Shown: positions 1 through 62,261 of the stretch, one piece after another
How positions within the stretch are numbered: position 1 is the stretch's first letter
How the letters are laid out: each line of letters opens with the position of its first letter
Assembly (NCBI RefSeq): GCF_003201285.1
Contig: NZ_QICS01000017.1
Span: forward strand, 1 to 62,261
Source of the DNA: Lachnotalea glycerini
GTDB lineage: Bacteria; Bacillota; Clostridia; Lachnospirales; Lachnospiraceae
Length of the DNA stretch: 62,261 nt
Reading direction: 5' to 3'
Made by a program: the position numbers and the translations under genes
The notes under the pieces: generated by a model
Databases searched by the model: none
The model's input: only the letters and a program-made list of their open reading frames with translations
Told to the model about the DNA's origin: nothing

Positions 1-86
1 TGAAGAGTACAAGGTAGATAGGGCAGAGGTGGAAGTGCAGTAATGTATGGAGCTGACTGTTACTAATCGGTCGAGGGCATGACCCA
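1..86 (+). rRNA. 23S ribosomal RNA, 3' end (partial)
   Basis: The first 86 bases match the 3' terminal domain of bacterial 23S rRNA. The conserved run TGTTACTAATCGGTCGAGG near 58-76 precedes the end of the molecule, whose last bases pair with its 5' end. The rest of the gene lies left of the window. No 5S rRNA or tRNA is recognisable in the next 430 bases, so this rRNA operon appears to end with 23S or has its 5S elsewhere. The exact 3' end is estimated. Confidence 0.9.
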
Positions 87-456
87 AAGAGAATAGCAAA
101 CGACAAGCGAAGCTTGAAGAGCTAAGAAGCGTCAAATATTTTTCGAGTTCAATGTGCAGTTTTGAAGATACAAGCGAATTAAATTTTTTGTTTTTGTGTT
201 AAATATAATAGCTTTTAGTATATGTGGATGTTCTTTATAAGGAATGTCTTTTTTTAGTATAATAGATAATAAAAATTCATCTAAATTTCTTCTATGATAA
301 ATCATTCGGCTGCCGGTTATACACTCTGTTATTATATGAGTTAAATTGTGTATGACTAAAGCATGTTTTTTATTGGAATCTTTCGTAATTAGCTGAATAT
401 CAAATATTTTTTAATAAATTGTTAATAAAAATAAATACATCTTTTGGAATATTTAT
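87..456. other. Intergenic region downstream of 23S
   Basis: This AT-rich stretch has no convincing gene. The first 80 bases resemble 23S-distal spacer. A terminator-like hairpin is listed separately. No 5S rRNA-like sequence was found on either strand by eye. Confidence 0.6.
227..255 (+). terminator. Probable rRNA operon terminator
   Basis: The arms GATGTTC (227-233) and GAATGTC (242-248) pair over 7 bp with two G-U pairs around an 8-nt loop. Seven T residues follow. This is the first terminator-like structure after the 23S gene. Confidence 0.5.
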
Positions 457-464
457 GCTATAAT
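456..464 (+). promoter_or_regulatory. Extended -10 promoter upstream of cheV
   Basis: TGCTATAAT is an extended -10 element 52 bases before the cheV start. No good -35 is visible, as is usual for extended -10 promoters. A ribosome binding site (GAGAGAGGAAGG) lies just before the ATG. Confidence 0.45.
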
Positions 465-516
465 AAAAACAATATGATAAGACAGACATGTTACATAGAG
501 AGAGGAAGGTATAGAT

Positions 517-1413
517 ATGGATACAAATATACTACTAGAGAATGGAACAAATGAGCTTGAGGTTTTAGAATTTACTCTAGGTGGTAATCATTATGGAATT
601 AATGTTGCGAAGATTAGGGAAATTTTAACCTTTCAAAAAGTAACTCCAGTTCCTAATGCACATCCTTGTATAGAAGGAGTGTTTATGCCTCGTGATATTA
701 TGATTTCAGTAATTAATTTAAAGAGAGCGATTGGATTAAATCACAATTCTGATGATAAGGGATTATTTATTATAACAAATTTTAATAAATTGAATATTGC
801 ATTTCATGTAGACTCTGTGCTTGGAATACATAGAATTTCATGGGCTGATATAATCAAACCAGATCAGACTATTAATACAGCAGGCAGTGGTGTTTCAACT
901 GGAATTATTAAAATTGAAGATAAGCTGATAATTATTCTGGATTTTGAGAAAATAGTAACCGATATTAGTCCTGAAACAGGATTAAAGGTATCAGAAATTG
1001 AGGAAATGGGAGATCGTCAGCGTAATGATGCTCCAATACTTGTATCAGAGGACTCACCTCTTCTTTGTAAGTTAATTACTGATTCCTTAAAAAAGGCTGG
1101 ATATAAGAATTTAATTGTTACAAGTAATGGGCAAGAAGCTTGGGATACTTTGATTAAATTGAAAAAAGAGGGGACATATGCTGAGAAAGTGAAGTGCGTC
1201 ATTACTGACATAGAGATGCCATTGATGGATGGTCATAGATTAACTAAGTTAATCAAATCGGATGATAAGCTTGCTTCAATACCAGTAGTTATATTTTCCT
1301 CACTTGTTAACGAAGAGATGAGAAGAAAAGGAGAGCAATTGGGTGCTAATGCTCAACTTTCAAAGCCTGAGATTGGTAATTTGGTTTCAGAAATAGATAA
1401 GTTAGTAAAATAA
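517..1413 (+). CDS. cheV: Chemotaxis coupling protein CheV
   Basis: This is a CheW-receiver fusion that links chemoreceptors to the CheA kinase and modulates it by phosphorylation. Residues about 12-155 form the CheW-like coupling domain. Residues about 172-298 form a response-regulator receiver with the acidic pair E178/D179, phospho-acceptor D231 in TDIEMP and the conserved lysine K283 in SKP. The 298-residue length is typical of CheV. The ATG follows a strong purine-rich ribosome site. It stands alone, with its own terminator about 15 bases after the stop, so it is not in a chemotaxis operon here. Its presence implies a motile or chemotactic host. Family assignment is firm; the receptors it serves are unknown. 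Confidence 0.93.
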   Translation: MDTNILLENGTNELEVLEFTLGGNHYGINVAKIREILTFQKVTPVPNAHPCIEGVFMPRDIMISVINLKRAIGLNHNSDDKGLFIITNFNKLNIAFHVDSVLGIHRISWADIIKPDQTINTAGSGVSTGIIKIEDKLIIILDFEKIVTDISPETGLKVSEIEEMGDRQRNDAPILVSEDSPLLCKLITDSLKKAGYKNLIVTSNGQEAWDTLIKLKKEGTYAEKVKCVITDIEMPLMDGHRLTKLIKSDDKLASIPVVIFSSLVNEEMRRKGEQLGANAQLSKPEIGNLVSEIDKLVK

Positions 1414-1426
1414 TAGAGCTAACGAA

Positions 1427-1463
1427 AAGTTCTTATTCGTAGTGCAAGGATAAGAGCTTTTTT
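1427..1463 (+). terminator. Terminator of cheV
   Basis: Arms around AAGTTCTTATTC and GGATAAGAGCTT form a 12-bp stem with G-U pairs, followed by a T run. Confidence 0.7.
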
Positions 1464-1494
1464 CTATAGGAGTTTTGAGAAAGGCATAATATAA

Positions 1495-2295
1495 ATGACA
1501 GATGGGATTAATAAGGTAATTGAATTAATTCAGAAATCAGATAAAATTCTGATTGGAATTGGAGAAGAATTTTCGTGTGAAATGATTGATTTAACTGATA
1601 GCAACGCTTATCAGGCATATTTGAACAAGAAAAGTGTTGGAATCTTGAACGAAGATGAGTGGATAATTGAACATATAAAAAATTATCACATTAATTCAGA
1701 ACTTAATTTGGATACATTTAGAATTTTTCGTGCTTATCAAAAGCTTTTTGAATTGATCAGAGAAAAAGATTATTATATAGTGAATATGAATTTAGATTCT
1801 TTATTGAAAAGAGCTGGCTTTTTGGATAAGAGAGTTGTTTATCCATGTGGAACTAAAAGTCTCTATCAATGTTCAAACAATTGTAGTAATCTAGTTTGGG
1901 AAAATGCAGAGATTGAGTATCAAATTATTCAAAATATTTTTAATAAGAATATAAGACTTAGTGAAATTGAAAGACCATTATGTGAGAATTGTGGTCGGCC
2001 GGCAATTTATAACACAGTTGGCGTTTATGGCTATTGTGAGTCAGGATATTTAGATAGATGGTCCGATTATACACAATGGATAGCGCATTCATTAAATAGG
2101 AGTATATGTGTTCTTGAGCTTGGGGTAGGATTTAAATATCCTACTGTAATTCGATGGCCTTTTGAAAAAATAACTTTTATCAATAACAACGCTCATTTAA
2201 TTAGAATTAATGAGAAATGGAATCAAGTCAGTGAGGAGTTAACAAACAAGGCAATAACGATAAAAGAAAACGCAGTTAATTTTCTAATAAAATAG
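1495..2295 (+). CDS. Sir2-fold protein, probably catalytically divergent
   Basis: The protein looks like a distant SIR2 (sirtuin) family member. A glycine loop ILIGIGEEFS (residues 18-27) matches the NAD-binding start. NMNLDSLLKRAG (97-108) corresponds to the TQNIDxLHxxAG motif. Cys pairs C126/C130 and C163/C166 sit where the sirtuin zinc ribbon lies, and VLELGVGFKYP (206-216) resembles the later NAD-binding strand. The catalytic histidine motif (LHGS) is replaced by YPCGT at 117-121, so classical deacetylation is doubtful. It lies alone between cheV and a repeat protein. It may be an NAD-binding or ADP-ribosyl-handling protein; the function is not known. The start follows a modest GA-rich site. 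Confidence 0.6.
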   Translation: MTDGINKVIELIQKSDKILIGIGEEFSCEMIDLTDSNAYQAYLNKKSVGILNEDEWIIEHIKNYHINSELNLDTFRIFRAYQKLFELIREKDYYIVNMNLDSLLKRAGFLDKRVVYPCGTKSLYQCSNNCSNLVWENAEIEYQIIQNIFNKNIRLSEIERPLCENCGRPAIYNTVGVYGYCESGYLDRWSDYTQWIAHSLNRSICVLELGVGFKYPTVIRWPFEKITFINNNAHLIRINEKWNQVSEELTNKAITIKENAVNFLIK

Positions 2296-2364
2296 TGATA
2301 CAAGTACTAAATTTTATAATAAGAATGGTTATGCATTTTTATTATATTGGGTGGAGGTAAATTT

Positions 2365-4203
2365 ATGAGGCAAGAGGATTATTTAAATAGTTTATTAGAC
2401 TCTATCATTGATTCAAAGGATGATATAGTTGAACAGCAAACAGCAGTGGAAAATGAATATGATACCTATTTTGAACAAACTAATTCTGATGAAGCTATAA
2501 ATAAAAATAACAATATTATAGATGTAAGCTACATAGAGAGTGAGATAGAAGAACTTTCAGATGTTAATAATCAGATTTTAGATCACGATAATAGTAGTAT
2601 GGAAATAGATGAACATTCACAAAAGGCATCTACAAAAGGGGAAGATATGTCAGAGAAAGAACTAATTGATGATGTGATTGCAGAGCCAGAGGAAGAGGCG
2701 TTAGGTGATGTGATTGCAGAGCCAGAGGAAGAGGCGTTAGGTGATGTGATTGCAGAGCCAGAGGAAGAGGCGTTAGGTGATGTGATTGCAGAGCCAGAGG
2801 AAGAGGCGTTAGGTGATGTGATTGCAGAGCCAGAGGAAGAGGCGTTAGGTGATGTGATTGCAGAGCCAGAGGAAGAGGCGTTAGGTGATGTGATTGCAGA
2901 GCCAGAGGAAGAGCCATTAGGTGATGTATTTGCAGAGCCAGAGGAAGAGCCATTAGGTGATGTATTTGCAGAGCCAGAGGAAGAGCCATTAGGTGATGTA
3001 TTTGCAGAGCCAGAGGAAGAGCCATTAGGTGATATATTTGCAGATGAGCAAGAATCATTAGAGAATAATTTGGCTAAAGAGGTAGTAACTGCCAACAAAG
3101 AGGAGCCTATTTTAAATAGTATTGATCATATTTTCAGAGATGTGGAAGAGTTAAATAAGGAAAGTACACTACCTTCAATGGAAACAGAAGAGGAGGCTTC
3201 TGAACTAACAAAAAGTGAAGCTTCTGCTACTATAGATGAGATTGTTTCAGATGTTAGTGCAGAGGAAGATATTTTTAGCGTACTAAATGGTGAGGATGAG
3301 GAAATTAAGCTAGATGGAGAAGAAGTCTCGAATGAGACTGAGGAGCCTAAAAGCTTATTTGATGATGATTTAATGAAGCTTCTGGGTGAGGAGGATCTTT
3401 CAAATGAAGATATTTTCGGTAATTCGGATGAAGAAGAATTGTTGGCAAAAATAGATCAAGAAAAAACAGATGTAAAAACCTCAAATAACTCTGGTAAAAA
3501 AGAAAAAAAAGGCGGGATTTTTTCTAGATTATTCAAAAGTAAAGATACAGATGTGAATGATGATGAGATTTTAGATGAATTATCAAAAAAGGACAAAAAG
3601 AAGAAGCCCCAAAAAGAGAAAATCAAAAAAGAAAAAAAGCCTAAGAAAGAAAAAAAGCCAAAAAGGGAAAAAATTAAAAAGCCTGAGATTATTGAAGAAC
3701 CTTCTGCACCATTGCATAAAGGTCAGGTTGTAGCAGTTTGTGTTTTATGTATTTCAATTGGTTTGTTTATTATTCTTGGTGTAAATTTGATACCATATAG
3801 TTTAAATATGTCTAACGCCAAAGGCTTCTATGAAAGGGAGCAATATACTGAAGCTTATAATGAATTGGAAGGTCTGACAATTAAAGAAAAGGATAAAGAT
3901 TTTTACAACAAACTTCAAATAATTATGCTATTAAATAATCAGTTAAGCACATATGAAATTTATGATAAACTTGGAATGCAGCCCGAAGCATTGAGTGCAT
4001 TATTAAAAGGCGTTGATAAATATGATGATCATTATGCTGAGGCACAGGAATATGGAGTAACAGCCACTTATGATAGTATGATGTCACAAATTACAACAGC
4101 GTTAAATGATAAATATAATGTTTCAATAGAGATGGCAAGGAATATAAATACATTGGAAACTCAAGAAGAATATTCAGCACAAGTATATAATATTACAAAT
4201 TAG
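2365..4203 (+). CDS. Acidic repeat-containing single-pass membrane protein
   Basis: This is a 612-residue hypothetical protein. The ATG at 2365 is preferred over an upstream in-frame TTG because GGTGGAGG sits at the right distance before it. In order it has an acidic N-terminal part, ten tandem 12-residue repeats (residues about 103-222, unit DVIAEPEEEALG) and more acidic linker. A strongly basic Lys-rich block follows (about 380-440), then one membrane helix (about 453-478) and a mostly helical C-terminal part of about 135 residues. The tail contains TPR-like helices (NAKGFYEREQYTEAYNELEG). The long charged region is probably cytoplasmic and the tail outside. The acidic and basic blocks could interact. 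I do not recognise a named family; a role in cell-envelope organisation is only a guess. Confidence 0.75.
   Translation: MRQEDYLNSLLDSIIDSKDDIVEQQTAVENEYDTYFEQTNSDEAINKNNNIIDVSYIESEIEELSDVNNQILDHDNSSMEIDEHSQKASTKGEDMSEKELIDDVIAEPEEEALGDVIAEPEEEALGDVIAEPEEEALGDVIAEPEEEALGDVIAEPEEEALGDVIAEPEEEALGDVIAEPEEEPLGDVFAEPEEEPLGDVFAEPEEEPLGDVFAEPEEEPLGDIFADEQESLENNLAKEVVTANKEEPILNSIDHIFRDVEELNKESTLPSMETEEEASELTKSEASATIDEIVSDVSAEEDIFSVLNGEDEEIKLDGEEVSNETEEPKSLFDDDLMKLLGEEDLSNEDIFGNSDEEELLAKIDQEKTDVKTSNNSGKKEKKGGIFSRLFKSKDTDVNDDEILDELSKKDKKKKPQKEKIKKEKKPKKEKKPKREKIKKPEIIEEPSAPLHKGQVVAVCVLCISIGLFIILGVNLIPYSLNMSNAKGFYEREQYTEAYNELEGLTIKEKDKDFYNKLQIIMLLNNQLSTYEIYDKLGMQPEALSALLKGVDKYDDHYAEAQEYGVTATYDSMMSQITTALNDKYNVSIEMARNINTLETQEEYSAQVYNITN
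2671..3030 (+). repeat. Ten tandem 36-bp coding repeats
   Basis: Ten in-frame 36-bp units run head to tail. Units 1-6 encode DVIAEPEEEALG and are identical at DNA level as far as read by eye. Unit 7 encodes an EPLG ending, and units 8-10 encode DVFAEPEEEPLG. A degenerate eleventh unit follows. The graded change from one variant to the other indicates expansion by slippage or unequal exchange, so copy number probably varies between strains. Confidence 0.95.
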
Positions 4204-4204
4204 T

Positions 4205-4239
4205 AAAAAGCAAGGCAGATTATTCTGCTTTGCTTTTTT
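4205..4239 (+). terminator. Terminator of the repeat protein gene
   Basis: The arm AAAAAGCAAGGCAG (4205-4218), loop ATTATT and arm CTGCTTTGCTTTTTT (4225-4239) form a strong hairpin ending in a T run. Confidence 0.85.
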
Positions 4240-4330
4240 GGGAAAAAATGAAGATTTTTATATGCAATTTGAAAATTGTGTTTTATAATAGTAACGATTG
4301 ATAGAACTCATAGAATTATGGAGGGATGAA

Positions 4331-4951
4331 ATGATAGGAATTATTGATTATGATGCCGGTAATTTAAAAAGTGTAGAAAAAGCACTTACATTTTTGGGTG
4401 AGGAAGTTATTGTTACACGAGACAGAAAGATTTTGCTAAAAGCAGATAAGGTTATTTTGCCAGGCGTAGGTGCATTTGGTAATGCTATGAGTAATTTAAA
4501 AAATTATGAGCTTGATAAAGTTATTTGGGAAATTGTTTTTATGAATAAGCCTTTTCTTGGCATTTGTCTGGGTTTACAGTTGCTATTTGATCGAAGTGAT
4601 GAAAGTCCAGGAATTGATGGATTAGGAATTTTAAAGGGTGAAATACTAAGGATTCCTGAAAAAGAAGATCTGAAAATTCCTCATATAGGTTGGAATTCTT
4701 TAACATTAGTAAATAATGGTAAATTATTTAATAAAATCGATCACGATGCCTATGTTTATTTTGTGCATTCCTATTATTTAAAAGCGAGTAATGAAAATAT
4801 AGTTAGGGCAACAACTGATTATAGTACGCTGATACATGCTTCAGTTGAGAAGGATAATGTATTCGCATGCCAATTTCATCCAGAGAAGAGCAGTTCAGTT
4901 GGACTTAAAATTCTGCAAAATTTTGCAAATCTTGATAAGGAGGAAATGTAA
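4331..4951 (+). CDS. hisH: Imidazole glycerol phosphate synthase, glutaminase subunit HisH
   Basis: HisH hydrolyses glutamine and passes ammonia to HisF in histidine biosynthesis, where the pair forms imidazole glycerol phosphate and AICAR. The 206-residue protein shows the class I glutamine amidotransferase triad: C79 in GICLG, with H183 and E185 in FHPEKS. The N-terminal [10 protein letters not shown] is characteristic. I use the ATG at 4331, preceded by GGAGGG, instead of an upstream in-frame start that would add 11 unrelated residues. The stop codon overlaps the hisF start by one base (TAATG), so the two are translationally coupled. The other his genes are not in this window, so hisHF stands apart from the rest of the pathway. 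Confidence 0.95.
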
Positions 4952-5712
4952 TGCATACTAAAAGAATAATTCCTTGTTTGGATGTTTGTAATGCACGGGT
5001 TGTAAAGGGAGTTAATTTTGTAAACCTTCAGGATGCAGGTGATCCGGTTGAAATAGCTGCTGCTTACGATAAAGCAGGGGCAGATGAAGTTGTGTTTTTG
5101 GATATTACGGCTACTTCTGATGATCGAAGTACAGTAATTGATATGGTAAGAAAAGTGGCGGAGAAGGTTTTCATTCCATTTACAGTAGGGGGAGGAATTC
5201 GAAGCGTTGAAGATTTTAAGGCCATTCTTCGTGAAGGGGCAGATAAAATATCAATCAATTCTTCAGCAATCAATAATCCCAATCTCATAAGTGAAGCAGC
5301 AGATAAATTTGGTAGTCAATGTGTTGTAATAGCCATTGATGCAAGAAAAAGAGAAGATGGTTTAGGATGGAATATTTACAAGAATGGTGGTCGAATTGAT
5401 GCTGGGATTGATGCTGTTGAATGGGCAATGAGAGTGGATCAACTTGGCGCAGGAGAGATACTTTTGACCAGTATGGATTGTGATGGAACTAAATCAGGCT
5501 ATGACATTGAATTAACAAAGGTAATCGCGGAAAATGTTTCAATCCCTGTTATTGCTTCAGGAGGGGCTGGAACATTGGAACATTTTCATGAAGCCTTAAC
5601 GCTTGGAAAGGCAGATGCAGCATTAGCCGCATCATTATTTCATTATAATGAATTAGAAATTAATCAGGTAAAGAAATTTTTAAGGAACAAAGGGGTTCCT
5701 GTAAGATTATAG
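4951..5712 (+). CDS. hisF: Imidazole glycerol phosphate synthase, cyclase subunit HisF
   Basis: HisF is a TIM-barrel enzyme that condenses ammonia from HisH with PRFAR to give imidazole glycerol phosphate and AICAR. Catalytic D11 (IPCLDV) and D130 (AIDAR) are present, as are the phosphate-binding loops VGGGIR (79-84) and ASGGAG near the C-terminus. The length of 253 residues is standard. It is coupled to hisH by a one-base overlap and followed after 22 bases by ung. Confidence 0.97.
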
Positions 5713-5734
5713 AAAGAAATAAGAGGTGAAGAAT

Positions 5735-6409
5735 ATGCCGCCTATTAATAATGATTGGCTGGAGCCTTTAAAAGGCGAATTTAAGAAAGAATACTATGGA
5801 AATCTTCATAAAAGAGTAATTGAGGAATACAATTCAAGACTGATATTTCCGCAGGCAGATGATATATTTAATGCATTTCACTTAACACCGTTAGCTCAGG
5901 TTAAGGTGGTGATTTTGGGACAAGATCCGTATCACGATAATGGACAGGCGCACGGCGTTTGTTTCTCTGTTAAGCCGGATGTGGAGATTCCACCATCATT
6001 AGTTAATATATATAAAGAATTGCAGGATGATTTAGGCTGCTATGTGCCAAATAACGGTTATTTGGTAAAATGGGCACAGCAAGGTGTATTGTTACTAAAT
6101 ACAGTTCTTACTGTCAGAGCTCATCAGGCAAATTCACACAGAGGAATTGGCTGGGAGGAATTTACTGATGCCGCAATCAGGATTATAAATGAGCAAGATA
6201 GACCAATTGTGTACATATTATGGGGCAAACCTGCTCAGAGCAAAAAGTTAATGCTGAATAATCCAAAACATTTAATTCTGGAAGCGCCTCATCCAAGTCC
6301 CTTATCAGCCTATAGAGGATTTTTTGGAAGCAAACCGTTTAGTAGAACAAATCAGTATTTAGAAGAGAATGGTCTGGATACGATTGATTGGCAAATTGAA
6401 AATATTTAA
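5735..6409 (+). CDS. ung: Uracil-DNA glycosylase, family 1
   Basis: Ung removes uracil from DNA at the first step of base excision repair. The 224-residue protein has the water-activating motif GQDPYH with D64 and the C-terminal loop HPSPLSAYRGFFG with H186. I prefer the ATG at 5735, because AGAGGTGA lies 5-6 bases upstream, over a GTG nine bases earlier that overlaps that site. It probably shares a transcript with hisHF, and a strong terminator follows. Having ung and dut in the same region suits an organism that limits uracil in DNA, though the two are not co-transcribed. Confidence 0.96.
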   Translation: MPPINNDWLEPLKGEFKKEYYGNLHKRVIEEYNSRLIFPQADDIFNAFHLTPLAQVKVVILGQDPYHDNGQAHGVCFSVKPDVEIPPSLVNIYKELQDDLGCYVPNNGYLVKWAQQGVLLLNTVLTVRAHQANSHRGIGWEEFTDAAIRIINEQDRPIVYILWGKPAQSKKLMLNNPKHLILEAPHPSPLSAYRGFFGSKPFSRTNQYLEENGLDTIDWQIENI

Positions 6410-6437
6410 TTATATTTATAAGTGTCAAGAGAGAATA

Positions 6438-6473
6438 AAGTGCTTCAGGTAGTTACTATCTGAAGCACTTTTA
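6438..6473. terminator. Bidirectional terminator between ung and the activase gene
   Basis: AAGTGCTTCAG (6438-6448) and CTGAAGCACTT (6460-6470) form a perfect 11-bp stem with an 11-nt loop. T residues follow on the plus strand and T-rich sequence on the minus strand, suiting the convergent genes. Confidence 0.85.
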
Positions 6474-6548
6474 AAGTTAAAAGTAAAACATGTCCATCCG
6501 AATGTAGTTTAAAATATTTTTTGATAATTCAGGTAAATTATTTCAGAC

Positions 6549-9500
6549 CTATTTTTTCTTATTAAGATTTTTATTCGCTGTTGAGAGCATCAATTTAATA
6601 CGATTCAACTGATTTACTTCACTTGCACCGGGGTCATAATCGATTGCAACTATATTAGAAAGTTGATATTTATTTCGTATTTCCTTAATTACACCTTTAC
6701 CTACAACATGATTAGGAAGGCAGGCGAATGGTTGTGCGCATACAATATTAAGTGTTTCGTTGTGAATTAGCTCTAACATTTCTCCTGTTAGAAACCAACC
6801 CTCACCTGTTTGGTTACCAAGAGAAACGAATTTGGAAGCCATTTCAGCAAGTTCATCAATGTTGGACATAGTGGTAAAATTATGGCTTTTTCTGAGTTCT
6901 TTAGCAGCAGTACCACGAATCCATTCTATTGCCTTTATACCCAGTTTTCCTTTAATAGCAGATGACTTTTTAAAGCCCAGTTCATCTGCCTTAAATTCGG
7001 TATTTTTAAAGCAATAAAGAAAGAAATCTAGCAAATCAGGTACAACAGCCTCAGCACCTTCCTTTTCAAGCAATTCCACAAGATAATTATTTGCGGCGGG
7101 TAAAAATTTCACTAAAATTTCGCCTACTACACCTACTTTTGGCTTTACTTCATCTGTTATCGGCAGATGATCAAAATCCTGTATAATTGCGCGGCATAAT
7201 TGTTTGAATTTAAAATAGGATGGATTTTTACTTGTTATAAATTCAGTGCAAATGCTAACCCATTTTCGATGCAACTCATTAGCAGATCCCGAAATCTGCT
7301 CATAAGGACGCATGCGATAGAGTGTGCGCATAAAAATGTCTCCAAAAACTAAAGCGAATACCCCTTTCTTAACCATTTTATAGGTTATCTTAAAACCAGG
7401 ATTTCCTTCTAATCCGCTTAGATTTAAGGATATTACGGGAATTTGTGGATAACCCGCTTTTTCAAGGGCACGTCTGATAAAGCCAATATAGTTGGAAGCA
7501 CGGCAGCCTCCTCCTGTTTGTGAGATAATAACTGCTGTTTTGTCCAGGTCATATTCACCTGATAGAACAGCATCCATAATTTGTCCCACTACCATAAGAG
7601 ATGGATAGCAGGCATCATTATTTACGTATTTAAGACCAATATCAACGGAAGACTTATTATCATTGCCAAGCAGCTTTAAGTTGTACCCACATGATACTAA
7701 TGCAGGCTCAACCATTTCAAAATGAATCGGTGACATTTGCGGACATAATATGGTATAATTCTTGCGCATTTCCTCTGTAAATATAATTCTGTTATAGGCA
7801 GATGAGTGAACGTTTCGACTGAAGTTTTTTTGTTCTCTTACACGCAAGGCAGAAATAAGCGAGCGAATGCGGATTCTGGCTGCGCCTAAATTATTTACCT
7901 CGTCAATTTTCAGTACGGTATATATTTTATCTGATTTAGAAAGAATATCACTAACTTCATCTGTTGTAACCGCATCCAGACCGCAACCAAAAGAATTAAG
8001 CTGAATCATATCTATATTTTCTTTCATTTTGATATAGTTTGCAGCGGCATATAATCTGGAATGATACATCCATTGATCCATTACAAGAAGCGGACGTTCT
8101 ACAGGTTGTAAGTGAGATATTGAATCCTCAGTCAAAACTGCTATACCATATGAGGTAATTAGTTCAGGAATACCATGATTAATTTCAGGATCAATATGGT
8201 ATGGACGGCCAGCTAATACAATTCCCCTTCTTCCTGTTTCTTCCAGGTAGGCAAGCGTTTCCTCTCCCTTTTGTTTTATATCTTCTCTTGAAGACTTTAA
8301 CTCCTCCCATGCAGCATCAAGCGCAGTCTTTATCTCCTCAGGTGAAAGATTAAATTCCGAAAGTGACTTCAGTAACTGAGGCAGGATGGTTTCCTTGCTC
8401 TCAAAGGAAATAAAAGGATTCTTAAAATCAACCTCACCTTGGGCTATTTCATCTATATTATTTTTGATATTTTCAGCATAAGAGGTTACAATAGGACAAT
8501 TGTAATGATTATTGGCATCTGAAAATTCTTTTCGCTCATAAGGAATACAAGGGTAAAATATAAAATCTACACCGTGTTTGATTAACCAGGTTACATGACC
8601 ATGCGCAATTTTAGCGGGATAACATTCTGATTCACTCGGAATGGATTCAATACCAAGCTCATATATTTTACGATTAGAGTCAGGTGACAATATAACCTGA
8701 AATTTAAGCTCGTTAAAAAAGGTAAACCAAAATGGATAGTTTTCATACATGTTAAGTACGCGCGGGATTCCGACAGTTCCGTGTAACGCGTCTTCAGGTG
8801 ATAAAGGCTGATAGGAAAACATGCGCTGATATTTATATTCAAAGAGGTTAGGAATATTTTCTTTATTTTTTTCCTTTCCAATACCACGTTCACAACGATT
8901 ACCTGTAATGTACTGTCGTCCGCCGGTAAATCGGTTAATGGTTAGCAGACAACTATTGGTACAACCTCTGCAACGACTCATTTTAGTGTCGAACGCGAGT
9001 GCATTGATCTTATCAATGGAAAGCATGGTGGTCTTTTTGGCAGGCGATATTTGATAGCGTTCTCTTGCAATTAGAGCAGCACCAAATGCACCCATGATTC
9101 CGGCAATGTCAGGACGTATTGCTTCACATTTTGAGATTTTTTCAAAACTTCTTAAGACCGCGTCATTATAAAAAGTACCACCCTGCACTACTATATGTTT
9201 TCCTAAATCCTTTGGATCAGATACTTTAATAACCTTAAATAAAGCATTTTTAATCACAGAATATGCAAGACCGGCTGAAATATCATCAACGCCGGCACCT
9301 TCCTTTTGTGCCTGCTTTACTTTGGAATTCATAAATACGGTACAGCGCGTTCCTAGATCAATTGGGTTTTGAGCAAATAATGCAGAATGTGCAAAATTTT
9401 CCACTGTAAAATTCAATGATTTAGCAAAAGTTTCAATAAAAGATCCACAACCAGAAGAGCAGGCTTCATTTAATTGAACACTGTCTACCGTTTGATTTTT

Positions 9501-10799
9501 GATACGGATGCATTTCATATCCTGACCACCAATGTCCAATATACAATCAACATCAGGAGCAAAAAAAGCAGCGGCATAATAGTGAGAAACCGTTTCAACC
9601 TCACCCTCATCAAGCAACAAAGCCGCCTTAATCAGCGCTTCGCCATAACCAGTTGAACAAGAGTAAACAATTTCAGCTTTTGTTGGAAGAAGAGAATAAA
9701 TTTCTTTAATTGCTTTTATGGTAGTGGCAAGAGGGCTTCCGTTATTACTGCTATAAAAAGAATAAAGTAAAGAACCATCTTCAGAAACCAAAGCTACCTT
9801 TGTTGTTGTTGAACCAGCATCTATTCCTAGAAAGCATTTTCCTGCGTAGCTTCTAAGCTCTTTGGTATTAACACAGTGGCTATTATGTCGTGTTTCAAAT
9901 TCATCATACTCTTTTTGTGTAGAAAACAATGGCTCCATACGTTCTACTTCAAATTCCATCTTAATGTTGGAAGATAATCTGTCCTTTAAGGAAGATAATG
10001 AGATAGAAACATTTTTTTCCGAATTAAGAGCGGAGCCAATTGCAGCAAAAAGATGGGAATGTCCGGGTGCAATGATATGATCTTCGTCTAGGCTTAAAGT
10101 TCGAATAAAGGCTTCTCGAAGTTCGGATAAAAAGTGCAGTGGACCTCCAAGAAATGCAATATGTCCACGTATTGGCTTACCGCAGGCAAGTCCGCTTATT
10201 GTCTGGTTTACAACCGCTTGAAAGATAGAGGCTGATAAGTCTTCCTTAGTAGCCCCTTCGTTGATTAAAGGTTGAATATCAGATTTTGCAAAAACTCCGC
10301 AACGAGCAGCAATCGGGTAGATCGCCTCGTAATTTTTGGCATAATCATTTAAGCCTGTTGCATCAGTTTGCAAAAGCGATGCCATTTGATCGATGAATGA
10401 ACCGGTACCCCCTGCACAGATTCCATTCATTCTCTGCTCTATGCTTCCACCTGTAAAATAAATGATTTTGGCGTCTTCCCCACCTAATTCAATTGCTACA
10501 TCTGTTTGTGGAGCATAATCTTGCAATGCAGTTGACACTGCAATAACCTCTTGCACAAATGGTATATTAAGATATTTTGATAGTGTTAATCCTCCCGAAC
10601 CTGTTATGACAGGAGAAAGCATAAGTTCACCAAACTGCTTACCTGCCTCATTAAGCAGTTCGGACAACGTCCCTTGAATATTAGCAAAATGTCTTCTATA
10701 ATCTGAAAACAATAAATTATTATTTTCGTCTAAAATAGCAATTTTGACAGTGGTAGAACCAATGTCAATTCCTAATGTATATAATGTTTGAGCTTTCAT
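6549..10799 (-). CDS. Giant 2-hydroxyacyl-CoA dehydratase activase / BcrAD-BadFG family protein
   Basis: This 1416-residue protein fuses two ATPase modules of the acyl-CoA dehydratase activator family to a dehydratase-like C-terminal half. Module 1 has [14 protein letters not shown] near residue 10 and iron-sulfur-type cysteines C128 ([11 protein letters not shown]) and C167 (ARCGVF). Module 2 (about 320-580) has [22 protein letters not shown] and CSSGCGSF. A Cys-rich motif (CRGCTNSC) follows, then a DUF2229-type region and HgdB-like stretches with NNDACYPSL and [13 protein letters not shown]. Known activases use ATP hydrolysis to inject one electron into a dehydratase; whether this long form does so is unknown. 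Fused proteins of about 1400 residues are common in Clostridia. It is a single-gene unit, convergent with ung and divergent from the LysM gene. Confidence 0.85.
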
Positions 10800-11016
10800 A
10801 TAATTTTTCAGTAAAAATACTGATACCTCCTAAGCTAAAAAAATCGATATTCTGTAATATTATACGACATTAATTAAGTAAATACAAATATAAAATTTCA
10901 TAAAGACAGTTCTATATTTTATAAATAAATGGAGAAATTACCCATATTTTTTAGAATGTGCAACAAAATCTAACAAAAGGAATATTATATAAGAAAAGAG
11001 TAGTGAGGTTACTAAA

Positions 11017-11262
11017 ATGGATTATAATAATGATGATAATTTTAATAATTCGCAGGCCTTTAAAAATTGTGTTAATAACTGTAGATGCAAAGGCTTCTAC
11101 TATATTATCAAAGAAGGCGATACATTGTACAAAATCAGTAAGGCCTATGAAGTTAGTGTTTCAGATCTAATGCTTGCCAATCCTTATGTTAATGTATACA
11201 ATTTACAGATTAATGACGAAATATGTATACCGAAAGCAATAAATATTCAAGTATCAATGTAA
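11017..11262 (+). CDS. Small LysM-domain protein
   Basis: This 81-residue protein has a single LysM domain at about residues 28-75 (YYIIKEGDTLYKISKAYEVS, then NDEICIP), a fold that binds peptidoglycan or other GlcNAc polymers. No signal peptide is visible. Two cysteines sit in the N-terminal part (NCVNNCRCKGF). Similar short LysM proteins in Clostridia occur with spore or envelope proteins, so it may act inside the spore cortex or coat or bind peptidoglycan after release. The ATG follows a weak GTGAGG site. A strong hairpin terminator lies 67 bases after the stop. Confidence 0.75.
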   Translation: MDYNNDDNFNNSQAFKNCVNNCRCKGFYYIIKEGDTLYKISKAYEVSVSDLMLANPYVNVYNLQINDEICIPKAINIQVSM

Positions 11263-11328
11263 AATATATGAGATGAGATTGACAAATGCGTAAGCAGAAA
11301 TTATAATGATAGCGATAAGAAAGTTTGT

Positions 11329-11363
11329 ATCAAAAAGCTTTCACTTGGTGAAAGCTTTTTGAT
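11329..11363 (+). terminator. Terminator after the LysM gene
   Basis: A perfect 16-bp stem (11329-11344 with 11348-11363) closes on a TTG loop and contains AAAAAGCTTTCAC and its complement. It could work in both directions. Confidence 0.8.
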
Positions 11364-11392
11364 ATTGCAGAAAAAGAAAGGATGTGAAAGTC

Positions 11393-11443
11393 ATGGAAGG
11401 CGTGCCGGGTTCGAAGAATAATTACTTTGAATTAAACAGATAA
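11393..11443 (+). CDS. Possible leader peptide upstream of corA
   Basis: A 16-codon reading frame (MEGVPGSKNNYFELNR) begins at an ATG preceded by AAAGGATG at a usable distance and ends with TAA. It lies between the preceding terminator and the corA start, followed directly by the alternating hairpins at 11452-11503. Translation of such a leader could couple ribosome position to RNA folding. There is no homology evidence, so this is tentative. Confidence 0.3.
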   Translation: MEGVPGSKNNYFELNR

Positions 11444-11451
11444 TTAGAATG

Positions 11452-11503
11452 AGACAATAGGCACAAACTATCATTGTCTTATTCAAGAAAAACCTAAGAC
11501 AAT
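11452..11503 (+). promoter_or_regulatory. Alternating hairpin leader of corA
   Basis: Segment B (ATTGTCTTA, 11473-11481) can pair with upstream segment A (AGACAAT, 11452-11458) or with downstream segment C (TAAGACAAT, 11495-11503). The two pairings exclude each other. C ends two bases before the corA ribosome site AAAGGAG. The layout is that of a translational or magnesium-responsive switch, but no known riboswitch class is recognised. Confidence 0.35.
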
Positions 11504-11519
11504 GAAAGGAGTAATTTCC

Positions 11520-12461
11520 ATGATCAAAATATTTAGAACGGATGATGAAGGAATCAGGGAAGTTAATGAAATTTCAGAAGGCTGCTGGGTAGCTTTGACT
11601 GATCCTACGGCAACTGAAATACTTGACATCTCAAATCAATACAATATTGATGTAGAGCACTTAAGAGCATCACTAGATGAGGAAGAACGTTCCAGAATTG
11701 AAGTAGAGGATAGATATACAATGGTGCTTGTCGATATACCGATTATTGAGGAAAGAAATAATAAGGATTGGTATGTTACGATTCCATTGGCAATTATACT
11801 TACTGAAGCTATCATTTTTACGATATGTTTAGAGAATTCACCGGTTTTAGGTGCATTTATGGATGGAAGAGTAAGGAATTTTTATACTTACAAAAAAACT
11901 AGATTTATTTTTCAAGTATTATATAAAAATGCGACACTGTTCTTGCATTATCTTAGAATTATTGATAAAAAGAGTGAAGTGATTGAAAGAAAGCTTCATA
12001 TGTCTACTAAAAATGAAGAGTTAATTGAGCTTCTTGAGCTTGAAAAAAGCCTTGTTTATTTTACAACATCGCTTCGTTCAAATGAGGTGGTATTAGAGAA
12101 GCTGTTAAAAGCAGAGAGTATCAAAAAGTACCCTGAGGACAGAGAATTATTGGAGGATGTTATCATAGAGAACAAGCAGGCTATCGAAATGGCAAATATA
12201 TACAGTGGTATTTTAAGTGGTACGATGGATGCATTTGCCTCTGTTATTTCAAATAATTTGAATATCGTAATGAAATTTTTAGCTACGGTAACTATCGTTA
12301 TGTCAATCCCGACTATGATAGCGAGTTTTTATGGAATGAACGTGAATTCGGCAGGAATGCCAGGAGCATCCAGTCCCTATGGCTTTGCTTACGTAATCGT
12401 ATTTTCTCTGGTAATAACAATTATGCTAGCACTTTTCTTTGCTAAGAAAGATTTGTTTTAG
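11520..12461 (+). CDS. corA: CorA-type divalent cation transporter
   Basis: This 313-residue protein is a CorA family magnesium or other divalent cation channel. The cytoplasmic N-terminal domain is followed by a long helix. Two C-terminal membrane helices (about 245-270 and 285-305) flank the family signature YGMN in FYGMNVNSAGMPG. The start at 11520 follows AAAGGAG; an in-frame ATG 18 bases earlier overlaps that site. It has its own leader with possible switching hairpins. The next gene starts 27 bases after the stop and is probably co-transcribed. Confidence 0.9.
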   Translation: MIKIFRTDDEGIREVNEISEGCWVALTDPTATEILDISNQYNIDVEHLRASLDEEERSRIEVEDRYTMVLVDIPIIEERNNKDWYVTIPLAIILTEAIIFTICLENSPVLGAFMDGRVRNFYTYKKTRFIFQVLYKNATLFLHYLRIIDKKSEVIERKLHMSTKNEELIELLELEKSLVYFTTSLRSNEVVLEKLLKAESIKKYPEDRELLEDVIIENKQAIEMANIYSGILSGTMDAFASVISNNLNIVMKFLATVTIVMSIPTMIASFYGMNVNSAGMPGASSPYGFAYVIVFSLVITIMLALFFAKKDLF

Positions 12462-12488
12462 TATTATTGAAAGAAAGGCGATAATAAT

Positions 12489-13319
12489 ATGAATTTTTTA
12501 AATAAATTAGAACGTAAATTTGGTAAATATGCAATACATAATCTGATGTATTATATAATAATTTTGTATGGAATGGGAACAGTTCTGGATTTGCTTAGGT
12601 TATCAAGTTTTTATGACAGTTATTTATCATTAAATGCAGCGGCTATATTACATGGACAAGTATGGAGGATGGTTACTTTTCTTATTAAAGGTCCAAGCAG
12701 TAACCTATTCTTTGCTATTATAGCACTTTATTTGTATTATATGATTGGAATGAATTTAGAGAATCAATGGGGTGCATTTCGGTTTAATATGTATTTTCTG
12801 ATAGGAATACTTGGTCATGTATTGGCAGCAATTGTAGCTTATCTTATTACAGGTGTTTCCTATTCACTGGATACATTCTATTTGAACTTTTCTTTATTTT
12901 TTGCTTTTGCGGCAACTTATCCGAATATGGAATTTTTATTGTTTTTTATCATTCCAATAAAAGCAAAATGGTTAGCGTTGCTCAATGGTGCATTGTTTTT
13001 GTTTGAGTTTGTAAATTCACTGACTTATGGCGACTATGCAACCAGTCTTAGTATCATTTTGTCTTTGGCCAATTTTTTAATTTTCTTTTTTGCAACTAGA
13101 AATTTCAAACGGATATCTCCGAATGAGATTCATAGAAAAAGAGTTTATAAAAAAGCCGTTTCTCAGACTAAGGGCGTGACGAAGCATAAATGTGCAATTT
13201 GCGGTCGTACAGAAGAAGATGGAGATGAACTGGAATTTAGATTTTGTTCTAAGTGCGATGGGAATTATGAGTATTGTCAGGATCATTTATTCACACACCA
13301 GCATATCAAGAAAAAATAA
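12489..13319 (+). CDS. Rhomboid-like membrane protein with C-terminal zinc-ribbon-like tail
   Basis: The 276-residue protein has about six membrane helices. It matches the rhomboid fold in HGQVWRMVTFLI (about 55-66) and in the block YMIGMNLENQWGAFRFNMYF, which resembles the rhomboid ExxxG-type loop. The catalytic GxSG serine motif is not visible; the equivalent helix reads TFYLNFSLFFAFA. It therefore looks like a pseudoprotease or a diverged enzyme. The C-terminal 50 residues are soluble and Cys/His-rich (CAICG, FCSKC, YCQDH, HQH), suggesting a zinc-binding tail. It starts 27 bases after corA and may form an operon with it. Function is unknown. Confidence 0.65.
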   Translation: MNFLNKLERKFGKYAIHNLMYYIIILYGMGTVLDLLRLSSFYDSYLSLNAAAILHGQVWRMVTFLIKGPSSNLFFAIIALYLYYMIGMNLENQWGAFRFNMYFLIGILGHVLAAIVAYLITGVSYSLDTFYLNFSLFFAFAATYPNMEFLLFFIIPIKAKWLALLNGALFLFEFVNSLTYGDYATSLSIILSLANFLIFFFATRNFKRISPNEIHRKRVYKKAVSQTKGVTKHKCAICGRTEEDGDELEFRFCSKCDGNYEYCQDHLFTHQHIKKK

Positions 13320-13390
13320 TTATAAGGTAACTAAGCTTTTTAAATTTAGCCTCTTATAAGCAGAAATTACGATTATAAGGGGCTGAAATT

Positions 13391-13426
13391 ATGCATAATA
13401 ATAAGAGGCACAAAAGACCACAATAA
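13391..13426 (+). CDS. Possible short basic leader peptide before pyk
   Basis: ATG at 13391 starts an 11-codon frame (MHNNKRHKRPQ) with AAGGGG eight to nine bases upstream. It ends just before the pyk ribosome site. CCTCTTAT near 13353 and ATAAGAGG near 13400 can pair across it. This is suggestive only. Confidence 0.2.
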   Translation: MHNNKRHKRPQ

Positions 13427-13438
13427 TAGGAGGAAAGC

Positions 13439-14875
13439 ATGAAGAAAACAAAAATAATTTGTACAATGGGACCAAATACAAATGATAAGAACCTATTAAT
13501 AAAATTAGTAAAAGAAGGCATGGATATTGCCAGATTTAATTTCTCGCACGGTGATTATGAAGAACAAAAGGGCAGAATGGATCTGGTTAAGAGTATTAGA
13601 GAAGAATTAAGGATTCCTGTTGCTATCTTGTTAGATACAAAGGGACCAGAAATAAGGACAGGTTTGTTAAAAGATAATCAAAAGGTCATATTAAAAGAAA
13701 ATGATATATATACATTCACAAGTGAGGATATCGTAGGAGATGAAACAAGAGGACATATTACTTATGAGGGATTGGCAGAGGATTTAGCTATAGGTAATAA
13801 GATTCTGGTTGATGATGGACTTTTAGAATTTGAAGTAATTGAAATAGTCGGTAAAGAGATAAAATGTCGTGTAATTAATGGAGGAGAGCTTGGAATGAGA
13901 AAGGGTGTTAATGTTCCTAATGTTATCATCAGGCTCCCTGCACTCACCCAAAAGGATAAAGAAGATATTGTATTTGGTATTAGCCAAGATATTGATTTTA
14001 TTGCAGCATCTTTTGTCCGTTCAGCAGATTGTATCAAAGAAATCAAGGCTGTTTTGAAAGCGAATAACGGCGAGCATATACCGGTTATTGCTAAGATAGA
14101 AAATGCGGAAGGCATTAACAACATCGATGAGATTATACACTATTCAGACGGTATCATGGTTGCCAGAGGTGATTTGGGTGTTGAAATTGCTGCTGATGAG
14201 CTTCCTTATTTACAAAAGATGATTATTAAAAAATGCAATGAAATGTATAAGCCCGTCATTACAGCAACTCAGATGCTGGATTCTATGATTAGAAACCCCA
14301 GACCAACCAGAGCCGAAGTAACCGATGTTGCAAATGCAATTTATGACGGAACAGATGCTGTTATGCTATCGGGAGAGACGGCAGCAGGTAAATATCCGGT
14401 TGAAGCATTAAAAATGATGGTAAAGATAGCAAAATCAACGGAACAACATCTCGACTATGAGCATTTAATGCAGAAAAAAGCTATGCATAGGAAAAGGAGT
14501 ATTGCCAGTGCGGTTGGATATTCATCCGTTACAACTTCTTATAATTTGGATGCAAAATTAATTGTAACTCCTACAGTATCAGGCTCGACTCCAAGATTGG
14601 TATCAAGTTTTAAGCCACGAGTTCCAATTATTGGAATATCTCCGAATGAAGTGGCAGTAAGAAAGATGCAGCTTTACTGGGGAGTTACTCCTCTTTTATC
14701 AGAGCAGAAAGAAACGACGGAAGATATAATAGCAAGAGCTATTGATATTATAAAGGATAAAGGCTATGTAGAAACAGGTGACATTGTTGTATTTACGGCT
14801 GGATCACCGGCTCCAAGTATAGCAAGTGGAGATGGGGCGCTTAGCAATATGATGCGTGTCAGTATCATAGAATAG
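13439..14875 (+). CDS. pyk: Pyruvate kinase
   Basis: Pyruvate kinase converts phosphoenolpyruvate and ADP to pyruvate and ATP, the last step of glycolysis. The 478-residue protein starts KTKIICTMGPNT. It carries the catalytic lysine region VIAKIENAEG, the metal and substrate loop MVARGDLGVE and the ITATQMLDSM helix. It lacks the extra C-terminal phosphohistidine domain found in some Firmicutes enzymes. The ATG follows AGGAGG. A 119-base leader with a possible short ORF precedes it. It is a single-gene unit. Confidence 0.97.
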   Translation: MKKTKIICTMGPNTNDKNLLIKLVKEGMDIARFNFSHGDYEEQKGRMDLVKSIREELRIPVAILLDTKGPEIRTGLLKDNQKVILKENDIYTFTSEDIVGDETRGHITYEGLAEDLAIGNKILVDDGLLEFEVIEIVGKEIKCRVINGGELGMRKGVNVPNVIIRLPALTQKDKEDIVFGISQDIDFIAASFVRSADCIKEIKAVLKANNGEHIPVIAKIENAEGINNIDEIIHYSDGIMVARGDLGVEIAADELPYLQKMIIKKCNEMYKPVITATQMLDSMIRNPRPTRAEVTDVANAIYDGTDAVMLSGETAAGKYPVEALKMMVKIAKSTEQHLDYEHLMQKKAMHRKRSIASAVGYSSVTTSYNLDAKLIVTPTVSGSTPRLVSSFKPRVPIIGISPNEVAVRKMQLYWGVTPLLSEQKETTEDIIARAIDIIKDKGYVETGDIVVFTAGSPAPSIASGDGALSNMMRVSIIE

Positions 14876-15025
14876 GATTATATTAGATAAAATATTTGAT
14901 ATTTATCACTTAATTTGATCTTATGAATTTATTTACAAAGTTAACAGGTAAAGCATTGTATTATAGCTTCAATAAGATTAAAATAAATATAAGGTAAGTA
15001 TTTCAATATTAAGGAGGCATATTAT

Positions 15026-15559
15026 ATGAATTTGTCTGAAATGAACAAGATAGGAAAAACCAAAGTATATGGTAAAGACAGTATCATTTTAGACGAGCAA
15101 TGTACAGATACATTAATTTATATAGTATTGCAAGGTGAAGTAGAGGTCGTTGAGCGAAAAAGAAATTCCAAAGTAGTAATTAAGTCAGGTGAATATTTTG
15201 GAGGGATTCCAGTCCTTCAGGATAACATTAGATTATATTCCGCAAAGGCTTTACAGGATAATACTACAATTTTTCAAATACAGTCAAGTACGTATAGTAG
15301 CTTAATTGAAAAAAGTCCCGAGATGTATTCAAAAGTATTCATTAATCTTTTGAATCGAGTAAGAGCAGGAATTGATGAACTAAATGAAACTGATGCTGTA
15401 GCAGCAACACTATATAAACTAAATCCTATCTATGCAAGGATAAACTTGTTAAAAGATTCTGAGCAAATTGATATAGTTTATAATGATTTAAATTACACTG
15501 TATTTGTTATGAGATTCTTAAGTGATTTATGTATTAAAATGAATTTAAATATTGTATAA
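15026..15559 (+). CDS. Cyclic-nucleotide-binding-domain protein without a DNA-binding domain
   Basis: The 177-residue protein has a Crp/Fnr-type beta-barrel over about residues 10-110. IYIVLQGEVEVVERK and SGEYFGGIPVLQD match the effector-binding fold. A helix comparable to the Crp dimer helix follows (LLNRVRAGIDELNETD). The region where a helix-turn-helix would lie is short and has no recognisable HTH, so it may sense a ligand or act through protein contacts. It starts after AAGGAGG and is followed by a strong terminator. It sits just before a sugar uptake system but is not in that operon. Confidence 0.7.
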   Translation: MNLSEMNKIGKTKVYGKDSIILDEQCTDTLIYIVLQGEVEVVERKRNSKVVIKSGEYFGGIPVLQDNIRLYSAKALQDNTTIFQIQSSTYSSLIEKSPEMYSKVFINLLNRVRAGIDELNETDAVAATLYKLNPIYARINLLKDSEQIDIVYNDLNYTVFVMRFLSDLCIKMNLNIV

Positions 15560-15580
15560 AGTAGTGTGCATTGATTATGG

Positions 15581-15625
15581 GGCATTACAAAGTGACTATG
15601 AGAGTAGCGCTTTGTAATGCCTTTT
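15581..15625 (+). terminator. Terminator
   Basis: GGCATTACAAAG (15581-15592) pairs with CTTTGTAATGCC (15610-15621) over 12 bp and is followed by TTTT. Confidence 0.9.
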
Positions 15626-15707
15626 ATATAAAGTTGAGTATCGTATCGTTTTATCTATTATCAAGAGTCAAATTAGTGATAGTTTAAAGTCAGAACAGTT
15701 ATAGAAA

Positions 15708-15748
15708 AGCAAGTGATAAACTTGCTATGATAAATCTATCATAAGCAA
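15708..15748 (+). promoter_or_regulatory. Competing hairpins in the leader of the sugar-binding lipoprotein gene
   Basis: AGCAAGT/ACTTGCT (15708-15714 with 15720-15726) forms one hairpin. TTGCTATGATA (from 15722) can instead pair with TATCATAAGCAA (15737-15748) with a one-base bulge. The bases CTTGCT are needed by both. The second hairpin ends next to the ribosome site AAGGAGG. A start-site control element is possible. Confidence 0.3.
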
Positions 15749-15762
15749 TTAAGGAGGATAAT

Positions 15763-17265
15763 ATGAAAAAAAGGTTTCTTACAAGTATTTTAGTGACAGC
15801 CCTGGCTGTGTCAATGGCAGGCTGTGGCAGCAACAGTGAAAGCAGCAATAAACAAGAGGGAAGCTCAGATTCGGAGCCTTATACAGTGACTATGGTTTTG
15901 CAAGGAACACAACAGCCTGATGAAGAGAGAATAGAAGAGAAAATAAATGAAGTTTTAGAAAAAGAGCTAAACGCACGACTTGATATTGTTGTATTGCCGT
16001 GGGCAAGTGCAGGGCAGCAGTTGCAGCTCATGTTAGCTGGTGATGAAAAAATTGATTGCTTTTATACAAGTGCAACGAATGCAACTCAGTATATGCACTC
16101 AGGTCAAATTGTAGATATGTCTGAATTAATTGACGAATATGGTACTAACTTGAAAGATATTTATGGGGAGGATATCTTAAAGGGAAATTCCATTAACGGC
16201 TTTTTATATGGAGTGCCAAATCAAATTGAGAGAGGTAGTATTCCATCCATATTTATGAGAAAAGATATTGTAGAAAAGTATAATATTGATATTTCTGCAA
16301 TTAAAAATCCAGAAGATCTGGAAGCTATATTTGAAACTGTAAAAGCAGGTGAGCCGGATATGACGATGCTTTACTCCATTAATGAAGGGGATACGCCTGC
16401 GTCTAGGCTCTTTGGAGGAGATACCTTATCGGATAGTAATCGTTTAGGGGTTTTAATGGATCAGGAAAACGATACTACAATTACGAATTACTTTGCCAGT
16501 GATTGGTATAAACAGACAACTTCAATGCTTTATGACTGGTATCAAAAGGGTTATATCAGCAAGGATGCAGGGACAAATACAGAAAACTGGAGAACGGTAT
16601 GCAAGGCTGGAAATCTGTTCTCGTTATTCTTTGCATATCATCCGGGAACCCCTGTAGAATTCAAGAGCTCAACAGGCTATGACTTTGAAATTGTATCTTT
16701 CCGCGATTATCCAATTAAGAATTGTCAAACCTATAACGGAATTGTATTCTCTATTGCACAAAATTCTGAGAATCCTGAAAAAACGATGGAAGTACTTGAC
16801 TATATTTATGGAAGTTCAGAGATTATGAATCTTCTGAATTGGGGTGAAGAAGGTGTAGATTATGTATTGGAAGATGCTGAAAATGGTATCATTAATTATC
16901 CTGAGGGGATAACTACTGATAATGTAGGATATAGTCTGAATCTTGGATGGGAGTTACCAAATCAGTTCATTGGCTATAAGTGGAGCGGATCAGATCCAAA
17001 GCTATGGGAGAAGATGGAAGACTTCAATTCATCTGCAAAAAGTTCAAAAGCAGTCGGCTTTTATTTTGACGATACAGAATATGAAAGTCAGATTGCAGCG
17101 CTTGCCAATATTGTGAAACAGTATTCTGGTACATTAGATAGTGGCTCTGCTGATCCTGAAATTTATCTGCCCGAATTTCTTGATGCTTTAGAAGCAGCAG
17201 GTATTAATGATGTAATAGCTGCAAAGCAGGAACAGTTTGATCAGTGGTTGGCTGAAAGTAAATAA
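15763..17265 (+). CDS. Extracellular sugar-binding lipoprotein of an ABC importer (LplA-like)
   Basis: The 500-residue protein begins with a lipoprotein signal peptide. The lipobox SMAGC puts the lipidated cysteine at C21, followed by a Ser/Asn/Gln-rich linker. The mature part has the two-lobe binding fold of family 1 solute-binding proteins. Its C-terminal half resembles the DUF3502/LplA type that feeds CUT1 importers for oligosaccharides. Two permeases follow, separated by a terminator-like hairpin, so it is probably made in excess over them. The linked YesM/YesN-type regulator pair and GH3 enzyme suggest a plant oligosaccharide substrate; the exact sugar cannot be told. Confidence 0.88.
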   Translation: MKKRFLTSILVTALAVSMAGCGSNSESSNKQEGSSDSEPYTVTMVLQGTQQPDEERIEEKINEVLEKELNARLDIVVLPWASAGQQLQLMLAGDEKIDCFYTSATNATQYMHSGQIVDMSELIDEYGTNLKDIYGEDILKGNSINGFLYGVPNQIERGSIPSIFMRKDIVEKYNIDISAIKNPEDLEAIFETVKAGEPDMTMLYSINEGDTPASRLFGGDTLSDSNRLGVLMDQENDTTITNYFASDWYKQTTSMLYDWYQKGYISKDAGTNTENWRTVCKAGNLFSLFFAYHPGTPVEFKSSTGYDFEIVSFRDYPIKNCQTYNGIVFSIAQNSENPEKTMEVLDYIYGSSEIMNLLNWGEEGVDYVLEDAENGIINYPEGITTDNVGYSLNLGWELPNQFIGYKWSGSDPKLWEKMEDFNSSAKSSKAVGFYFDDTEYESQIAALANIVKQYSGTLDSGSADPEIYLPEFLDALEAAGINDVIAAKQEQFDQWLAESK

Positions 17266-17272
17266 AACGATT

Positions 17273-17328
17273 GGCTGTCGCTCTAAGCATGTTTGAACAA
17301 GAAGCAGTGGTTAGTGTGACAGCCTTTT
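17273..17328 (+). terminator. Intra-operon attenuator between binding protein and permeases
   Basis: GGCTGTC (17273-17279) pairs with GACAGCC (17318-17324) around a 38-base loop and is followed by TTTT. Partial termination here would give more lipoprotein than permease. Confidence 0.6.
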
Positions 17329-17348
17329 ACTGTTAGAAAGGAGCTGCC

Positions 17349-18272
17349 ATGAAAAACAAGGTACAGCGAAGAGCTTATAAACAGCATTTAACACTCTATT
17401 TCATGATGTTTCCAGGTCTTTTGTATCTGCTGATTAATAATTATATTCCTATGACCGGCATTATTATAGCATTTAAGAAGCTTAATTTTGCAAAAGGAAT
17501 TCTAAACAGTCCGTGGGTTGGTTTGGATCATTTTAAATTCCTTTTTTCATCAAAAGATGCCTGGATTATAACGCGTAATACGCTTTTTTATAACCTTACT
17601 TTTATTTTAGTCAATATGGTACTGGGAATAGCAATCGCAATTATAATTAGTGAAGTACGTAGTAAGGTAATGAAAAAAATTTATCAGAGTGCAATACTGC
17701 TTCCATTTCTTATGTCTATGGTAATTTTGAGCTATATTGTATATGCTCTTCTTAGTTCTGAAAATGGATTAATCAACAATGCAGTGCTTAAGGCACTTCA
17801 TCTTGAGTCAATACAATGGTATCAGGAACCTAAATATTGGCCATTTATTTTAGTAATTGCGAATAGTTGGAAAGGTGTTGGTTATGGTTGTTTGATTTAT
17901 ATTGCCTCGCTAGTTGGTATTGATCCATCTTTTTATGAGGCGGCCAGATTGGATGGGGCAACGAAGTGGCAAGAAATCACGAAAATCACTTTACCATGTT
18001 TGGTACCTACTATTGTAACAATACTGCTGCTTAGCATTGGAAGAATCTTTTATTCGGATTTTGGATTATTTTATCAAGTGCCAATGAATTCGGGTGTACT
18101 ATTTTCAAAAACAAATGTAATTGACACCTATGTTTACAGGGCATTGATAGAGCGAGGAAATATCAGTATGTCATCAGCAGCAGGAGTATATCAGTCGGTC
18201 GTAGGATTTTCAATCGTTATGTTTAGCAATTGGATTGTAAGAAAGTTTGACAAAGATCGTGCGTTATTTTAG
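17349..18272 (+). CDS. ABC sugar permease (LplB/UgpA type)
   Basis: The 307-residue membrane protein has six helices and the cytoplasmic EAA loop (EAARLDGATKWQEITKITLP) that docks on the ATPase. It is the first of two CUT1-type permeases for the lipoprotein upstream. The ATG follows AGAAAGGAG. The second permease starts 12 bases after its stop. No ATP-binding subunit is encoded nearby, so a shared MsmX-like ATPase elsewhere is the likely motor. Confidence 0.92.
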   Translation: MKNKVQRRAYKQHLTLYFMMFPGLLYLLINNYIPMTGIIIAFKKLNFAKGILNSPWVGLDHFKFLFSSKDAWIITRNTLFYNLTFILVNMVLGIAIAIIISEVRSKVMKKIYQSAILLPFLMSMVILSYIVYALLSSENGLINNAVLKALHLESIQWYQEPKYWPFILVIANSWKGVGYGCLIYIASLVGIDPSFYEAARLDGATKWQEITKITLPCLVPTIVTILLLSIGRIFYSDFGLFYQVPMNSGVLFSKTNVIDTYVYRALIERGNISMSSAAGVYQSVVGFSIVMFSNWIVRKFDKDRALF

Positions 18273-18283
18273 GAGGATAATAA

Positions 18284-19186
18284 ATGGAGAATTCCAGAAA
18301 AAGCAAACGTTATCAGTTTGTTATTAATTTAATTATGATGATTATCACACTTTTCATTATATTACCATTTGTATTAGTGTTCATTTCTTCTATTACAGAT
18401 GAAAATGTACTGATCAGGAACGGTTATTCATTCTTTCCAAAAAAACTCAGTTTATATGCTTACCAGTACATCATAAGACAGGGAGAAAAAATCGTAAGAG
18501 CTTATGGAGTTACTATTTTAGTTACTTGTGCAGGTACGATACTGAACTTGGCCATGTCCTCCTTATTGGCATATCCGCTATCCGTAAAGACACTTCCACA
18601 TAGACGGGCATTAACTTTTTTTATTTTTTTTACTATGCTGTTTAATGGAGGATTGGTACCGACCTATTTAATGTATGTCAATTACATACATATTAAAAAT
18701 ACAATTTGGGCATTGATTGTACCCAATCTGCTGCTGAGTGCTAATAATGTGTTAATGATTCGAAGCTACTTCATGACCAGCATACCGGATGCACTGTTTG
18801 AGGCGGCTAAAATTGATGGTGCAGGGCATGTAAAAATTTTTTCAACAATTGTTCTGCCTCTGGGAAAACCCATTCTGGTTACCATGGGACTATTTTCTGG
18901 ATTGGCATATTGGAATGATTGGACAAATGGTTTATACTATTTATCAGGGAATCAAGGTCAAAAATTATATGGAATACAAAATCTTTTGAATCAAATGATT
19001 ACAGATATACAATATCTGGCAAGCGGTAAAGTAGCAGGAAATATAGGCGCAGAGGTTGCTAAGCTTCCTACCACATCAATTCGTATGGCAATTGCATTTA
19101 TAGCGATGCTCCCTCTTTTTATTATATATCCATTCTTACAGAAATATTTTTCAGAAGGAATAACGCTTGGAGCAGTCAAAGGATAA
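18284..19186 (+). CDS. ABC sugar permease (LplC/UgpE type)
   Basis: The 300-residue partner permease has six predicted helices and the EAA loop EAAKIDGAGHVKIFSTIVLP. The C-terminal GITLGAVKG ending is typical of this subfamily. The start follows AGGAGG. The histidine kinase gene begins 11 bases after its stop. Confidence 0.92.
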   Translation: MENSRKSKRYQFVINLIMMIITLFIILPFVLVFISSITDENVLIRNGYSFFPKKLSLYAYQYIIRQGEKIVRAYGVTILVTCAGTILNLAMSSLLAYPLSVKTLPHRRALTFFIFFTMLFNGGLVPTYLMYVNYIHIKNTIWALIVPNLLLSANNVLMIRSYFMTSIPDALFEAAKIDGAGHVKIFSTIVLPLGKPILVTMGLFSGLAYWNDWTNGLYYLSGNQGQKLYGIQNLLNQMITDIQYLASGKVAGNIGAEVAKLPTTSIRMAIAFIAMLPLFIIYPFLQKYFSEGITLGAVKG

Positions 19187-19196
19187 GGAGGCAGCT

Positions 19197-20936
19197 ATGC
19201 GACATCCAAAACACAGAAAGCAAAGAAATATAGCGCAACAGATGAAAGGAATTTTAACAATTTTATTGGTTGTTCTGGCTTTCTACGTTGTGGGGAGTGT
19301 AATCTTGTTAGATAAAATCCGTGGACAGGCAATTCAGGAAATGAATGAAATGTCAAAACTGTATACAAATGAAATTGATAATCGATTTTTTCGAATCAGC
19401 CGCAATCTTTTTTCAACAATGGCAGAGAAAGATCAGCCAGACTCCGTGTTTTGGAACTATATTGATGCAATGAAAGAAGATAGGACCAATTCAGATTATT
19501 CTGTAAAGAAATTAAGAGAATATAGTCTGTCAAATGCATGGGAGTATGGTACGGAATATCAGTTTTTTATTTATCTGGATGAGGAACAGCAATATTATAA
19601 ATTAAGTATGACAGATGAAGATGGATATGAAGAGGAAGCAAAATTAAAAAAGGCAATTTTAAATCAAATTACCCAGATTAAAAACACCTCATATTCTGTA
19701 AAGAAGAAGTGGAATACGATGTCTGTAGACAATGAAAATTATATTTGCAAAATTGCGCAGAATAAGGATGTTTATTTGGGGTGTTACGTAAATATTAAAA
19801 GTATATTAGAGCCTTTTTCCAATATTATTATGGGAAAAAACGGATACGTCAGATTGGTTGACGGCCAAAATCAAATAGTGGATGAGCTGACAAGTGAGGG
19901 AATTGTAGCAAATGGAAATGAAAAAAATGTATCTGACCGATATTCAATCATAAAAAAATTAAAACAAGCGCCATTTCAGATACAAATACGTATCTCATCT
20001 GAACGAATCTTAGATGTCATGATGGGAAGTATGATGGTGCTGTTAGGACTCACAGTCACATTTATTATTGCAGGAGTGGCCATTTTGGTTTATCTAAGAA
20101 AAAATTTGCTAAAGCCTGTGCAGCAGTTTACAAGGAATCTGGAGAAATATGATAAAGGAGATTATGCATTTCATCTGACGGAAGTTAATTTATTGGAGCT
20201 TGAACAGATTGATGATAAGTTCAAGTATATGATTCATCAAATAAAGCGTCTGAAAATAACGCTGTATGAGCAGGAGCTTCAAAAAAATACGATTGAATTG
20301 GATTATTTAAAATTACAGATTCGTCCTCATTTCTATTTAAATTGTCTCAATTTTATCTACAGTATGATAGACTTTAAGCAATATGACAATGCTAGTAAAA
20401 TGATCTTGGCAACTTCTGATTATTTACAGTATATTTTTAGAAATGCAAATGAGGCGGTTGCGGTCTGTGCAGAGACGAATCATTGCAGAGACTATCTGGA
20501 TATTTTACTCCTACGTTATCCAGAGAGCTTTGAATATTACATTGAAGTTCATGAGGAAGTAAAAGAGGCGTCGATTTTACCCTTTTTAATTCAAGTTTTT
20601 GTTGAAAATGCGGCAAAACATGCGCTCACATTAGAGGAAAAGATACTTATTTCTGTTACTGTATATCCAGAGGATCGCACAGATGGAAAGTATGTTAATA
20701 TATATATATCAGATACAGGTAAGGGATATCCTGAAAAGATTCTGCAAACACTTAAGTCGGGCAAGGGTATTTCTAAAGAGGGAAGGCATCTTGGTATAGA
20801 AAATTGCCTTAGGAGATTTCATTATTATTATAAGGAACAAGGTAATATTAATTTTGACAATAGTCCGCTTGGAGGCGCAATCGTAGATATTCATATACCT
20901 TATTACAGATATCAAAACAATGGGGGATGCGAATGA
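19197..20936 (+). CDS. Sensor histidine kinase, YesM type
   Basis: This 579-residue membrane kinase has two helices, about residues 20-42 and 280-305. They flank an extracellular sensor domain of about 240 residues. A HAMP-like segment follows, then the His_kinase motif RPHFYLNCLNF, whose histidine is the likely phosphorylation site. The ATPase domain has VENAAKHAL (N box) and ISDTGKGYP (G box). I use the ATG at 19197, preceded by AAGGAGG; an upstream in-frame start would overlap the permease. It overlaps the response regulator gene by four bases. Kinases of this type sense extracellular sugars, often through the neighbouring binding protein. Confidence 0.92.
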   Translation: MRHPKHRKQRNIAQQMKGILTILLVVLAFYVVGSVILLDKIRGQAIQEMNEMSKLYTNEIDNRFFRISRNLFSTMAEKDQPDSVFWNYIDAMKEDRTNSDYSVKKLREYSLSNAWEYGTEYQFFIYLDEEQQYYKLSMTDEDGYEEEAKLKKAILNQITQIKNTSYSVKKKWNTMSVDNENYICKIAQNKDVYLGCYVNIKSILEPFSNIIMGKNGYVRLVDGQNQIVDELTSEGIVANGNEKNVSDRYSIIKKLKQAPFQIQIRISSERILDVMMGSMMVLLGLTVTFIIAGVAILVYLRKNLLKPVQQFTRNLEKYDKGDYAFHLTEVNLLELEQIDDKFKYMIHQIKRLKITLYEQELQKNTIELDYLKLQIRPHFYLNCLNFIYSMIDFKQYDNASKMILATSDYLQYIFRNANEAVAVCAETNHCRDYLDILLLRYPESFEYYIEVHEEVKEASILPFLIQVFVENAAKHALTLEEKILISVTVYPEDRTDGKYVNIYISDTGKGYPEKILQTLKSGKGISKEGRHLGIENCLRRFHYYYKEQGNINFDNSPLGGAIVDIHIPYYRYQNNGGCE

Positions 20937-22534
20937 ATTTGCTATTAGTTGATGATGAAGAATATGTTATTGAAAGTATTAAAAAAAATGTAAAATGGAG
21001 CAATACTGGTATCAAAGAGATTTATACTTCATCGACCATGCAGCAGGCGCAAGACATTATGAAAATGCTTCCGATTGATGTGATAGTCAGTGATATTGTC
21101 ATGCAAGAAGGTAGTGGTTTCGATTTTATGACTTGGGTAAGGCAGGAACAGTATGAGGTGCAGGTTATTTTTTTAACCAGCTATGCTGAATTTGATTATG
21201 CAAAACGGGCAATATCTTTAGACAGTGTGGATTATTTGTTAAAGCCGATTGATTTTTTAAAATTAACCAAAGCACTACAATTAGCAGTAAATAAAGCCAA
21301 TCAAGCAAAACAGTTAGAGGCTTATAAAGATGAAAGTTTTCATTGGAAGCAAAATAGATCACTATTATTGGAAAGCTTCTGGAATGAATTGTTAAATGGA
21401 AAGCTTGTGGCAGAAAATTTATTAGATGAGGTTCAAAAAAGGCATCTAAAATATAATGGAGATGAGCGCTTTCTGGTTGCATATTTGCAGCTATATGACA
21501 GAAATCTTAAGAAAGAATGGGATGAAAAAATAATTTATTTTGTTCTTGGCAATGTTTTAAGAGAAATGCTTGTTGAATATAATATTCAACTTGAAGCAAT
21601 GGCTTTGATAAAAAAACAAAGTTATGCGATAATATGTAAGTTCATAGACGTTTCCAATATAGATAGAAAGTCGAACGGAGTTTTTGACGCTTTAGCCAAG
21701 TGGATCACTAAAATACTGAAGTTGGATATCTGGTGTGGTGTTGGAGACTGGGGTGATCTTAATACTGTACAGGAATCGTTGACTTACATTAAGCGTATGA
21801 GAGAAAATAGTTTGTCTGTTTGGAATCGAATCTTATATGTAACTGATTATAAGCTTCCTGAATTTGCTTATCAAAATCCATATCAGTCAGTCTGGGAGGA
21901 AATGCTTAGAAGAGAACAAAAGCAAAAGCTCATAGATAGTATGAAGATTTATTTAAAGGAATTAGAACGAAATGAAATGATAACGAGAGACATTTTGAAT
22001 AAATTCAGACTTGATGTGCTGCAGATGATTTATTCATGGTTAGATAAGCAGGAAATAAAGGCTCATCTTTTATTTTCAACGAAGGAAAGTGAGAAATATT
22101 ATCAAAATTCATTAGAGGGGGTGATGGGGGCAGAACAATTTGCTGGTTATTTGATAGCAAGAGCGATTGAGTACAAAAAGTATGTGAACAAAACGGAATC
22201 TGTAACAGAACAGTTAAAGCAATACATAGATAAGAATTATCAGCAGGAGATTAGGAGAGATGAATTGGCAGAATTAGTTTATTTGAACACGGATTATATG
22301 TCTCGTATCTTTAAAAAGGAAGTAGGGGTATCCATTAGCAACTATTTGCTTTCAAAAAGAGTTGAAGAGGCTAAAAAACTGTTAAGTCAGAGTGAACTGC
22401 CAATTAATAGTGTTTCGATATATGTAGGATATAGCAATTTTTCCTATTTTACTAAAATGTTTCGTGAAAATACAGGATATTCTCCTCTTGAGTATCGAAG
22501 AAAATATAAAATTGAAACGGGAGCAAAGGAGTAA
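20933..22534 (+). CDS. Response regulator with AraC-type DNA-binding domain, YesN type
   Basis: This 533-residue protein has an N-terminal receiver with phospho-acceptor D54 in VSDIVMQEG and the conserved lysine in LLKPIDF. A long linker domain follows, then two helix-turn-helix units of the AraC family at about 430-530 (LAELVYLNTDYMSRIFKKE and YVGYSNFSYFTKMF). ATG 20933 is spaced correctly from GGGGG and overlaps the kinase stop. An ATG six bases earlier is also possible. It is expected to activate this uptake operon. Confidence 0.92.
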   Translation: MNLLLVDDEEYVIESIKKNVKWSNTGIKEIYTSSTMQQAQDIMKMLPIDVIVSDIVMQEGSGFDFMTWVRQEQYEVQVIFLTSYAEFDYAKRAISLDSVDYLLKPIDFLKLTKALQLAVNKANQAKQLEAYKDESFHWKQNRSLLLESFWNELLNGKLVAENLLDEVQKRHLKYNGDERFLVAYLQLYDRNLKKEWDEKIIYFVLGNVLREMLVEYNIQLEAMALIKKQSYAIICKFIDVSNIDRKSNGVFDALAKWITKILKLDIWCGVGDWGDLNTVQESLTYIKRMRENSLSVWNRILYVTDYKLPEFAYQNPYQSVWEEMLRREQKQKLIDSMKIYLKELERNEMITRDILNKFRLDVLQMIYSWLDKQEIKAHLLFSTKESEKYYQNSLEGVMGAEQFAGYLIARAIEYKKYVNKTESVTEQLKQYIDKNYQQEIRRDELAELVYLNTDYMSRIFKKEVGVSISNYLLSKRVEEAKKLLSQSELPINSVSIYVGYSNFSYFTKMFRENTGYSPLEYRRKYKIETGAKE

Positions 22535-22536
22535 TT

Positions 22537-24747
22537 ATGACAAAACAAGAACTTGTAGATTTAATTCAGGATATGTCCTTAGAAGAAAAGGTAAATCAAA
22601 TGCTTCAGGTGGTGAGTAGCTTTTACTCAGAGGAAACAGTAATTACAGGACCAATGAAAGAAAGTGGGTTTACCAAAGAAAATATAGCAATGGCAGGCTC
22701 TGCAATTGGAGCTTTAGGAGCAGAAAAAATAAAGAAAATGCAATCGGACTTTATAAAGCAGCAGCCACACCATATTCCACTGTTGTTTATGCTGGATGTA
22801 ATAAATGGATTTCGTACCGTATTTCCGATACCGCTTGGTCAAGGTGCTACTTTTGAACCGGAATTATCTTGCCGATTGGCCGAAGTAGCTGCAAAGGAAG
22901 CTGCTGTCAGCGGTGTACATGTTACGTTTGCACCCATGGTGGATTTAGTAAGGGATGCTCGATGGGGCAGAGTCATGGAAGCTACGGGGGAGGATCCATA
23001 TCTGAATTGTTGTTTTTCAAAGGCTATGGTTAAGGGCTTTCAGGGAGAGGATATTAAAGAGCCGTATCGTGTTGCAGCTTGTGTGAAGCATTTCGCAGGA
23101 TATGGAGCACCTACCGGGGGCAGAGATTACAATACAGTTGAGCTTTCCGAACATACGATCAGAGAATTCTATTTACCATCCTATAAGGCTGGAATCGATG
23201 CAGGAGCCGCTATGGTTATGACCTCATTCAATACGATTGATGGTATTCCAGCTACAGGAAACAAGTGGCTGATGAAAAAAATACTTCGCGAGGAAATGGG
23301 TTTTGAGGGTGTATTGATATCAGACTGGGCTGCAATCGAGGAAATGATTTATCACGGATATTGCTCAGATAGAAAGGAAGCTGCTATAGAGGCTGCAGAG
23401 GCTGGTGTTGATATTGACATGATGTCGGGAATTTACTCAGAGCATTTGATTCATCTTGTTCGAGAACAGATTATTGACGAAAAGCTAGTGGACGAGATGG
23501 TATATCGGATTCTGGAGCTTAAGAACAAGCTGGGACTTTTTGAAAATCCCTATAAGGATGCGGATGAACAAAAAGAAAAAGAGTTAATTTTATGTAAAGA
23601 GCATCGAGAGCTTGCCCGCGAAGCAGCAAGAAAATCTTTTGTTTTACTAAAAAATGATGGTGTTTTACCACTTAAGAAAGAGCAAAAAACGGCTTATATC
23701 GGACCTTATGTAGATAATCGAAATTTGCTAGGTGCATGGTCTTTTATTGGACAACCAGAGGATGTTACAACATTAAAGGAGGCTGCTACAAAATGGCATG
23801 AGGCAAATAATACAGTTTATTGTCAGGGTTGTGCCGTACTGGGTAATGATATTAAGCTTGAGGGATTTACGGAACAAACCGAGGAGGAGATTTCAAAAGA
23901 GCTTGAACAAAAGATGCTTCAAGAGGCAATTCAGGCAGCAGCTAAGTCAGAACTGGTTGTTATGGCATTGGGTGAGCATCGGCTTCAATCGGGAGAAGCT
24001 ACAAGTAATGCCAATATTCAAATCCCAAAGGTACAGATGGAGTTGTTTGAAAAGGTATGTGAAGTAAACGAAAATGTCGTGGTGATTCTTTTTTCAGGAA
24101 GACCGTTAGATATTCGGGAAATCAGTCATAAGGCAAAAGCAGTACTTGAGGTGTGGATGCCGGGTACAGAGGGAGCAAATGCTATCATGGATGTGCTATC
24201 GGGAGAATATAATCCAAGCGGTAAGCTTCCCATGAGCTTTCCTTACTGCGTAGGTCAGGTACCGGTTTATTATAATGAATATTCTACAGGACGCCCGTAT
24301 GTAGAAGGAAAGAATAAAGACAGATTTCGTTCTAAGTATCTTGATATACCAAATAATCCATTATATCCGTTTGGATATGGGCTAAGCTATACAAGATTTT
24401 CCGTTTCTTTGGTAAAGCTAAGCAAGGATACTATGAAGCCTAAGGAAAAGATTGAGGCTTCTGTAATGGTTAAAAATGAGGGAGCCGTTTTTGGAACTGA
24501 AACAGTACAGCTATATATCAAAGATGTAGCGGCCAGTGTCGTAAGACCGTTAAAAGAATTAAAGAATTTTAAAAAGATATCACTAAATCCTGGTCAGTCA
24601 GAAGAGGTTTGTTTTACTATAACAGAAGAAGACTTACGGTTTTTGACACAGAAAGGCAAATGGGAAAGTGAAGCAGGAAAGTTTGTGGTATATATCGGAA
24701 CAGACAGCACTACAGAAAACAGCAGCAGCTTTATATTGAATGATTAA
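22537..24747 (+). CDS. Glycoside hydrolase family 3, probable beta-glucosidase or beta-xylosidase
   Basis: The 736-residue enzyme has the full GH3 layout. The N-terminal TIM barrel carries VDLVRDARWGRVMEATGEDP and the nucleophile Asp in LISDWAAIEEM. The alpha/beta sandwich and a C-terminal fibronectin-III-like domain (about 640-735) follow. No signal peptide is visible, so it probably cleaves imported oligosaccharides in the cytoplasm. It starts two bases after the regulator stop and is the last gene of the operon. Substrate specificity within GH3 cannot be set from sequence alone. Confidence 0.93.
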   Translation: MTKQELVDLIQDMSLEEKVNQMLQVVSSFYSEETVITGPMKESGFTKENIAMAGSAIGALGAEKIKKMQSDFIKQQPHHIPLLFMLDVINGFRTVFPIPLGQGATFEPELSCRLAEVAAKEAAVSGVHVTFAPMVDLVRDARWGRVMEATGEDPYLNCCFSKAMVKGFQGEDIKEPYRVAACVKHFAGYGAPTGGRDYNTVELSEHTIREFYLPSYKAGIDAGAAMVMTSFNTIDGIPATGNKWLMKKILREEMGFEGVLISDWAAIEEMIYHGYCSDRKEAAIEAAEAGVDIDMMSGIYSEHLIHLVREQIIDEKLVDEMVYRILELKNKLGLFENPYKDADEQKEKELILCKEHRELAREAARKSFVLLKNDGVLPLKKEQKTAYIGPYVDNRNLLGAWSFIGQPEDVTTLKEAATKWHEANNTVYCQGCAVLGNDIKLEGFTEQTEEEISKELEQKMLQEAIQAAAKSELVVMALGEHRLQSGEATSNANIQIPKVQMELFEKVCEVNENVVVILFSGRPLDIREISHKAKAVLEVWMPGTEGANAIMDVLSGEYNPSGKLPMSFPYCVGQVPVYYNEYSTGRPYVEGKNKDRFRSKYLDIPNNPLYPFGYGLSYTRFSVSLVKLSKDTMKPKEKIEASVMVKNEGAVFGTETVQLYIKDVAASVVRPLKELKNFKKISLNPGQSEEVCFTITEEDLRFLTQKGKWESEAGKFVVYIGTDSTTENSSSFILND

Positions 24748-24751
24748 AAGA

Positions 24752-24788
24752 TATGCCAAGTGATAATTAATTATTATCATTTGGCATA
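24752..24788 (+). terminator. Terminator of the GH3 operon
   Basis: TATGCCAAGTGATAAT (24752-24767) pairs with ATTATCATTTGGCATA (24773-24788) over about 16 bp, with one G-U pair. The following sequence is A/T-rich. Confidence 0.75.
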
Positions 24789-24844
24789 AAATATGTAATT
24801 TTTTTTAATTTTTCCTATTATTATTTAGTTGTGTTGCTTTAGAA

Positions 24845-24880
24845 TAGCAAACGGCTGCTTATGTTTGGCAACGATTGCAA
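24845..24880. promoter_or_regulatory. Two operator-like sites upstream of the pectin cluster
   Basis: TAGCAAACGGCTGCTT (24845-24860) and TTGGCAACGATTGCAA (24865-24880) share a GCAAACG-centred dyad with the sites at 25086 and 25284. They resemble LacI-family operators and also the cre consensus. The local LacI regulator or CcpA are the candidate binders. Confidence 0.45.
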
Positions 24881-25085
24881 CAATTAGAGACAAAATTCGT
24901 AAATATTAGAATATTATGGCAGCATTTTATTTAATTACTATGTAAATTAATGTATGAAAAAGTCATCAGATGGGATATTATAAAGAGTATAACATCATTA
25001 TAAATAAGGCTTTCAAGTGTGCTTTTGTAGATTGGTTCGGCAAAATGTTTAAAACCTTGAGATTATTTTAACAAATACAGTTAAA

Positions 25086-25101
25086 ATGATAACGTTTGCA
25101 A
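25086..25101. promoter_or_regulatory. Operator-like site
   Basis: ATGATAACGTTTGCAA is a partial palindrome around the central CG. It lies about 80 bases upstream of the predicted -35 at 25166. Confidence 0.5.
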
Positions 25102-25165
25102 AAATGACGAAATTAATTCGTAATAATATACAAAAATGTATTTGTACATATGGTAAAATGCACAA

Positions 25166-25194
25166 TTGACAATATAATTTATGAATGTTATAGT
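25166..25194 (+). promoter_or_regulatory. Promoter of the binding protein gene and pectin cluster
   Basis: TTGACA (25166-25171), a 17-base spacer and TATAGT (25189-25194) form a near-consensus sigma-A promoter. The predicted leader is about 130 bases long and contains the operator at 25284. Confidence 0.65.
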
Positions 25195-25283
25195 TAAAAA
25201 GTAAATGATACACTGCATGAATGGCTAAAAGAAATAATAAATATACATAATTCGTTAGCATTTGTGCTATTTTTTACTTATTA

Positions 25284-25299
25284 TTGCAAACCTTTGCAA
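25284..25299. promoter_or_regulatory. Palindromic LacI-type operator
   Basis: TTGCAAACCTTTGCAA is a 7+7 perfect palindrome around CC, downstream of the predicted promoter and about 20 bases before the ribosome site. A repressor bound here would block transcription. Confidence 0.6.
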
Positions 25300-25333
25300 A
25301 ATTTAAACAAACAAAAGGAGAGGTTATAGTATT

Positions 25334-26707
25334 ATGAAAAAGACTAAAAAATTTGTTGCTTTTTTAATGGCATCAACAATGGTATTTTCAATGGCTGCCT
25401 GTGGCACATCCAAATCTGATTCAGCAACAACAGATGCAACTGCGAATGATTCAGCAACAGAAACAACAGATGCAACAAAAGACGCGGCAGAAACTTCAGC
25501 AGACGGAAAAACTGTTATCACTTTCTCATGGTGGGGCGGAGATTCCAGACATGAAGCTACAATCGCAGCAGTAGATAAGTTTATGGAATTAAATCCTGAT
25601 ATTGAAGTTCAAACCAGCTTTGGTGCTTGGGATGGTTGGGAAGAAAAGATGGCAACCAGCTTTGCTACAAGTACTGCTTCAGATGTAACTCAAATTAACT
25701 GGAACTGGATTACATCCTTTAGTTCAGATGGAAGTGCTTTTGCAGACTTAAATCAGTATTCAAGTATTATTGACTTAACTCAGTTTGATCAATCTAAGCT
25801 CGATTTATGTACAGTAGCAGATAAATTGCAGGCAATTCCTGTTTCTATGACAGGCAGAATTTTCTACTGGAATAAAACTACTTTTGAAAAAGCTGGCATT
25901 TCAGTACCTACTTCTTTAGAAGAATTAAAGAAAGCAGGAGAAACCTTTAAAACTGTTTTGGGTGATGAATATTATCCATTAGTAGTTGGTGAATACGATA
26001 GAATGGTTCTTATGGTATACTACCTCGAATCTGTATATGGAAAGCCTTGGGTAGAAAATGGTGAATTACAGTATACAGCAGAAGAAGTACAAACAGGCTT
26101 GGAATTTATTCAGTCACTTGAAGATGATCACGTAATTCCTTCTGTTGAAACAGTTACAGGAGACGGAGCTGATTCAATTGATAAGAACCCTAAGTGGATG
26201 GGCGGAGTTTATGCTGGTATCTTTGAATGGGATTCTTCCGCTACTAAAATGCAGTCCGCATTAACAGAAGGACAGGAATTTGTGGTTGGTGATTACTTTA
26301 AGGATATGGGTGACTATCAGGGAGGATTTTCTAAAGTATCTTTAGGATTTGCAATTTCTGAATCAGCTAAAAATAAAGAAGCATGTGCTAAATTAATTAA
26401 CTTCTTATTAAATGAAGAAGAAGGAATTAAGTTAATGGCATCTGAAAGAGGTATTCCATTAAGCAAGACCGGCTTACAGGTTTGTACAGACAATAATCTA
26501 TTAAATGCAACTGTAGCAGAAGCAAACTCAAAAGTTTTAGCTTGGACTCAGTTTTCATTAGACCCAACTTTCGAGGACGCTAAGTTAAAGAATAATCCAG
26601 ATGGCATTTACTATGATGTTATGCAGGGATTAAGCTATGGCGATTACGATTTGGCGGCAGCTGCAACAGCACTGATAGAGGGCGTAAACGGCGTATTAGG
26701 CAATTAA
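25334..26707 (+). CDS. Extracellular sugar-binding lipoprotein of an ABC importer (pectin cluster)
   Basis: The 457-residue family 1 solute-binding protein has a signal peptide ending in SMAAC, with the lipidated Cys near residue 23. A long Ser/Thr/Ala/Asp-rich linker and the two-lobe binding fold follow. ITFSWWGGDSRHEATIAAV at the start of the mature domain is typical of CUT1 binding proteins. The gene has strong ribosome site AAAGGAGAGG and a promoter with operators. GH105 and GH28 genes downstream point to unsaturated or short galacturonide-containing oligosaccharides as ligand, which is inference from context. Confidence 0.9.
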   Translation: MKKTKKFVAFLMASTMVFSMAACGTSKSDSATTDATANDSATETTDATKDAAETSADGKTVITFSWWGGDSRHEATIAAVDKFMELNPDIEVQTSFGAWDGWEEKMATSFATSTASDVTQINWNWITSFSSDGSAFADLNQYSSIIDLTQFDQSKLDLCTVADKLQAIPVSMTGRIFYWNKTTFEKAGISVPTSLEELKKAGETFKTVLGDEYYPLVVGEYDRMVLMVYYLESVYGKPWVENGELQYTAEEVQTGLEFIQSLEDDHVIPSVETVTGDGADSIDKNPKWMGGVYAGIFEWDSSATKMQSALTEGQEFVVGDYFKDMGDYQGGFSKVSLGFAISESAKNKEACAKLINFLLNEEEGIKLMASERGIPLSKTGLQVCTDNNLLNATVAEANSKVLAWTQFSLDPTFEDAKLKNNPDGIYYDVMQGLSYGDYDLAAAATALIEGVNGVLGN

Positions 26708-26746
26708 TTTACACAATGTTATAAGATAGATTTATAAACTCAACAT

Positions 26747-26780
26747 GTCGCCGGATGCTACGGTTTCCGGCGGCTTGTTT
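26747..26780 (+). terminator. Attenuator-like hairpin after the binding protein gene
   Basis: GTCGCCGGA (26747-26755) pairs with TCCGGCGGC (26766-26774), including one G-U pair, and TTGTTT follows. It probably reduces readthrough into GH105 and the permeases. Confidence 0.6.
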
Positions 26781-26799
26781 AAAGATAAGGAGAAAATTT

Positions 26800-27891
26800 A
26801 TGAAGTTCGACCATTATGTGGAATATCATTTGTCTCATTTTGAAAATGCGAAATCAGACTGGAATTACGAAGATGGCTGCGTTTTAATGGGATGTGTTCA
26901 ATTATATCGGGCAACAGGGGACAGCATGTATAAAGATTTTATAATTGAGTACATGAAACAATTTATCAATGATGATGGGACAATCAACCATTTTGAAAAA
27001 GAAAAGTACAACATTGATAGTATTCATACAGGAAAGGTATTATTCTTTCTGTATGATGAGACAAAAGAAGAAAAATACAAGAATGCAATTGAAAACTTAA
27101 TGGATCAGCTTAGAGAACATCCGCGAACAAAGAGTGGAAACTTCTGGCACAAGGAAATTTATCCGAATCAAATATGGTTAGATGGACTATATATGGCGCA
27201 GCCATTTTATATGGAATATGAAACAAAATTTGAAAATAAAGAACATTATGAAGATATTGTAAATCAGTTTAAGAATGTTAGAAAATATATTTATGATGAA
27301 GAAAAGGGATTATATTATCATGCTTTTGATGAAGCTAAGCTTCAAAAATGGGCAGATAAAGTAACTGGAAAGTCTCCTAATTTTTGGTTAAGAGCAATGG
27401 GATGGTATTTAATGGCTCTGATTGACACGATGGATGTCATGTCTAAAGAGATTTTTGAACAATATAAGGCACTTGAAGGTATTTTTAAAGAAGCTGTAAG
27501 TGGAATGTTACAGTATCAGGATAAGGAAAGCAAATTATTTTATCAATTAATTGATAAAGGTGATATAGAGGGTAATTACTTAGAAACTTCAGGTTCATCT
27601 ATGGTCGCATATGCAATTATAAAAGGATGCAGGCTTGGAGTTCTATCAAGAGAGAAGTATCAAAAGGTTGGAGAGGAAATATTATATTCAATCATCGATA
27701 ATATGCTGATTGAAGAAAATAATATTCCAAAACTTAGTCAGATATGTTCTGTAGCGGGACTTGGTCCAAAGGATGAACGAGACGGAAGCTTAGAATATTA
27801 TTTCTCAGAACCAATTGTATGTGATGATCATAAAGGCTCAGGGGCATTTATGATGGCATATGCACAGTTATTAATGCTAAATAAAGCTTAA
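26800..27891 (+). CDS. GH105 unsaturated rhamnogalacturonyl/galacturonyl hydrolase
   Basis: This 363-residue enzyme belongs to GH105 (YteR/YesR family), which removes the unsaturated uronic acid left by pectate or rhamnogalacturonan lyases. Candidate catalytic Asp residues are D73 in NIDSIHTG and D128 in WLDGLYMAQPF. They are 55 residues apart, the same spacing as the D88/D143 pair of YteR. The SGSGAFMMAY-like ending (DDHKGSGAFMMAY) is also a family mark. No signal peptide is visible, so it acts on imported sugar. ATG 26800 follows AAGGAG; the in-frame start 45 bases earlier lies in the hairpin. Confidence 0.9.
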   Translation: MKFDHYVEYHLSHFENAKSDWNYEDGCVLMGCVQLYRATGDSMYKDFIIEYMKQFINDDGTINHFEKEKYNIDSIHTGKVLFFLYDETKEEKYKNAIENLMDQLREHPRTKSGNFWHKEIYPNQIWLDGLYMAQPFYMEYETKFENKEHYEDIVNQFKNVRKYIYDEEKGLYYHAFDEAKLQKWADKVTGKSPNFWLRAMGWYLMALIDTMDVMSKEIFEQYKALEGIFKEAVSGMLQYQDKESKLFYQLIDKGDIEGNYLETSGSSMVAYAIIKGCRLGVLSREKYQKVGEEILYSIIDNMLIEENNIPKLSQICSVAGLGPKDERDGSLEYYFSEPIVCDDHKGSGAFMMAYAQLLMLNKA

Positions 27892-27924
27892 TGAAATGAA
27901 TTTTGACAATAAGGAGGAATTAGG

Positions 27925-28863
27925 ATGGCTAAAAATGCTAATACTACAACAACCGTAGTACCTAAGCAAAACAGAGGGTTCAAAAAATTTCTTAAAGATA
28001 ATATAGGTTTCTTTTTTATTCTACCTTGGTTAATAGGATTTATTATTTTTAAGTTATATCCATTTGGTTCATCATTGGTTTATAGTTTTTCAGATTATCA
28101 TTTGTTTAATGGTATTTCTAAATTTGGAATTATGAATTATACAGATATCTTTAGTGATGCTAAGATTATGAAAGCATTCAAGGTTACATTTAAATATGCA
28201 TTCTTAACAGTACCACTTAAATTAACAGCAGCACTATTTATTGCATACATATTGAATTTTAAAATTAAAGGAGTTAACTTTTTTAGAACAGCATATTATA
28301 TTCCATCTATTCTTGGTGGTTCGATTGCTATTGCGGTACTTTGGAAAGCAATCTTTAGAAATGAAGGACTTATAAATACACTTTTAGGCTATTTTGGGAT
28401 TGCAGGTCCAAACTGGTTATCTGATACAAAGTGGGCATTATTTATTATTTGTCTGCTGAGAATATGGCAGTTTGGTTCGGCAATGGTTATTTTTTTGGCG
28501 GCGTTAAAGGGTGTTTCAGGTGATTTGTATGAAGCGGCTGCAATTGATGGTGCTGGTAAATGGAGACAATTCTTTAGCATTACAATTCCATTAATCACTC
28601 CGGTTATTTTCTACAACCTGGTTACCCAGTTATGTCAGGCATTTCAGGAATTTAATGGACCATTCGTTATTACAAAGGGTGGACCTAGAGGCTCAACAAC
28701 CTTAATTTCATTACTTGTATACAGTAATGCTTTCAAAAGCTACCAAATGGGTCTGGCTAGTGCAATGGCCTGGTTGATGTTTATCATTGTTATGGTTCTT
28801 ACTATAATTGCATTCATCAGTCAAAAGCATTGGGTATATTACTCAGATGAAGAGGGGAGGTAG
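27925..28863 (+). CDS. ABC sugar permease (UgpA type), pectin cluster
   Basis: The 312-residue protein has a basic N-terminal tail, six helices and the EAA loop YEAAAIDGAGKWRQFFSITIP. It pairs with the next gene to form the CUT1 channel. It follows GH105 by 33 bases with AAGGAGG before the ATG. Confidence 0.93.
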   Translation: MAKNANTTTTVVPKQNRGFKKFLKDNIGFFFILPWLIGFIIFKLYPFGSSLVYSFSDYHLFNGISKFGIMNYTDIFSDAKIMKAFKVTFKYAFLTVPLKLTAALFIAYILNFKIKGVNFFRTAYYIPSILGGSIAIAVLWKAIFRNEGLINTLLGYFGIAGPNWLSDTKWALFIICLLRIWQFGSAMVIFLAALKGVSGDLYEAAAIDGAGKWRQFFSITIPLITPVIFYNLVTQLCQAFQEFNGPFVITKGGPRGSTTLISLLVYSNAFKSYQMGLASAMAWLMFIIVMVLTIIAFISQKHWVYYSDEEGR

Positions 28864-28869
28864 AAAGTA

Positions 28870-29727
28870 ATGTCATTAGGGAAGAAAAAAATATTAAGTA
28901 CAATTATCAGATATACAGTGTTAACTTTAGTTGGAATTATTATGATGTATCCTCTTGTCTGGATGTTTGGCGCAACTTTTAAAGAAAATAATGAAATTTT
29001 TAGCGGAATTGGTTTTATACCTAAAAATCCTACCTTAGATGGCTACAAAAATGCAATGAACAGTTATGGTGGTAACATTACCATATTCAAATCAATGTTT
29101 AACACATATTCTTATGTTATTCCAAAGGTTGTGTTTACTGTGATTTCAGCTACTATTACTGCTTACGGCTTTGGTAGATTTAAATTTAAGGGCAGAGATT
29201 TTCTATTCGCACTATTAATGTCAACGTTATTTTTGCCACAGGTTGTATTAAATGTACCACAATATATTTTGTTCAATAAATTTGGTTGGGTAGATTCAAG
29301 TCTTTACTTACCTATTATTGTACCAACAATATTTGCTACAGATACATATTTTGTATTTATGCTGATTCAATTTTTAAGAAATGTACCAAAGGAACTAGAA
29401 GAAGCAGCGAAAATAGATGGCTGTAATATTGTGCAAACCTTATATAAGATTATTGTACCAATGTTAAAACCAGCAATGGTTTCCTGTGCATTATTCCAGT
29501 TTATGTGGTCATCTAATGACTTTATGGGACCTTTGTTATATGTATCCACACCAGCAAAATATCCTGCGGCTATTTTTGTTAAGCTTTCTATGGATGCAGA
29601 TACAGGCTTTGATTGGAATAGAGTTCTTGCTACATCATTAATTTCAATCGTACCTTCCTTGATCGTATTCTTCTTGGCACAAAATACATTTGTGGAAGGT
29701 ATTTCTGCAGGTGGAGTAAAGGGCTAA
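28870..29727 (+). CDS. ABC sugar permease (UgpE type), pectin cluster
   Basis: The 285-residue partner permease has six helices and the EAA loop EEAAKIDGCNIVQTLYKIIVP. It ends in FVEGISAGGVKG, the usual ending of this subfamily. It starts six bases after the first permease. No ATPase gene is linked. Confidence 0.93.
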   Translation: MSLGKKKILSTIIRYTVLTLVGIIMMYPLVWMFGATFKENNEIFSGIGFIPKNPTLDGYKNAMNSYGGNITIFKSMFNTYSYVIPKVVFTVISATITAYGFGRFKFKGRDFLFALLMSTLFLPQVVLNVPQYILFNKFGWVDSSLYLPIIVPTIFATDTYFVFMLIQFLRNVPKELEEAAKIDGCNIVQTLYKIIVPMLKPAMVSCALFQFMWSSNDFMGPLLYVSTPAKYPAAIFVKLSMDADTGFDWNRVLATSLISIVPSLIVFFLAQNTFVEGISAGGVKG

Positions 29728-29783
29728 TGGTTTTTAAAAGCACAAATTTGCTAATAATACTAAAACAAGCATTGAAAAAGAAG

Positions 29784-29814
29784 ATGGGATGTAGCCTTTG
29801 CTATATCCCATTTT
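29784..29814 (+). terminator. Terminator after the permeases
   Basis: ATGGGATGTAGC (29784-29795) pairs with GCTATATCCCAT (29800-29811) with one wobble pair, and TTTT overlaps the 3' arm. Confidence 0.8.
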
Positions 29815-29935
29815 GCTAAAGATTGCAATTGATTAAAATTACAACAAAAAATATTTAGTAATAGATAATTAATATGGTATAATCTACATTGAAATCATAT
29901 TAATAATAAGTAGAAATTAATAGGCGGATAATAAT

Positions 29936-31492
29936 ATGAAAATTAATATGTTAATGAAAACAGCACGAAGTGTATCTTTTGAAATAGAGGATGGAAGTAT
30001 CGTCTTTACAGACAATGAATATGATGTATATGTGAATGGAGAAATGATATTAAAGACAAAACAGGTGGTTACAAGCTTATATCATTTAAAACCAGATACT
30101 GATTACGAAATTTCTGTGGCTAACGGTGAAATGAAATCTGAAACTCTTCAGTTTACGACAGACTATGAGTTTATCACTCTTAATGTAAAAGACATAGGTG
30201 CAAAGGGTGATGGAATAAATGATGATACCAGTTTTATACAGGCGGCTGTTATGGCATGTCCTGAAAATAGCAGAGTATTGATTCCAAAGGGAAATTATAA
30301 AATTACAAGTATTTTTCTAAAAAGTAATATTAATATAGAATTAGAAGAAGGTGCAGTTCTTTCCGCTTTAACCGATCGAAGTAGATTTGCAAAATTTGAA
30401 GGTTTGATTGAAAGCTATGACGAACAGTCTGATTATAATTTAGGTACTTGGGAGGGGAATCCGTTACCTATGTTTGCAGGAATAGTGACAGGTATTTATG
30501 CAAATAATATTAATATTTATGGGAAGGGAATCATTGACGGAAATGCAAGTATTGAAAATTGGTGGAATAATCCGAAAGTAATGCAGGGTGCATTTCGTCC
30601 GAGGCTTTTATTTTTAAATCATTGCAATCAGGTAAACGTACAGGGAGTAAAATTCCAGAATAGTCCGGCATGGAATATTCATCCCTATTTCAGCAGTAAA
30701 CTCAAATTTATTGATTTGCGGGTCGAAAATCCGCAGGATTCACCTAATACAGATGGGCTTAATCCAGAGTCTTGTAATGATGTAATAATAGAGGGAGTAC
30801 ATTTCTCGCTGGGGGATGACTGTATCGCAATTAAGTCAGGCAAAATTTATATGGGTGCGAAATACAAGACACCATCAAGTAATATACGTATTAAGCAATG
30901 CCTGATGCAGAATGGACATGGGGCAGTGACAATCGGAAGTGAAATGGCAGGAGGAGTCAATCACTTGAAGGTCACAGATTGCAGATTCCTTCATACAGAT
31001 CGGGGACTTAGAATTAAGACAAGAAGAGGTCGTGGTGAGGACGCAATTGTCGATGAGATTCACTTTGAGAATATTATAATGGAGCATGTCATGACTCCAT
31101 TTGTATTAAATTGTTTTTATTTTTGTGATCCGGACGGCCATATGGAATATGTTTGGTCAAAGCAGATGCACAAGGTAGACGAGAGAACACCACAAATAAA
31201 GAAACTTTCATTTAAAAATATAGTATGTAAAAATTGCCATGTAGCGGCAGCGTATTTTTATGGACTTCCGGAAAAGAAAATAGAACAGATTGAAATGTCG
31301 AATGTTTCATTTGAATTTGCAGAGGAATGCAAAGAGGATGTACCGGCTATGCTGGATGGAATAGAACCTTGCAGCAGAATGGGTGTTTATGCAAATAATA
31401 TAGACAGGTTAATCATTCAGAATGTAAGTTTGAAAGGTCAAAATGGGGAGCAATTTATATTAGAGCATATTAATGAATTAGAACAAAATTAG
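29936..31492 (+). CDS. GH28 polygalacturonase-type glycosidase
   Basis: The 518-residue protein has a short N-terminal fibronectin-III-like domain (about 1-80) followed by the right-handed beta-helix of GH28. The four family motifs are present: NTDGLNPESC, GDDCIAIKSG, GHGAVTIGSE and RIKTRRGRGG-like RIKTRRGRGE. The three catalytic aspartates lie in the first two. No signal peptide is visible, so it likely acts as an intracellular exo-polygalacturonase on imported oligogalacturonides. The next gene begins 11 bases after the stop. Confidence 0.92.
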   Translation: MKINMLMKTARSVSFEIEDGSIVFTDNEYDVYVNGEMILKTKQVVTSLYHLKPDTDYEISVANGEMKSETLQFTTDYEFITLNVKDIGAKGDGINDDTSFIQAAVMACPENSRVLIPKGNYKITSIFLKSNINIELEEGAVLSALTDRSRFAKFEGLIESYDEQSDYNLGTWEGNPLPMFAGIVTGIYANNINIYGKGIIDGNASIENWWNNPKVMQGAFRPRLLFLNHCNQVNVQGVKFQNSPAWNIHPYFSSKLKFIDLRVENPQDSPNTDGLNPESCNDVIIEGVHFSLGDDCIAIKSGKIYMGAKYKTPSSNIRIKQCLMQNGHGAVTIGSEMAGGVNHLKVTDCRFLHTDRGLRIKTRRGRGEDAIVDEIHFENIIMEHVMTPFVLNCFYFCDPDGHMEYVWSKQMHKVDERTPQIKKLSFKNIVCKNCHVAAAYFYGLPEKKIEQIEMSNVSFEFAEECKEDVPAMLDGIEPCSRMGVYANNIDRLIIQNVSLKGQNGEQFILEHINELEQN

Positions 31493-31503
31493 GAGGAAAG
31501 TAT

Positions 31504-32340
31504 ATGCAGTTAGGAATCCGATTACATGATACCATAGATTTGCCCTTGGAAGAGAGGCTTGCAAATGTTAATAAGCAAGGCTTTTCATGTGGACATTTGG
31601 CGTTAAAGAAAGTTATAAATGAGTATTCAGTAGAAAATGCTGCGTTAACACCTGGTTTTGCAATGTATTTAAAGAAATTATTTGCAAAATATAGCATTGA
31701 TATAGCAGTATTAGGGTGTTATCTGAATTTGGCGACGCCGGATGATAAACAGTTGAAAGAAAATATGGACACGTATATGGCCAATATTCGGTTTGCATCT
31801 ATACTTGGCTGCGGAGTAGTAGGAACAGAGACAGGTGCACCCAATACAGGTTATATACCGGTTTTGGAATGTAGAAGTGAAGAAGCCTTACAGACTTTCA
31901 TCAAGAATCTTAGACCAGTTGTTGAATATGCAGAAAAAATGGGAGTTATTGTTGCTATTGAACCAGTTATCAGACATATTGTTTATGACGCAAAAAGAGC
32001 ACGTCAGGTACTTGATACCATTCAGTCCCCGAATTTGCAAATTATATTGGATCCTGTTAACTTGCTAGATATGGAAAATTATAATGACAGAGAAGCAATT
32101 TTTACAGAAGCAATTGAGCTTTTAGAAAAGGATATAGCAGTTGTTCATATCAAGGATTTTATTGTAGGTGAGGATGACCTGATATCGGTTGCGGCAGGAA
32201 CAGGTATTATGAATTATGAAAAAATCATATATTTTATGAAGAATAATAAGCCATTTATTCACGCAACATTGGAGGATACTTGTCCATTAAATGCAGTGGC
32301 CGCAAGAAAATATATCCAGGACATATGGGAACGAATGTAG
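31504..32340 (+). CDS. Sugar isomerase/epimerase-like TIM-barrel protein
   Basis: The 278-residue protein belongs to the xylose isomerase-like / AP endonuclease family 2 barrel group. Metal-ligand-like positions occur in VIVAIEPVI (Glu), IILDPVNLLD (Asp), VVHIKDF (His, Asp) and the C-terminal ATLEDT (Glu). It is translationally close to GH28, so it may isomerise or epimerise a product of pectin breakdown such as a uronate or keturonate. The exact reaction cannot be set. Confidence 0.8.
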   Translation: MQLGIRLHDTIDLPLEERLANVNKQGFSCGHLALKKVINEYSVENAALTPGFAMYLKKLFAKYSIDIAVLGCYLNLATPDDKQLKENMDTYMANIRFASILGCGVVGTETGAPNTGYIPVLECRSEEALQTFIKNLRPVVEYAEKMGVIVAIEPVIRHIVYDAKRARQVLDTIQSPNLQIILDPVNLLDMENYNDREAIFTEAIELLEKDIAVVHIKDFIVGEDDLISVAAGTGIMNYEKIIYFMKNNKPFIHATLEDTCPLNAVAARKYIQDIWERM

Positions 32341-32387
32341 GAAAGAAATAGCTGTCTAAATATAACAAATAGGTTAGGAGAATGAAA

Positions 32388-33395
32388 ATGGCAGTTACAA
32401 TTAAAGATATAGCAAAAAAAGCAGGAGTATCCTATTCAACGGTTTCTAGAGCTTTAAATGGAGGAGAGAATGTGAAACCGGATAAAAGGGAACTGATTAT
32501 GAAGATCGCTAAGGATGTTGGGTATGTCCCAAATCAGGCAGCGATTAATTTGAAGCTATCAAGGGCTCATACCTTAGGCTTATTCCTGTCAACGATAAGC
32601 AAATCGACCTCTCCCTATGTTCTGCATGATGTTGTGTCAGGAATATATTCAGCCGTAGGCAGTCAATACAGTGTTATTGTCAAGGGTATTGATATGCAAG
32701 AGCCAAACACGTTAAATCCGGCAATTTTTGACGGTTTGGTAATTCTGAGTCAGAGAACGGATGATTCTATATTTATTGAAGAAGCAATTACAAAGCACAT
32801 TCCGTTGGTTGTAATCAACCGACCTGTATATTATGGTGTTTCCAATGTGCTTACAGATGAAGCGCAGGGAATGAAAAAAGCGATGGAATATCTGCTGGAT
32901 AATGGTCATAGAAATATAGCTATTATTGAATCGACGCAGACGTTGGATTCAACTAGAGCCAGACACAGAGGTTGGGTTCAGGCAGTCGAATATTGTGGCT
33001 TAGATCCTAAAAGTATGCCAATTGCAGTTGGAAATTACCGTTTTCATAGCGGTTATCTGGCTGCAAAGGAGTTACTTGTATATAAGCCTACTGCAATTTT
33101 ATGTTTTAATGATGAAATGGCACATGGTGCAAGGAAAGCAATTTTGGAGGCAGGATTATCTGTTCCCGGGGATATTTCATTAATAGGTTTTGATAATTTG
33201 GATGCATCTAGATTTTCAGACATGAAGCTTACAACGATTGAGAGAAATATGCTCAAAATAGCGCAGACAGGAACAGAGGTATTATTAGGAAAGATTGAAC
33301 ATGGTGATACGTCATGTGAAAGAATCTATTTAGACACGCAGCTAATTATTCGAGAAACTGTAATGGATATTAGAACAGGACAAGTGTCAAAATAA
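32388..33395 (+). CDS. LacI-family transcriptional regulator of the pectin cluster
   Basis: The 335-residue protein has an N-terminal HTH and hinge helix (TIKDIAKKAGVSYSTVSRAL, about residues 4-23) and a periplasmic-binding-protein-like effector domain. ATG 32388 is seven bases from AGGAG; an ATG six bases earlier is too close. It is the last gene of the cluster. The palindromes at 25284, 25086 and 24845-24880 are its likely targets, with the effector probably a galacturonide-derived sugar. Confidence 0.92.
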   Translation: MAVTIKDIAKKAGVSYSTVSRALNGGENVKPDKRELIMKIAKDVGYVPNQAAINLKLSRAHTLGLFLSTISKSTSPYVLHDVVSGIYSAVGSQYSVIVKGIDMQEPNTLNPAIFDGLVILSQRTDDSIFIEEAITKHIPLVVINRPVYYGVSNVLTDEAQGMKKAMEYLLDNGHRNIAIIESTQTLDSTRARHRGWVQAVEYCGLDPKSMPIAVGNYRFHSGYLAAKELLVYKPTAILCFNDEMAHGARKAILEAGLSVPGDISLIGFDNLDASRFSDMKLTTIERNMLKIAQTGTEVLLGKIEHGDTSCERIYLDTQLIIRETVMDIRTGQVSK

Positions 33396-33420
33396 TCTAG
33401 CTAATAGTTTAATATTGGGG

Positions 33421-33458
33421 GGGGATAGGCTCTGTATAAGCGGAGAATATCCCTTTTT
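33421..33458 (+). terminator. Terminator after the LacI gene
   Basis: GGGATA (33422-33427), preceded by a run of G residues, pairs with TATCCC (33448-33453). A T run follows. Confidence 0.6.
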
Positions 33459-33582
33459 GAGTGATAAGTTTAACGACAAGAGTTATAAAAATAAAGATGA
33501 TGACATTGCAAATCAGTAGAAGATAAGGTAAGATTTAACTGGTATTATGTAAAATTAATTAAGCGGAGGAGAACGAAGAAGT

Positions 33583-34365
33583 ATGAAAAGTTATTATAAA
33601 AAATATTTTATTATGTTAGCTTGTCTTTTTCTTATGGGTTGTGCTTCGAAACAAAACAGTGATAATGAAATTGTATCAGATTCAGTTCAGACACAGGTTA
33701 TACAAAAGGAAGATGAATCAGAACATGAAAGCATACAGGATTTTCAGGAAGAGGAGATAAAGAAAGAAGATATTTCTTCAAATGAAGCAGATACAGAGGT
33801 TAGCGAAGAAACAGAAACAGCCAATGAAGATACTCAATATAATGAGGCGATAAGTGGCAGTGAAGAAGAACAGACGCAGGAAGCTAAACAGGAAAGTGAA
33901 AGTATGGAAACAAAAATTGTAGTATATAAGGCAGATCGCCGAATTGAATTATGGGAAAATGGTCAACTTACGAATGCGTATTCAATCGGATTAGGTAAAA
34001 ACGCAGAGGGAAGAAAGGAAAAGGAGGGAGACTTAAAGACACCAGAAGGTGAATATTATGTCTGTACAAGGAATCAGTACAGCAAATTTTATTTAGCGCT
34101 TGGCGTTTCTTATCCAAACATTGAGGATGCACAGTATGGTCTTGAAAACGGTATCATTGATGAGCAGACGTATAATTCAATTGAAACAGCAATACAAAAT
34201 GGTCAATGTCCACCCTGGGATACGGCACTTGGCGGAGAAATTATGATTCATGGGCATGGAGGCAGTAAGGATTGGACAAAGGGCTGTATTGCGGTTGATG
34301 ATGAAGTTATGGATGTTTTGTGGGAGGCTTGCACTGTTGGTACCAAAATCTTTATTAATCCTTAA
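33583..34365 (+). CDS. L,D-transpeptidase (YkuD domain) lipoprotein
   Basis: The 260-residue protein has a lipoprotein signal (LMGC, C20) and a long acidic low-complexity linker (about 21-108, Glu/Ser/Gln-rich). A C-terminal YkuD catalytic domain follows, with the HGxGG...KGC signature seen as MIHGHGGSKDWTKGCIAV. The Cys is the nucleophile and the His its partner. Such enzymes form 3-3 peptidoglycan cross-links or attach proteins to the wall. The linker would span the distance from membrane to wall. It is a single gene after AGGAGA. Confidence 0.9.
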   Translation: MKSYYKKYFIMLACLFLMGCASKQNSDNEIVSDSVQTQVIQKEDESEHESIQDFQEEEIKKEDISSNEADTEVSEETETANEDTQYNEAISGSEEEQTQEAKQESESMETKIVVYKADRRIELWENGQLTNAYSIGLGKNAEGRKEKEGDLKTPEGEYYVCTRNQYSKFYLALGVSYPNIEDAQYGLENGIIDEQTYNSIETAIQNGQCPPWDTALGGEIMIHGHGGSKDWTKGCIAVDDEVMDVLWEACTVGTKIFINP

Positions 34366-34461
34366 TATTTTTCATGTCATTATAAGAAATTTAGAGAGCG
34401 AAAGCAGATTGATTTATCAGATATGATTTGTTATTTATACTTTACTAGTAAGAAAGACTCC

Positions 34462-34490
34462 TTGACGAAACATTACGGAAGTGATAATAT
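34462..34490 (+). promoter_or_regulatory. Promoter of nrdD
   Basis: TTGACG (34462-34467), a 17-base spacer and TAATAT (34485-34490) form a plausible sigma-A promoter. The start of transcription would fall at about 34497, immediately before the NrdR-box-like sites. Confidence 0.5.
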
Positions 34491-34501
34491 ATTTTTGTTA
34501 A

Positions 34502-34548
34502 ACACATGATGTGGTATGTTAAAAACGGAACAATACAAAATATAGTGT
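34502..34548 (+). promoter_or_regulatory. Two NrdR-box-like sites upstream of nrdD
   Basis: ATACAAAATATAGTGT (34533-34548) agrees with the NrdR box pattern ACACWATATATWGTGT at 14 of 16 positions. ACACATGATGTGGTAT (34502-34517) agrees at 11 of 16. Their starts are exactly 31 bases apart, the usual spacing of NrdR box pairs. They overlap the expected transcription start region, as expected for repression. Confidence 0.65.
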
Positions 34549-34591
34549 TTATTACAGATTGAATTACATTTTTAGAATAGAGGGATAAAAA

Positions 34592-36709
34592 ATGGTTGTA
34601 GTTAAAAAAGACGGTACAAAAGAAGAATTTAATGTGCAAAAGGTAGTTGTCGCAGTGAATAAATCTGCATATCGAGCCTTGATTAAATTTACACAAGAGG
34701 AATTGGATTATATTTGTAAATTTGTCGAAGACAAGGTAAAGGAAATGAATGTGGATGAGATTCAAATCGCTCAGATGCATAATATTGTTGAAAGTGCATT
34801 GGAGGCAGTGAATCGAACAGTTGCACAAAGCTACCGGGATTATAGAAATTATAAGCAAGACTTTGTACATATGCTTGACGAAGTATATAAAAAGAGTCAA
34901 TCTATTATGTATATTGGTGACAAGGAAAATAGTAATACCGATAGTGCCTTGGTATCGACCAAAAGGAGTCTTATATTTAATCAATTAAATAAAGAATTGT
35001 ATCAGAAGTTTTTTATGACGACAGAGGAAATACAAGCATGCAGAGATGGCTATTTATATGTGCATGATATGTCTGCAAGACGTGATACTATGAACTGCTG
35101 CCTGTTTGATGTGAAGTCAGTGCTTGAGGGCGGATTCGAGATGGGAAATCTTTGGTACAATGAGCCAAAGACGTTAAATGTTGCATTTGACGTAATCGGA
35201 GATATCGTATTAAGTGCCGCAAGCCAGCAATATGGCGGATTTACTGTGCCAAGCGCTGACTTAATACTGGAACCATATGCGGAAAAGTCTTTTGACATGT
35301 TTACACAAAAATACATGAAATTAGGCTTAACTAAGGAAGCAGCAGAGCAAGAAGCTTGGGCAGATGTATTAAATGATTTTGAACAAGGCTTTCAGGGCTG
35401 GGAATATAAGTTTAATACAGTTGCATCCAGCCGGGGAGATTATCCATTTATTACCGTTTCAATTGGTACAGGTACCAAAAGATTTGCGAAGCTTGCCAGC
35501 ATCACTATGCTAAAGGTAAGAAAGAACGGACAGGGGAAGAAAAACTGTAAGAAGCCTGTGTTATTTCCTAAAATCGTATTTCTCTATGACGAAAAGCTTC
35601 ATGGAGAAGGTGGTGAATTGGCAGATGTGTTTGAAGCCGGTGTAGAATGCTCTGCCAAGACAATGTATCCTGACTGGTTAAGTTTAACAGGAGAAGGTTA
35701 TATTGCAAGTATGTATAAAAAATATGGTGAAATTATTAGTCCTATGGGTTGCAGAGCCTTTTTATCACCTTGGTATAAGGAAGGCGGGATGAATCCTAAG
35801 GATGATTCGGACAGTCCGGTATTCGTTGGACGTTTTAACATTGGTGTGGTAAGCCTTCATTTACCAATGATTTATGCAAAAGCAAAGCAGGAGAGCAAAG
35901 ACTTTTATCAAATACTAGATTATTATCTGGAACTAATTCGAAACCTTCATTTGAGAACGTATGATTATCTGGGAGAGATGAAAGCATCTACAAATCCGCT
36001 TGCCTATTGTGAAGGTGGCTTTTATGGCGGTCATTTGGGAATCCATGATAAGATTAAGCCGATTCTTAAAACTGCTACAGCATCCTTTGGTATTACGGCA
36101 TTAAATGAGCTGCAACAGTTGCATAATAAGAAATCACTAGTAGAGGACGGACAGTTTGCACTGGAGGTTTTAGAGCATATCAATAAGAAAATTGATGAAT
36201 ATAAAAATGAAGATGGCAGATTATATGCCATATATGCAACTCCGGCTGAGAATTTATGTGGTCTGCAGGTACAGCAATTTCGTAAAAAGTACGGTATCGT
36301 TGAGAATGTATCGGATCGGGAATATGTAAGCAATGGTTTTCATTGCCATGTTACTGAGGATATTACTCCAATTGAGAAGCAGAACAAGGAGTATCGCTTT
36401 TGGGAATTGTCAAATGGCGGTAAGATACAGTATGTGAAATATCCGATTAATTATAATTTCGATGCCATTAAGACCTTAATTCGCCGCGCTATGGCGATGG
36501 GTTTATATGAAGGGGTCAATCTTTCACTGGCCTATTGTGACGATTGTGGACATCAGGAGCTTTCGATGGAGGTTTGCCCAAAATGTGGGAGTAAGAATTT
36601 AACAAAGATTGACCGAATGAACGGATATTTATCCTATTCAAGAGTTAAAGGTGATACAAGGCTTAATGACGCTAAGATGGCGGAGATTGCACAGAGAAAG
36701 TCAATGTAG
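34592..36709 (+). CDS. nrdD: Anaerobic ribonucleoside-triphosphate reductase (class III)
   Basis: NrdD reduces ribonucleotides to deoxyribonucleotides without oxygen using a glycyl radical. The 705-residue protein starts with an ATP-cone allosteric domain (about 1-90), followed by the ten-stranded catalytic barrel. Near the C-terminus is a zinc-binding set CDDCG and CPKCG. The radical-bearing Gly lies in RMNGYLSYSR shortly before the end. nrdG follows after an intervening terminator-like hairpin, and NrdR boxes precede the gene. Confidence 0.96.
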   Translation: MVVVKKDGTKEEFNVQKVVVAVNKSAYRALIKFTQEELDYICKFVEDKVKEMNVDEIQIAQMHNIVESALEAVNRTVAQSYRDYRNYKQDFVHMLDEVYKKSQSIMYIGDKENSNTDSALVSTKRSLIFNQLNKELYQKFFMTTEEIQACRDGYLYVHDMSARRDTMNCCLFDVKSVLEGGFEMGNLWYNEPKTLNVAFDVIGDIVLSAASQQYGGFTVPSADLILEPYAEKSFDMFTQKYMKLGLTKEAAEQEAWADVLNDFEQGFQGWEYKFNTVASSRGDYPFITVSIGTGTKRFAKLASITMLKVRKNGQGKKNCKKPVLFPKIVFLYDEKLHGEGGELADVFEAGVECSAKTMYPDWLSLTGEGYIASMYKKYGEIISPMGCRAFLSPWYKEGGMNPKDDSDSPVFVGRFNIGVVSLHLPMIYAKAKQESKDFYQILDYYLELIRNLHLRTYDYLGEMKASTNPLAYCEGGFYGGHLGIHDKIKPILKTATASFGITALNELQQLHNKKSLVEDGQFALEVLEHINKKIDEYKNEDGRLYAIYATPAENLCGLQVQQFRKKYGIVENVSDREYVSNGFHCHVTEDITPIEKQNKEYRFWELSNGGKIQYVKYPINYNFDAIKTLIRRAMAMGLYEGVNLSLAYCDDCGHQELSMEVCPKCGSKNLTKIDRMNGYLSYSRVKGDTRLNDAKMAEIAQRKSM

Positions 36710-36835
36710 GAGATTATTACTTCCAAAATTCTGTGTTGAAAATATTTATGGAAGCATTTATAATATTAGGATATAAGAAATTTGGTTGTGATTTGATTCA
36801 GTAGAGTAAGTATATTAAATAAATTTAGAGACATG

Positions 36836-36866
36836 GAACTCTAACATGATTGTGTTAGAGTTCTTA
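36836..36866 (+). terminator. Hairpin between nrdD and nrdG
   Basis: GAACTCTAAC (36836-36845) and GTTAGAGTTC (36854-36863) form a perfect 10-bp stem with an 8-nt loop and T-rich sequence after. It should lower nrdG expression relative to nrdD, or nrdG has its own promoter downstream. Confidence 0.75.
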
Positions 36867-36942
36867 TTTCGTAAAGATTTTAGTTTCAATTGCATATGGA
36901 GAATAAAGGAAAGTTTAATAAATATAAACGTGGAGGTAAGGG

Positions 36943-37434
36943 ATGCGCTATCATAATATTACAAAGGATGATATGTTAAATGGAGACGGTTTAAGAGTAG
37001 TTCTTTGGACAGCAGGATGTATTCATGGCTGTAAGGGCTGTCATAATCCTGTCACTTGGGCTCCAAATGGTGGACTTTCTTTTGATGAGGCAGCTAAGAA
37101 GGAAATATTTGATGAATTGGATAAGGATTATATTTCTGGGATTACCTTTAGCGGAGGAGATCCATTACATATGTACAATAGAGAACAGGTAAAGGAGTTG
37201 GCACAGGAAATAAAGGTGAAATATCCAAATAAGACAATTTGGCTATATACGGGATATTTATGGGAAGAAATGAAAGATTTTGAACTGGTAAAAAATCTAG
37301 ACGTAGTTGTAGATGGTAAATTTGAGCTGGATAAGAAGGATGAACAGCTACATTGGAAAGGAAGCTCAAATCAAAGAGTGATTGATGTAAAAAAAACCTT
37401 AAAAAGTGGGCAAATTGTCTTACATTCTATGTAA
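36943..37434 (+). CDS. nrdG: Anaerobic ribonucleotide reductase activating enzyme
   Basis: NrdG is a radical SAM enzyme that installs the glycyl radical on NrdD. The 163-residue protein has the CxxxCxxC cluster motif at C26, C30 and C33 (GCIHGCKGCHNP) and the SAM-binding FSGGDPL motif. The ATG follows GGAGGTAAGG. It lies 233 bases after nrdD, an unusually long gap for this pair. Confidence 0.96.
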   Translation: MRYHNITKDDMLNGDGLRVVLWTAGCIHGCKGCHNPVTWAPNGGLSFDEAAKKEIFDELDKDYISGITFSGGDPLHMYNREQVKELAQEIKVKYPNKTIWLYTGYLWEEMKDFELVKNLDVVVDGKFELDKKDEQLHWKGSSNQRVIDVKKTLKSGQIVLHSM

Positions 37435-37504
37435 TGTAAAATAGGACAAATATGGAATGTCCTAAAAAACAAATAACTATATAGAGTACAGAATAGGAGA
37501 TGTC

Positions 37505-37936
37505 ATGGAAAACATAAAAATAAAGTATTTTTCAGATGAAATAGACAAGGTGGAGAAGATAGTAAAGGGAGATTGGATTGATCTTAGAGCAGCAAGCAAC
37601 GTCGCATTAAAAGCTGGTGAATTCAAACTGATACCGCTTGGAGTGGCTATGCAGCTTCCAAAGGGATATGAAGCACATATTGTTCCGCGAAGCTCAACCT
37701 ACAAAAATTTCGGCGTAATTCAAACGAATTCAACTGGGATTGTAGATGAAACTTATTGTGGAGACAATGATCAGTGGTATTTCCCTGCTTATGCTTTAAG
37801 AGATACGGTTATTGATGTAAATGACAGAATATGCCAATTTAGAATTATGGAGCATCAGCCAGAAATAGAATTTGAGATAGTTGAGATGTTAGGTAATAAG
37901 GACAGAGGCGGAATCGGAAGTACTGGAAAGAATTAA
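37505..37936 (+). CDS. dut: Deoxyuridine triphosphatase
   Basis: Dut hydrolyses dUTP to dUMP, keeping uracil out of DNA and supplying the thymidylate precursor. The 143-residue trimeric-type enzyme has motif [11 protein letters not shown] and the uridine-binding hairpin [14 protein letters not shown]. It ends in GGIGSTGKN, the flexible Gly-rich C-terminal motif that closes the active site. It lies after nrdG as part of a deoxynucleotide gene group. Confidence 0.95.
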
Positions 37937-37943
37937 TAAAGGG

Positions 37944-37973
37944 AACAGCTGCATACATATGTGGCTGTTTTTT
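37944..37973 (+). terminator. Terminator after dut
   Basis: AACAGC (37944-37949) pairs with GCTGTT (37964-37969), with further pairing inside the loop, and a run of T follows. Confidence 0.75.
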
Positions 37974-38189
37974 AGCTGTATGATAGGAAATTGCTTCAAG
38001 TTACTTATAACAATTGTTTTTAAAACTTTACTATTAATAAATAGTTAATGTATACCGAAATATTATAGATAGAATTGTAACATAATAGGCTAAGCTATCG
38101 ACAAGATAAGAATAAGGATATCTTATTATATGACTATACTAAAAGATTAAATATTTGGTATAGCTGCAAGGATGCAAGGGAGAATGAGA

Positions 38190-38786
38190 ATGAATATGTC
38201 TGATATGAAAGCAATACTTACAGGAAATTATAGCAGCAGTAATAAAACGGTTAAAAAAGCTGGGGATAAGGCTGGTCAGCAAAATAAAGTTATAACATTT
38301 AAAAGAAGTTTTAATGCCTCTAGAACCTTAGCACAATTAGCAAATGCTAAGACAAAATCTCAAGTGAGTGCGATTGAAAGAACAGTAAGAGCTTCCATGC
38401 AGTCGTTGAAGAAGCAAAGTGGAAGCGAAGAAGCGGTCAGGCAAATGAAGAAAGTACTGCAAAAGACAAATATGAAACGCAAAGCACTAACAAAGGAAGA
38501 GCAATTGGATAATAACAGAAAAATTGCAAAAAGTGCAGATCATGCAATACAGGAAGCAAGACTGACAGAAGAATTAAACAAAAAGCGTTTGAATCGAATG
38601 AGAAGAGAGGTTGTTGACGCTTTGAACGCGATTGATATAAAGGGTAAAGATAAAGAAGATACATTATCTTATCAGGAACAAAGTACGGAGCAGACTTCAA
38701 GTATTGATGTTAATTGTGATACTTTCGAGGTTAGCACAGGAATCAGTGAAAACGAGTTTGGAATAGCGATTGATACATTGCTGTAA
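38190..38786 (+). CDS. Hypothetical basic, helical protein
   Basis: The protein has about 198 residues and no signal peptide or membrane segment. Its middle is Lys/Arg-rich and predicted helical or coiled coil (about 60-155, with ERTVRASMQSLKKQ and LTEELNKKRLNRMRREV). An acidic Ser/Thr-rich tail follows. It could bind nucleic acid or act as a structural protein; no family is recognised. I prefer ATG 38190, which is properly spaced from AAGGGAG, among three nearby in-frame ATGs. It stands alone between dut and fabH. Confidence 0.6.
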   Translation: MNMSDMKAILTGNYSSSNKTVKKAGDKAGQQNKVITFKRSFNASRTLAQLANAKTKSQVSAIERTVRASMQSLKKQSGSEEAVRQMKKVLQKTNMKRKALTKEEQLDNNRKIAKSADHAIQEARLTEELNKKRLNRMRREVVDALNAIDIKGKDKEDTLSYQEQSTEQTSSIDVNCDTFEVSTGISENEFGIAIDTLL

Positions 38787-38992
38787 GAGATGAAGAGTGG
38801 AGAAGCTATTTGAATTCTATATTGAATGAAATAATGGTTGCCGTTATATGGGTATATTTTACTGATCCTATTGACAAATGTAGCTGAAAGCAATATACTT
38901 TTGATGAAATAGTTTGATAATCAAAGTAATTGATAAAAAGTTATAAATTGGATATTCTACCAAAGGTACAAAATATACCGAAAGGAGCAGCT

Positions 38993-39952
38993 ATGTCAGC
39001 GAGAATTATTGGAACCGGAAGTGCACTTCCTGAACATATAGTAACAAATGAATATTTATCAACGATAGTAGAGACAAGTGATGAATGGATAAGAGACAGA
39101 ACCGGAATTAAGGAAAGAAGAATCGCGAAAGAAGAAACAACCAGTACATTAGCTTCGTTAGCGGCAAAAAGAGCATTGGAGAATGCGGGAATTGATAGAA
39201 CTGAAATAGATTTAATTATTGTGGCAACCTTTACGCCTGACAGCAATATGCCAAGTACCGCTTGTGTGGTGCAGCAGGAAATTGGAGCAGCGAATGCTTT
39301 TTGCTTTGATATTGGTGCGGCATGTACGGGCTTTCTGTATGCATTAAGCAGTGCCTATGCATATATACAGGCAGGCATGTGCAAAAATGCAGTAGTAATT
39401 GGGGCAGAAACGATATCAAAGACCGTTGATTGGACGGATAGGGGTACCTGCGTACTGTTTGGGGATGGAGCAGGTGCAGTGGTGATAAGTGAAGACAAGA
39501 TGGGTAAAATGACATTTGTACAAGGCTCTGACGGAAGTAAGGGTAATGTACTTACGTATAAGGGAAGAAGTCTGAACAATTTATTAGTAAAGAATGAAGA
39601 AGAAAATTCATTCATTTACATGGATGGGCAAGAGGTATTCAAGTTTGCAGTTAAGAAGGTGCCTGAATGTATTGAAGAGCTGCTTGAGAAAACAAATACT
39701 GATAGAAACGAAGTGAAATTTTTCTGCCTTCATCAGGCGAATAGAAGAATTATAAGCTCCGTTGCAAAAAGGTTAAAGCAATCAGAAGATAAATTTCCTG
39801 TTAACCTTGATCAATACGGAAATACATCTGCAGCCAGCATTCCTATTCTTTTAGATGAGCTTTATCAAAGGAAACAAATAGAAGCTGGAGATAAAATTGT
39901 TATTTCAGGTTTTGGAGGAGGTCTTACGTGGGGAGCAGCATTAATTGAATAA
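38993..39952 (+). CDS. fabH: 3-oxoacyl-[acyl-carrier-protein] synthase III
   Basis: FabH condenses acetyl- or branched acyl-CoA with malonyl-ACP to start fatty acid synthesis. The 319-residue protein carries the triad C111 (GAACTGF), H247 (LHQANRR) and N277 (GNTSAAS). The start at 38993 follows AAAGGAG; an upstream in-frame start would add 21 unrelated residues. It is not next to other fab genes, so it may be a second copy or a specialised one. Confidence 0.94.
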   Translation: MSARIIGTGSALPEHIVTNEYLSTIVETSDEWIRDRTGIKERRIAKEETTSTLASLAAKRALENAGIDRTEIDLIIVATFTPDSNMPSTACVVQQEIGAANAFCFDIGAACTGFLYALSSAYAYIQAGMCKNAVVIGAETISKTVDWTDRGTCVLFGDGAGAVVISEDKMGKMTFVQGSDGSKGNVLTYKGRSLNNLLVKNEEENSFIYMDGQEVFKFAVKKVPECIEELLEKTNTDRNEVKFFCLHQANRRIISSVAKRLKQSEDKFPVNLDQYGNTSAASIPILLDELYQRKQIEAGDKIVISGFGGGLTWGAALIE

Positions 39953-40162
39953 TCAGTAATGATATTGTATCCTCTTAATTACTATAAAGAAATCTAAATT
40001 AAAAGAAGCCATATATATTAAGGCACTATAAAACTTGAATTTTTTAGCCAAACACCTCGCATGTTGGAGACTAAATAGGTAGAATAATTTAAGTGCATAA
40101 ATAATCAAGGAAATGGAACAATATATACCAATTACATTAACAAGAAAGAGGTATGTATTGGT

Positions 40163-41590
40163 ATGAATGAGAAGATTAGCAGTGAATTACAGCTAAATAT
40201 AAATAGATTAAACCAGACACTATTTATTGGCAAGAATTTTGACTTAAAGCACCGAACCTTTTATGTAGGAGGGAAAGAGCTTTGTCTTTACTATATTGAT
40301 GGCTTTTTAGATGACCATACAATGGAACGGTTTATGGAGGTTTTTATACGTATAAAACCAGAAGATATGCCAAATACACCTCATGAATTTTCCAAGCGCT
40401 TTCTTCCTTACGGTTCCGTTTTGCTACTGGATGACTATGACCAGATTATTAGAGGAATTTTATCAGGAATAGCTTGTATTTTAGTTGATGGTTATGAGCA
40501 GGCGTTTATGATTGATTGCAGACATTATCCAATGCGAGGTGTAGAAGAGCCGGAAAAGGACAGGGTACTACGAGGCTCCAGAGATGGTTTTGTTGAAACT
40601 TTAGTATGTAATACCGCATTAATCAGGCGAAGAATCAGATCCCCAGAGCTTATTATGGAAATGTTGTATGTAGGTAAGAGCTCTCAGACCAATGTCGTTT
40701 TGTCTTATCTGGATAGTAGAGTGGATCATGAATTTTTGGATAAGCTAAGAAAAAGAATTCAGGATATAGAGGTGGATTCGCTTACAATGAATAGTCAAAG
40801 CTTAGCAGAATGCTTGTATCAATATAGTTGGTATAATCCATTTCCAAAGTATAAATTTTCGGAAAGACCCGATACTGCTGCTGCCTGTATTTTGGAAGGA
40901 AATGTTGTTATTATGGTAGATAATTCACCATCAGCCATGATTACTCCCTCTTCTGTTTTTGACATTATAGAAGAGGCAGATGATTACTACTTTCCACCAG
41001 TTACGGGAAGCTATCTGAGACTGACAAAATTTATTGTCAATTTTGTCAGCATGGCATTAACTCCGGTTTGGCTTTTACTAATGCAAAATTCAGTATTGGT
41101 TCCACAGTGGCTGCATTTTATTATGATACAGGAAACCGTAAATGTTCCGCTTATTTACCAATTCTTGATATTAGAACTTGCTATAGATGGTCTGCATTTG
41201 GCAGCGGTCAATACGCCAAGTATGCTAAGTACTCCGTTGAGTGTTATGGCTGCGCTTGTAGTAGGAGATTTGAGTGTTTCTTCCGGCTGGTTTAATTCAG
41301 AGGTTATGCTTTATATGGCATTTGTTGCAATCGCCAATTATTCACAGCCAAATTTTGAGCTGGCATATGCCTTTAAATTTATGAGAATGATTACCCTCAT
41401 ATTAACTGCTATATTTAATGTTTGGGGCTTTGTATTGGGCTGGATTATTACGATTGCAGCGATTGTCTTTAACAAAACAATAGCAGGAAAAAGTTACCTA
41501 TATCCTCTAATTCCTTTCAATGCGACTCAGTTTCTTAAGCGGTTCGTTAGAGTCAGATTACCGCATAACGACAAAGGAGTAAAGCAATAA
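40163..41590 (+). CDS. GerA-family spore germination protein, SpoVAF-like
   Basis: The 475-residue protein has a soluble N-terminal part (about 1-285) and four to five membrane helices in the C-terminal half. RGSRDGFVETLVCNTALIRR (about 152-171) is the conserved GerA/SpoVAF core. The lack of a long N-terminal extension fits SpoVAF better than a classical GerAA receptor subunit. It acts in the inner spore membrane during germination and marks the host as a spore former. There is no spoVA operon or gerB/gerC gene beside it. Confidence 0.85.
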   Translation: MNEKISSELQLNINRLNQTLFIGKNFDLKHRTFYVGGKELCLYYIDGFLDDHTMERFMEVFIRIKPEDMPNTPHEFSKRFLPYGSVLLLDDYDQIIRGILSGIACILVDGYEQAFMIDCRHYPMRGVEEPEKDRVLRGSRDGFVETLVCNTALIRRRIRSPELIMEMLYVGKSSQTNVVLSYLDSRVDHEFLDKLRKRIQDIEVDSLTMNSQSLAECLYQYSWYNPFPKYKFSERPDTAAACILEGNVVIMVDNSPSAMITPSSVFDIIEEADDYYFPPVTGSYLRLTKFIVNFVSMALTPVWLLLMQNSVLVPQWLHFIMIQETVNVPLIYQFLILELAIDGLHLAAVNTPSMLSTPLSVMAALVVGDLSVSSGWFNSEVMLYMAFVAIANYSQPNFELAYAFKFMRMITLILTAIFNVWGFVLGWIITIAAIVFNKTIAGKSYLYPLIPFNATQFLKRFVRVRLPHNDKGVKQ

Positions 41591-41647
41591 TTTAATTAAA
41601 ATCAATTATAGTAAAATTTTCAAAAATATGATATAGTTATCCTAATC

Positions 41648-41697
41648 TAACCGACAGCTCAAAAGGGTGTCGGTTAAAGCTGTAAAATAAGCTTTTT
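41648..41697 (+). terminator. Terminator(s) after the germination gene
   Basis: TAACCGACA (41648-41656) pairs with TGTCGGTTA (41668-41676). A second small hairpin AAAGCT/AGCTTT (41676-41695) ends in T residues. Confidence 0.7.
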
Positions 41698-41850
41698 GTA
41701 ATAGGAAATTGCGTCCTATTACATAAAAATGCTCCGCCGTATGCGCACGAATGCAAGTGGAAAATGTCACTGCGTGACTGCATTCGACGCGGCAAAGCGA
41801 TCAAGTCTCTCATGAGTGAGGGATTAGGAAGCTGATGCGGACTTGTCCGC
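41698..41850. ncRNA. GC-rich structured element between spore gene and degV
   Basis: This 150-base stretch is far more GC-rich than its surroundings and full of hairpins. GTAATAGGA/TCCTATTAC (41698-41722) is a perfect 9-bp stem. CGAATGCA/TGCATTCG (41748-41755 with 41779-41786) encloses GTCAC/GTGAC (41766-41778). CTCATGAG is a palindrome, and GCGGAC/GTCCGC (41837-41850) forms another stem. No ORF explains it. It may be a structured RNA or a palindromic repeat that occurs elsewhere in the genome. Confidence 0.45.
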
Positions 41851-41898
41851 TTTGTTCTAGAAGAAGCTAAGGGTTTTGATTCAGAGTAGGAGGTATTT

Positions 41899-42774
41899 AT
41901 GCGCGATTTTGTAATTACAACAGATACAACTTCAGATTTACCAAATGACTATATTAAGAAACATAATATTACGGTATTACCTTTGACTTATGTATTGGAA
42001 GGTATTACATATAATCAAGAAAATGGTCTGGAATTTTCGGAATTTTATAATAAAATGAGAAATGGTTCAATGCCGACCACATCTCAAGTTAATCCGGCAC
42101 AGGCAAGGGAGATTTTTTTAGAGCTTTATAAGCAAGGGTTTGATATATTGCATATCGCATTTTCGTCAGGTCTTAGCGGTAGCTATAATAGCGCAAGATT
42201 GGCGGCGGATGAATTAACAGAGGAATATAAGGACTGTAATATCCTGGTGATTGATTCGTTGTGTGCTTCTATGGGCGAAGGATTACTTGTTCTTAAAGCA
42301 GTTCAGTTTAAAGAACAAGGGAAGACAATAGAGGAAATAGCAGAATGGATAGATAAAAATAAGCTTCATGTTTGCCACGATTTTACGCCAATGGATTTAT
42401 TTCATCTTTACAGAGGCGGGCGTGTTTCAAAAACAGCAGCAGTGATTGGAACAATGGTCAATGTGAAGCCAATTTTGCATGTGGATAATGCAGGACATTT
42501 GATAGCACTTAGTAAAGTGCGAGGAAGAAAGAAGTCTTTGACTACGCTAGTTGATAATATGGAAAAACAAATAGGCTCCTATTTAGAGGAAAATAAGCGT
42601 GATGGAGTGTTTATCGGACATGGAGATTCGCTGGAGGACGCGCAGTTTGTAGCAGATTTAATTAAACAAAGATTCGGTATCGAAACTTTTCTGATTGATT
42701 ATATCGGACCGGTTGTTGGAGCACATACAGGAGCAGGTATTATAGCACTTTTCTTCATGGGAGAAGCAAGGTAA
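41899..42774 (+). CDS. DegV family fatty-acid-binding protein
   Basis: The 291-residue protein has the DegV fold, which binds long-chain fatty acids, as in FakB of the fatty acid kinase system. Family marks are ITTDTTSDLP near the start, TSQVNPAQ, SSGLSGSYNSA and LYRGGRVSK. The proximity of fabH makes a role in exogenous fatty acid handling plausible. The ATG follows TAGGAGG. Confidence 0.9.
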   Translation: MRDFVITTDTTSDLPNDYIKKHNITVLPLTYVLEGITYNQENGLEFSEFYNKMRNGSMPTTSQVNPAQAREIFLELYKQGFDILHIAFSSGLSGSYNSARLAADELTEEYKDCNILVIDSLCASMGEGLLVLKAVQFKEQGKTIEEIAEWIDKNKLHVCHDFTPMDLFHLYRGGRVSKTAAVIGTMVNVKPILHVDNAGHLIALSKVRGRKKSLTTLVDNMEKQIGSYLEENKRDGVFIGHGDSLEDAQFVADLIKQRFGIETFLIDYIGPVVGAHTGAGIIALFFMGEAR

Positions 42775-42876
42775 TGCGTCATTGCACTAAGTTGCCTGAA
42801 CATGAGATTTGAGATATAATAAGGGCATATAGGCAAAATATCGTTTGCAGTTAATAGGAAAGGGCGGTAGAGCTTT

Positions 42877-43521
42877 ATGCGTGTAAAGGCGATTATGATA
42901 CCATTTAAGGAATTGACCTGCATTAATCTCAAGGATACCTTAGAAAGGGCAATGAAAATAATTGATGAAAATAATTTGCTGTCATTACCCGTGGTGGATG
43001 GAAAGCAATTTATTGGAGTATTATCAAAGCAATATACGTATGAATATTATTTTAAGAACAGCAGTGAGAATAAGGAGGAATTTCTTAAGAATTCGGTATC
43101 TTTATTAATGAAAGATAAAATGGAAACGGTGTCCGAGGATATGCGCATTGAAGATGTAGCAGCTTTATTTATTACTTCTAAGGTTCGTTTCATTCCAATT
43201 ACGAATCATTTGGGAGAATTAATAGGCATTGTAACGCAGCAGGCCGTATTTAAGCAATATCAAAAGATGTTTGGGCATAAGCATAATTCGTTTGTAATCT
43301 ATACGTACGATTATAGAGGGGCAGGTGCCAGGATTATGGAGACTATTGCAAAGGCAGGCGGAGATATTCGCAATATGATGGCATTTCATACGGATGTCAT
43401 GGATTTAGTTGAGATATTTTTTCGCATAGATTCTAAGGACTTTAATAAGGTTTTAAAAGCGTTGGAGAAGCAGAAATTTGATATTAGAGATGTGAAGTAC
43501 GCAGAAAATATAGATAAGTGA
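42877..43521 (+). CDS. Two-CBS-domain protein with an ACT-like C-terminus
   Basis: The 214-residue protein has two CBS motifs (about 1-60 and 78-135). A C-terminal segment (RIMETIAKAGGDIRNMMAFH and following, about 150-210) resembles an ACT domain. This AcuB-like layout usually binds adenine nucleotides or other small ligands and regulates a partner. It has no DNA-binding domain. The gene follows degV after about 100 bases. Confidence 0.8.
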   Translation: MRVKAIMIPFKELTCINLKDTLERAMKIIDENNLLSLPVVDGKQFIGVLSKQYTYEYYFKNSSENKEEFLKNSVSLLMKDKMETVSEDMRIEDVAALFITSKVRFIPITNHLGELIGIVTQQAVFKQYQKMFGHKHNSFVIYTYDYRGAGARIMETIAKAGGDIRNMMAFHTDVMDLVEIFFRIDSKDFNKVLKALEKQKFDIRDVKYAENIDK

Positions 43522-43539
43522 ATAGCTTGAAATTCAAAA

Positions 43540-43617
43540 AGAGCATTGATTGAATGAAACCTAGAATAGGATGTAAATCTAAGTTTAGGAAGAAGGATTA
43601 AATCGATGCTCTATTTT
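43540..43617 (+). terminator. Terminator with a long apical region
   Basis: AGAGCATTGATT near 43540 pairs with AATCGATGCTCT near 43603 with one wobble pair. An inner CTTAGG/CCTAGA-type helix is possible and T residues follow. Confidence 0.6.
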
Positions 43618-43801
43618 TGTAATGAATTTGATTTAATGCACGAAACGAACAATATGCATGCACAAAAATAAAATTTTTATAAACTATAAATATAGACACA
43701 ATATTATGTTGATGAATATAGCGAAATGAATTAAAATTATAAAAATAGATCATTCAATTTATATGGGTATGAATCTGTTTCATAGGAGAGAAGGTGAAAG
43801 A

Positions 43802-44323
43802 TTGGAGAATGAAATTATATTAGTGGATATTTTTGATCAAGTGGTAGGTCATGGAGAGAAATTAGAGGTACATAAAAAGGGACAGCTGCATCGAGCGTTT
43901 TCAGTGTTTTTGTATCATGATAATAAACTATTAATACAAAAACGAGCAATAAATAAGTATCATAGCGGCGGTTTATGGGCAAATACTTGCTGTTCTCATC
44001 CAAGAGTTAAAGAGTCACTGGAAGAAGCTGCTAAGCGTAGACTATTCGAGGAAGCGGGTATAGACTGTGATATTGAAGAGATATTTTCTTTCATTTACCG
44101 AGCTGAGTTTGAGAATGGACTTACAGAATATGAGCTGGATCATGTATTCATAGGAAAGTATCAAGGGGAGACTAAGATGAATGAAGATGAAATGAGTGAG
44201 CTTCTTTGGATAGACGTAGATTTATTGGCGTTAGGAATCATGCAATTTCCACAGGAATTTGCACCGTGGTTTATTACTGCTTCACCGCAGGTAATAAAAT
44301 ATGTAAAAGGTTTAAATAAATAG
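43802..44323 (+). CDS. idi: Isopentenyl-diphosphate delta-isomerase, type I
   Basis: Idi interconverts isopentenyl and dimethylallyl diphosphate for isoprenoid synthesis. The Nudix-fold protein has the catalytic Cys in NTCCSHPR, the Nudix-like EEAAKRRLFEEAGI and the Glu of EYELDHVF. The TTG at 43802 gives a 173-residue protein whose start aligns with known type I enzymes and has AGAAGGTGA at good distance. An in-frame ATG at 43763 lacks a ribosome site. It stands alone, ended by a strong terminator. Confidence 0.88.
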   Translation: MENEIILVDIFDQVVGHGEKLEVHKKGQLHRAFSVFLYHDNKLLIQKRAINKYHSGGLWANTCCSHPRVKESLEEAAKRRLFEEAGIDCDIEEIFSFIYRAEFENGLTEYELDHVFIGKYQGETKMNEDEMSELLWIDVDLLALGIMQFPQEFAPWFITASPQVIKYVKGLNK

Positions 44324-44445
44324 TATTCTTGTATAACACTTTGAGATTTTCAGTGCATTTGTATTTAGTGACTGTGTTTTGGAGGAAATAATAACATTCA
44401 GACATTGTTGGTAAATTTCATTTAGAGCGTGTGTTAGATACGTAT

Positions 44446-44485
44446 AAAAGGATTACAGCTTCTGAATAACGTCTGTAATCCTTTT
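44446..44485. terminator. Bidirectional terminator between idi and immA
   Basis: AAAAGGATTACAG (44446-44458) pairs perfectly with CTGTAATCCTTTT (44473-44485). It serves convergent genes. Confidence 0.88.
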
Positions 44486-44502
44486 GTATATATACAAATA
44501 AA

Positions 44503-45243
44503 TTAATAACAGTCACCATAGAGCCAATTTCGTTCCGCTTTTTTAAAATTCTCATCTTGCAAGAGATTTTCATTAGATGTTCTCATATAGGACAATTTTT
44601 CGATTACTTTTATTTGCTTTGTTACATGACTGCATTTGGAGCAAATATTGTCAAGTGTATTGTAGGCTGTTTTACCGCAAGCTGGACATACTGTTTGCTT
44701 CCAAATAAATAGGTCTTGATTTGAATCATAAAAATAATAATAGGTCAGTTTATCAGCACAAGACAGTTTATGTGCAGCAAATTTTCTCCTCCATTTCCGA
44801 TAATCATCAAAGGCTATGCTTGCCGCTTCTATTGATAGGTCGAATATGCTTGCCACATCGTTACAATTTTTACAATCAGCATAGTGAATTACAAGACGAG
44901 GAGCCAGTATGTGACTGGCAAAAATATTTGCTTCTATTTCCTCTGATTCTGTTCGATTTGTACTATGTTTCAGCACATGATGTCCTAATTCATGCATCAG
45001 TGAAAAACGTATTCTGCCAATTGGGTAGGAGTCATCATCATTAAAGCATATAGTATGCTCATATATAAAAGAGTCATCACTCATATTGTAACAGTAGCTT
45101 TTTAGAGGTTCTTTTAATGTTGAATAAGGGTGAGCTTTCAAATCATAGCGTTCGTAAATTTCAAAGCAATCAATCGGAAAGGATTGAACATTACAGGTTT
45201 TGTAAACGTCTAATACCTTTAATTTTATAAAGTCATAATTCAA
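44503..45243 (-). CDS. ImmA/IrrE-family metallopeptidase of a prophage remnant
   Basis: The 246-residue protein has the zinc-protease motif HELGHHVLKH (residues about 87-96) typical of ImmA/IrrE. ImmA cleaves its partner phage repressor. The C-terminal third adds a zinc-ribbon-like pair (CPACG and CSKCS). It lies 14 bases downstream of the XRE repressor gene on the same strand, the standard repressor/anti-repressor-protease pair. Confidence 0.88.
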   Translation of the reverse strand: MNYDFIKLKVLDVYKTCNVQSFPIDCFEIYERYDLKAHPYSTLKEPLKSYCYNMSDDSFIYEHTICFNDDDSYPIGRIRFSLMHELGHHVLKHSTNRTESEEIEANIFASHILAPRLVIHYADCKNCNDVASIFDLSIEAASIAFDDYRKWRRKFAAHKLSCADKLTYYYFYDSNQDLFIWKQTVCPACGKTAYNTLDNICSKCSHVTKQIKVIEKLSYMRTSNENLLQDENFKKAERNWLYGDCY

Positions 45244-45257
45244 AATACATCATTCCT

Positions 45258-45584
45258 TTAGTCTAGTTGCGATAATAATTTAATTAGTTTCATTTTCTGT
45301 TCATTACTAAGAGACTTACCATTTCTTGCAATTAATTTTTGAAGGTCATCATAGGTTGGTTCATATGCCTTGACAGGTAAACCCTGTGCCATCTCATCAA
45401 GTTGTTCTACTGTAATTCCTAATTCTTTACAAATAATCATTACAGTATTCACACTGGCTCGGCCAACCCCATTTTTCAAGATGGTATAAAGGGTTGTATA
45501 GGGTATGTTACATTTTTGTGCAAAAGCCTTTAAACTATAACCATTTTCTTTAATCAATTTTTCTAATATCATGGCTTTTTCCAT
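45258..45584 (-). CDS. XRE-family repressor (CI-like)
   Basis: The 108-residue protein has an N-terminal helix-turn-helix (KENGYSLKAFAQKCNIPYTT, about residues 11-30) and a helical tail. It is divergent from the prophage-type operon at 45852, with palindromes between. It is the likely repressor of the strong promoter at 45689. The ATG follows AGAGGTG on the minus strand. Confidence 0.88.
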   Translation of the reverse strand: MEKAMILEKLIKENGYSLKAFAQKCNIPYTTLYTILKNGVGRASVNTVMIICKELGITVEQLDEMAQGLPVKAYEPTYDDLQKLIARNGKSLSNEQKMKLIKLLSQLD

Positions 45585-45613
45585 GCTAACACCTCTTTCT
45601 AATAGTTATAGTA

Positions 45614-45717
45614 TATACGATACAATGTATTTTGTAAACAAATATTATACGATAAATCGAATATAATTCGAAAAACCGTATAATTCTATTGACAAAATAC
45701 GTTATATAGAATATAAT
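45614..45717. promoter_or_regulatory. Divergent operator and promoter region of the prophage remnant
   Basis: TTGACA (45689-45694), a 17-base spacer and TATAAT (45712-45717) form a perfect consensus rightward promoter. Around it are TATACGAT at 45614 and 45646, the inverted pair ATTATACG (45644-45651) and CGTATAAT (45677-45684), and the palindrome TCGAATATAATTCGA (45657-45671). These are probable repressor sites. Confidence 0.75.
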
Positions 45718-45851
45718 GGATATATAAATACGGAATTACGAATTAGTTATTTGATGCAACAAATAGATTAATCTTAATTATTCCATATTTAGTAGTTTGT
45801 TATATTAAAACTTTGAATACTTCAAAGCAATATAAAATGGGGAGGAAAATA

Positions 45852-46268
45852 ATGGAAAGAGAACAAAAACAAGAATTAGAACAAAAGAAAGAGTATCTTC
45901 AATCCTATTTACCTAAGTTTTCAGCCGCTAAACGATTAGAGCATGAAATTGAACGGTTTCAGCAGGCTAGAATAAATCCGTGCATAAAAATTGACAATAT
46001 GAATCATTTCAATGAAACGTATGATTTATCCTCTTATATGACATCTCTTGATATTCTTGTCAGCACGTTGTTTAAGGCAAGATATGATAGAATTAAGGCA
46101 TATACGGAAATCTTTAATAGAATTGAATTTATGGAGGATGAAACAGAAAAAGAGTTACTTAAACTTCGTTATTTAAAGGGGCTTAAATGGGATAAAATTT
46201 GTCTTGAATTAGGGTTTGAATGGGCACAAATCCACCGTATTCATAGAAAAGCATTGGAGCATTTCTAA
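45852..46268 (+). CDS. Phage transcriptional regulator of the ArpU/RinA-like type
   Basis: The 138-residue protein is mostly helical and ends in a sigma-region-4-like HTH (GLKWDKICLELGFEWAQIHR), as in ArpU/DUF1492 phage late regulators. I use the ATG at 45852 with GGGGAGG six bases before it; the upstream TTG start is unlikely. It is the first gene under the strong promoter and probably drives the late genes downstream. Confidence 0.7.
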   Translation: MEREQKQELEQKKEYLQSYLPKFSAAKRLEHEIERFQQARINPCIKIDNMNHFNETYDLSSYMTSLDILVSTLFKARYDRIKAYTEIFNRIEFMEDETEKELLKLRYLKGLKWDKICLELGFEWAQIHRIHRKALEHF

Positions 46269-46285
46269 TAATTGCAAGTGGATAC

Positions 46286-46375
46286 ACAATGATATATCGC
46301 ATAATGTTATATTAATGCTGTGGAAGATAGATTACAGATATCTTAAAGACCGCTGACCAAACAGCGAAAAAAACG
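46286..46375 (+). repeat. Diverged copy of the phage leader repeat
   Basis: This segment resembles the perfect repeats at 61400 and 62134. It shares ACAATGATAYATC, an AATGTTA block and a CGCTG...CAGCG hairpin followed by seven A residues (GCGAAAAAAACGT). As in those copies, it sits directly upstream of a phage structural gene. Confidence 0.6.
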
Positions 46376-46396
46376 TAATAGAAAGGATGTAGGAAA

Positions 46397-46708
46397 ATGA
46401 CAAAGAATGACTTATTGAAAATGGGCTTAAATGAGGATCAGTCAAAGAAAATTTCAGATGCTTATAAGAATGCCTTAAATGGCTATGTACCTAAGACGAG
46501 ATTAGACGAGGTTATTAATGAAAGAAATGCCCTGCGAATTTACATTGGGGAGCAAGACAAGAAACTTGTGAAGCTGGAACAGGAAATGACTGCTAATCAG
46601 GAATTGCAACAGCAAATCTGCTATTTACAAAAAGACAATTCAGTGATGAAGGACAAGCTAGAACAAGCCAAGAATTCCTTAAAGTTAGCTATTGAAATGA
46701 CATTATGA
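46397..46708 (+). CDS. Phage scaffold GP20-like protein, short
   Basis: The 103-residue protein has the GP20-type start (YVPKTRLDEVINERNALR) followed by coiled coil. Full scaffolds are longer, so this is likely a truncated relic or a short variant. It follows the leader repeat, and the holin gene is next. Confidence 0.5.
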   Translation: MTKNDLLKMGLNEDQSKKISDAYKNALNGYVPKTRLDEVINERNALRIYIGEQDKKLVKLEQEMTANQELQQQICYLQKDNSVMKDKLEQAKNSLKLAIEMTL

Positions 46709-46778
46709 AATGAAGTGGGAGAGTATAAGGTTAGCAGAGGCGATTAGTAACTGCGTACCTTAAAAAGGAGGTAGAAGA

Positions 46779-47252
46779 GTGACAAAATTAACAGAATTAC
46801 AAAATACCACCAATTTGATTTATGGAGCAGTTGCTACAATTGGTATTACACTATTTGGCAAGTATTGGTTTTTGTTTTTAGGATTTTTAGCAGCTAATGT
46901 GGTGGATTATGTTACGGGTTATATAAAGGCAAAGTATTATTTGAAAAATGAAAGTTCGAATGAGGGAGCAAAAGGTATTTTTAAAAAAGTCTGGTATTGG
47001 ATAGTAATTTGCATTGCATTTTTTATTTCGGCAGTATTTAATGATATGGGAAGCATGCTTGGTATCGATTTGAGCTTCGTTTTTTTATTTGGATATTTTA
47101 CTTTAGCAACTTACGTTATTAATGAATTAAGAAGTATATTGGAAAATATTGTACAAATGGGTGCAAATGTTCCTGGATTTTTAATTAAAGGATTAGAGAT
47201 TGTGAACAAAAAGGTTGATGATATAACTAATTCAAGTATAGAAGATAAATAG
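46779..47252 (+). CDS. Phage holin family protein
   Basis: The 157-residue protein has three to four membrane segments and the motif DYVTGYIKAKYYLKNESSNE with KGIFKKVWYW, which marks the phage_holin_4 (toxin secretion/phage lysis) family. It begins with GTG after AAAGGAGG. No endolysin follows, so the lysis module is incomplete. Confidence 0.88.
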   Translation: MTKLTELQNTTNLIYGAVATIGITLFGKYWFLFLGFLAANVVDYVTGYIKAKYYLKNESSNEGAKGIFKKVWYWIVICIAFFISAVFNDMGSMLGIDLSFVFLFGYFTLATYVINELRSILENIVQMGANVPGFLIKGLEIVNKKVDDITNSSIEDK

Positions 47253-47269
47253 TTATGATATATTTTGTT

Positions 47270-47309
47270 TTCAAAAAGATGTGGGCAATCAAGCTGACAT
47301 CTTTTTGAA
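47270..47309. terminator. Bidirectional terminator between holin and pit
   Basis: TTCAAAAAGATGT (47270-47282) pairs with ACATCTTTTTGAA (47297-47309), a perfect 13-bp stem between convergent genes. Confidence 0.88.
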
Positions 47310-47329
47310 GTATGTATGTAATAGTATTA

Positions 47330-48316
47330 TTATATAAATAGATTACAAATTGCAAAAAGACCTGCCGATAGAATAATGGTAATTGGTATGGTAGTGAACC
47401 AAGCATAGATCATTTTTTGAGCAGTACACCATTTTACACCCTTTATGCGAGAGGAAGCACCTACTCCCATAATTGAGGAGGATATAACATGTGTGGTACT
47501 TACCGGAAGTCCAAAATGTGTTGCAACTTGAATTACCAAAGCAGAAGAAAGGTCTGCTGCAACAGCATTAACGGGTTTTAGTTTCATAATCTGTGTTCCA
47601 ACAGTTTTTATAATACGCCAGCCCCCTATTGATGTTCCTAAAGCCATTGATAATGCACAAAGAATCTGAACCCAATGTGGAATAGTCATATCACTTTGAA
47701 ATCCATAGCTGACTAAAGCTATTGTAATGATACCCATTGATTTTTGCGCGTCATTTGTACCATGGGAAAATGCCTGTAATGCTGCTGTAAAAATCTGAAA
47801 TCTTCGGAAGCCAAGGTTTGCCTTTCCTAAGTTTGCCTTTTTAAAGAGCTGTTTAAAAAGTGAAAACATTATATAGCCAACTGACAAAGCGATGATTGGT
47901 GATATAATTAATGAAGCAACAATTTTTCCAAGACCTTCTAATTTGACTGCACTAACCCCTGCATCAGCCATTGCAGCTCCTGCTAACGAACCAATGAGTG
48001 CATGAGAAGAACTGCTTGGTATACCAAGATACCATGTTAATAAATTCCATATAATAGCTGACATTAATGCTGCTATTATAACTGTGCTGCCATTTGATAT
48101 ATTTTCGAGATCAACTACTTCCTTGGCAATTGTTTGTGCAACACCTGTAGAAACAATTGCACCAAGAAAATTCATACATGCTGCCATGACAATTGCTTTT
48201 TTTAACGTTAATGCTCGTGTTGATACAGCGGTTGCAATGGCATTTGCTGTATCATGAAAACCATTTATAAAGTCAAAGCTTAATGCAAGAAGAACAATAA
48301 AAATAGTTATAATCAT
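47330..48316 (-). CDS. pit: Inorganic phosphate transporter, PiT family
   Basis: The 328-residue membrane protein has two copies of the PiT signature: DFINGFHDTANAIATAVSTR near the N-terminus, and SHGTNDAQKSMGIIT followed later by LPVSTTHVISSS. PiT carriers import phosphate with cations at low affinity. It starts nine bases after the DUF47 gene and shares its promoter. Confidence 0.95.
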   Translation of the reverse strand: MIITIFIVLLALSFDFINGFHDTANAIATAVSTRALTLKKAIVMAACMNFLGAIVSTGVAQTIAKEVVDLENISNGSTVIIAALMSAIIWNLLTWYLGIPSSSSHALIGSLAGAAMADAGVSAVKLEGLGKIVASLIISPIIALSVGYIMFSLFKQLFKKANLGKANLGFRRFQIFTAALQAFSHGTNDAQKSMGIITIALVSYGFQSDMTIPHWVQILCALSMALGTSIGGWRIIKTVGTQIMKLKPVNAVAADLSSALVIQVATHFGLPVSTTHVISSSIMGVGASSRIKGVKWCTAQKMIYAWFTTIPITIILSAGLFAICNLFI

Positions 48317-48325
48317 ATTATCCCC

Positions 48326-48940
48326 CTATATGTTTTTCATTACAATTGTGTCCAGAGCTTTTGCTACTTCTTGGCAAGCATCCATGGAAGTTTCCAGCAT
48401 TTCGTATATGTCTTTATGCTGGATAATTTTAATTGGGTCAGAATATTTCTTAAACAATTTACGGATTGCTTTACGTTCTGTCATATCACATATTTCCTCA
48501 TACGATTTTACATTAACGGTATGTTCTTTGATTTTGGTAAACTGTTTGGAAGTCAGCAGCTTTATTGAAGACAATAATTCTTCGGTACTGCATCCGATGT
48601 ATTTTCTGAATTCTTGCATGTATTCATCTACTTCTGTCAAACCATACATATAATAATAAACAACGACTTCTTCCATTTCATCAACAATATCATCCATTTT
48701 TTCTGCTAGTAATAATATATCTTCATGCTCAATCTGAGTTATAAATGCATGATTTAATTCAACAATTATTTCGTGAACAATTGAATCACCTTTTTTTTCG
48801 TATTCTTTTATTTTTTCAGAGAATATCTTTAAATCTGATCCAGAATGAATCTCATATTTACTGAAAGTAGCCCCGCATTCATACATATTTTGAGCAGTCT
48901 CTAACAATAAGGTCATTAGCTTGTCTGGTTTATTTCTCAT
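48326..48940 (-). CDS. PhoU-like DUF47 protein partnering Pit
   Basis: The 204-residue all-helical protein belongs to the DUF47 family (PhoU-like fold), commonly encoded with Pit transporters and thought to regulate them. Conserved acidic stretches such as LLLAEKMDDIVDEMEE are present. The ATG follows AAGGAGG. Upstream is a promoter with Pho-box-like repeats. Confidence 0.92.
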   Translation of the reverse strand: MRNKPDKLMTLLLETAQNMYECGATFSKYEIHSGSDLKIFSEKIKEYEKKGDSIVHEIIVELNHAFITQIEHEDILLLAEKMDDIVDEMEEVVVYYYMYGLTEVDEYMQEFRKYIGCSTEELLSSIKLLTSKQFTKIKEHTVNVKSYEEICDMTERKAIRKLFKKYSDPIKIIQHKDIYEMLETSMDACQEVAKALDTIVMKNI

Positions 48941-49033
48941 TTAGTACCTCCTTAAGATAATTGTAATTATTAAATATTCTTTCATTGTAAAATAATTACG
49001 TGTTTTTATATGGAATGTAAAACAATTTCTATT

Positions 49034-49104
49034 ATTTTATCATTTAATACATATTTCAACAATTCTTTACATCAATTTTACATCAAATTTTCACCTAATT
49101 TTCA
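49034..49104 (-). promoter_or_regulatory. Promoter with four Pho-box-like repeats upstream of DUF47-pit
   Basis: On the minus strand TTGTTG (49057-49062), a 17-base spacer and TAAAAT (49034-49039) form a promoter. Immediately upstream are four hexamers read on the plus strand as TTTACA (49066), TTTACA (49077), TTTTCA (49088) and TTTTCA (49099). They are exactly 11 bases apart, the helical phasing of PhoP/PhoB direct repeats. Confidence 0.6.
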
Positions 49105-49327
49105 GATTAGGGATTTTGATAAGAAATGTTAGCGGTCAAGTGCCTGTTGAAATTCAACTTCTAATATGCTGTTATGAGAATAACAACTTCTTATCAAAGG
49201 TGGCAGCCAGTCAAGGGTACAGGGTTTTAACAAAGCAATAGCCAGCGTCTTTAGTTAGGCGCTGGCCAGTAACATATCAGTCTGATTACTCGATTGACGG
49301 ATGAACAATAAGAAATTAATAATTAAG
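49105..49327. other. Non-coding region between phosphate operon and cotJC 3' piece
   Basis: No gene is seen. Small hairpins GTTGAA/TTCAAC and GTTAT/ATAAC occur near 49145-49185. GCCAGCG (49241-49247) pairs with CGCTGGC (49260-49266) and is the likely end of the cotJC transcript, though the T run is poor. Confidence 0.5.
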
Positions 49328-49741
49328 CTATTTTTTACAAGTATCAAAAGCAGGATTAAATGCATAAAAGTTGTTAGAATCCAGGTTATCTTGAACAATA
49401 CGTAAGCCTTCCCCGAAACGTTGAAAGTGAACAACTTCTCTTGCCCGCAAGAAACGAATAGGATCACAAATTTCAGGGTCATGTATTAATCTTAAAATAT
49501 TGTCGTAGGTGGTTCTTGCTTTTTGTTCGGCTGCCATATCTTCCACTAAATCGGTTATCGGGTCGCCTTTAGACTGGAACGCACAAGCAGAAAATGGAAT
49601 TCCACCTGCTGACTGCGGGTATAATCCAAGAGTATGATCAACGTAATATTTATCAAAACCACTTGCCTTTATCTCATCAATAGTTAAATCCTTGGTAAGT
49701 TGATATACAATGGCACAAATAATTTCTAAATGACCTAGTTC
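49328..49741 (-). pseudogene. cotJC: cotJC, 3' piece (split by element 1)
   Basis: Read on the minus strand, this is the C-terminal three quarters of CotJC, a spore coat protein of the manganese catalase family. It begins at the junction with ELGHLEIICAIVYQL. YYVDHTLGLYPQSAGGIPFS, KGDPITDLVEDMAAEQKART and FLRAREVVHFQRFGEGL follow before the stop. An automatic start at 49546 would hide most of it. The frame is open and undamaged from the junction to the stop. The preceding exon lies 5.4 kb away at 55131-55265. It is called pseudogene here only because it is interrupted; I infer it may be restored by excision during sporulation. Confidence 0.9.
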
Positions 49742-49764
49742 GTTAGACCATATAGGATAGACAT
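49719..49764. other. Left junction (attachment site) of element 1
   Basis: The core TGACCTAGTTC (49731-49741) matches TGACCGAGTTC at 55141-55151 except at one base. To the left is cotJC sequence; to the right is an element arm ending at 49764 with CATATAGGATAGACAT (49749-49764). This arm is the near-perfect inverse of ATGTCTATCTTATATG at 55127-55142. Confidence 0.8.
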
Positions 49765-49771
49765 AAATGGT

Positions 49772-51367
49772 TTAAGTAATAATGTTAGTATAGATAGTAA
49801 GCTCAAATGTAGGTATATTGCCTTCTCCTCGTTTATTCTTTACATTTTTAGTATATACAACTTTTGTTATTAATTCTTTAAGTAAAGAATTTTTAGAAGC
49901 TGCATTTAGATCGTAATAAGAATCTAGTAAATTTTTACACTTTGGTATAAATACAGATACTTTTTTTTCTCTTAACTGCTCATCAGCTATCTTTTGTTCT
50001 AGACTATCAATTAATTTGATCGTTTCATTAATTCTATTTTTAATCAGTTGAGAACGCTCTGTGAATTCTTCATTCGAATAAATACCTTGTTCGAGCAAAT
50101 CATATAGTGAATTTTTCTGTTTGTTCAATTTTTGAAATTCACCTTTATGCTTATTTAGCAAATTAATCTTTACAGAAATATTATTCTCAGAAGAATCATA
50201 ATTATTAACACTTTCATTTAGCTCATAGTCTTTAACCAACTGTTGCATATGTTCAATAATAGCATCTTCAACCATAGATAAATTACTCGCTACCGTTGCA
50301 CATTCAGGATATGGACAAATAATAGTATCAGCATGAGTGTGATTATTATAAGGACGTCTTACCATATTACGGTTGCAATTACCACATACAACAAGACCAG
50401 CCAAAGGATTTGCAATTTTATTTCGTGTATTGACTGGTCTGGGCGGATTATAAGAAAGAAGATCTTGCACTTTATTAAATAAATCTTCTTCAATGATTGC
50501 TGGATGTAGACCGTCAACAATTGTACAATCTTTATTTTGGTTTCGTGGTCTGGTTTTTGTAACTACGCCATTCACTGATTGTTTCACAGTTTTTCTTGAA
50601 TTCCATCTAATCTTACCGATATAAGTAGGATTTCTTAGTATACCATTTATAACACAAGGAAGCCATTCCCTATTACCTGTTGCAGTAGGTACATTTAGTT
50701 GATTGAGCTTTCTGCAAATCAAACTAACGCCAATTCTGTTTTCACCATCTTCACCATATGCGTATAGGTTAAATATCATCTTTACTATATCAGCCTGCGA
50801 TTGAATCGGAGAAAGAGTGAATCCTTTTTCATTATCTAGTTTTACACGTTCGAAGCCGTAGGGAGCTTTATTACTTACCCACTTACCTTCATTAATAGAA
50901 GACATTCTACCTGCTTGCAATCGCCTGTTAATTGTCTTATATTCTCTTCGTGACATAAATAGTCCAAACTCGAAATATTCTTCGTCAAATTCGTTATTAG
51001 GATCATACGTTTTAGAAGGAGTTATTATCTTGGTATTAGAAAATTTAAAAGCCTGTGCCATAATTCCCTGGTCAATTGTATCACCTCTGGCAAGACGTTC
51101 TACCTCAACAACTAGAACACCGTTCCAGTCACCATTTTCAATATCTATTAATAACTGTTGCATCACTGGTCGTGAAGCTATTGTTTCACCGCTTACAACT
51201 TCTTCATACTGCTTTGTAATATTGATGTGTAACATTTTAGCAGTACTCATAAGAATTGTTCTATGCCTTGCGAGTGTTTCACCTTCTCCATGCATTTCAG
51301 CTTCGGTATCAGCTCGGCTTTTTCTAAGATACATGCAGTAATTTCCGTTTAAATTAAGTTTGCTCAT
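49772..51367 (-). CDS. Large serine recombinase of element 1 (SpoIVCA/CisA-like)
   Basis: The 531-residue protein has a serine resolvase N-terminal domain with the nucleophile S17 in YLRKSRAD, and the VEVERLARGD and GLFMSRREYKTINRRLQAGR motifs. A recombinase domain (about 190-330), a zinc ribbon (CGNCNRNMVRR with a CPYPEC partner) and a C-terminal coiled coil follow. The YLRKSRADxE form is that of clostridial sporulation recombinases acting on sigK. Its stop lies eight bases from the attP arm, with the gene pointing at the cotJC 3' piece. It looks intact. It is the likely enzyme for integrating and excising element 1. The ATG follows AAGGGTG. Confidence 0.92.
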   Translation of the reverse strand: MSKLNLNGNYCMYLRKSRADTEAEMHGEGETLARHRTILMSTAKMLHINITKQYEEVVSGETIASRPVMQQLLIDIENGDWNGVLVVEVERLARGDTIDQGIMAQAFKFSNTKIITPSKTYDPNNEFDEEYFEFGLFMSRREYKTINRRLQAGRMSSINEGKWVSNKAPYGFERVKLDNEKGFTLSPIQSQADIVKMIFNLYAYGEDGENRIGVSLICRKLNQLNVPTATGNREWLPCVINGILRNPTYIGKIRWNSRKTVKQSVNGVVTKTRPRNQNKDCTIVDGLHPAIIEEDLFNKVQDLLSYNPPRPVNTRNKIANPLAGLVVCGNCNRNMVRRPYNNHTHADTIICPYPECATVASNLSMVEDAIIEHMQQLVKDYELNESVNNYDSSENNISVKINLLNKHKGEFQKLNKQKNSLYDLLEQGIYSNEEFTERSQLIKNRINETIKLIDSLEQKIADEQLREKKVSVFIPKCKNLLDSYYDLNAASKNSLLKELITKVVYTKNVKNKRGEGNIPTFELTIYTNIIT

Positions 51368-51791
51368 TTTAACACCCTTTTTATAGAAGATAAAATAATC
51401 CTCGAAATGACGAAAGGATTACGATATAATATTTTTTAGCGTAGATTATATCGAAACCATTTGGCTTGCGAGTTACATCTGTGAATACCAGCTGAATTTC
51501 AGGGTGGTATTTGCTATATATTATAGTATGAAATATTGTACCAATATGCATAAAATTTAGTTTTAAAATATTGTTTATTGTATTAAGTTAAATTTATTAG
51601 TTTTAATAAATAATGTCGTAAAAAATATTTATGCTAAATTCTAAAAAATTAATATTAAGAATTTTTTAGGTCACATCTTTAATACCTTGAAAGTCAGAAT
51701 AATAAAATAGGCCCTGTATGTGTACAGAAAGTGACAAGTAATATAGCAACAAGTACAAACCTATGAACATATTTTGGTAAGGGGTGATTAA
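51368..51791. other. Promoter region between recombinase and small ORF
   Basis: This gap is AT-rich. It holds the promoter-like sequence listed at 51522-51549 and the inverted repeat AATACCA (51484-51490)/TGGTATT (51505-51511), a possible operator. No other gene is seen. Confidence 0.5.
51522..51549 (-). promoter_or_regulatory. Possible sporulation-type promoter of recombinase 1
   Basis: On the minus strand GCATATT (51543-51549) and CATACTATA (51522-51530) are 12 bases apart. The first matches the sigma-E -35 pattern KMATATT. The second is close to the sigma-E -10 (CATACAMT) and fits the sigma-K -10 pattern CATANNNTA. The spacer is short, and TATAAT overlaps the -10, so sigma-A use is also possible. 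Confidence 0.3.
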
Positions 51792-51935
51792 GTGGAGGAA
51801 GAAGTAAAAAAACAAAAAAAGCCAAAGGTAACAATTCGTACTGATTACGTTAAACCAGAAAGAAAACAAGAAATAATTGATAATTGTTCACGCATCATTC
51901 TTAACTATTACAGAAATAAAGATAAAACCGTGTAG
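51792..51935 (+). CDS. Small basic protein beside the recombinase
   Basis: GTG at 51792, with AAGGGGTG upstream, starts a 47-residue protein with a Lys-rich N-terminus, a VTIRTDYV strand and a helical tail (IIDNCSRIILNYYRN). It is divergent from the recombinase. Small basic proteins next to serine integrases can be recombination directionality factors, but there is no direct evidence here. Confidence 0.5.
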   Translation: MEEEVKKQKKPKVTIRTDYVKPERKQEIIDNCSRIILNYYRNKDKTV

Positions 51936-51986
51936 TAACGGTAGAAAGGACGAGCTATAGTTTTGGTGTAGGAGAGGAGGGTACTC

Positions 51987-52076
51987 TTGAATCTGGACAA
52001 TAAAACAGTGGGTGGGTTAATGGATTCATATGAAGAAAATGAACAGACGGTCACAATCAAGGACATGTATACATAA
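51987..52076 (+). CDS. Possible tiny ORF
   Basis: TTG at 51987 follows the strong purine run GGAGAGGAGGG and opens a 29-codon frame (LNLDNKTVGGLMDSYEENEQ and nine more). The spacing is reasonable. No homology is recognised; it may be the start of a truncated gene. Confidence 0.3.
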   Translation: MNLDNKTVGGLMDSYEENEQTVTIKDMYT

Positions 52077-52159
52077 ATAAGGAAGAGGGTACTTTACATA
52101 GTGCCAAGCGGTTAGCAATTCTCCATTAAAGGGTGTACCCCATTTAATATATCATTTAT

Positions 52160-52726
52160 GTGAATGACTTACTAGAAGATGATATTTATGCGAGAGGGAA
52201 GAATGCTGTTATTACAAATTCGGAGATAGATAAAACAACTAAATTCTTTATGATATCTGGTCTTGATGAAGAGGAAGCAAATATTAAAGCGATAGAATAT
52301 TGTAAAGAAAGAGAAGCATTATATCAAGCAGCCATTCAAAATGGTTACACTGTTACAGATGAAGAGGTATGGGAGTATTTGGATCAATTAAGAGAAGTAT
52401 TGGAAGGCGCAAGTAATAAAGATGATGCTATGTCCATTATAAATCAATTTGATTCTGAAGATGATTACTGGAATTATGAATTTACAGTTTATCAAAAAAA
52501 CCTACCAAAACAAAACTATGTAGCAGATTTAGAAAAAAATTATTTCAAAGATTCTAATATATCAAAGGATTCTATTAGCTCAAATAAAGGTTCCCAAAAC
52601 TTCACTGATGCGGATAGTGGGGATTTAGAATATGATTCTGTAAAAGAGGAAAAATGGCAAACATCTTTTGATGAACTTAAAAAAGATTTAGTAGCAGACG
52701 AAGATTTTGAAGTAGTAAATCAATAA
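52160..52726 (+). pseudogene. Truncated SurA-N-like foldase/lipoprotein remnant
   Basis: The reading frame encodes 188 residues. The first half (ITNSEIDKTTKFF, EYCKEREALYQAAIQNGYTV, EEVWEYLDQLREVLEG, YWNYEFTVYQKNLPKQNYV) resembles the SurA N-terminal domain of secreted foldase-like lipoproteins. No signal peptide precedes it, and an in-frame stop lies just upstream. The GTG start has no good ribosome site. It is probably the 3' part of a lipoprotein gene captured in the element. The acidic tail is unstructured. Confidence 0.5.
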
Positions 52727-52775
52727 CAATAAAATGGTAAAAAACTTTTTTGAATAATTAGAATATGATAAATAG

Positions 52776-53252
52776 AAAGGCCATTTAGATAAAGCAGCAT
52801 CAGAGACTGCATTGGGACATATTAAAATTGGAACAGGGTTGGAGATGCAGGATGGAGTTGCCAAAGTAAAAATAGTAAATGATTTAACGACTAATGATTC
52901 ATCTACAGTATTATCAGCAGCTATGGGAGTTGAGCTAAATAATAATTTTACCACACAGTTAGGTAAATTAGATCCAGAAATATCAAGTGTACGCGTAACA
53001 AAATATGGAAAAGTATGCGTTGTAGAAGGGATTTATACGATAACACAGGCTTTAGGAAATGGAGTATATGAGATTGGAACTCTTTCATTTATGCCACATC
53101 ATGGTAGTGATGTATCAATTGTTAATATATCATCACCACAAAGTGTGGCAGGTGGATGTATAGATGATTATGGATTACTTAGATATCAAGTAGCTACGAG
53201 CGTAAAGGTAGGTGATATGTTAAGAATTTTTGGTGTTTATATAGCAAAATAG
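52776..53252 (+). pseudogene. Phage tail-fibre-like gene, 5'-truncated
   Basis: The frame is open from an in-frame TAG at 52773. It encodes GHLDKAASETALGHIKIGTG, a tail-fibre repeat motif, followed by a compact beta-rich tail (EGIYTITQALGNGVYEIGTL, LLRYQVATSVKVGDML). The predicted TTG start at 52812 lacks a ribosome site, so this is the surviving C-terminal end of a longer fibre gene. The GH[LI]DKxAS...GH[IV]K module recurs in the gene at 61535. Confidence 0.6.
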
Positions 53253-53326
53253 CATAAGTAATAATGGAGCTGCGCATGAGTTAATGTAGCTAATAAAATT
53301 GATTATCTGGTTATAAAATCTAATAA

Positions 53327-53374
53327 AAAAGCATTGTTACTATCTGTAAAAATAGTTTCAATGCCTTTTTAAAC
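53327..53374 (+). terminator. Terminator after the tail-fibre remnant
   Basis: AAAAGCATTGTTACTAT (from 53327) pairs imperfectly with ATAGTTTCAATGCCTTTT (53352-53369), with T residues at the end. Confidence 0.6.
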
Positions 53375-53770
53375 TAGAATTTCAGTTATAACAATTAATG
53401 TTTATCATATATGTGCTATTTCATTTTGATTTGTACTATTAAATTCTAACACCATATCTTAATAATAAAAATATCATAATGAAATTAAAGAGCCTAACAT
53501 AGTCGTAGTAAAATTAGGGAAATTAATTAAAGTTCAAATAAGTGATAATAAAAGATAGAAATCTTTCAATTTCAATATGAAGCAAAGTGTAAGATAGAAT
53601 TACAATCAAATTAAAAAGTGATAAATTAATGGTATAGTTCAGATATAAACGATGGAGCAAAATAATATACCCCTCCAAAATAGTAACGTTTTATTTTTAC
53701 GATATCTATTTAGAGGGAGTATATCAAGATTAGTTTTATTTTGAAATTGCATAAATTAACATATACTATG
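53375..53770. other. AT-rich non-coding region of element 1
   Basis: No gene is seen on either strand. It contains an inverted repeat: 53667-53683 (ATACCCCTCCAAAATAG) pairs with 53706-53722 (CTATTTAGAGGGAGTAT) apart from two bulges and a wobble, with a 22-nt AT-rich loop. It could be a terminator for the minus-strand pair to the right or a relic of a mobile repeat. Confidence 0.5.
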
Positions 53771-54031
53771 TTAAAATAGTAAAAAATGCAGAACTTCTAA
53801 ACTGAATAAAACAGACACAAAAACAATGCAATAATTTAACCACCCTTCAAACCAGTTAATCTTTTTCAGTACCTGAGCAATTAGCATAAAAGAGGTTAAA
53901 AACAGTATAAAACAAGGATAAAAGAATACATTTTTCTCAACATAAAGAGAATATGAAAGATATTCTATACCGAGAAAATGAAAACTTATTATCAAAATTA
54001 AACCTATGAATTTGCATATTTTTTTTAGCAT
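53771..54031 (-). CDS. Small three-helix membrane protein, possible immunity protein
   Basis: The protein has about 86 residues and three hydrophobic segments (FIGLILIISFHFLGIEYL, FFYPCFILFLTSFMLIAQVL, LNYCIVFVSVLFSLEVLHFL). ATG 54031 follows TAGGAG about ten bases upstream. It lies 85 bases downstream of the secreted protein gene on the same strand. In that place a small membrane protein often gives immunity or aids export, which is inference. Confidence 0.55.
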   Translation of the reverse strand: MLKKICKFIGLILIISFHFLGIEYLSYSLYVEKNVFFYPCFILFLTSFMLIAQVLKKINWFEGWLNYCIVFVSVLFSLEVLHFLLF

Positions 54032-54116
54032 AATAAGAATACTCCTAATATTAGGCAGCAAGGTTAAATTACTTCCTAATCCTATCAGTTTTGTAATGTG
54101 TTACAGTAGTAATAAA

Positions 54117-55007
54117 TTAATAACTATATAAATAGCCGATTTTACCCTTGTGCCAATTACCATAAGTACCAGAAAATGGATTGGAAATTGTTTTTGATTT
54201 TGATACAGTAGAATAAAACTTGTTTACCATATTACTCGACCACATAAATTGTACTTTCATATACTTATTTTTATCTTTCTGCATTCCATTAAAGCAGGAA
54301 TACATGTTGGAGCGATCAATACTTTTTAGCCAATTCCAGCCAAAACCAACAGTCGCACCGACTGCGACGGATGCCACTGTTGCCTGCCATCCTGTAATAC
54401 TTAATGCTTTACAAATAAAGGCACCTAATGCAGTGCCTGCAGCTCCAGTTGCATATAATTCTTTTAAATCTTGAAAAGCATTATAGTTAGCACTTGCAGC
54501 TAATATTGAAACAGCAGTATCCCATGTAAGATAATCGACCTCCAAAGTATATGTACCAGATAGAATTTCACCTAGAGTTAGGGGAGAATGTCCGCTTGTT
54601 GTATCTCTTACCCAAGAGACACCAATATCACCAGTATAGGTAACACCATTTTTTGAAGAACTTAACGCCGGGTATGTATATCTATTCCCTGTACTAGCAT
54701 TTTTTTCATTTATTTGATTTTGGAATTTTAAACTAAAAGCAAGTCCATCAAGGGCAAGCCGAACTTCATCTTCTGTATAGTTAGATGCAGAAACTTTAAA
54801 TGCTTCTTCAAATAGATCTTGTGCATTAGATAGCGAGATTGTATCTAATTGTTCAGAGTTAAGGTCGACTAACTCTTGTACATAATGACCTTCAATTGTG
54901 TAAGGATCGATATCAGCTTTTTCAGCAGCAAATGAAACGGATGTCATACTAAAAGCTAAAGTGGTTGATAGTAAAAGAGCCATTGTTTTTTTCAATATCT
55001 TAAGCAT
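54117..55007 (-). CDS. Secreted protein of unknown function, candidate bacteriocin-like cargo
   Basis: The 296-residue protein has a clear signal peptide (KKTMALLLSTTLAFSMTSVS, cut near AFA/AEK at about residue 27-28). A helical acidic part (about 30-100), a beta region and a Gly/Ala-rich hydrophobic stretch (about 185-230, TGAAGTALGAFICKALSITG) that could enter membranes follow. The tail is basic and aromatic, ending GKIGYLYSY. It has AAGGAGG and a perfect consensus promoter (55048-55076), so strong vegetative expression is expected. A small membrane protein follows. Toxin/immunity is a hypothesis; no family is recognised. Confidence 0.6.
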   Translation of the reverse strand: MLKILKKTMALLLSTTLAFSMTSVSFAAEKADIDPYTIEGHYVQELVDLNSEQLDTISLSNAQDLFEEAFKVSASNYTEDEVRLALDGLAFSLKFQNQINEKNASTGNRYTYPALSSSKNGVTYTGDIGVSWVRDTTSGHSPLTLGEILSGTYTLEVDYLTWDTAVSILAASANYNAFQDLKELYATGAAGTALGAFICKALSITGWQATVASVAVGATVGFGWNWLKSIDRSNMYSCFNGMQKDKNKYMKVQFMWSSNMVNKFYSTVSKSKTISNPFSGTYGNWHKGKIGYLYSY

Positions 55008-55047
55008 AATTACCTCCTTAAATTAAATAGTTTGGTTACATTTGTTT

Positions 55048-55076
55048 ATTATAATAGTCGCTTTAAAACTTGTCAA
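55048..55076 (-). promoter_or_regulatory. Perfect consensus promoter of the secreted protein gene
   Basis: On the minus strand TTGACA (55071-55076), a 17-base spacer and TATAAT (55048-55053) match the sigma-A consensus exactly. The leader to the ATG is about 35 bases. Confidence 0.85.
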
Positions 55077-55126
55077 TAAAAATAGAAGAAAAATAGAAGA
55101 TATTAGACTCCATAACTTTTTAATTA

Positions 55127-55171
55127 ATGTCTATCTTATATGACCGAGTTCTTCGGTTCCTATATCTGTTA
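55127..55171. other. Right junction (attachment site) of element 1
   Basis: The element arm ATGTCTATCTTATATG (55127-55142) runs into the core TGACCGAGTTC (55141-55151). Beyond it lies cotJC coding sequence. Together with 49742-49764 it rebuilds a 48-bp dyad (23 + TC + 23) with 17 of 23 symmetric positions, the form of a serine integrase attP. Confidence 0.8.
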
Positions 55172-55265
55172 ATAATCCACTTACATTACTATATGGCATA
55201 GCATAACGTTGTGCCAGATAACGCTGAGAAGCCCCAAGTTCCCCGTCCGGTCCACCGTATTGCGA
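55131..55265 (-). pseudogene. cotJC: cotJC, middle piece (between the two elements)
   Basis: Read on the minus strand, 55265-55149 encodes SQYGGPDGELGASQRYLAQR, then YAMPYSNVSGLLTDIGTEEL. This is the conserved N-terminal part of CotJC without its first 25-30 residues. After the junction it runs into element DNA and stops within four codons (GHIR, stop). Its last codons join in frame to GHLEII of the 3' piece. Homology ends upstream at the Ser codon (TCG), where element 2 begins. The N-terminal piece is not in the window and should lie beyond the right edge together with cotJA/cotJB if the usual gene order holds. Confidence 0.9.
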
Positions 55266-55291
55266 TAAGTGATAGGGATGCTACAGGGCGC
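55256..55291. other. Left junction of element 2
   Basis: cotJC sequence (minus strand TCGCAATACGGT) ends near 55265. From 55266 the sequence GATAGGGATGCTACAGG belongs to element 2 and reaches the recombinase 2 stop at 55292. The matching right junction is outside the window, so core and arm cannot be paired. Confidence 0.65.
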
Positions 55292-56791
55292 TTATTTCAA
55301 GGGATTTTTAATATAAAAGAACATTTTAAAATCGAAATGCTCCTTATCAAAGATTATCTTACTGCATACACTTCGAATCGAAGCAGTTTTTACTTCATTA
55401 TCAAGATCAGAAATAAGTATATCATAAACGGACTCACATTTTTTTAAAATAATAGGTTTCAAATCAATTTCTTTATCAAGTTTAGAAGTATTGTATTGAG
55501 CTATTTTAGTTTCAAGTTCAGATCGTTCTTTTTGCAATCTGAGTTTATTATCTTTATATTCTTGCAAGGTATCAATACCATCCTCATAAGCAGCCTTTAT
55601 TCGTTGCTCTTTCATAGCCAGTTTGCTTAAATCAGATTTATATTTTTCCAGCTTATTTGTTTGCGAAGCGACAGCAGGAGATATGTATACAAAATAAACC
55701 TCCTGGGTATCTATCATTTTCTTTATAATTTTTAAAACGGCATCTACGGCCTTTAATTCTGAGATTGCGGAAGATTCCTTGTGTAATCCATGCGCATATT
55801 TATAGCATTGAAAATTGCCTGTGCCGCTTTTGTTACGAGAGTCTTTATAATAGACTAAGTTTGAACCACATATGTTGCATTTTAATAGACCACAAAGCCA
55901 ATGCTTTGAATAGCCAATACCTTTTCGCAGCTTTGGGGCATATTCAGCCTTAGAACGCTCTACAGCCTTGTTAAAAGTTTCGATACGGATAATTGGTTCG
56001 TGCTGTCCTTCGGCTGTAATAATTTCATTCTCGTCCTTGAGCGATCGACTACCATGTACTGACTTATTCCATCGAATTTTCCCAATGTAAAAAGGATTTT
56101 CTAATATATAATCTATGGTTCTTTTTTCAAAATTGTTGCCTCTTAATGTTTTGTATCCCTGCTCATTAAGATTTCTGGCTATTGTAGTTTTATCAAGTCC
56201 ATAATTAACATATTGTTCAAAGATGTACTGAATGATTTTAGCTTGCTCCTTATTTACAACAGGAATATCCCCTTTTATCGTATCATAACCCAAAGGAGCA
56301 ATAGCCTGATAGCCTCCTCGTAAGGCTTTTTCTGTCATTCCACGCATTACCTCGCCGCTTAAGCGAATGGAGTAGTATTCATCCATCCATTCTATGATAC
56401 GTTCGATTAAAGAACCAAATGGACCGTCTATGAGGGGTTCTGATATACTGATTACATCAATATTATTTTTCTTAAGTAAAGATTTGTATACAATACTTTC
56501 TTCCTGATTTCTGGCAAAACGGCTGTATTTCCAAACCAGTATGATATCAAATGGATGTTCTTTGGATTTAGCGATTGAAATCATTTTCTGAAACTGAGGC
56601 CTTTTGTCTGCCTTACGTCCGGAAATGCCGTTTTCAATATAAATATGCTCTGCTGGTATTATGATGCTATTTTTTTTAGCATAATCAAGCAGGAGTCTCC
56701 TTTGTGCATCAGGGGAAAGCTCTTCTTGTTTATCAGTACTTACTCGAATATAAACGGCACCAATATGCATTTCATTATCACTCTTATTCAC
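55292..56791 (-). CDS. Large serine recombinase of element 2
   Basis: The 499-residue protein has the resolvase domain with S18 in VYIRVSTDKQ, ISGRKADKRPQFQKMI and WKYSRFARNQEES. The recombinase domain, a zinc ribbon (CNICGSNLVYY with a later Cys) and a coiled coil follow. It is only distantly like recombinase 1, so the two elements were acquired separately. Its stop is within about 30 bases of the second cotJC junction and it points toward the middle piece, as recombinase 1 does for its junction. The GTG start at 56791 overlaps its only ribosome site; an in-frame ATG at 56770 may be the true start. Confidence 0.92.
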   Translation of the reverse strand: MNKSDNEMHIGAVYIRVSTDKQEELSPDAQRRLLLDYAKKNSIIIPAEHIYIENGISGRKADKRPQFQKMISIAKSKEHPFDIILVWKYSRFARNQEESIVYKSLLKKNNIDVISISEPLIDGPFGSLIERIIEWMDEYYSIRLSGEVMRGMTEKALRGGYQAIAPLGYDTIKGDIPVVNKEQAKIIQYIFEQYVNYGLDKTTIARNLNEQGYKTLRGNNFEKRTIDYILENPFYIGKIRWNKSVHGSRSLKDENEIITAEGQHEPIIRIETFNKAVERSKAEYAPKLRKGIGYSKHWLCGLLKCNICGSNLVYYKDSRNKSGTGNFQCYKYAHGLHKESSAISELKAVDAVLKIIKKMIDTQEVYFVYISPAVASQTNKLEKYKSDLSKLAMKEQRIKAAYEDGIDTLQEYKDNKLRLQKERSELETKIAQYNTSKLDKEIDLKPIILKKCESVYDILISDLDNEVKTASIRSVCSKIIFDKEHFDFKMFFYIKNPLK

Positions 56792-56967
56792 TCCTATTAA
56801 ATATATTACATAATATTCAACTTAACCATTAATGCTTCCTGTAAAACCTGTGAAAAGTTTATCCCTTTTTTTAGAGCTTCTTCATTTAACAACCCATTCC
56901 TACTGACTTCTATAAAAAACCTATCACAAAATTTCTAAATTCATATATCATCTTATCAGGAGGATAT

Positions 56968-57168
56968 ATGATAACGATTAACACATACAAAGCACATATT
57001 GATATAAATATCAGTACAAGGAAATTGGCAGAGCTGACAGGGCTGAGTAAGAGCACGATTAATAATATAGATTGTGGAAAGACATAACCAAATTTGCAGC
57101 AGCTAGAAGCTATTGCAAAAGCGTTAGATCTAAAAATGACAGAGCTGTTTGAATCGGAGTATAAATAA
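56968..57168 (+). pseudogene. XRE-type regulator with an internal stop codon
   Basis: ATG 56968 follows CAGGAGG. The frame encodes a 66-residue HTH protein (RKLAELTGLSKSTINNIDCG, then PNLQQLEAIAKALDLKMTEL). It is broken by TAA at codon 40 (57085-57087). Homologous proteins usually have Ser or a similar residue there, and TCA to TAA is a one-base change. It is probably the former repressor of element 2. Confidence 0.8.
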
Positions 57169-57455
57169 TTTATCATATCATATATTACAGACAAAATCTT
57201 TCAAAATTAAAAATGTCCAGAATTATGGACAAAAGAAACAGAGTTGCAAATACATCCAAGAAAACTGCATAGTATGAGGGTTTTGCGGCTTTATCTCAGA
57301 AAGGAAAGTAATAAAATACGAGGAGAGAAGATATCTTTTCAAAGAAATGAATATTGAAGAGCCTGATACATCATATAATTTTTGAATCAAACTAGAGAAT
57401 CAAACATTAACCAATACAAGCACACTTACATATTCTAAGAAAGGAGGGCGATGAT
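57169..57455. other. Non-coding stretch of element 2
   Basis: No gene is seen. Its only notable feature is the strong ribosome site GAAAGGAGGGCG at its right end, serving the next gene. Confidence 0.4.
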
Positions 57456-57671
57456 ATGGCAAGAGAGCTAAATCTTAAAGCAGTAATTGTAGAAAACGGA
57501 GTTGAAAGAGATTTATTTGCAATGGATGAAAAAGAAAGAAAAGAGATTGGAACACAATTGGCAATAAATTTTTTCAAATCATTGGGATGTGAAGTAAGAC
57601 GAAAACCTGTTTTAAATGAACAAGAAAAAAGTGACAAGAATGAACTTAATGAATCAAGAGATAACAAATAA
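57456..57671 (+). CDS. Small conserved-type phage/element protein
   Basis: The 71-residue protein starts MARELNLKAVIVENGVERDL. A short helix (DEKERKEIGTQLAINFFKSL) and a charged tail follow. It resembles short proteins found near serine recombinases in clostridial elements, by general pattern rather than a named family. The ribosome site AAAGGAGGGCG is strong. Confidence 0.6.
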   Translation: MARELNLKAVIVENGVERDLFAMDEKERKEIGTQLAINFFKSLGCEVRRKPVLNEQEKSDKNELNESRDNK

Positions 57672-57765
57672 AATTAGTAATTTAATGTAAATTAATATAT
57701 ATCGAAATTAAATTATGTAAATATTAAAGCCAGTGTAGTAAATATTTCTGACTTTAATAAATAAA

Positions 57766-58110
57766 TTACATTTTCATATTTTTACATTCGATAGAACATT
57801 TTTTACAGATTTCTGAGCACTTTTGACAATGTTGTTCTTTGAACATATCACACTCCTGAGCGCATTTATCACATATTATTGAACAAAGTTGACAATGCTG
57901 CATTGAAGATTGAGCGTTCATAGACATGAGAGCTGTTGACATTTGACACATCATAGCGCACTCGGTAAGTGTACTAATGCATTTTATTCGTTTATCAACA
58001 TCCGATTCGTTTAGACAAGCTTGAAAACATTCATAGCAGGCTTGAGCGCATTGATTACATGCATCAATACATGTTTGTGATTTTAAAGTAGAATTTGTTA
58101 ATATTCCCAT
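57766..58110 (-). CDS. Cys-rich four-helix-bundle protein (DUF326, copper-binding type)
   Basis: The 114-residue protein contains 19 cysteines in regular CxxxC and CxxC spacing (CIDACNQCAQACYECFQAC, CQLCSIICDKCAQEC, CQKCSEICKKCSIEC). This is the pattern of four-helix bundles that store many Cu(I) ions along the core (DUF326/Csp-like). There is no signal peptide, so it is cytosolic. The start follows TTGGAGG. It stands alone and is probably cargo. Confidence 0.85.
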   Translation of the reverse strand: MGILTNSTLKSQTCIDACNQCAQACYECFQACLNESDVDKRIKCISTLTECAMMCQMSTALMSMNAQSSMQHCQLCSIICDKCAQECDMFKEQHCQKCSEICKKCSIECKNMKM

Positions 58111-58201
58111 ATAATTACCTCCAATTATTATTATTTATAAGACTATTATGCGCAAAAGGAATAAATATATTAAAAAAATAAGCAATTAGGAGGAATGAAA
58201 T

Positions 58202-58369
58202 ATGTTAGTAGAATACAAAGAGAAAGTTGGAAAATATATCATATATCAAGACAGAGTGACTGGTGAGTTTATTGCTACGGTGGAATAACATACTATATTA
58301 GTAAATAATCCACTCAAAACGATTGAGAAAGCTAAAGATTTTATTAAGGAGTTGCAAAATCAGCATTAA
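58202..58369 (+). pseudogene. Small ORF interrupted by an in-frame TAA
   Basis: ATG 58202 follows TTAGGAGG and encodes MLVEYKEKVGKYIIYQDRVT, then GEFIATVE before TAA at 58286. The same frame continues with LVNNPLKTIEKAKDFIKELQ to a second stop at 58369. A 55-residue ancestral protein broken by one stop is likely. Confidence 0.55.
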
Positions 58370-58382
58370 GGAGGGGAAAGCG

Positions 58383-58551
58383 ATGTACAAGTTATTACTG
58401 GAAAGTAAATCAGAACACTTTGGAGCAGTAATCAATACAAGTGAAATGGGACAAGGTGTTCTAATTACAAAATTTTGCTTAGAATGTGTTAATCAGAGCC
58501 CCTAAAAATGCCGGAGAAATTATCACAGAAGGGCATGAGCTGTGTCAATGA
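58383..58551 (+). pseudogene. Small ORF with probable frameshift
   Basis: ATG 58383 follows AAGGAGGGG and encodes MYKLLLESKSEHFGAVINTS, then EMGQGVLITKFCLE. Beyond that the good reading (VLIRAPKNAGEIITEGHELC) is in another frame ending at 58551, while the first frame stops at 58503-58505. A one-base indel near 58480-58500 would explain this. Confidence 0.45.
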
Positions 58552-58617
58552 GTTTTTATTTTGCATGAAGAAAGTAAAAATAAAATTTTAAACCCGGGTA
58601 GCACATAGCGTATACTA

Positions 58618-58770
58618 TCAACCAAGCAAATAAGTTACCCATTTAGAACCTACTACAAAATTATTTAATGCCACTTGAAGTGTTTCATTAGTTGCTGCTT
58701 TTACTAGTGTTGGATTAATCGATACTAGGCATATAGCCAATGTTAATATTGCAGATATTAATTTTTTCAA
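58618..58770 (-). CDS. Short exported peptide
   Basis: TTG 58770 with AAAGGAGAAC upstream opens a 50-residue frame. It has a signal peptide (MKKLISAILTLAICLVSINP, cut near VKA/A) and a 25-residue remainder ending WVTYLLG. It may be a truncated relic of a longer secreted protein or a genuine small peptide. Confidence 0.45.
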   Translation of the reverse strand: MKKLISAILTLAICLVSINPTLVKAATNETLQVALNNFVVGSKWVTYLLG

Positions 58771-59137
58771 GATAAGTTCTCCTTTATAATTTATTAATGC
58801 TGATAGTTATAAGTTTACTATTTTATAAGAATAGTACTATCTTTAAATGTATAATAGCATTTAAAAATAAAAGTGTTAAAAAAACTAGACGAATTTAATT
58901 TTATATTCTTTAGCAAAAAGGGAAACAAAATAAAAAAATTAATATAGCAGAAAAAACATTAAGTGGAATTGAGAATCCTACAATGGATTATCTTTTAAAA
59001 GATAGTTCTATTTTTTTACAGAAAATTAAGTAAAAAAACGGTAGGCTTTTTTCTTTGTAGTTTCGATTTGTCATATTAATGGATTGTCAAATGGATGCAT
59101 TCAAAAAAGGTTGCCATTACCAAAAGAGGTGATTAAC
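58771..59137. other. Non-coding region with HTH gene remnant
   Basis: The only recognisable coding trace is at 58947-59000, where AEKTLSGIENPTMDYLLK resembles the recognition-helix region of an XRE regulator without a usable start or intact frame. Otherwise the region is AT-rich with no gene seen. Confidence 0.45.
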
Positions 59138-59189
59138 ATGCCTGATATAGAAAAAGAGCACAACCAATTACAATTCGCAAAGCGGTGCT

Positions 59190-59336
59190 CAAATTACATA
59201 TAGTCCCACGCTCCAATTTTATGGAGGTACACCTAACAAACAGGATAGTGTAGAGGCAGGTAGAACGAGTCAGGATGAATTTAATGTAAAGATGCAGCAA
59301 TATGAAAAAGATATTGGTAGGTTGTGCTTTTATTAG
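59190..59336 (+). pseudogene. Phage tape-measure protein, C-terminal remnant
   Basis: The frame encodes QITYSPTLQFYGGTPNKQDS, then VEAGRTSQDEFNVKMQQYEK before the stop. This is typical of the extreme C-terminus of phage tail tape-measure proteins. A short out-of-frame ATG reading (59138) precedes it, so the rest of the gene is deleted. Confidence 0.65.
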
Positions 59337-59412
59337 ATAAGTGAACGATAAGATCTTAATCTATTATAATAAATTTCTATTAATTAAAAATATACTTTTC
59401 TATATTTAAAAG

Positions 59413-59441
59413 TTGATAAAAATAGACAAAAATTGTATAAT
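59413..59441 (+). promoter_or_regulatory. Promoter of the secreted propeller protein
   Basis: TTGATA (59413-59418), a 17-base spacer and TATAAT (59436-59441) form a near-consensus promoter about 46 bases before the start codon. Confidence 0.65.
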
Positions 59442-59487
59442 ATATTAGTTACCATAAATAAAACAAATTTAAAGGGGAGAGATTAAA

Positions 59488-60801
59488 ATGAACAAAAAAG
59501 TAATTCGTATTTTTATTGCATTATGTTTAGTATTCGTGATGACAAGTTCTACTGTATTTGCAACAACTAAAAAAAATAGTGTCTTAAAAGAATCTTTTGA
59601 TACTGAAATACTCAAATCAAATTCAACAATACTAAATAAAGAAACTACTGTTGAATTGGAAAAAGAACCAGCAGAATTAAAGGAAGAAATTATTGCAGAT
59701 ACAAAAGAAAGTAATGTTCCAAATACTAAAGCTTATAATCAAAATACAGTTCAACCAACTAATATCATATGGTCACATTTATGGGGAAGTGAAGATATTA
59801 ATATTTTAAATAGTCAAAGTACAGCAGATGGAGGATATATCATTGCCTCTACAACAACAACCAATAACTGTATTTGGCTGACTAAAATTGATTCTAATGG
59901 AAATATTGAATGGACTTACGTCTATGGCGAAGGGTATAATTGGGAGGTATATGCGGTAAAACAAACAAGTGATAGTGGCTACGTTTTAACAGGCAAAGTA
60001 AATGACGATGTTTTTTTAATTAAAATGGATGCTAATGGAAATGTTCAATGGATTAATCTTTATGGTGGAGATGAAGAAGATTACGGAAATGATGTAGTAC
60101 AAACTATTGATGGTGGATACTTTATTGTTGGAACTACTAAATCTTTTGGTAGTGAAAATTATGAAGCTTATTTAATAAAAACAAATGCTAAAGGTGAGGG
60201 TGAATGGGGAGGTATATTACCTAGTGAGAATAGTTTTGAGTTTGGTAAACAAGCTTTAATTGAGCCTTCTACTGGGAATATAATTGTTAGAACTTATGGT
60301 ATGAAAAATATAAGTTCTATAAATACTGTATTAAAGATTAGTAATACAGGTACTATTATACAGTCAAGTTATATTGATAAATTAAGTTCCGTTGCCAACG
60401 ATATGATATTAACTGCGGATGAAGAATTGATTCTAACTGGTTATGCAAATAGTGATATAACAATACTTAAGTTAGACTCTTCTTTAAATATTGATTGTCA
60501 AAAACAATATCATGTTAATGGATATGATTCCTTACAGTATGGAAAAAGTTTATATCAAACAGATGATGGAGGATTTGCTATTACTGGTATAGTTAATAAC
60601 TATATTTCCCAGTTAACTTCTGATATTTGCTTAATTAAAGTTGATTCTTCATTTGAAGTTGAATGGATTCAAACATATTCATTTAGTGATATTGATGGAG
60701 CAAATTTTATCAACCAGACAAGTGATTCTGGATATGTTATTTCAGGAGCTATGTACAATCGTGGTGAAAATTATAAATATTTTATATTTAAATTAAAATA
60801 A
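59488..60801 (+). CDS. Secreted beta-propeller-like repeat protein
   Basis: The 437-residue protein has a signal peptide (IRIFIALCLVFVMTSSTVFA, cut after about residue 26). An acidic linker follows, then about six repeats of DGGYIIxGxT...xWLTKIDxNGNIEWxxxYG type (around residues 110-435). Such repeats form beta-propeller blades and occur in secreted clostridial proteins of unknown role. No wall anchor is seen. It begins after AAAGGGGAG and has its own promoter. It is probably accessory cargo of element 2. Confidence 0.75.
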   Translation: MNKKVIRIFIALCLVFVMTSSTVFATTKKNSVLKESFDTEILKSNSTILNKETTVELEKEPAELKEEIIADTKESNVPNTKAYNQNTVQPTNIIWSHLWGSEDINILNSQSTADGGYIIASTTTTNNCIWLTKIDSNGNIEWTYVYGEGYNWEVYAVKQTSDSGYVLTGKVNDDVFLIKMDANGNVQWINLYGGDEEDYGNDVVQTIDGGYFIVGTTKSFGSENYEAYLIKTNAKGEGEWGGILPSENSFEFGKQALIEPSTGNIIVRTYGMKNISSINTVLKISNTGTIIQSSYIDKLSSVANDMILTADEELILTGYANSDITILKLDSSLNIDCQKQYHVNGYDSLQYGKSLYQTDDGGFAITGIVNNYISQLTSDICLIKVDSSFEVEWIQTYSFSDIDGANFINQTSDSGYVISGAMYNRGENYKYFIFKLK

Positions 60802-60959
60802 GTTATTTTATTTAATTATATTATTAATGCTTAAATGCAAATACATAAAGTTTAAAATTTGATGGATTTGTATGAAAAAAGGCAAACGGTAATATTTGCG
60901 TTAGATTAAGAAAATAAATATATAAATTTAAGAAAGTATCCTTCGGGGTACTTTTTTGA
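60802..60959 (+). other. Short intergenic stretch
   Basis: No gene is seen. AAAGTATCC/GGGTACTTTTTTG near 60931-60957 forms a terminator-like hairpin (AAGTATCC, TTCG, GGGTACTT) for the propeller gene. Confidence 0.55.
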
Positions 60960-61287
60960 GTTTGCACGCCATGGGCGCGCTCTAACGGGTGGAAGTCCCG
61001 AGCTGCAGAAGTTGGGGAGTAAGTAATAGCTACAAGATAGAGAAATTGAATCAACTCATTAGGGATTGGATAAATTATTGAAAATCGGTAGCATGAAAAC
61101 CTTATGTGCAAGGATGGACTCTAACATTCGCTATAGATTACGTATGTGTATCTGGAAGCATTGGAAAACACTCGCCTACTTAAGCCTTAGGGCTTATTTT
61201 TTTCATGGCCATGCAAAAAAGTTTAGTGAAATAGGTTATTCACATGAAATAATCTCTATTCAGAAAGCTGGATTAAAAGGAGGATGA
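60960..61287 (+). mobile_element. Group II intron remnant with reverse transcriptase C-terminus
   Basis: The segment 60970-61002 (GGGCGCGCTCTAACGGGTGG and on) resembles the 5' part of a bacterial group II intron. From 61040 the plus strand encodes LNQLIRDWINY and then, after a one-base deletion at about 61080, KIGSMKT...RYRLRMCIWKHWK. This is the C-terminal maturase region of an intron-encoded reverse transcriptase. More than 80 percent of the protein gene is missing, so it is dead. Confidence 0.6.
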
Positions 61288-61399
61288 CTATATAATTGTT
61301 TGAACTAAGATATGGAGTGAGTGTTTTGTGTATGGTTTTTAATAAGAATCCTGTAATTAAAAGCAATACCTAGTAACATTAATAAATAAATGTCTGTTT

Positions 61400-61524
61400 A
61401 AATAAACATGATAAACAATGATACATCATGCAATGTTACAATGTGAGTACAAATAAATAGCTGACTGAACAGCGAAAAAAATGTTATTTGTAATTTGAAA
61501 CTAAAACTTACTTAATTATAAGGG
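61400..61524 (+). repeat. 125-bp direct repeat, copy 1
   Basis: Positions 61400-61524 are identical to 62134-62258. The unit contains ACAATGATACATC, GCAATGTTAC, a GCTG...CAGC hairpin (61460-61473) followed by seven A residues, and ends in a ribosome-site-like AAGGGG for the gene at 61535. It acts as a shared leader. Confidence 0.95.
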
Positions 61525-61534
61525 GAAAAATTAT

Positions 61535-62080
61535 ATGGAAACAACAAATAATGGAGTGCAAAAAGCACAATTTCAAGAAATAAATATAGCATCATTTAAT
61601 AATAATGCGGATGTTCTGAACGGACATATCGACAAAATCGCTAGTTCAGATATTTGGGGACATGTTAAACTTAGTGATGAATATATTACTAGTTCGGGAA
61701 AGGCGGAGAACGGTATAGGGGCAAGTTCAAAAGCTATTACTGATGCTTATAATAAATTAAATGATAAATTTAAATGGAATGTTGTTGCAACTGATTATGG
61801 TTCCACACCGATAGAAGTAGATTTAGATGATTACAGTGAAATTCACATATTCGTTGTTAATAGAGCAGGCGATGTATATAGAAGTGCAACCTTTGAAATT
61901 ACAAGAGATGATATAAATTCAACAGATAGGATATTCTATGATGGAGCCATGTTTTCTCAAACTTCATATGTAGGTGTGTCAATATCGGTATCAACATCTA
62001 AAGTAACTCTTTTGAATTTTGTAATTAGCGGCACAAATTACAAAGATGGTGATACACAGACTGTGATTCGTGCGAGATAA
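61535..62080 (+). CDS. Phage tail-fibre or receptor-binding-like protein
   Basis: The 181-residue protein has an N-terminal module with NGHIDKIASSDIWGHVKLSD, like the tail-fibre piece at 52776. A beta-rich domain (about 85-181, YSEIHIFVVNRAGDVYRSAT, VSISVSTSKVTLLNFVISGT) follows that looks like a fibre tip. The ATG follows AAGGGG at the end of the direct repeat. A second repeat copy follows its stop, suggesting a duplicated fibre gene beyond the edge. Confidence 0.65.
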   Translation: METTNNGVQKAQFQEINIASFNNNADVLNGHIDKIASSDIWGHVKLSDEYITSSGKAENGIGASSKAITDAYNKLNDKFKWNVVATDYGSTPIEVDLDDYSEIHIFVVNRAGDVYRSATFEITRDDINSTDRIFYDGAMFSQTSYVGVSISVSTSKVTLLNFVISGTNYKDGDTQTVIRAR

Positions 62081-62133
62081 TTTAAAATTCGACTAACTTT
62101 AATTTAGTAACATCTATTAACAAACGGCTATTC

Positions 62134-62258
62134 AAATAAACATGATAAACAATGATACATCATGCAATGTTACAATGTGAGTACAAATAAATAGCTGACT
62201 GAACAGCGAAAAAAATGTTATTTGTAATTTGAAACTAAAACTTACTTAATTATAAGGG
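62134..62258 (+). repeat. 125-bp direct repeat, copy 2
   Basis: This is an identical copy of 61400-61524, apart from one fewer G just after it. It ends three bases before the window edge and should precede a second gene. Confidence 0.95.
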
Positions 62259-62261
62259 AAA

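Follow-up and report, generated by a model that had tools for sequence, protein, structure and literature searches.

Sporulation genes split by mobile DNA have so far mostly been reported, in the accounts available, as one gene with one insertion site each. In Bacillus subtilis, SPbeta is a serine-integrase element (SprA, SprB) residing in the sporulation gene spsM, which is rejoined in frame (PMC4191935, PMC6957869). The skin element of B. subtilis and C. difficile likewise carries a serine recombinase and interrupts a gene of the mother cell, sigK, with inverted repeats around its crossover (PMC5025042). Two other gene-intervening elements with serine recombinases are gin in gerE, described as free of phage genes, and yin in yabG; each is known from one gene and one site, and the yin study found no further insertions in yabG (PMC5595907, PMC10747680). 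As far as this literature describes them, almost all known intervening elements of sporulation genes lie in mother-cell genes (PMC6957869). The heterocyst elements (nifD, fdxN, hupL) also split developmental genes and are excised in a terminal cell; in Rivularia four elements share one nifD, and variants of these elements differ by position (PMC4874684).

In B. subtilis, cotJC is a member of the sigma-E regulon (PMC3416734). No report of a cotJC split by an element was found in the literature, and the available text of the sources does not name it among the interrupted sporulation genes. The C. difficile phage phi027 was considered as a precedent and rejected, as there a cotJC homologue adjoins the prophage, downstream of attR. 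In Lachnotalea glycerini, the window (the whole stretch of DNA analysed, 62,261 nucleotides, on contig C17) and a second contig, C1, reveal two cuts in cotJC, giving three exons with two mobile elements between them. The features are the following.

49328-49741, minus strand: cotJC exon 3, codon 65 to stop (PF05067, E 1.1e-23; in-frame join; crossover GA at 49740-49741)
49716-49765, minus strand: att site between element A and exon 3 (S2b; attP symmetry 17/22)
49742-55149, no strand: element A, between the crossover dinucleotides (in-frame exons on both sides, attP symmetry)
49772-51367, minus strand: large serine recombinase A, 531 aa (Pfam; PHROG 95 integrase; S2b clade)
54117-55007, minus strand: cargo ORF of element A, 296 aa, whose start resembles a signal peptide (ORF list)
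55126-55175, minus strand: att site between element A and exon 2 (S2b; crossover GA at 55150-55151, attP symmetry)
55150-55253, minus strand: cotJC exon 2, codons 31 to 65 (PF05067, E 2.0e-10; in-frame join)
55228-55277, minus strand: att site between element B and exon 2 (S1; attP symmetry 19/22 across C17 and C1)
55254-62261, no strand: element B, window part, continuing as far as position 64161, where C17 ends, then a gap and the last ~235 bp of C1
55292-56791, minus strand: large serine recombinase B, 499 aa (Pfam; PHROG 95 integrase; S1 clade, 100/99)

The C-terminal part of CotJC that the first-pass annotation had placed at 49328-49741 on the minus strand is present and free of stops, and its rejoining in frame with a preceding part was borne out, the join falling in codon Glu65. 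The preceding part is indeed on the minus strand and stop-free, but it ends at 55253; the end originally given, 55265, lies 12 bp inside element B. It is actually an internal exon, cut again in codon Gly31, which the first-pass annotation had missed. A single element had been described, but two are present and exon 1 lies on another contig. This exon, not seen by eye within the window above 56.8 kb, was located via the CotJB family at the end of C1, after cotJA-cotJB (from C1:1040855). Joined in silico, the three exons encode a 201-aa CotJC with no stops. The possibility of a redundant intact copy was considered, and a profile search of the L. glycerini genome found no second PF05067 gene. Uninterrupted cotJC orthologues exist in the same genus, and dN/dS against them indicates constraint, with dS at about 2 or saturated, so that the insertions in L. 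glycerini cannot be dated.

The 5.4 kb insert beginning with a large serine recombinase, as first described, corresponds to element A, which measures 5410 bp from crossover to crossover; its recombinase gene starts 30 bp from exon 3. The closest solved relative of recombinase A is SPbeta SprA (YokA; E 6.8e-56, residues 9-524), a likeness restricted to recombinase A, whereas recombinase B matches solved structures in its N-domain only. Both proteins contain Resolvase and Recombinase domains above the Pfam cut-off, a zinc ribbon that narrowly misses its curated cut-off and a catalytic motif at the start, and both genes adjoin an att site. At the centre of each reconstructed attP is a non-palindromic dinucleotide that attB has as well, GA in element A and GG in element B. 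Complementary arm positions number 17/22 in element A and 19/22 in element B, whose halves come from two contigs, the second being the end of C1. Such symmetry exceeds chance: at least 17 complementary positions were reached by 5 of 75653 sampled centres, although each element join was picked as the best-scoring one among several codon shifts and the centres were not. The phage collection was searched for relatives of recombinase B, and the phage that carries the nearest one (H1, L240) showed no symmetric site of at least 14 near its integrase.

The 296-aa cargo ORF of element A has no match in Pfam or PHROG. No directionality factor was identified in either element; a 47-aa ORF of element A, the one tried as a SprB-like factor, was rejected, its best PDB match being a ribosomal protein (E 0.68). 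Close to its edge on C1, element B is cut by a repeat common to other contig ends, and one of its frames, of the HTH type, contains a stop; this element may therefore be under decay. Neither element includes the phage-like genes around 45.8-47.3 kb.

By their sequence, elements A and B are gene-intervening elements, lying inside a sporulation gene whose pieces rejoin in frame in silico, each with a recombinase at its att site. They differ from SPbeta in having attB in cotJC instead of spsM, in the 5.4 kb length of element A and in the presence of two elements in one gene. The target of skin is a regulator, whereas cotJC encodes a coat enzyme and offers several sites to several elements. In contrast to gin and yin, with their single gene and site, cotJC is split in many genera. 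The heterocyst elements belong to cyanobacteria and nitrogen fixation; the cotJC elements would work alike without being members of that group.

Split cotJC genes were found in at least 45 of the 184 cotJC-bearing genomes of the same family, with cuts at four sites (codons 31, 62, 65 and 136). The surveyed genomes had been chosen for the absence of a full-length match. Among the 48 examined, 45 resolve to the four sites, and the 51 joins, placed by codon anchoring, contain no stop, which speaks to the concern that the exons of split relatives might be decaying. The joined ORF is full length in 43/45 split genomes, the five putative Mn ligands are intact in all 43 joined proteins, and integrase clade matches insertion site in 41/41. 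The join did not resolve in G039, nor in G156 and G124, where the integrases are truncated (278 and 409 aa). Ten of the 57 re-searched genomes were not counted as split (G013, G018, G020, G042, G059, G128, G173, G174, G209 and G229). Among 46 order-level genomes, the analysis covered G311, G469, G581 and G319, the last with an S2b join of symmetry 9/22 only. The smallest elements, of 2.4-3.9 kb (G257, G260, G285, G032), consist of an integrase and few other genes; no phage structural genes were recognised in them by eye, so that they seemingly resemble gin. cotJC is thus a recurrent four-site target, and the event is not private to L. glycerini. The same few cut spots in many relatives, together with the intact pieces, suggest that the elements are excised at sporulation.

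All four sites are filled in Blautia parvula, whose closed chromosome contains four elements that break a single cotJC into five pieces, spread across 131 kb and joining to an intact 210-aa ORF. Its S2a partner, with a symmetry of only 13/22, was placed with the help of the micro-exon codons and of the partner at S2b (18/22); symmetry search alone did not put the right place in the best four. One more PF05067 gene, intact, is present in this species.

Selection on the split gene was evaluated in one species pair, G014 and G581, distinct from L. glycerini, in which an S3 element is common by descent. Their cotJC sequences differ by 21 synonymous and 0 nonsynonymous changes, a pattern with a probability of about 2.5e-14 under neutrality, which indicates that cotJC is under selection while split. 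The pair G311 and G469 (117 synonymous and 31 nonsynonymous changes) is saturated and was left out. Given this selection, excision in the mother cell probably restores the split gene.

We therefore consider, with a probability of roughly 0.8, that cotJC of L. glycerini carries two serine-integrase elements which are excised in the mother cell, restoring the gene. Elements A (codon 65) and B (codon 31) would have entered independently, each when its attP recombined with an attB in a conserved stretch of cotJC. Vegetative cells and the forespore would keep the split gene. During sporulation, integrases and directionality factors would remove A and B from the DNA of the mother cell as it differentiates terminally; once rejoined, the exons would encode the 201-aa CotJC, a Mn-catalase-like coat protein. 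The skin-like arrangement with intact exons proposed by the first-pass annotation is thus still the best fit, extended to two elements and to relatives; we infer the excision of both elements, its timing, its cell type and their present activity from the DNA.

The control of excision was approached by scanning the 300 bp upstream of 44 of the 45 integrase frames for sigma-E and sigma-K motifs against shuffled sequence. Hits were 3 for sigE (shuffled mean 1.1, max 5), 5 for loose sigE (0.97, max 5), 2 for sigK (0.9, max 5), 12 for a bare -10 motif (5.75, max 12; antisense 6) and 7 for a second -10 motif (3.8; antisense 8). These counts stay close to those of shuffled sequence or just reach its maximum and so give weak support at best, and a site resembling sigE that lies 182 bp ahead of the recombinase A gene was dropped. 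A small basic ORF (42-67 aa), found in 8 of 9 S3 genomes, is a candidate directionality factor.

This lack of clear promoter enrichment is in line with another explanation, in which cotJC is restored by ordinary stress induction of phages in part of the population and not by a mother-cell programme. Recombinases A and B fall in a phage integrase family (PHROG 95), and relatives sit in free phage genomes. The composition of the 2.4-3.9 kb elements, however, argues against it and we regard it as unlikely. It has been reported that one SPbeta factor gene responds to both stress and sporulation (PMC6957869), so induction and programme are not exclusive.

Plain disruption, in which temperate phages or their remnants use cotJC as attB and the gene is inactive in carriers, would explain intact exons by recent insertion. 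Split and intact species do occur together in several genera (g29, g33, g124, g263, g271 and g282, from profile positions); some insertions are hence of recent date, and the intactness of the exons, taken by itself, is weak evidence. Relatives of both recombinases occur in viral contigs, some with symmetric attP, truncated integrases stand beside two split genes, and B. parvula has its further PF05067 gene. Against this stand the stop-free joins with their conserved Mn ligands, the 21:0 pattern, the single PF05067 gene of L. glycerini and the choice of surveyed genomes as those without a full-length match, and we judge disruption quite improbable. Mis-assembly or strain mixture, conceivable in an assembly that comprises 48 contigs, has a contamination of 1.85 and places exon 1 apart from the other two exons, is highly implausible, given the 19/22 complementarity of attP halves from two contigs, like architecture in other genomes including a closed chromosome, and more than one SpoIIIAE match in only 4/193 genomes.

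The cotJC elements are a new, widespread and stackable variant of sporulation gene-intervening elements. They supply many natural integrase/attB/attP sets with candidate directionality factors, and named strains of Blautia and Mobilitalea now allow developmental excision of DNA to be tested. Gene callers may truncate or miss CotJC, a common spore protein. More tentatively, at slightly below even odds, cotJC may be a multi-slot docking gene. Four integrase lineages would each use one conserved segment near putative Mn-ligand codons, with sister lineages of one at a cortex-lytic gene of the SleC type, and hosts would tolerate as many as four insertions in a stack since the mother cell excises every one of them, forming a DNA-level AND gate. 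If so, in the common gut family that hosts the split cotJC, the coat enzyme would be made only when all integrases and directionality factors fire.

The cotJC gene of the window is divided into three pieces by two serine-integrase elements, A and B, and not, as the first-pass annotation had it, into two pieces by one 5.4 kb element. The window spans positions 1-62261 of contig C17, and the parts found there are the following:

Parts of the split cotJC locus in the window
49328-49741, minus strand: CotJC piece (exon 3), from sequence reading
55150-55253, minus strand: CotJC piece (exon 2, internal), from sequence reading
55292-56791: second serine recombinase, at the start of element B, right upstream of exon 2

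Element A, between the two CotJC pieces, measures 5410 bp from crossover to crossover, and its 531-aa large serine recombinase lies 30 bp from exon 3. The genome comprises 4.86 Mb in 48 contigs, and exon 1 was reached on another of these, C1, via a CotJB search: the final 340 bp past the CotJB match contain, in order, exon 1 of cotJC with its cut in codon 31, a unique stretch of about 60 bp and an IS-like repeat that also occurs at the end of contig C3 and of contig C9. Exons 1 and 2 have a 15-nt core in common. The attP of element B, with one end on each of C17 and C1, shows 19 of 22 complementary arm positions and that of element A 17 of 22, values of at least 17 being reached at 5 of 75,653 sampled centres. 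The three exons join into 201 aa without a stop, and both other genomes of the same genus compared carry uninterrupted orthologues. It is on this exon and element anatomy, the attP symmetry, the stop-free join and the intact orthologues that the three-piece structure rests. A search with PF05067, the profile used to find CotJC, gave no second cotJC copy in this genome. The top hit of the sigma-K model in the genome is not split and scores 294.4 bits, just below the curated cut-off of 298.65.

The interruption recurs across the family. PF05067 matches were present in 184 of 299 genomes, L. glycerini included, from which 57 whose best match was weak or fragmentary were chosen by eye; loci were obtained from 47, giving 48 examined genomes with L. 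glycerini. All except G039, G124 and G156 resolve to joins at four sites, so that cotJC is split in at least 45 of the 184, a count taken from the weak or fragmentary matches, with intact-plus-split genomes outside it.

Insertion sites in cotJC
S1 (element B in the window): codon Gly31, 16 joins, centre GG
S2a: codon Gly62, 13 joins (G062 twice), centre GG
S2b (element A in the window): codon Glu65, 13 joins, centre GA
S3: codon Glu136, 9 joins, centre GA

No stop occurs within 15 residues of the cut in any of the 51 joins. Five of the 45 genomes (G000, G061, G113, G195, G260) have double insertions, and G062 has a doubled C-terminal exon (L093, L124): a single N-terminal exon is followed by two copies with about 3.1 kb between them, as if an element brings its own 3′ end. 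Joining gives a full-length ORF in 43 of 45 genomes; the start of G100 is missing at a contig edge, and G167 yields 185 aa. E35, E65, H68, E136 and H169, presumably Mn ligands by comparison with other Mn catalases, are all kept in 43/43 joined proteins. As a control for assembly breaks, the sporulation protein SpoIIIAE, which is longer than CotJC, was matched more than once in 4 of 193 genomes of the same set of 299 that carry it. At the order level, 234 of 393 genomes matched PF05067 and 46 with fragmentary matches were searched again; several outside the family seem split, judged by profile positions, and in G311 and G469 four pieces join into ORFs of 200 and 199 aa. C-terminal pieces beginning near profile position 114 were also seen in G371, G449 and G478, several per genome in the first two, and may mark an additional, fifth site or an array of exons.

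Recombinases A and B are both PHROG 95 integrases. The likeness of A to SprA of SPbeta (YokA, 9dxh) spans residues 9-524 (E 6.8e-56), and B matches solved structures in its N-domain only, best 3g13. Recombinase frames near junctions numbered 45, and the 44 that reach 400 aa or more were placed in a tree (42 beside a junction and two extra of G243). The S1 integrases (14) and the S3 integrases (6) each form a single clade (support 100/99 and 100/100), and those of S2 fall into groups of 13 and 9. Codon-level joins place all of the first group at S2b and eight of the second at S2a, the ninth being from G124, outside the 45 resolved genomes; clade and site thus agree in 41 of 41 cases. The sites sit in well conserved DNA: among 27 intact PF05067-family genes, the share of 20-nt windows that outscore S1, S2a, S2b and S3 is 2.2, 2.1, 7.2 and 1.9 percent, respectively.

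The closed genome of Blautia parvula NBRC 113351 (NZ_CP084061.1) has one cotJC broken into five pieces over 131 kb.

Elements and micro-exon in B. parvula cotJC
94493 to 87649: S1 element, 6.8 kb, attP 20/22
87555 to 67142: S2a element, 20.4 kb, attP 13/22, weak
67142-67132: cotJC micro-exon, 11 bp
across the origin to about 6233557: S2b element, 80.6 kb, attP 18/22
6233345 to 6210519: S3 element, 22.8 kb, attP 18/22

The pieces join into a 210-aa ORF, in a sequence read that leaves out 46 bases at the origin, and an additional intact PF05067 gene is present. Four elements in one gene, as here, are already known from Rivularia nifD (PMC4874684). The interrupted sporulation genes named in the available extracts of PMC6957869 and PMC10747680 are sigK, spoVFB (printed as spoIVFB in one of them), spoVR, spsM, gerE, kamA and yabG; cotJC is not among the genes they name, and no report of a split cotJC was found in the open PMC literature, a scope that leaves out preprints and most subscription papers.

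The smallest cotJC elements, of 2.4-3.9 kb, consist of a recombinase plus few other genes, and the recombinase is truncated in the small elements of G156 and G124. Eight of nine S3 genomes share a basic ORF (42-67 aa), placed just upstream of the integrase or overlapping its frame in the six measured; it is a candidate directionality factor. Frames recognized by eye include a Spo0A-type response regulator-like one in the 3.9 kb element of G032 (L090:962-1744) and HicA/HicB-like small proteins in the cotJC elements at L080, L103, L145, L150, L153 and L123, possible stabilising toxin-antitoxin pairs. Element B carries an HTH-type regulator frame (56969-57168) whose in-frame stop, noted by eye, is a sign of decay, a Cys-rich DUF326 protein with a weak copper-storage family match (57766-58110), and a direct repeat of 157 nt (94%; 61371-61527 and 62105-62261) with an additional copy on C17 past the window (L005). 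Outside both elements, 45813-47252 encodes a phage-type transcription regulator, a scaffold-like protein and a holin.

As to the origin of the elements, genome contigs were scanned with the S1 integrase alignment and the best 80 of 573 relatives considered. A cotJC piece lies no more than 400 bp away from 44 of these; of the other 36, 26 lie at most 450 bp from part of a gene with a match to “spore cortex-lytic enzyme pre-pro-form” (9h68), which we take to be SleC-like, and 10 are near neither target, five of them with a cotJC piece 0.9-1.7 kb off. The 26 recombinases, sisters of the S1 clade from among loci L166-L236, adjoin cuts in the SleC-like gene, for example in L188:4442-4858, L190:11561-11959 and L206; this gene is another spore gene that is split recurrently. 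In a quick tree with 71 labelled rows, two target changes are needed (shuffled mean 21). In IMG/VR, recombinase A has 409 relatives; among the best 80, 17 adjoin a cotJC piece and 20 have a symmetric GA centre (at least 14/22) beside the integrase, with a half core fitting cotJC codons in nine; for recombinase B (best 80 of 185) the counts are 14, 15 symmetric centres and two half-core fits, some low symmetry scores among these relatives being due to chance. Among four phage records, a site with a core fitting cotJC occurs in a human gut contig and in a Paenibacillus larvae phage, a Dorea phage has a symmetric GA site whose core lacks a full cotJC fit, and the fourth has no symmetric site.

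The best-supported reading is that serine integrases insert the elements at conserved stretches of cotJC, that the elements would pass vertically through the spore, and that the mother cell would excise them, in line with the regulated excision in sporulation proposed by the first-pass annotation. Excision is assigned to the mother cell on the basis of the B. subtilis regulon (PMC3416734) and known interrupted-gene systems (PMC6957869, PMC5025042); promoter motifs upstream of the integrases lend weak support at best. The same S3 element occupies cotJC in two species of one genus (G014 and G581). Alignments spanning its ends, of 9.6 and 8.5 kb, take in the exons, the flanking chromosome and 2-3 kb of the element including the integrase, and agree at 96.2 and 96.3 percent. 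The integrases, open in both species, have 23 synonymous and 11 nonsynonymous codon differences over 500 codons; the joined cotJC has 21 synonymous and 0 nonsynonymous changes, the chance of all being synonymous amounting to about 2.5e-14. Unless the S3 element entered twice, these substitutions indicate that cotJC was under purifying selection while interrupted in this pair and, given a single entry, the joined gene must be made.
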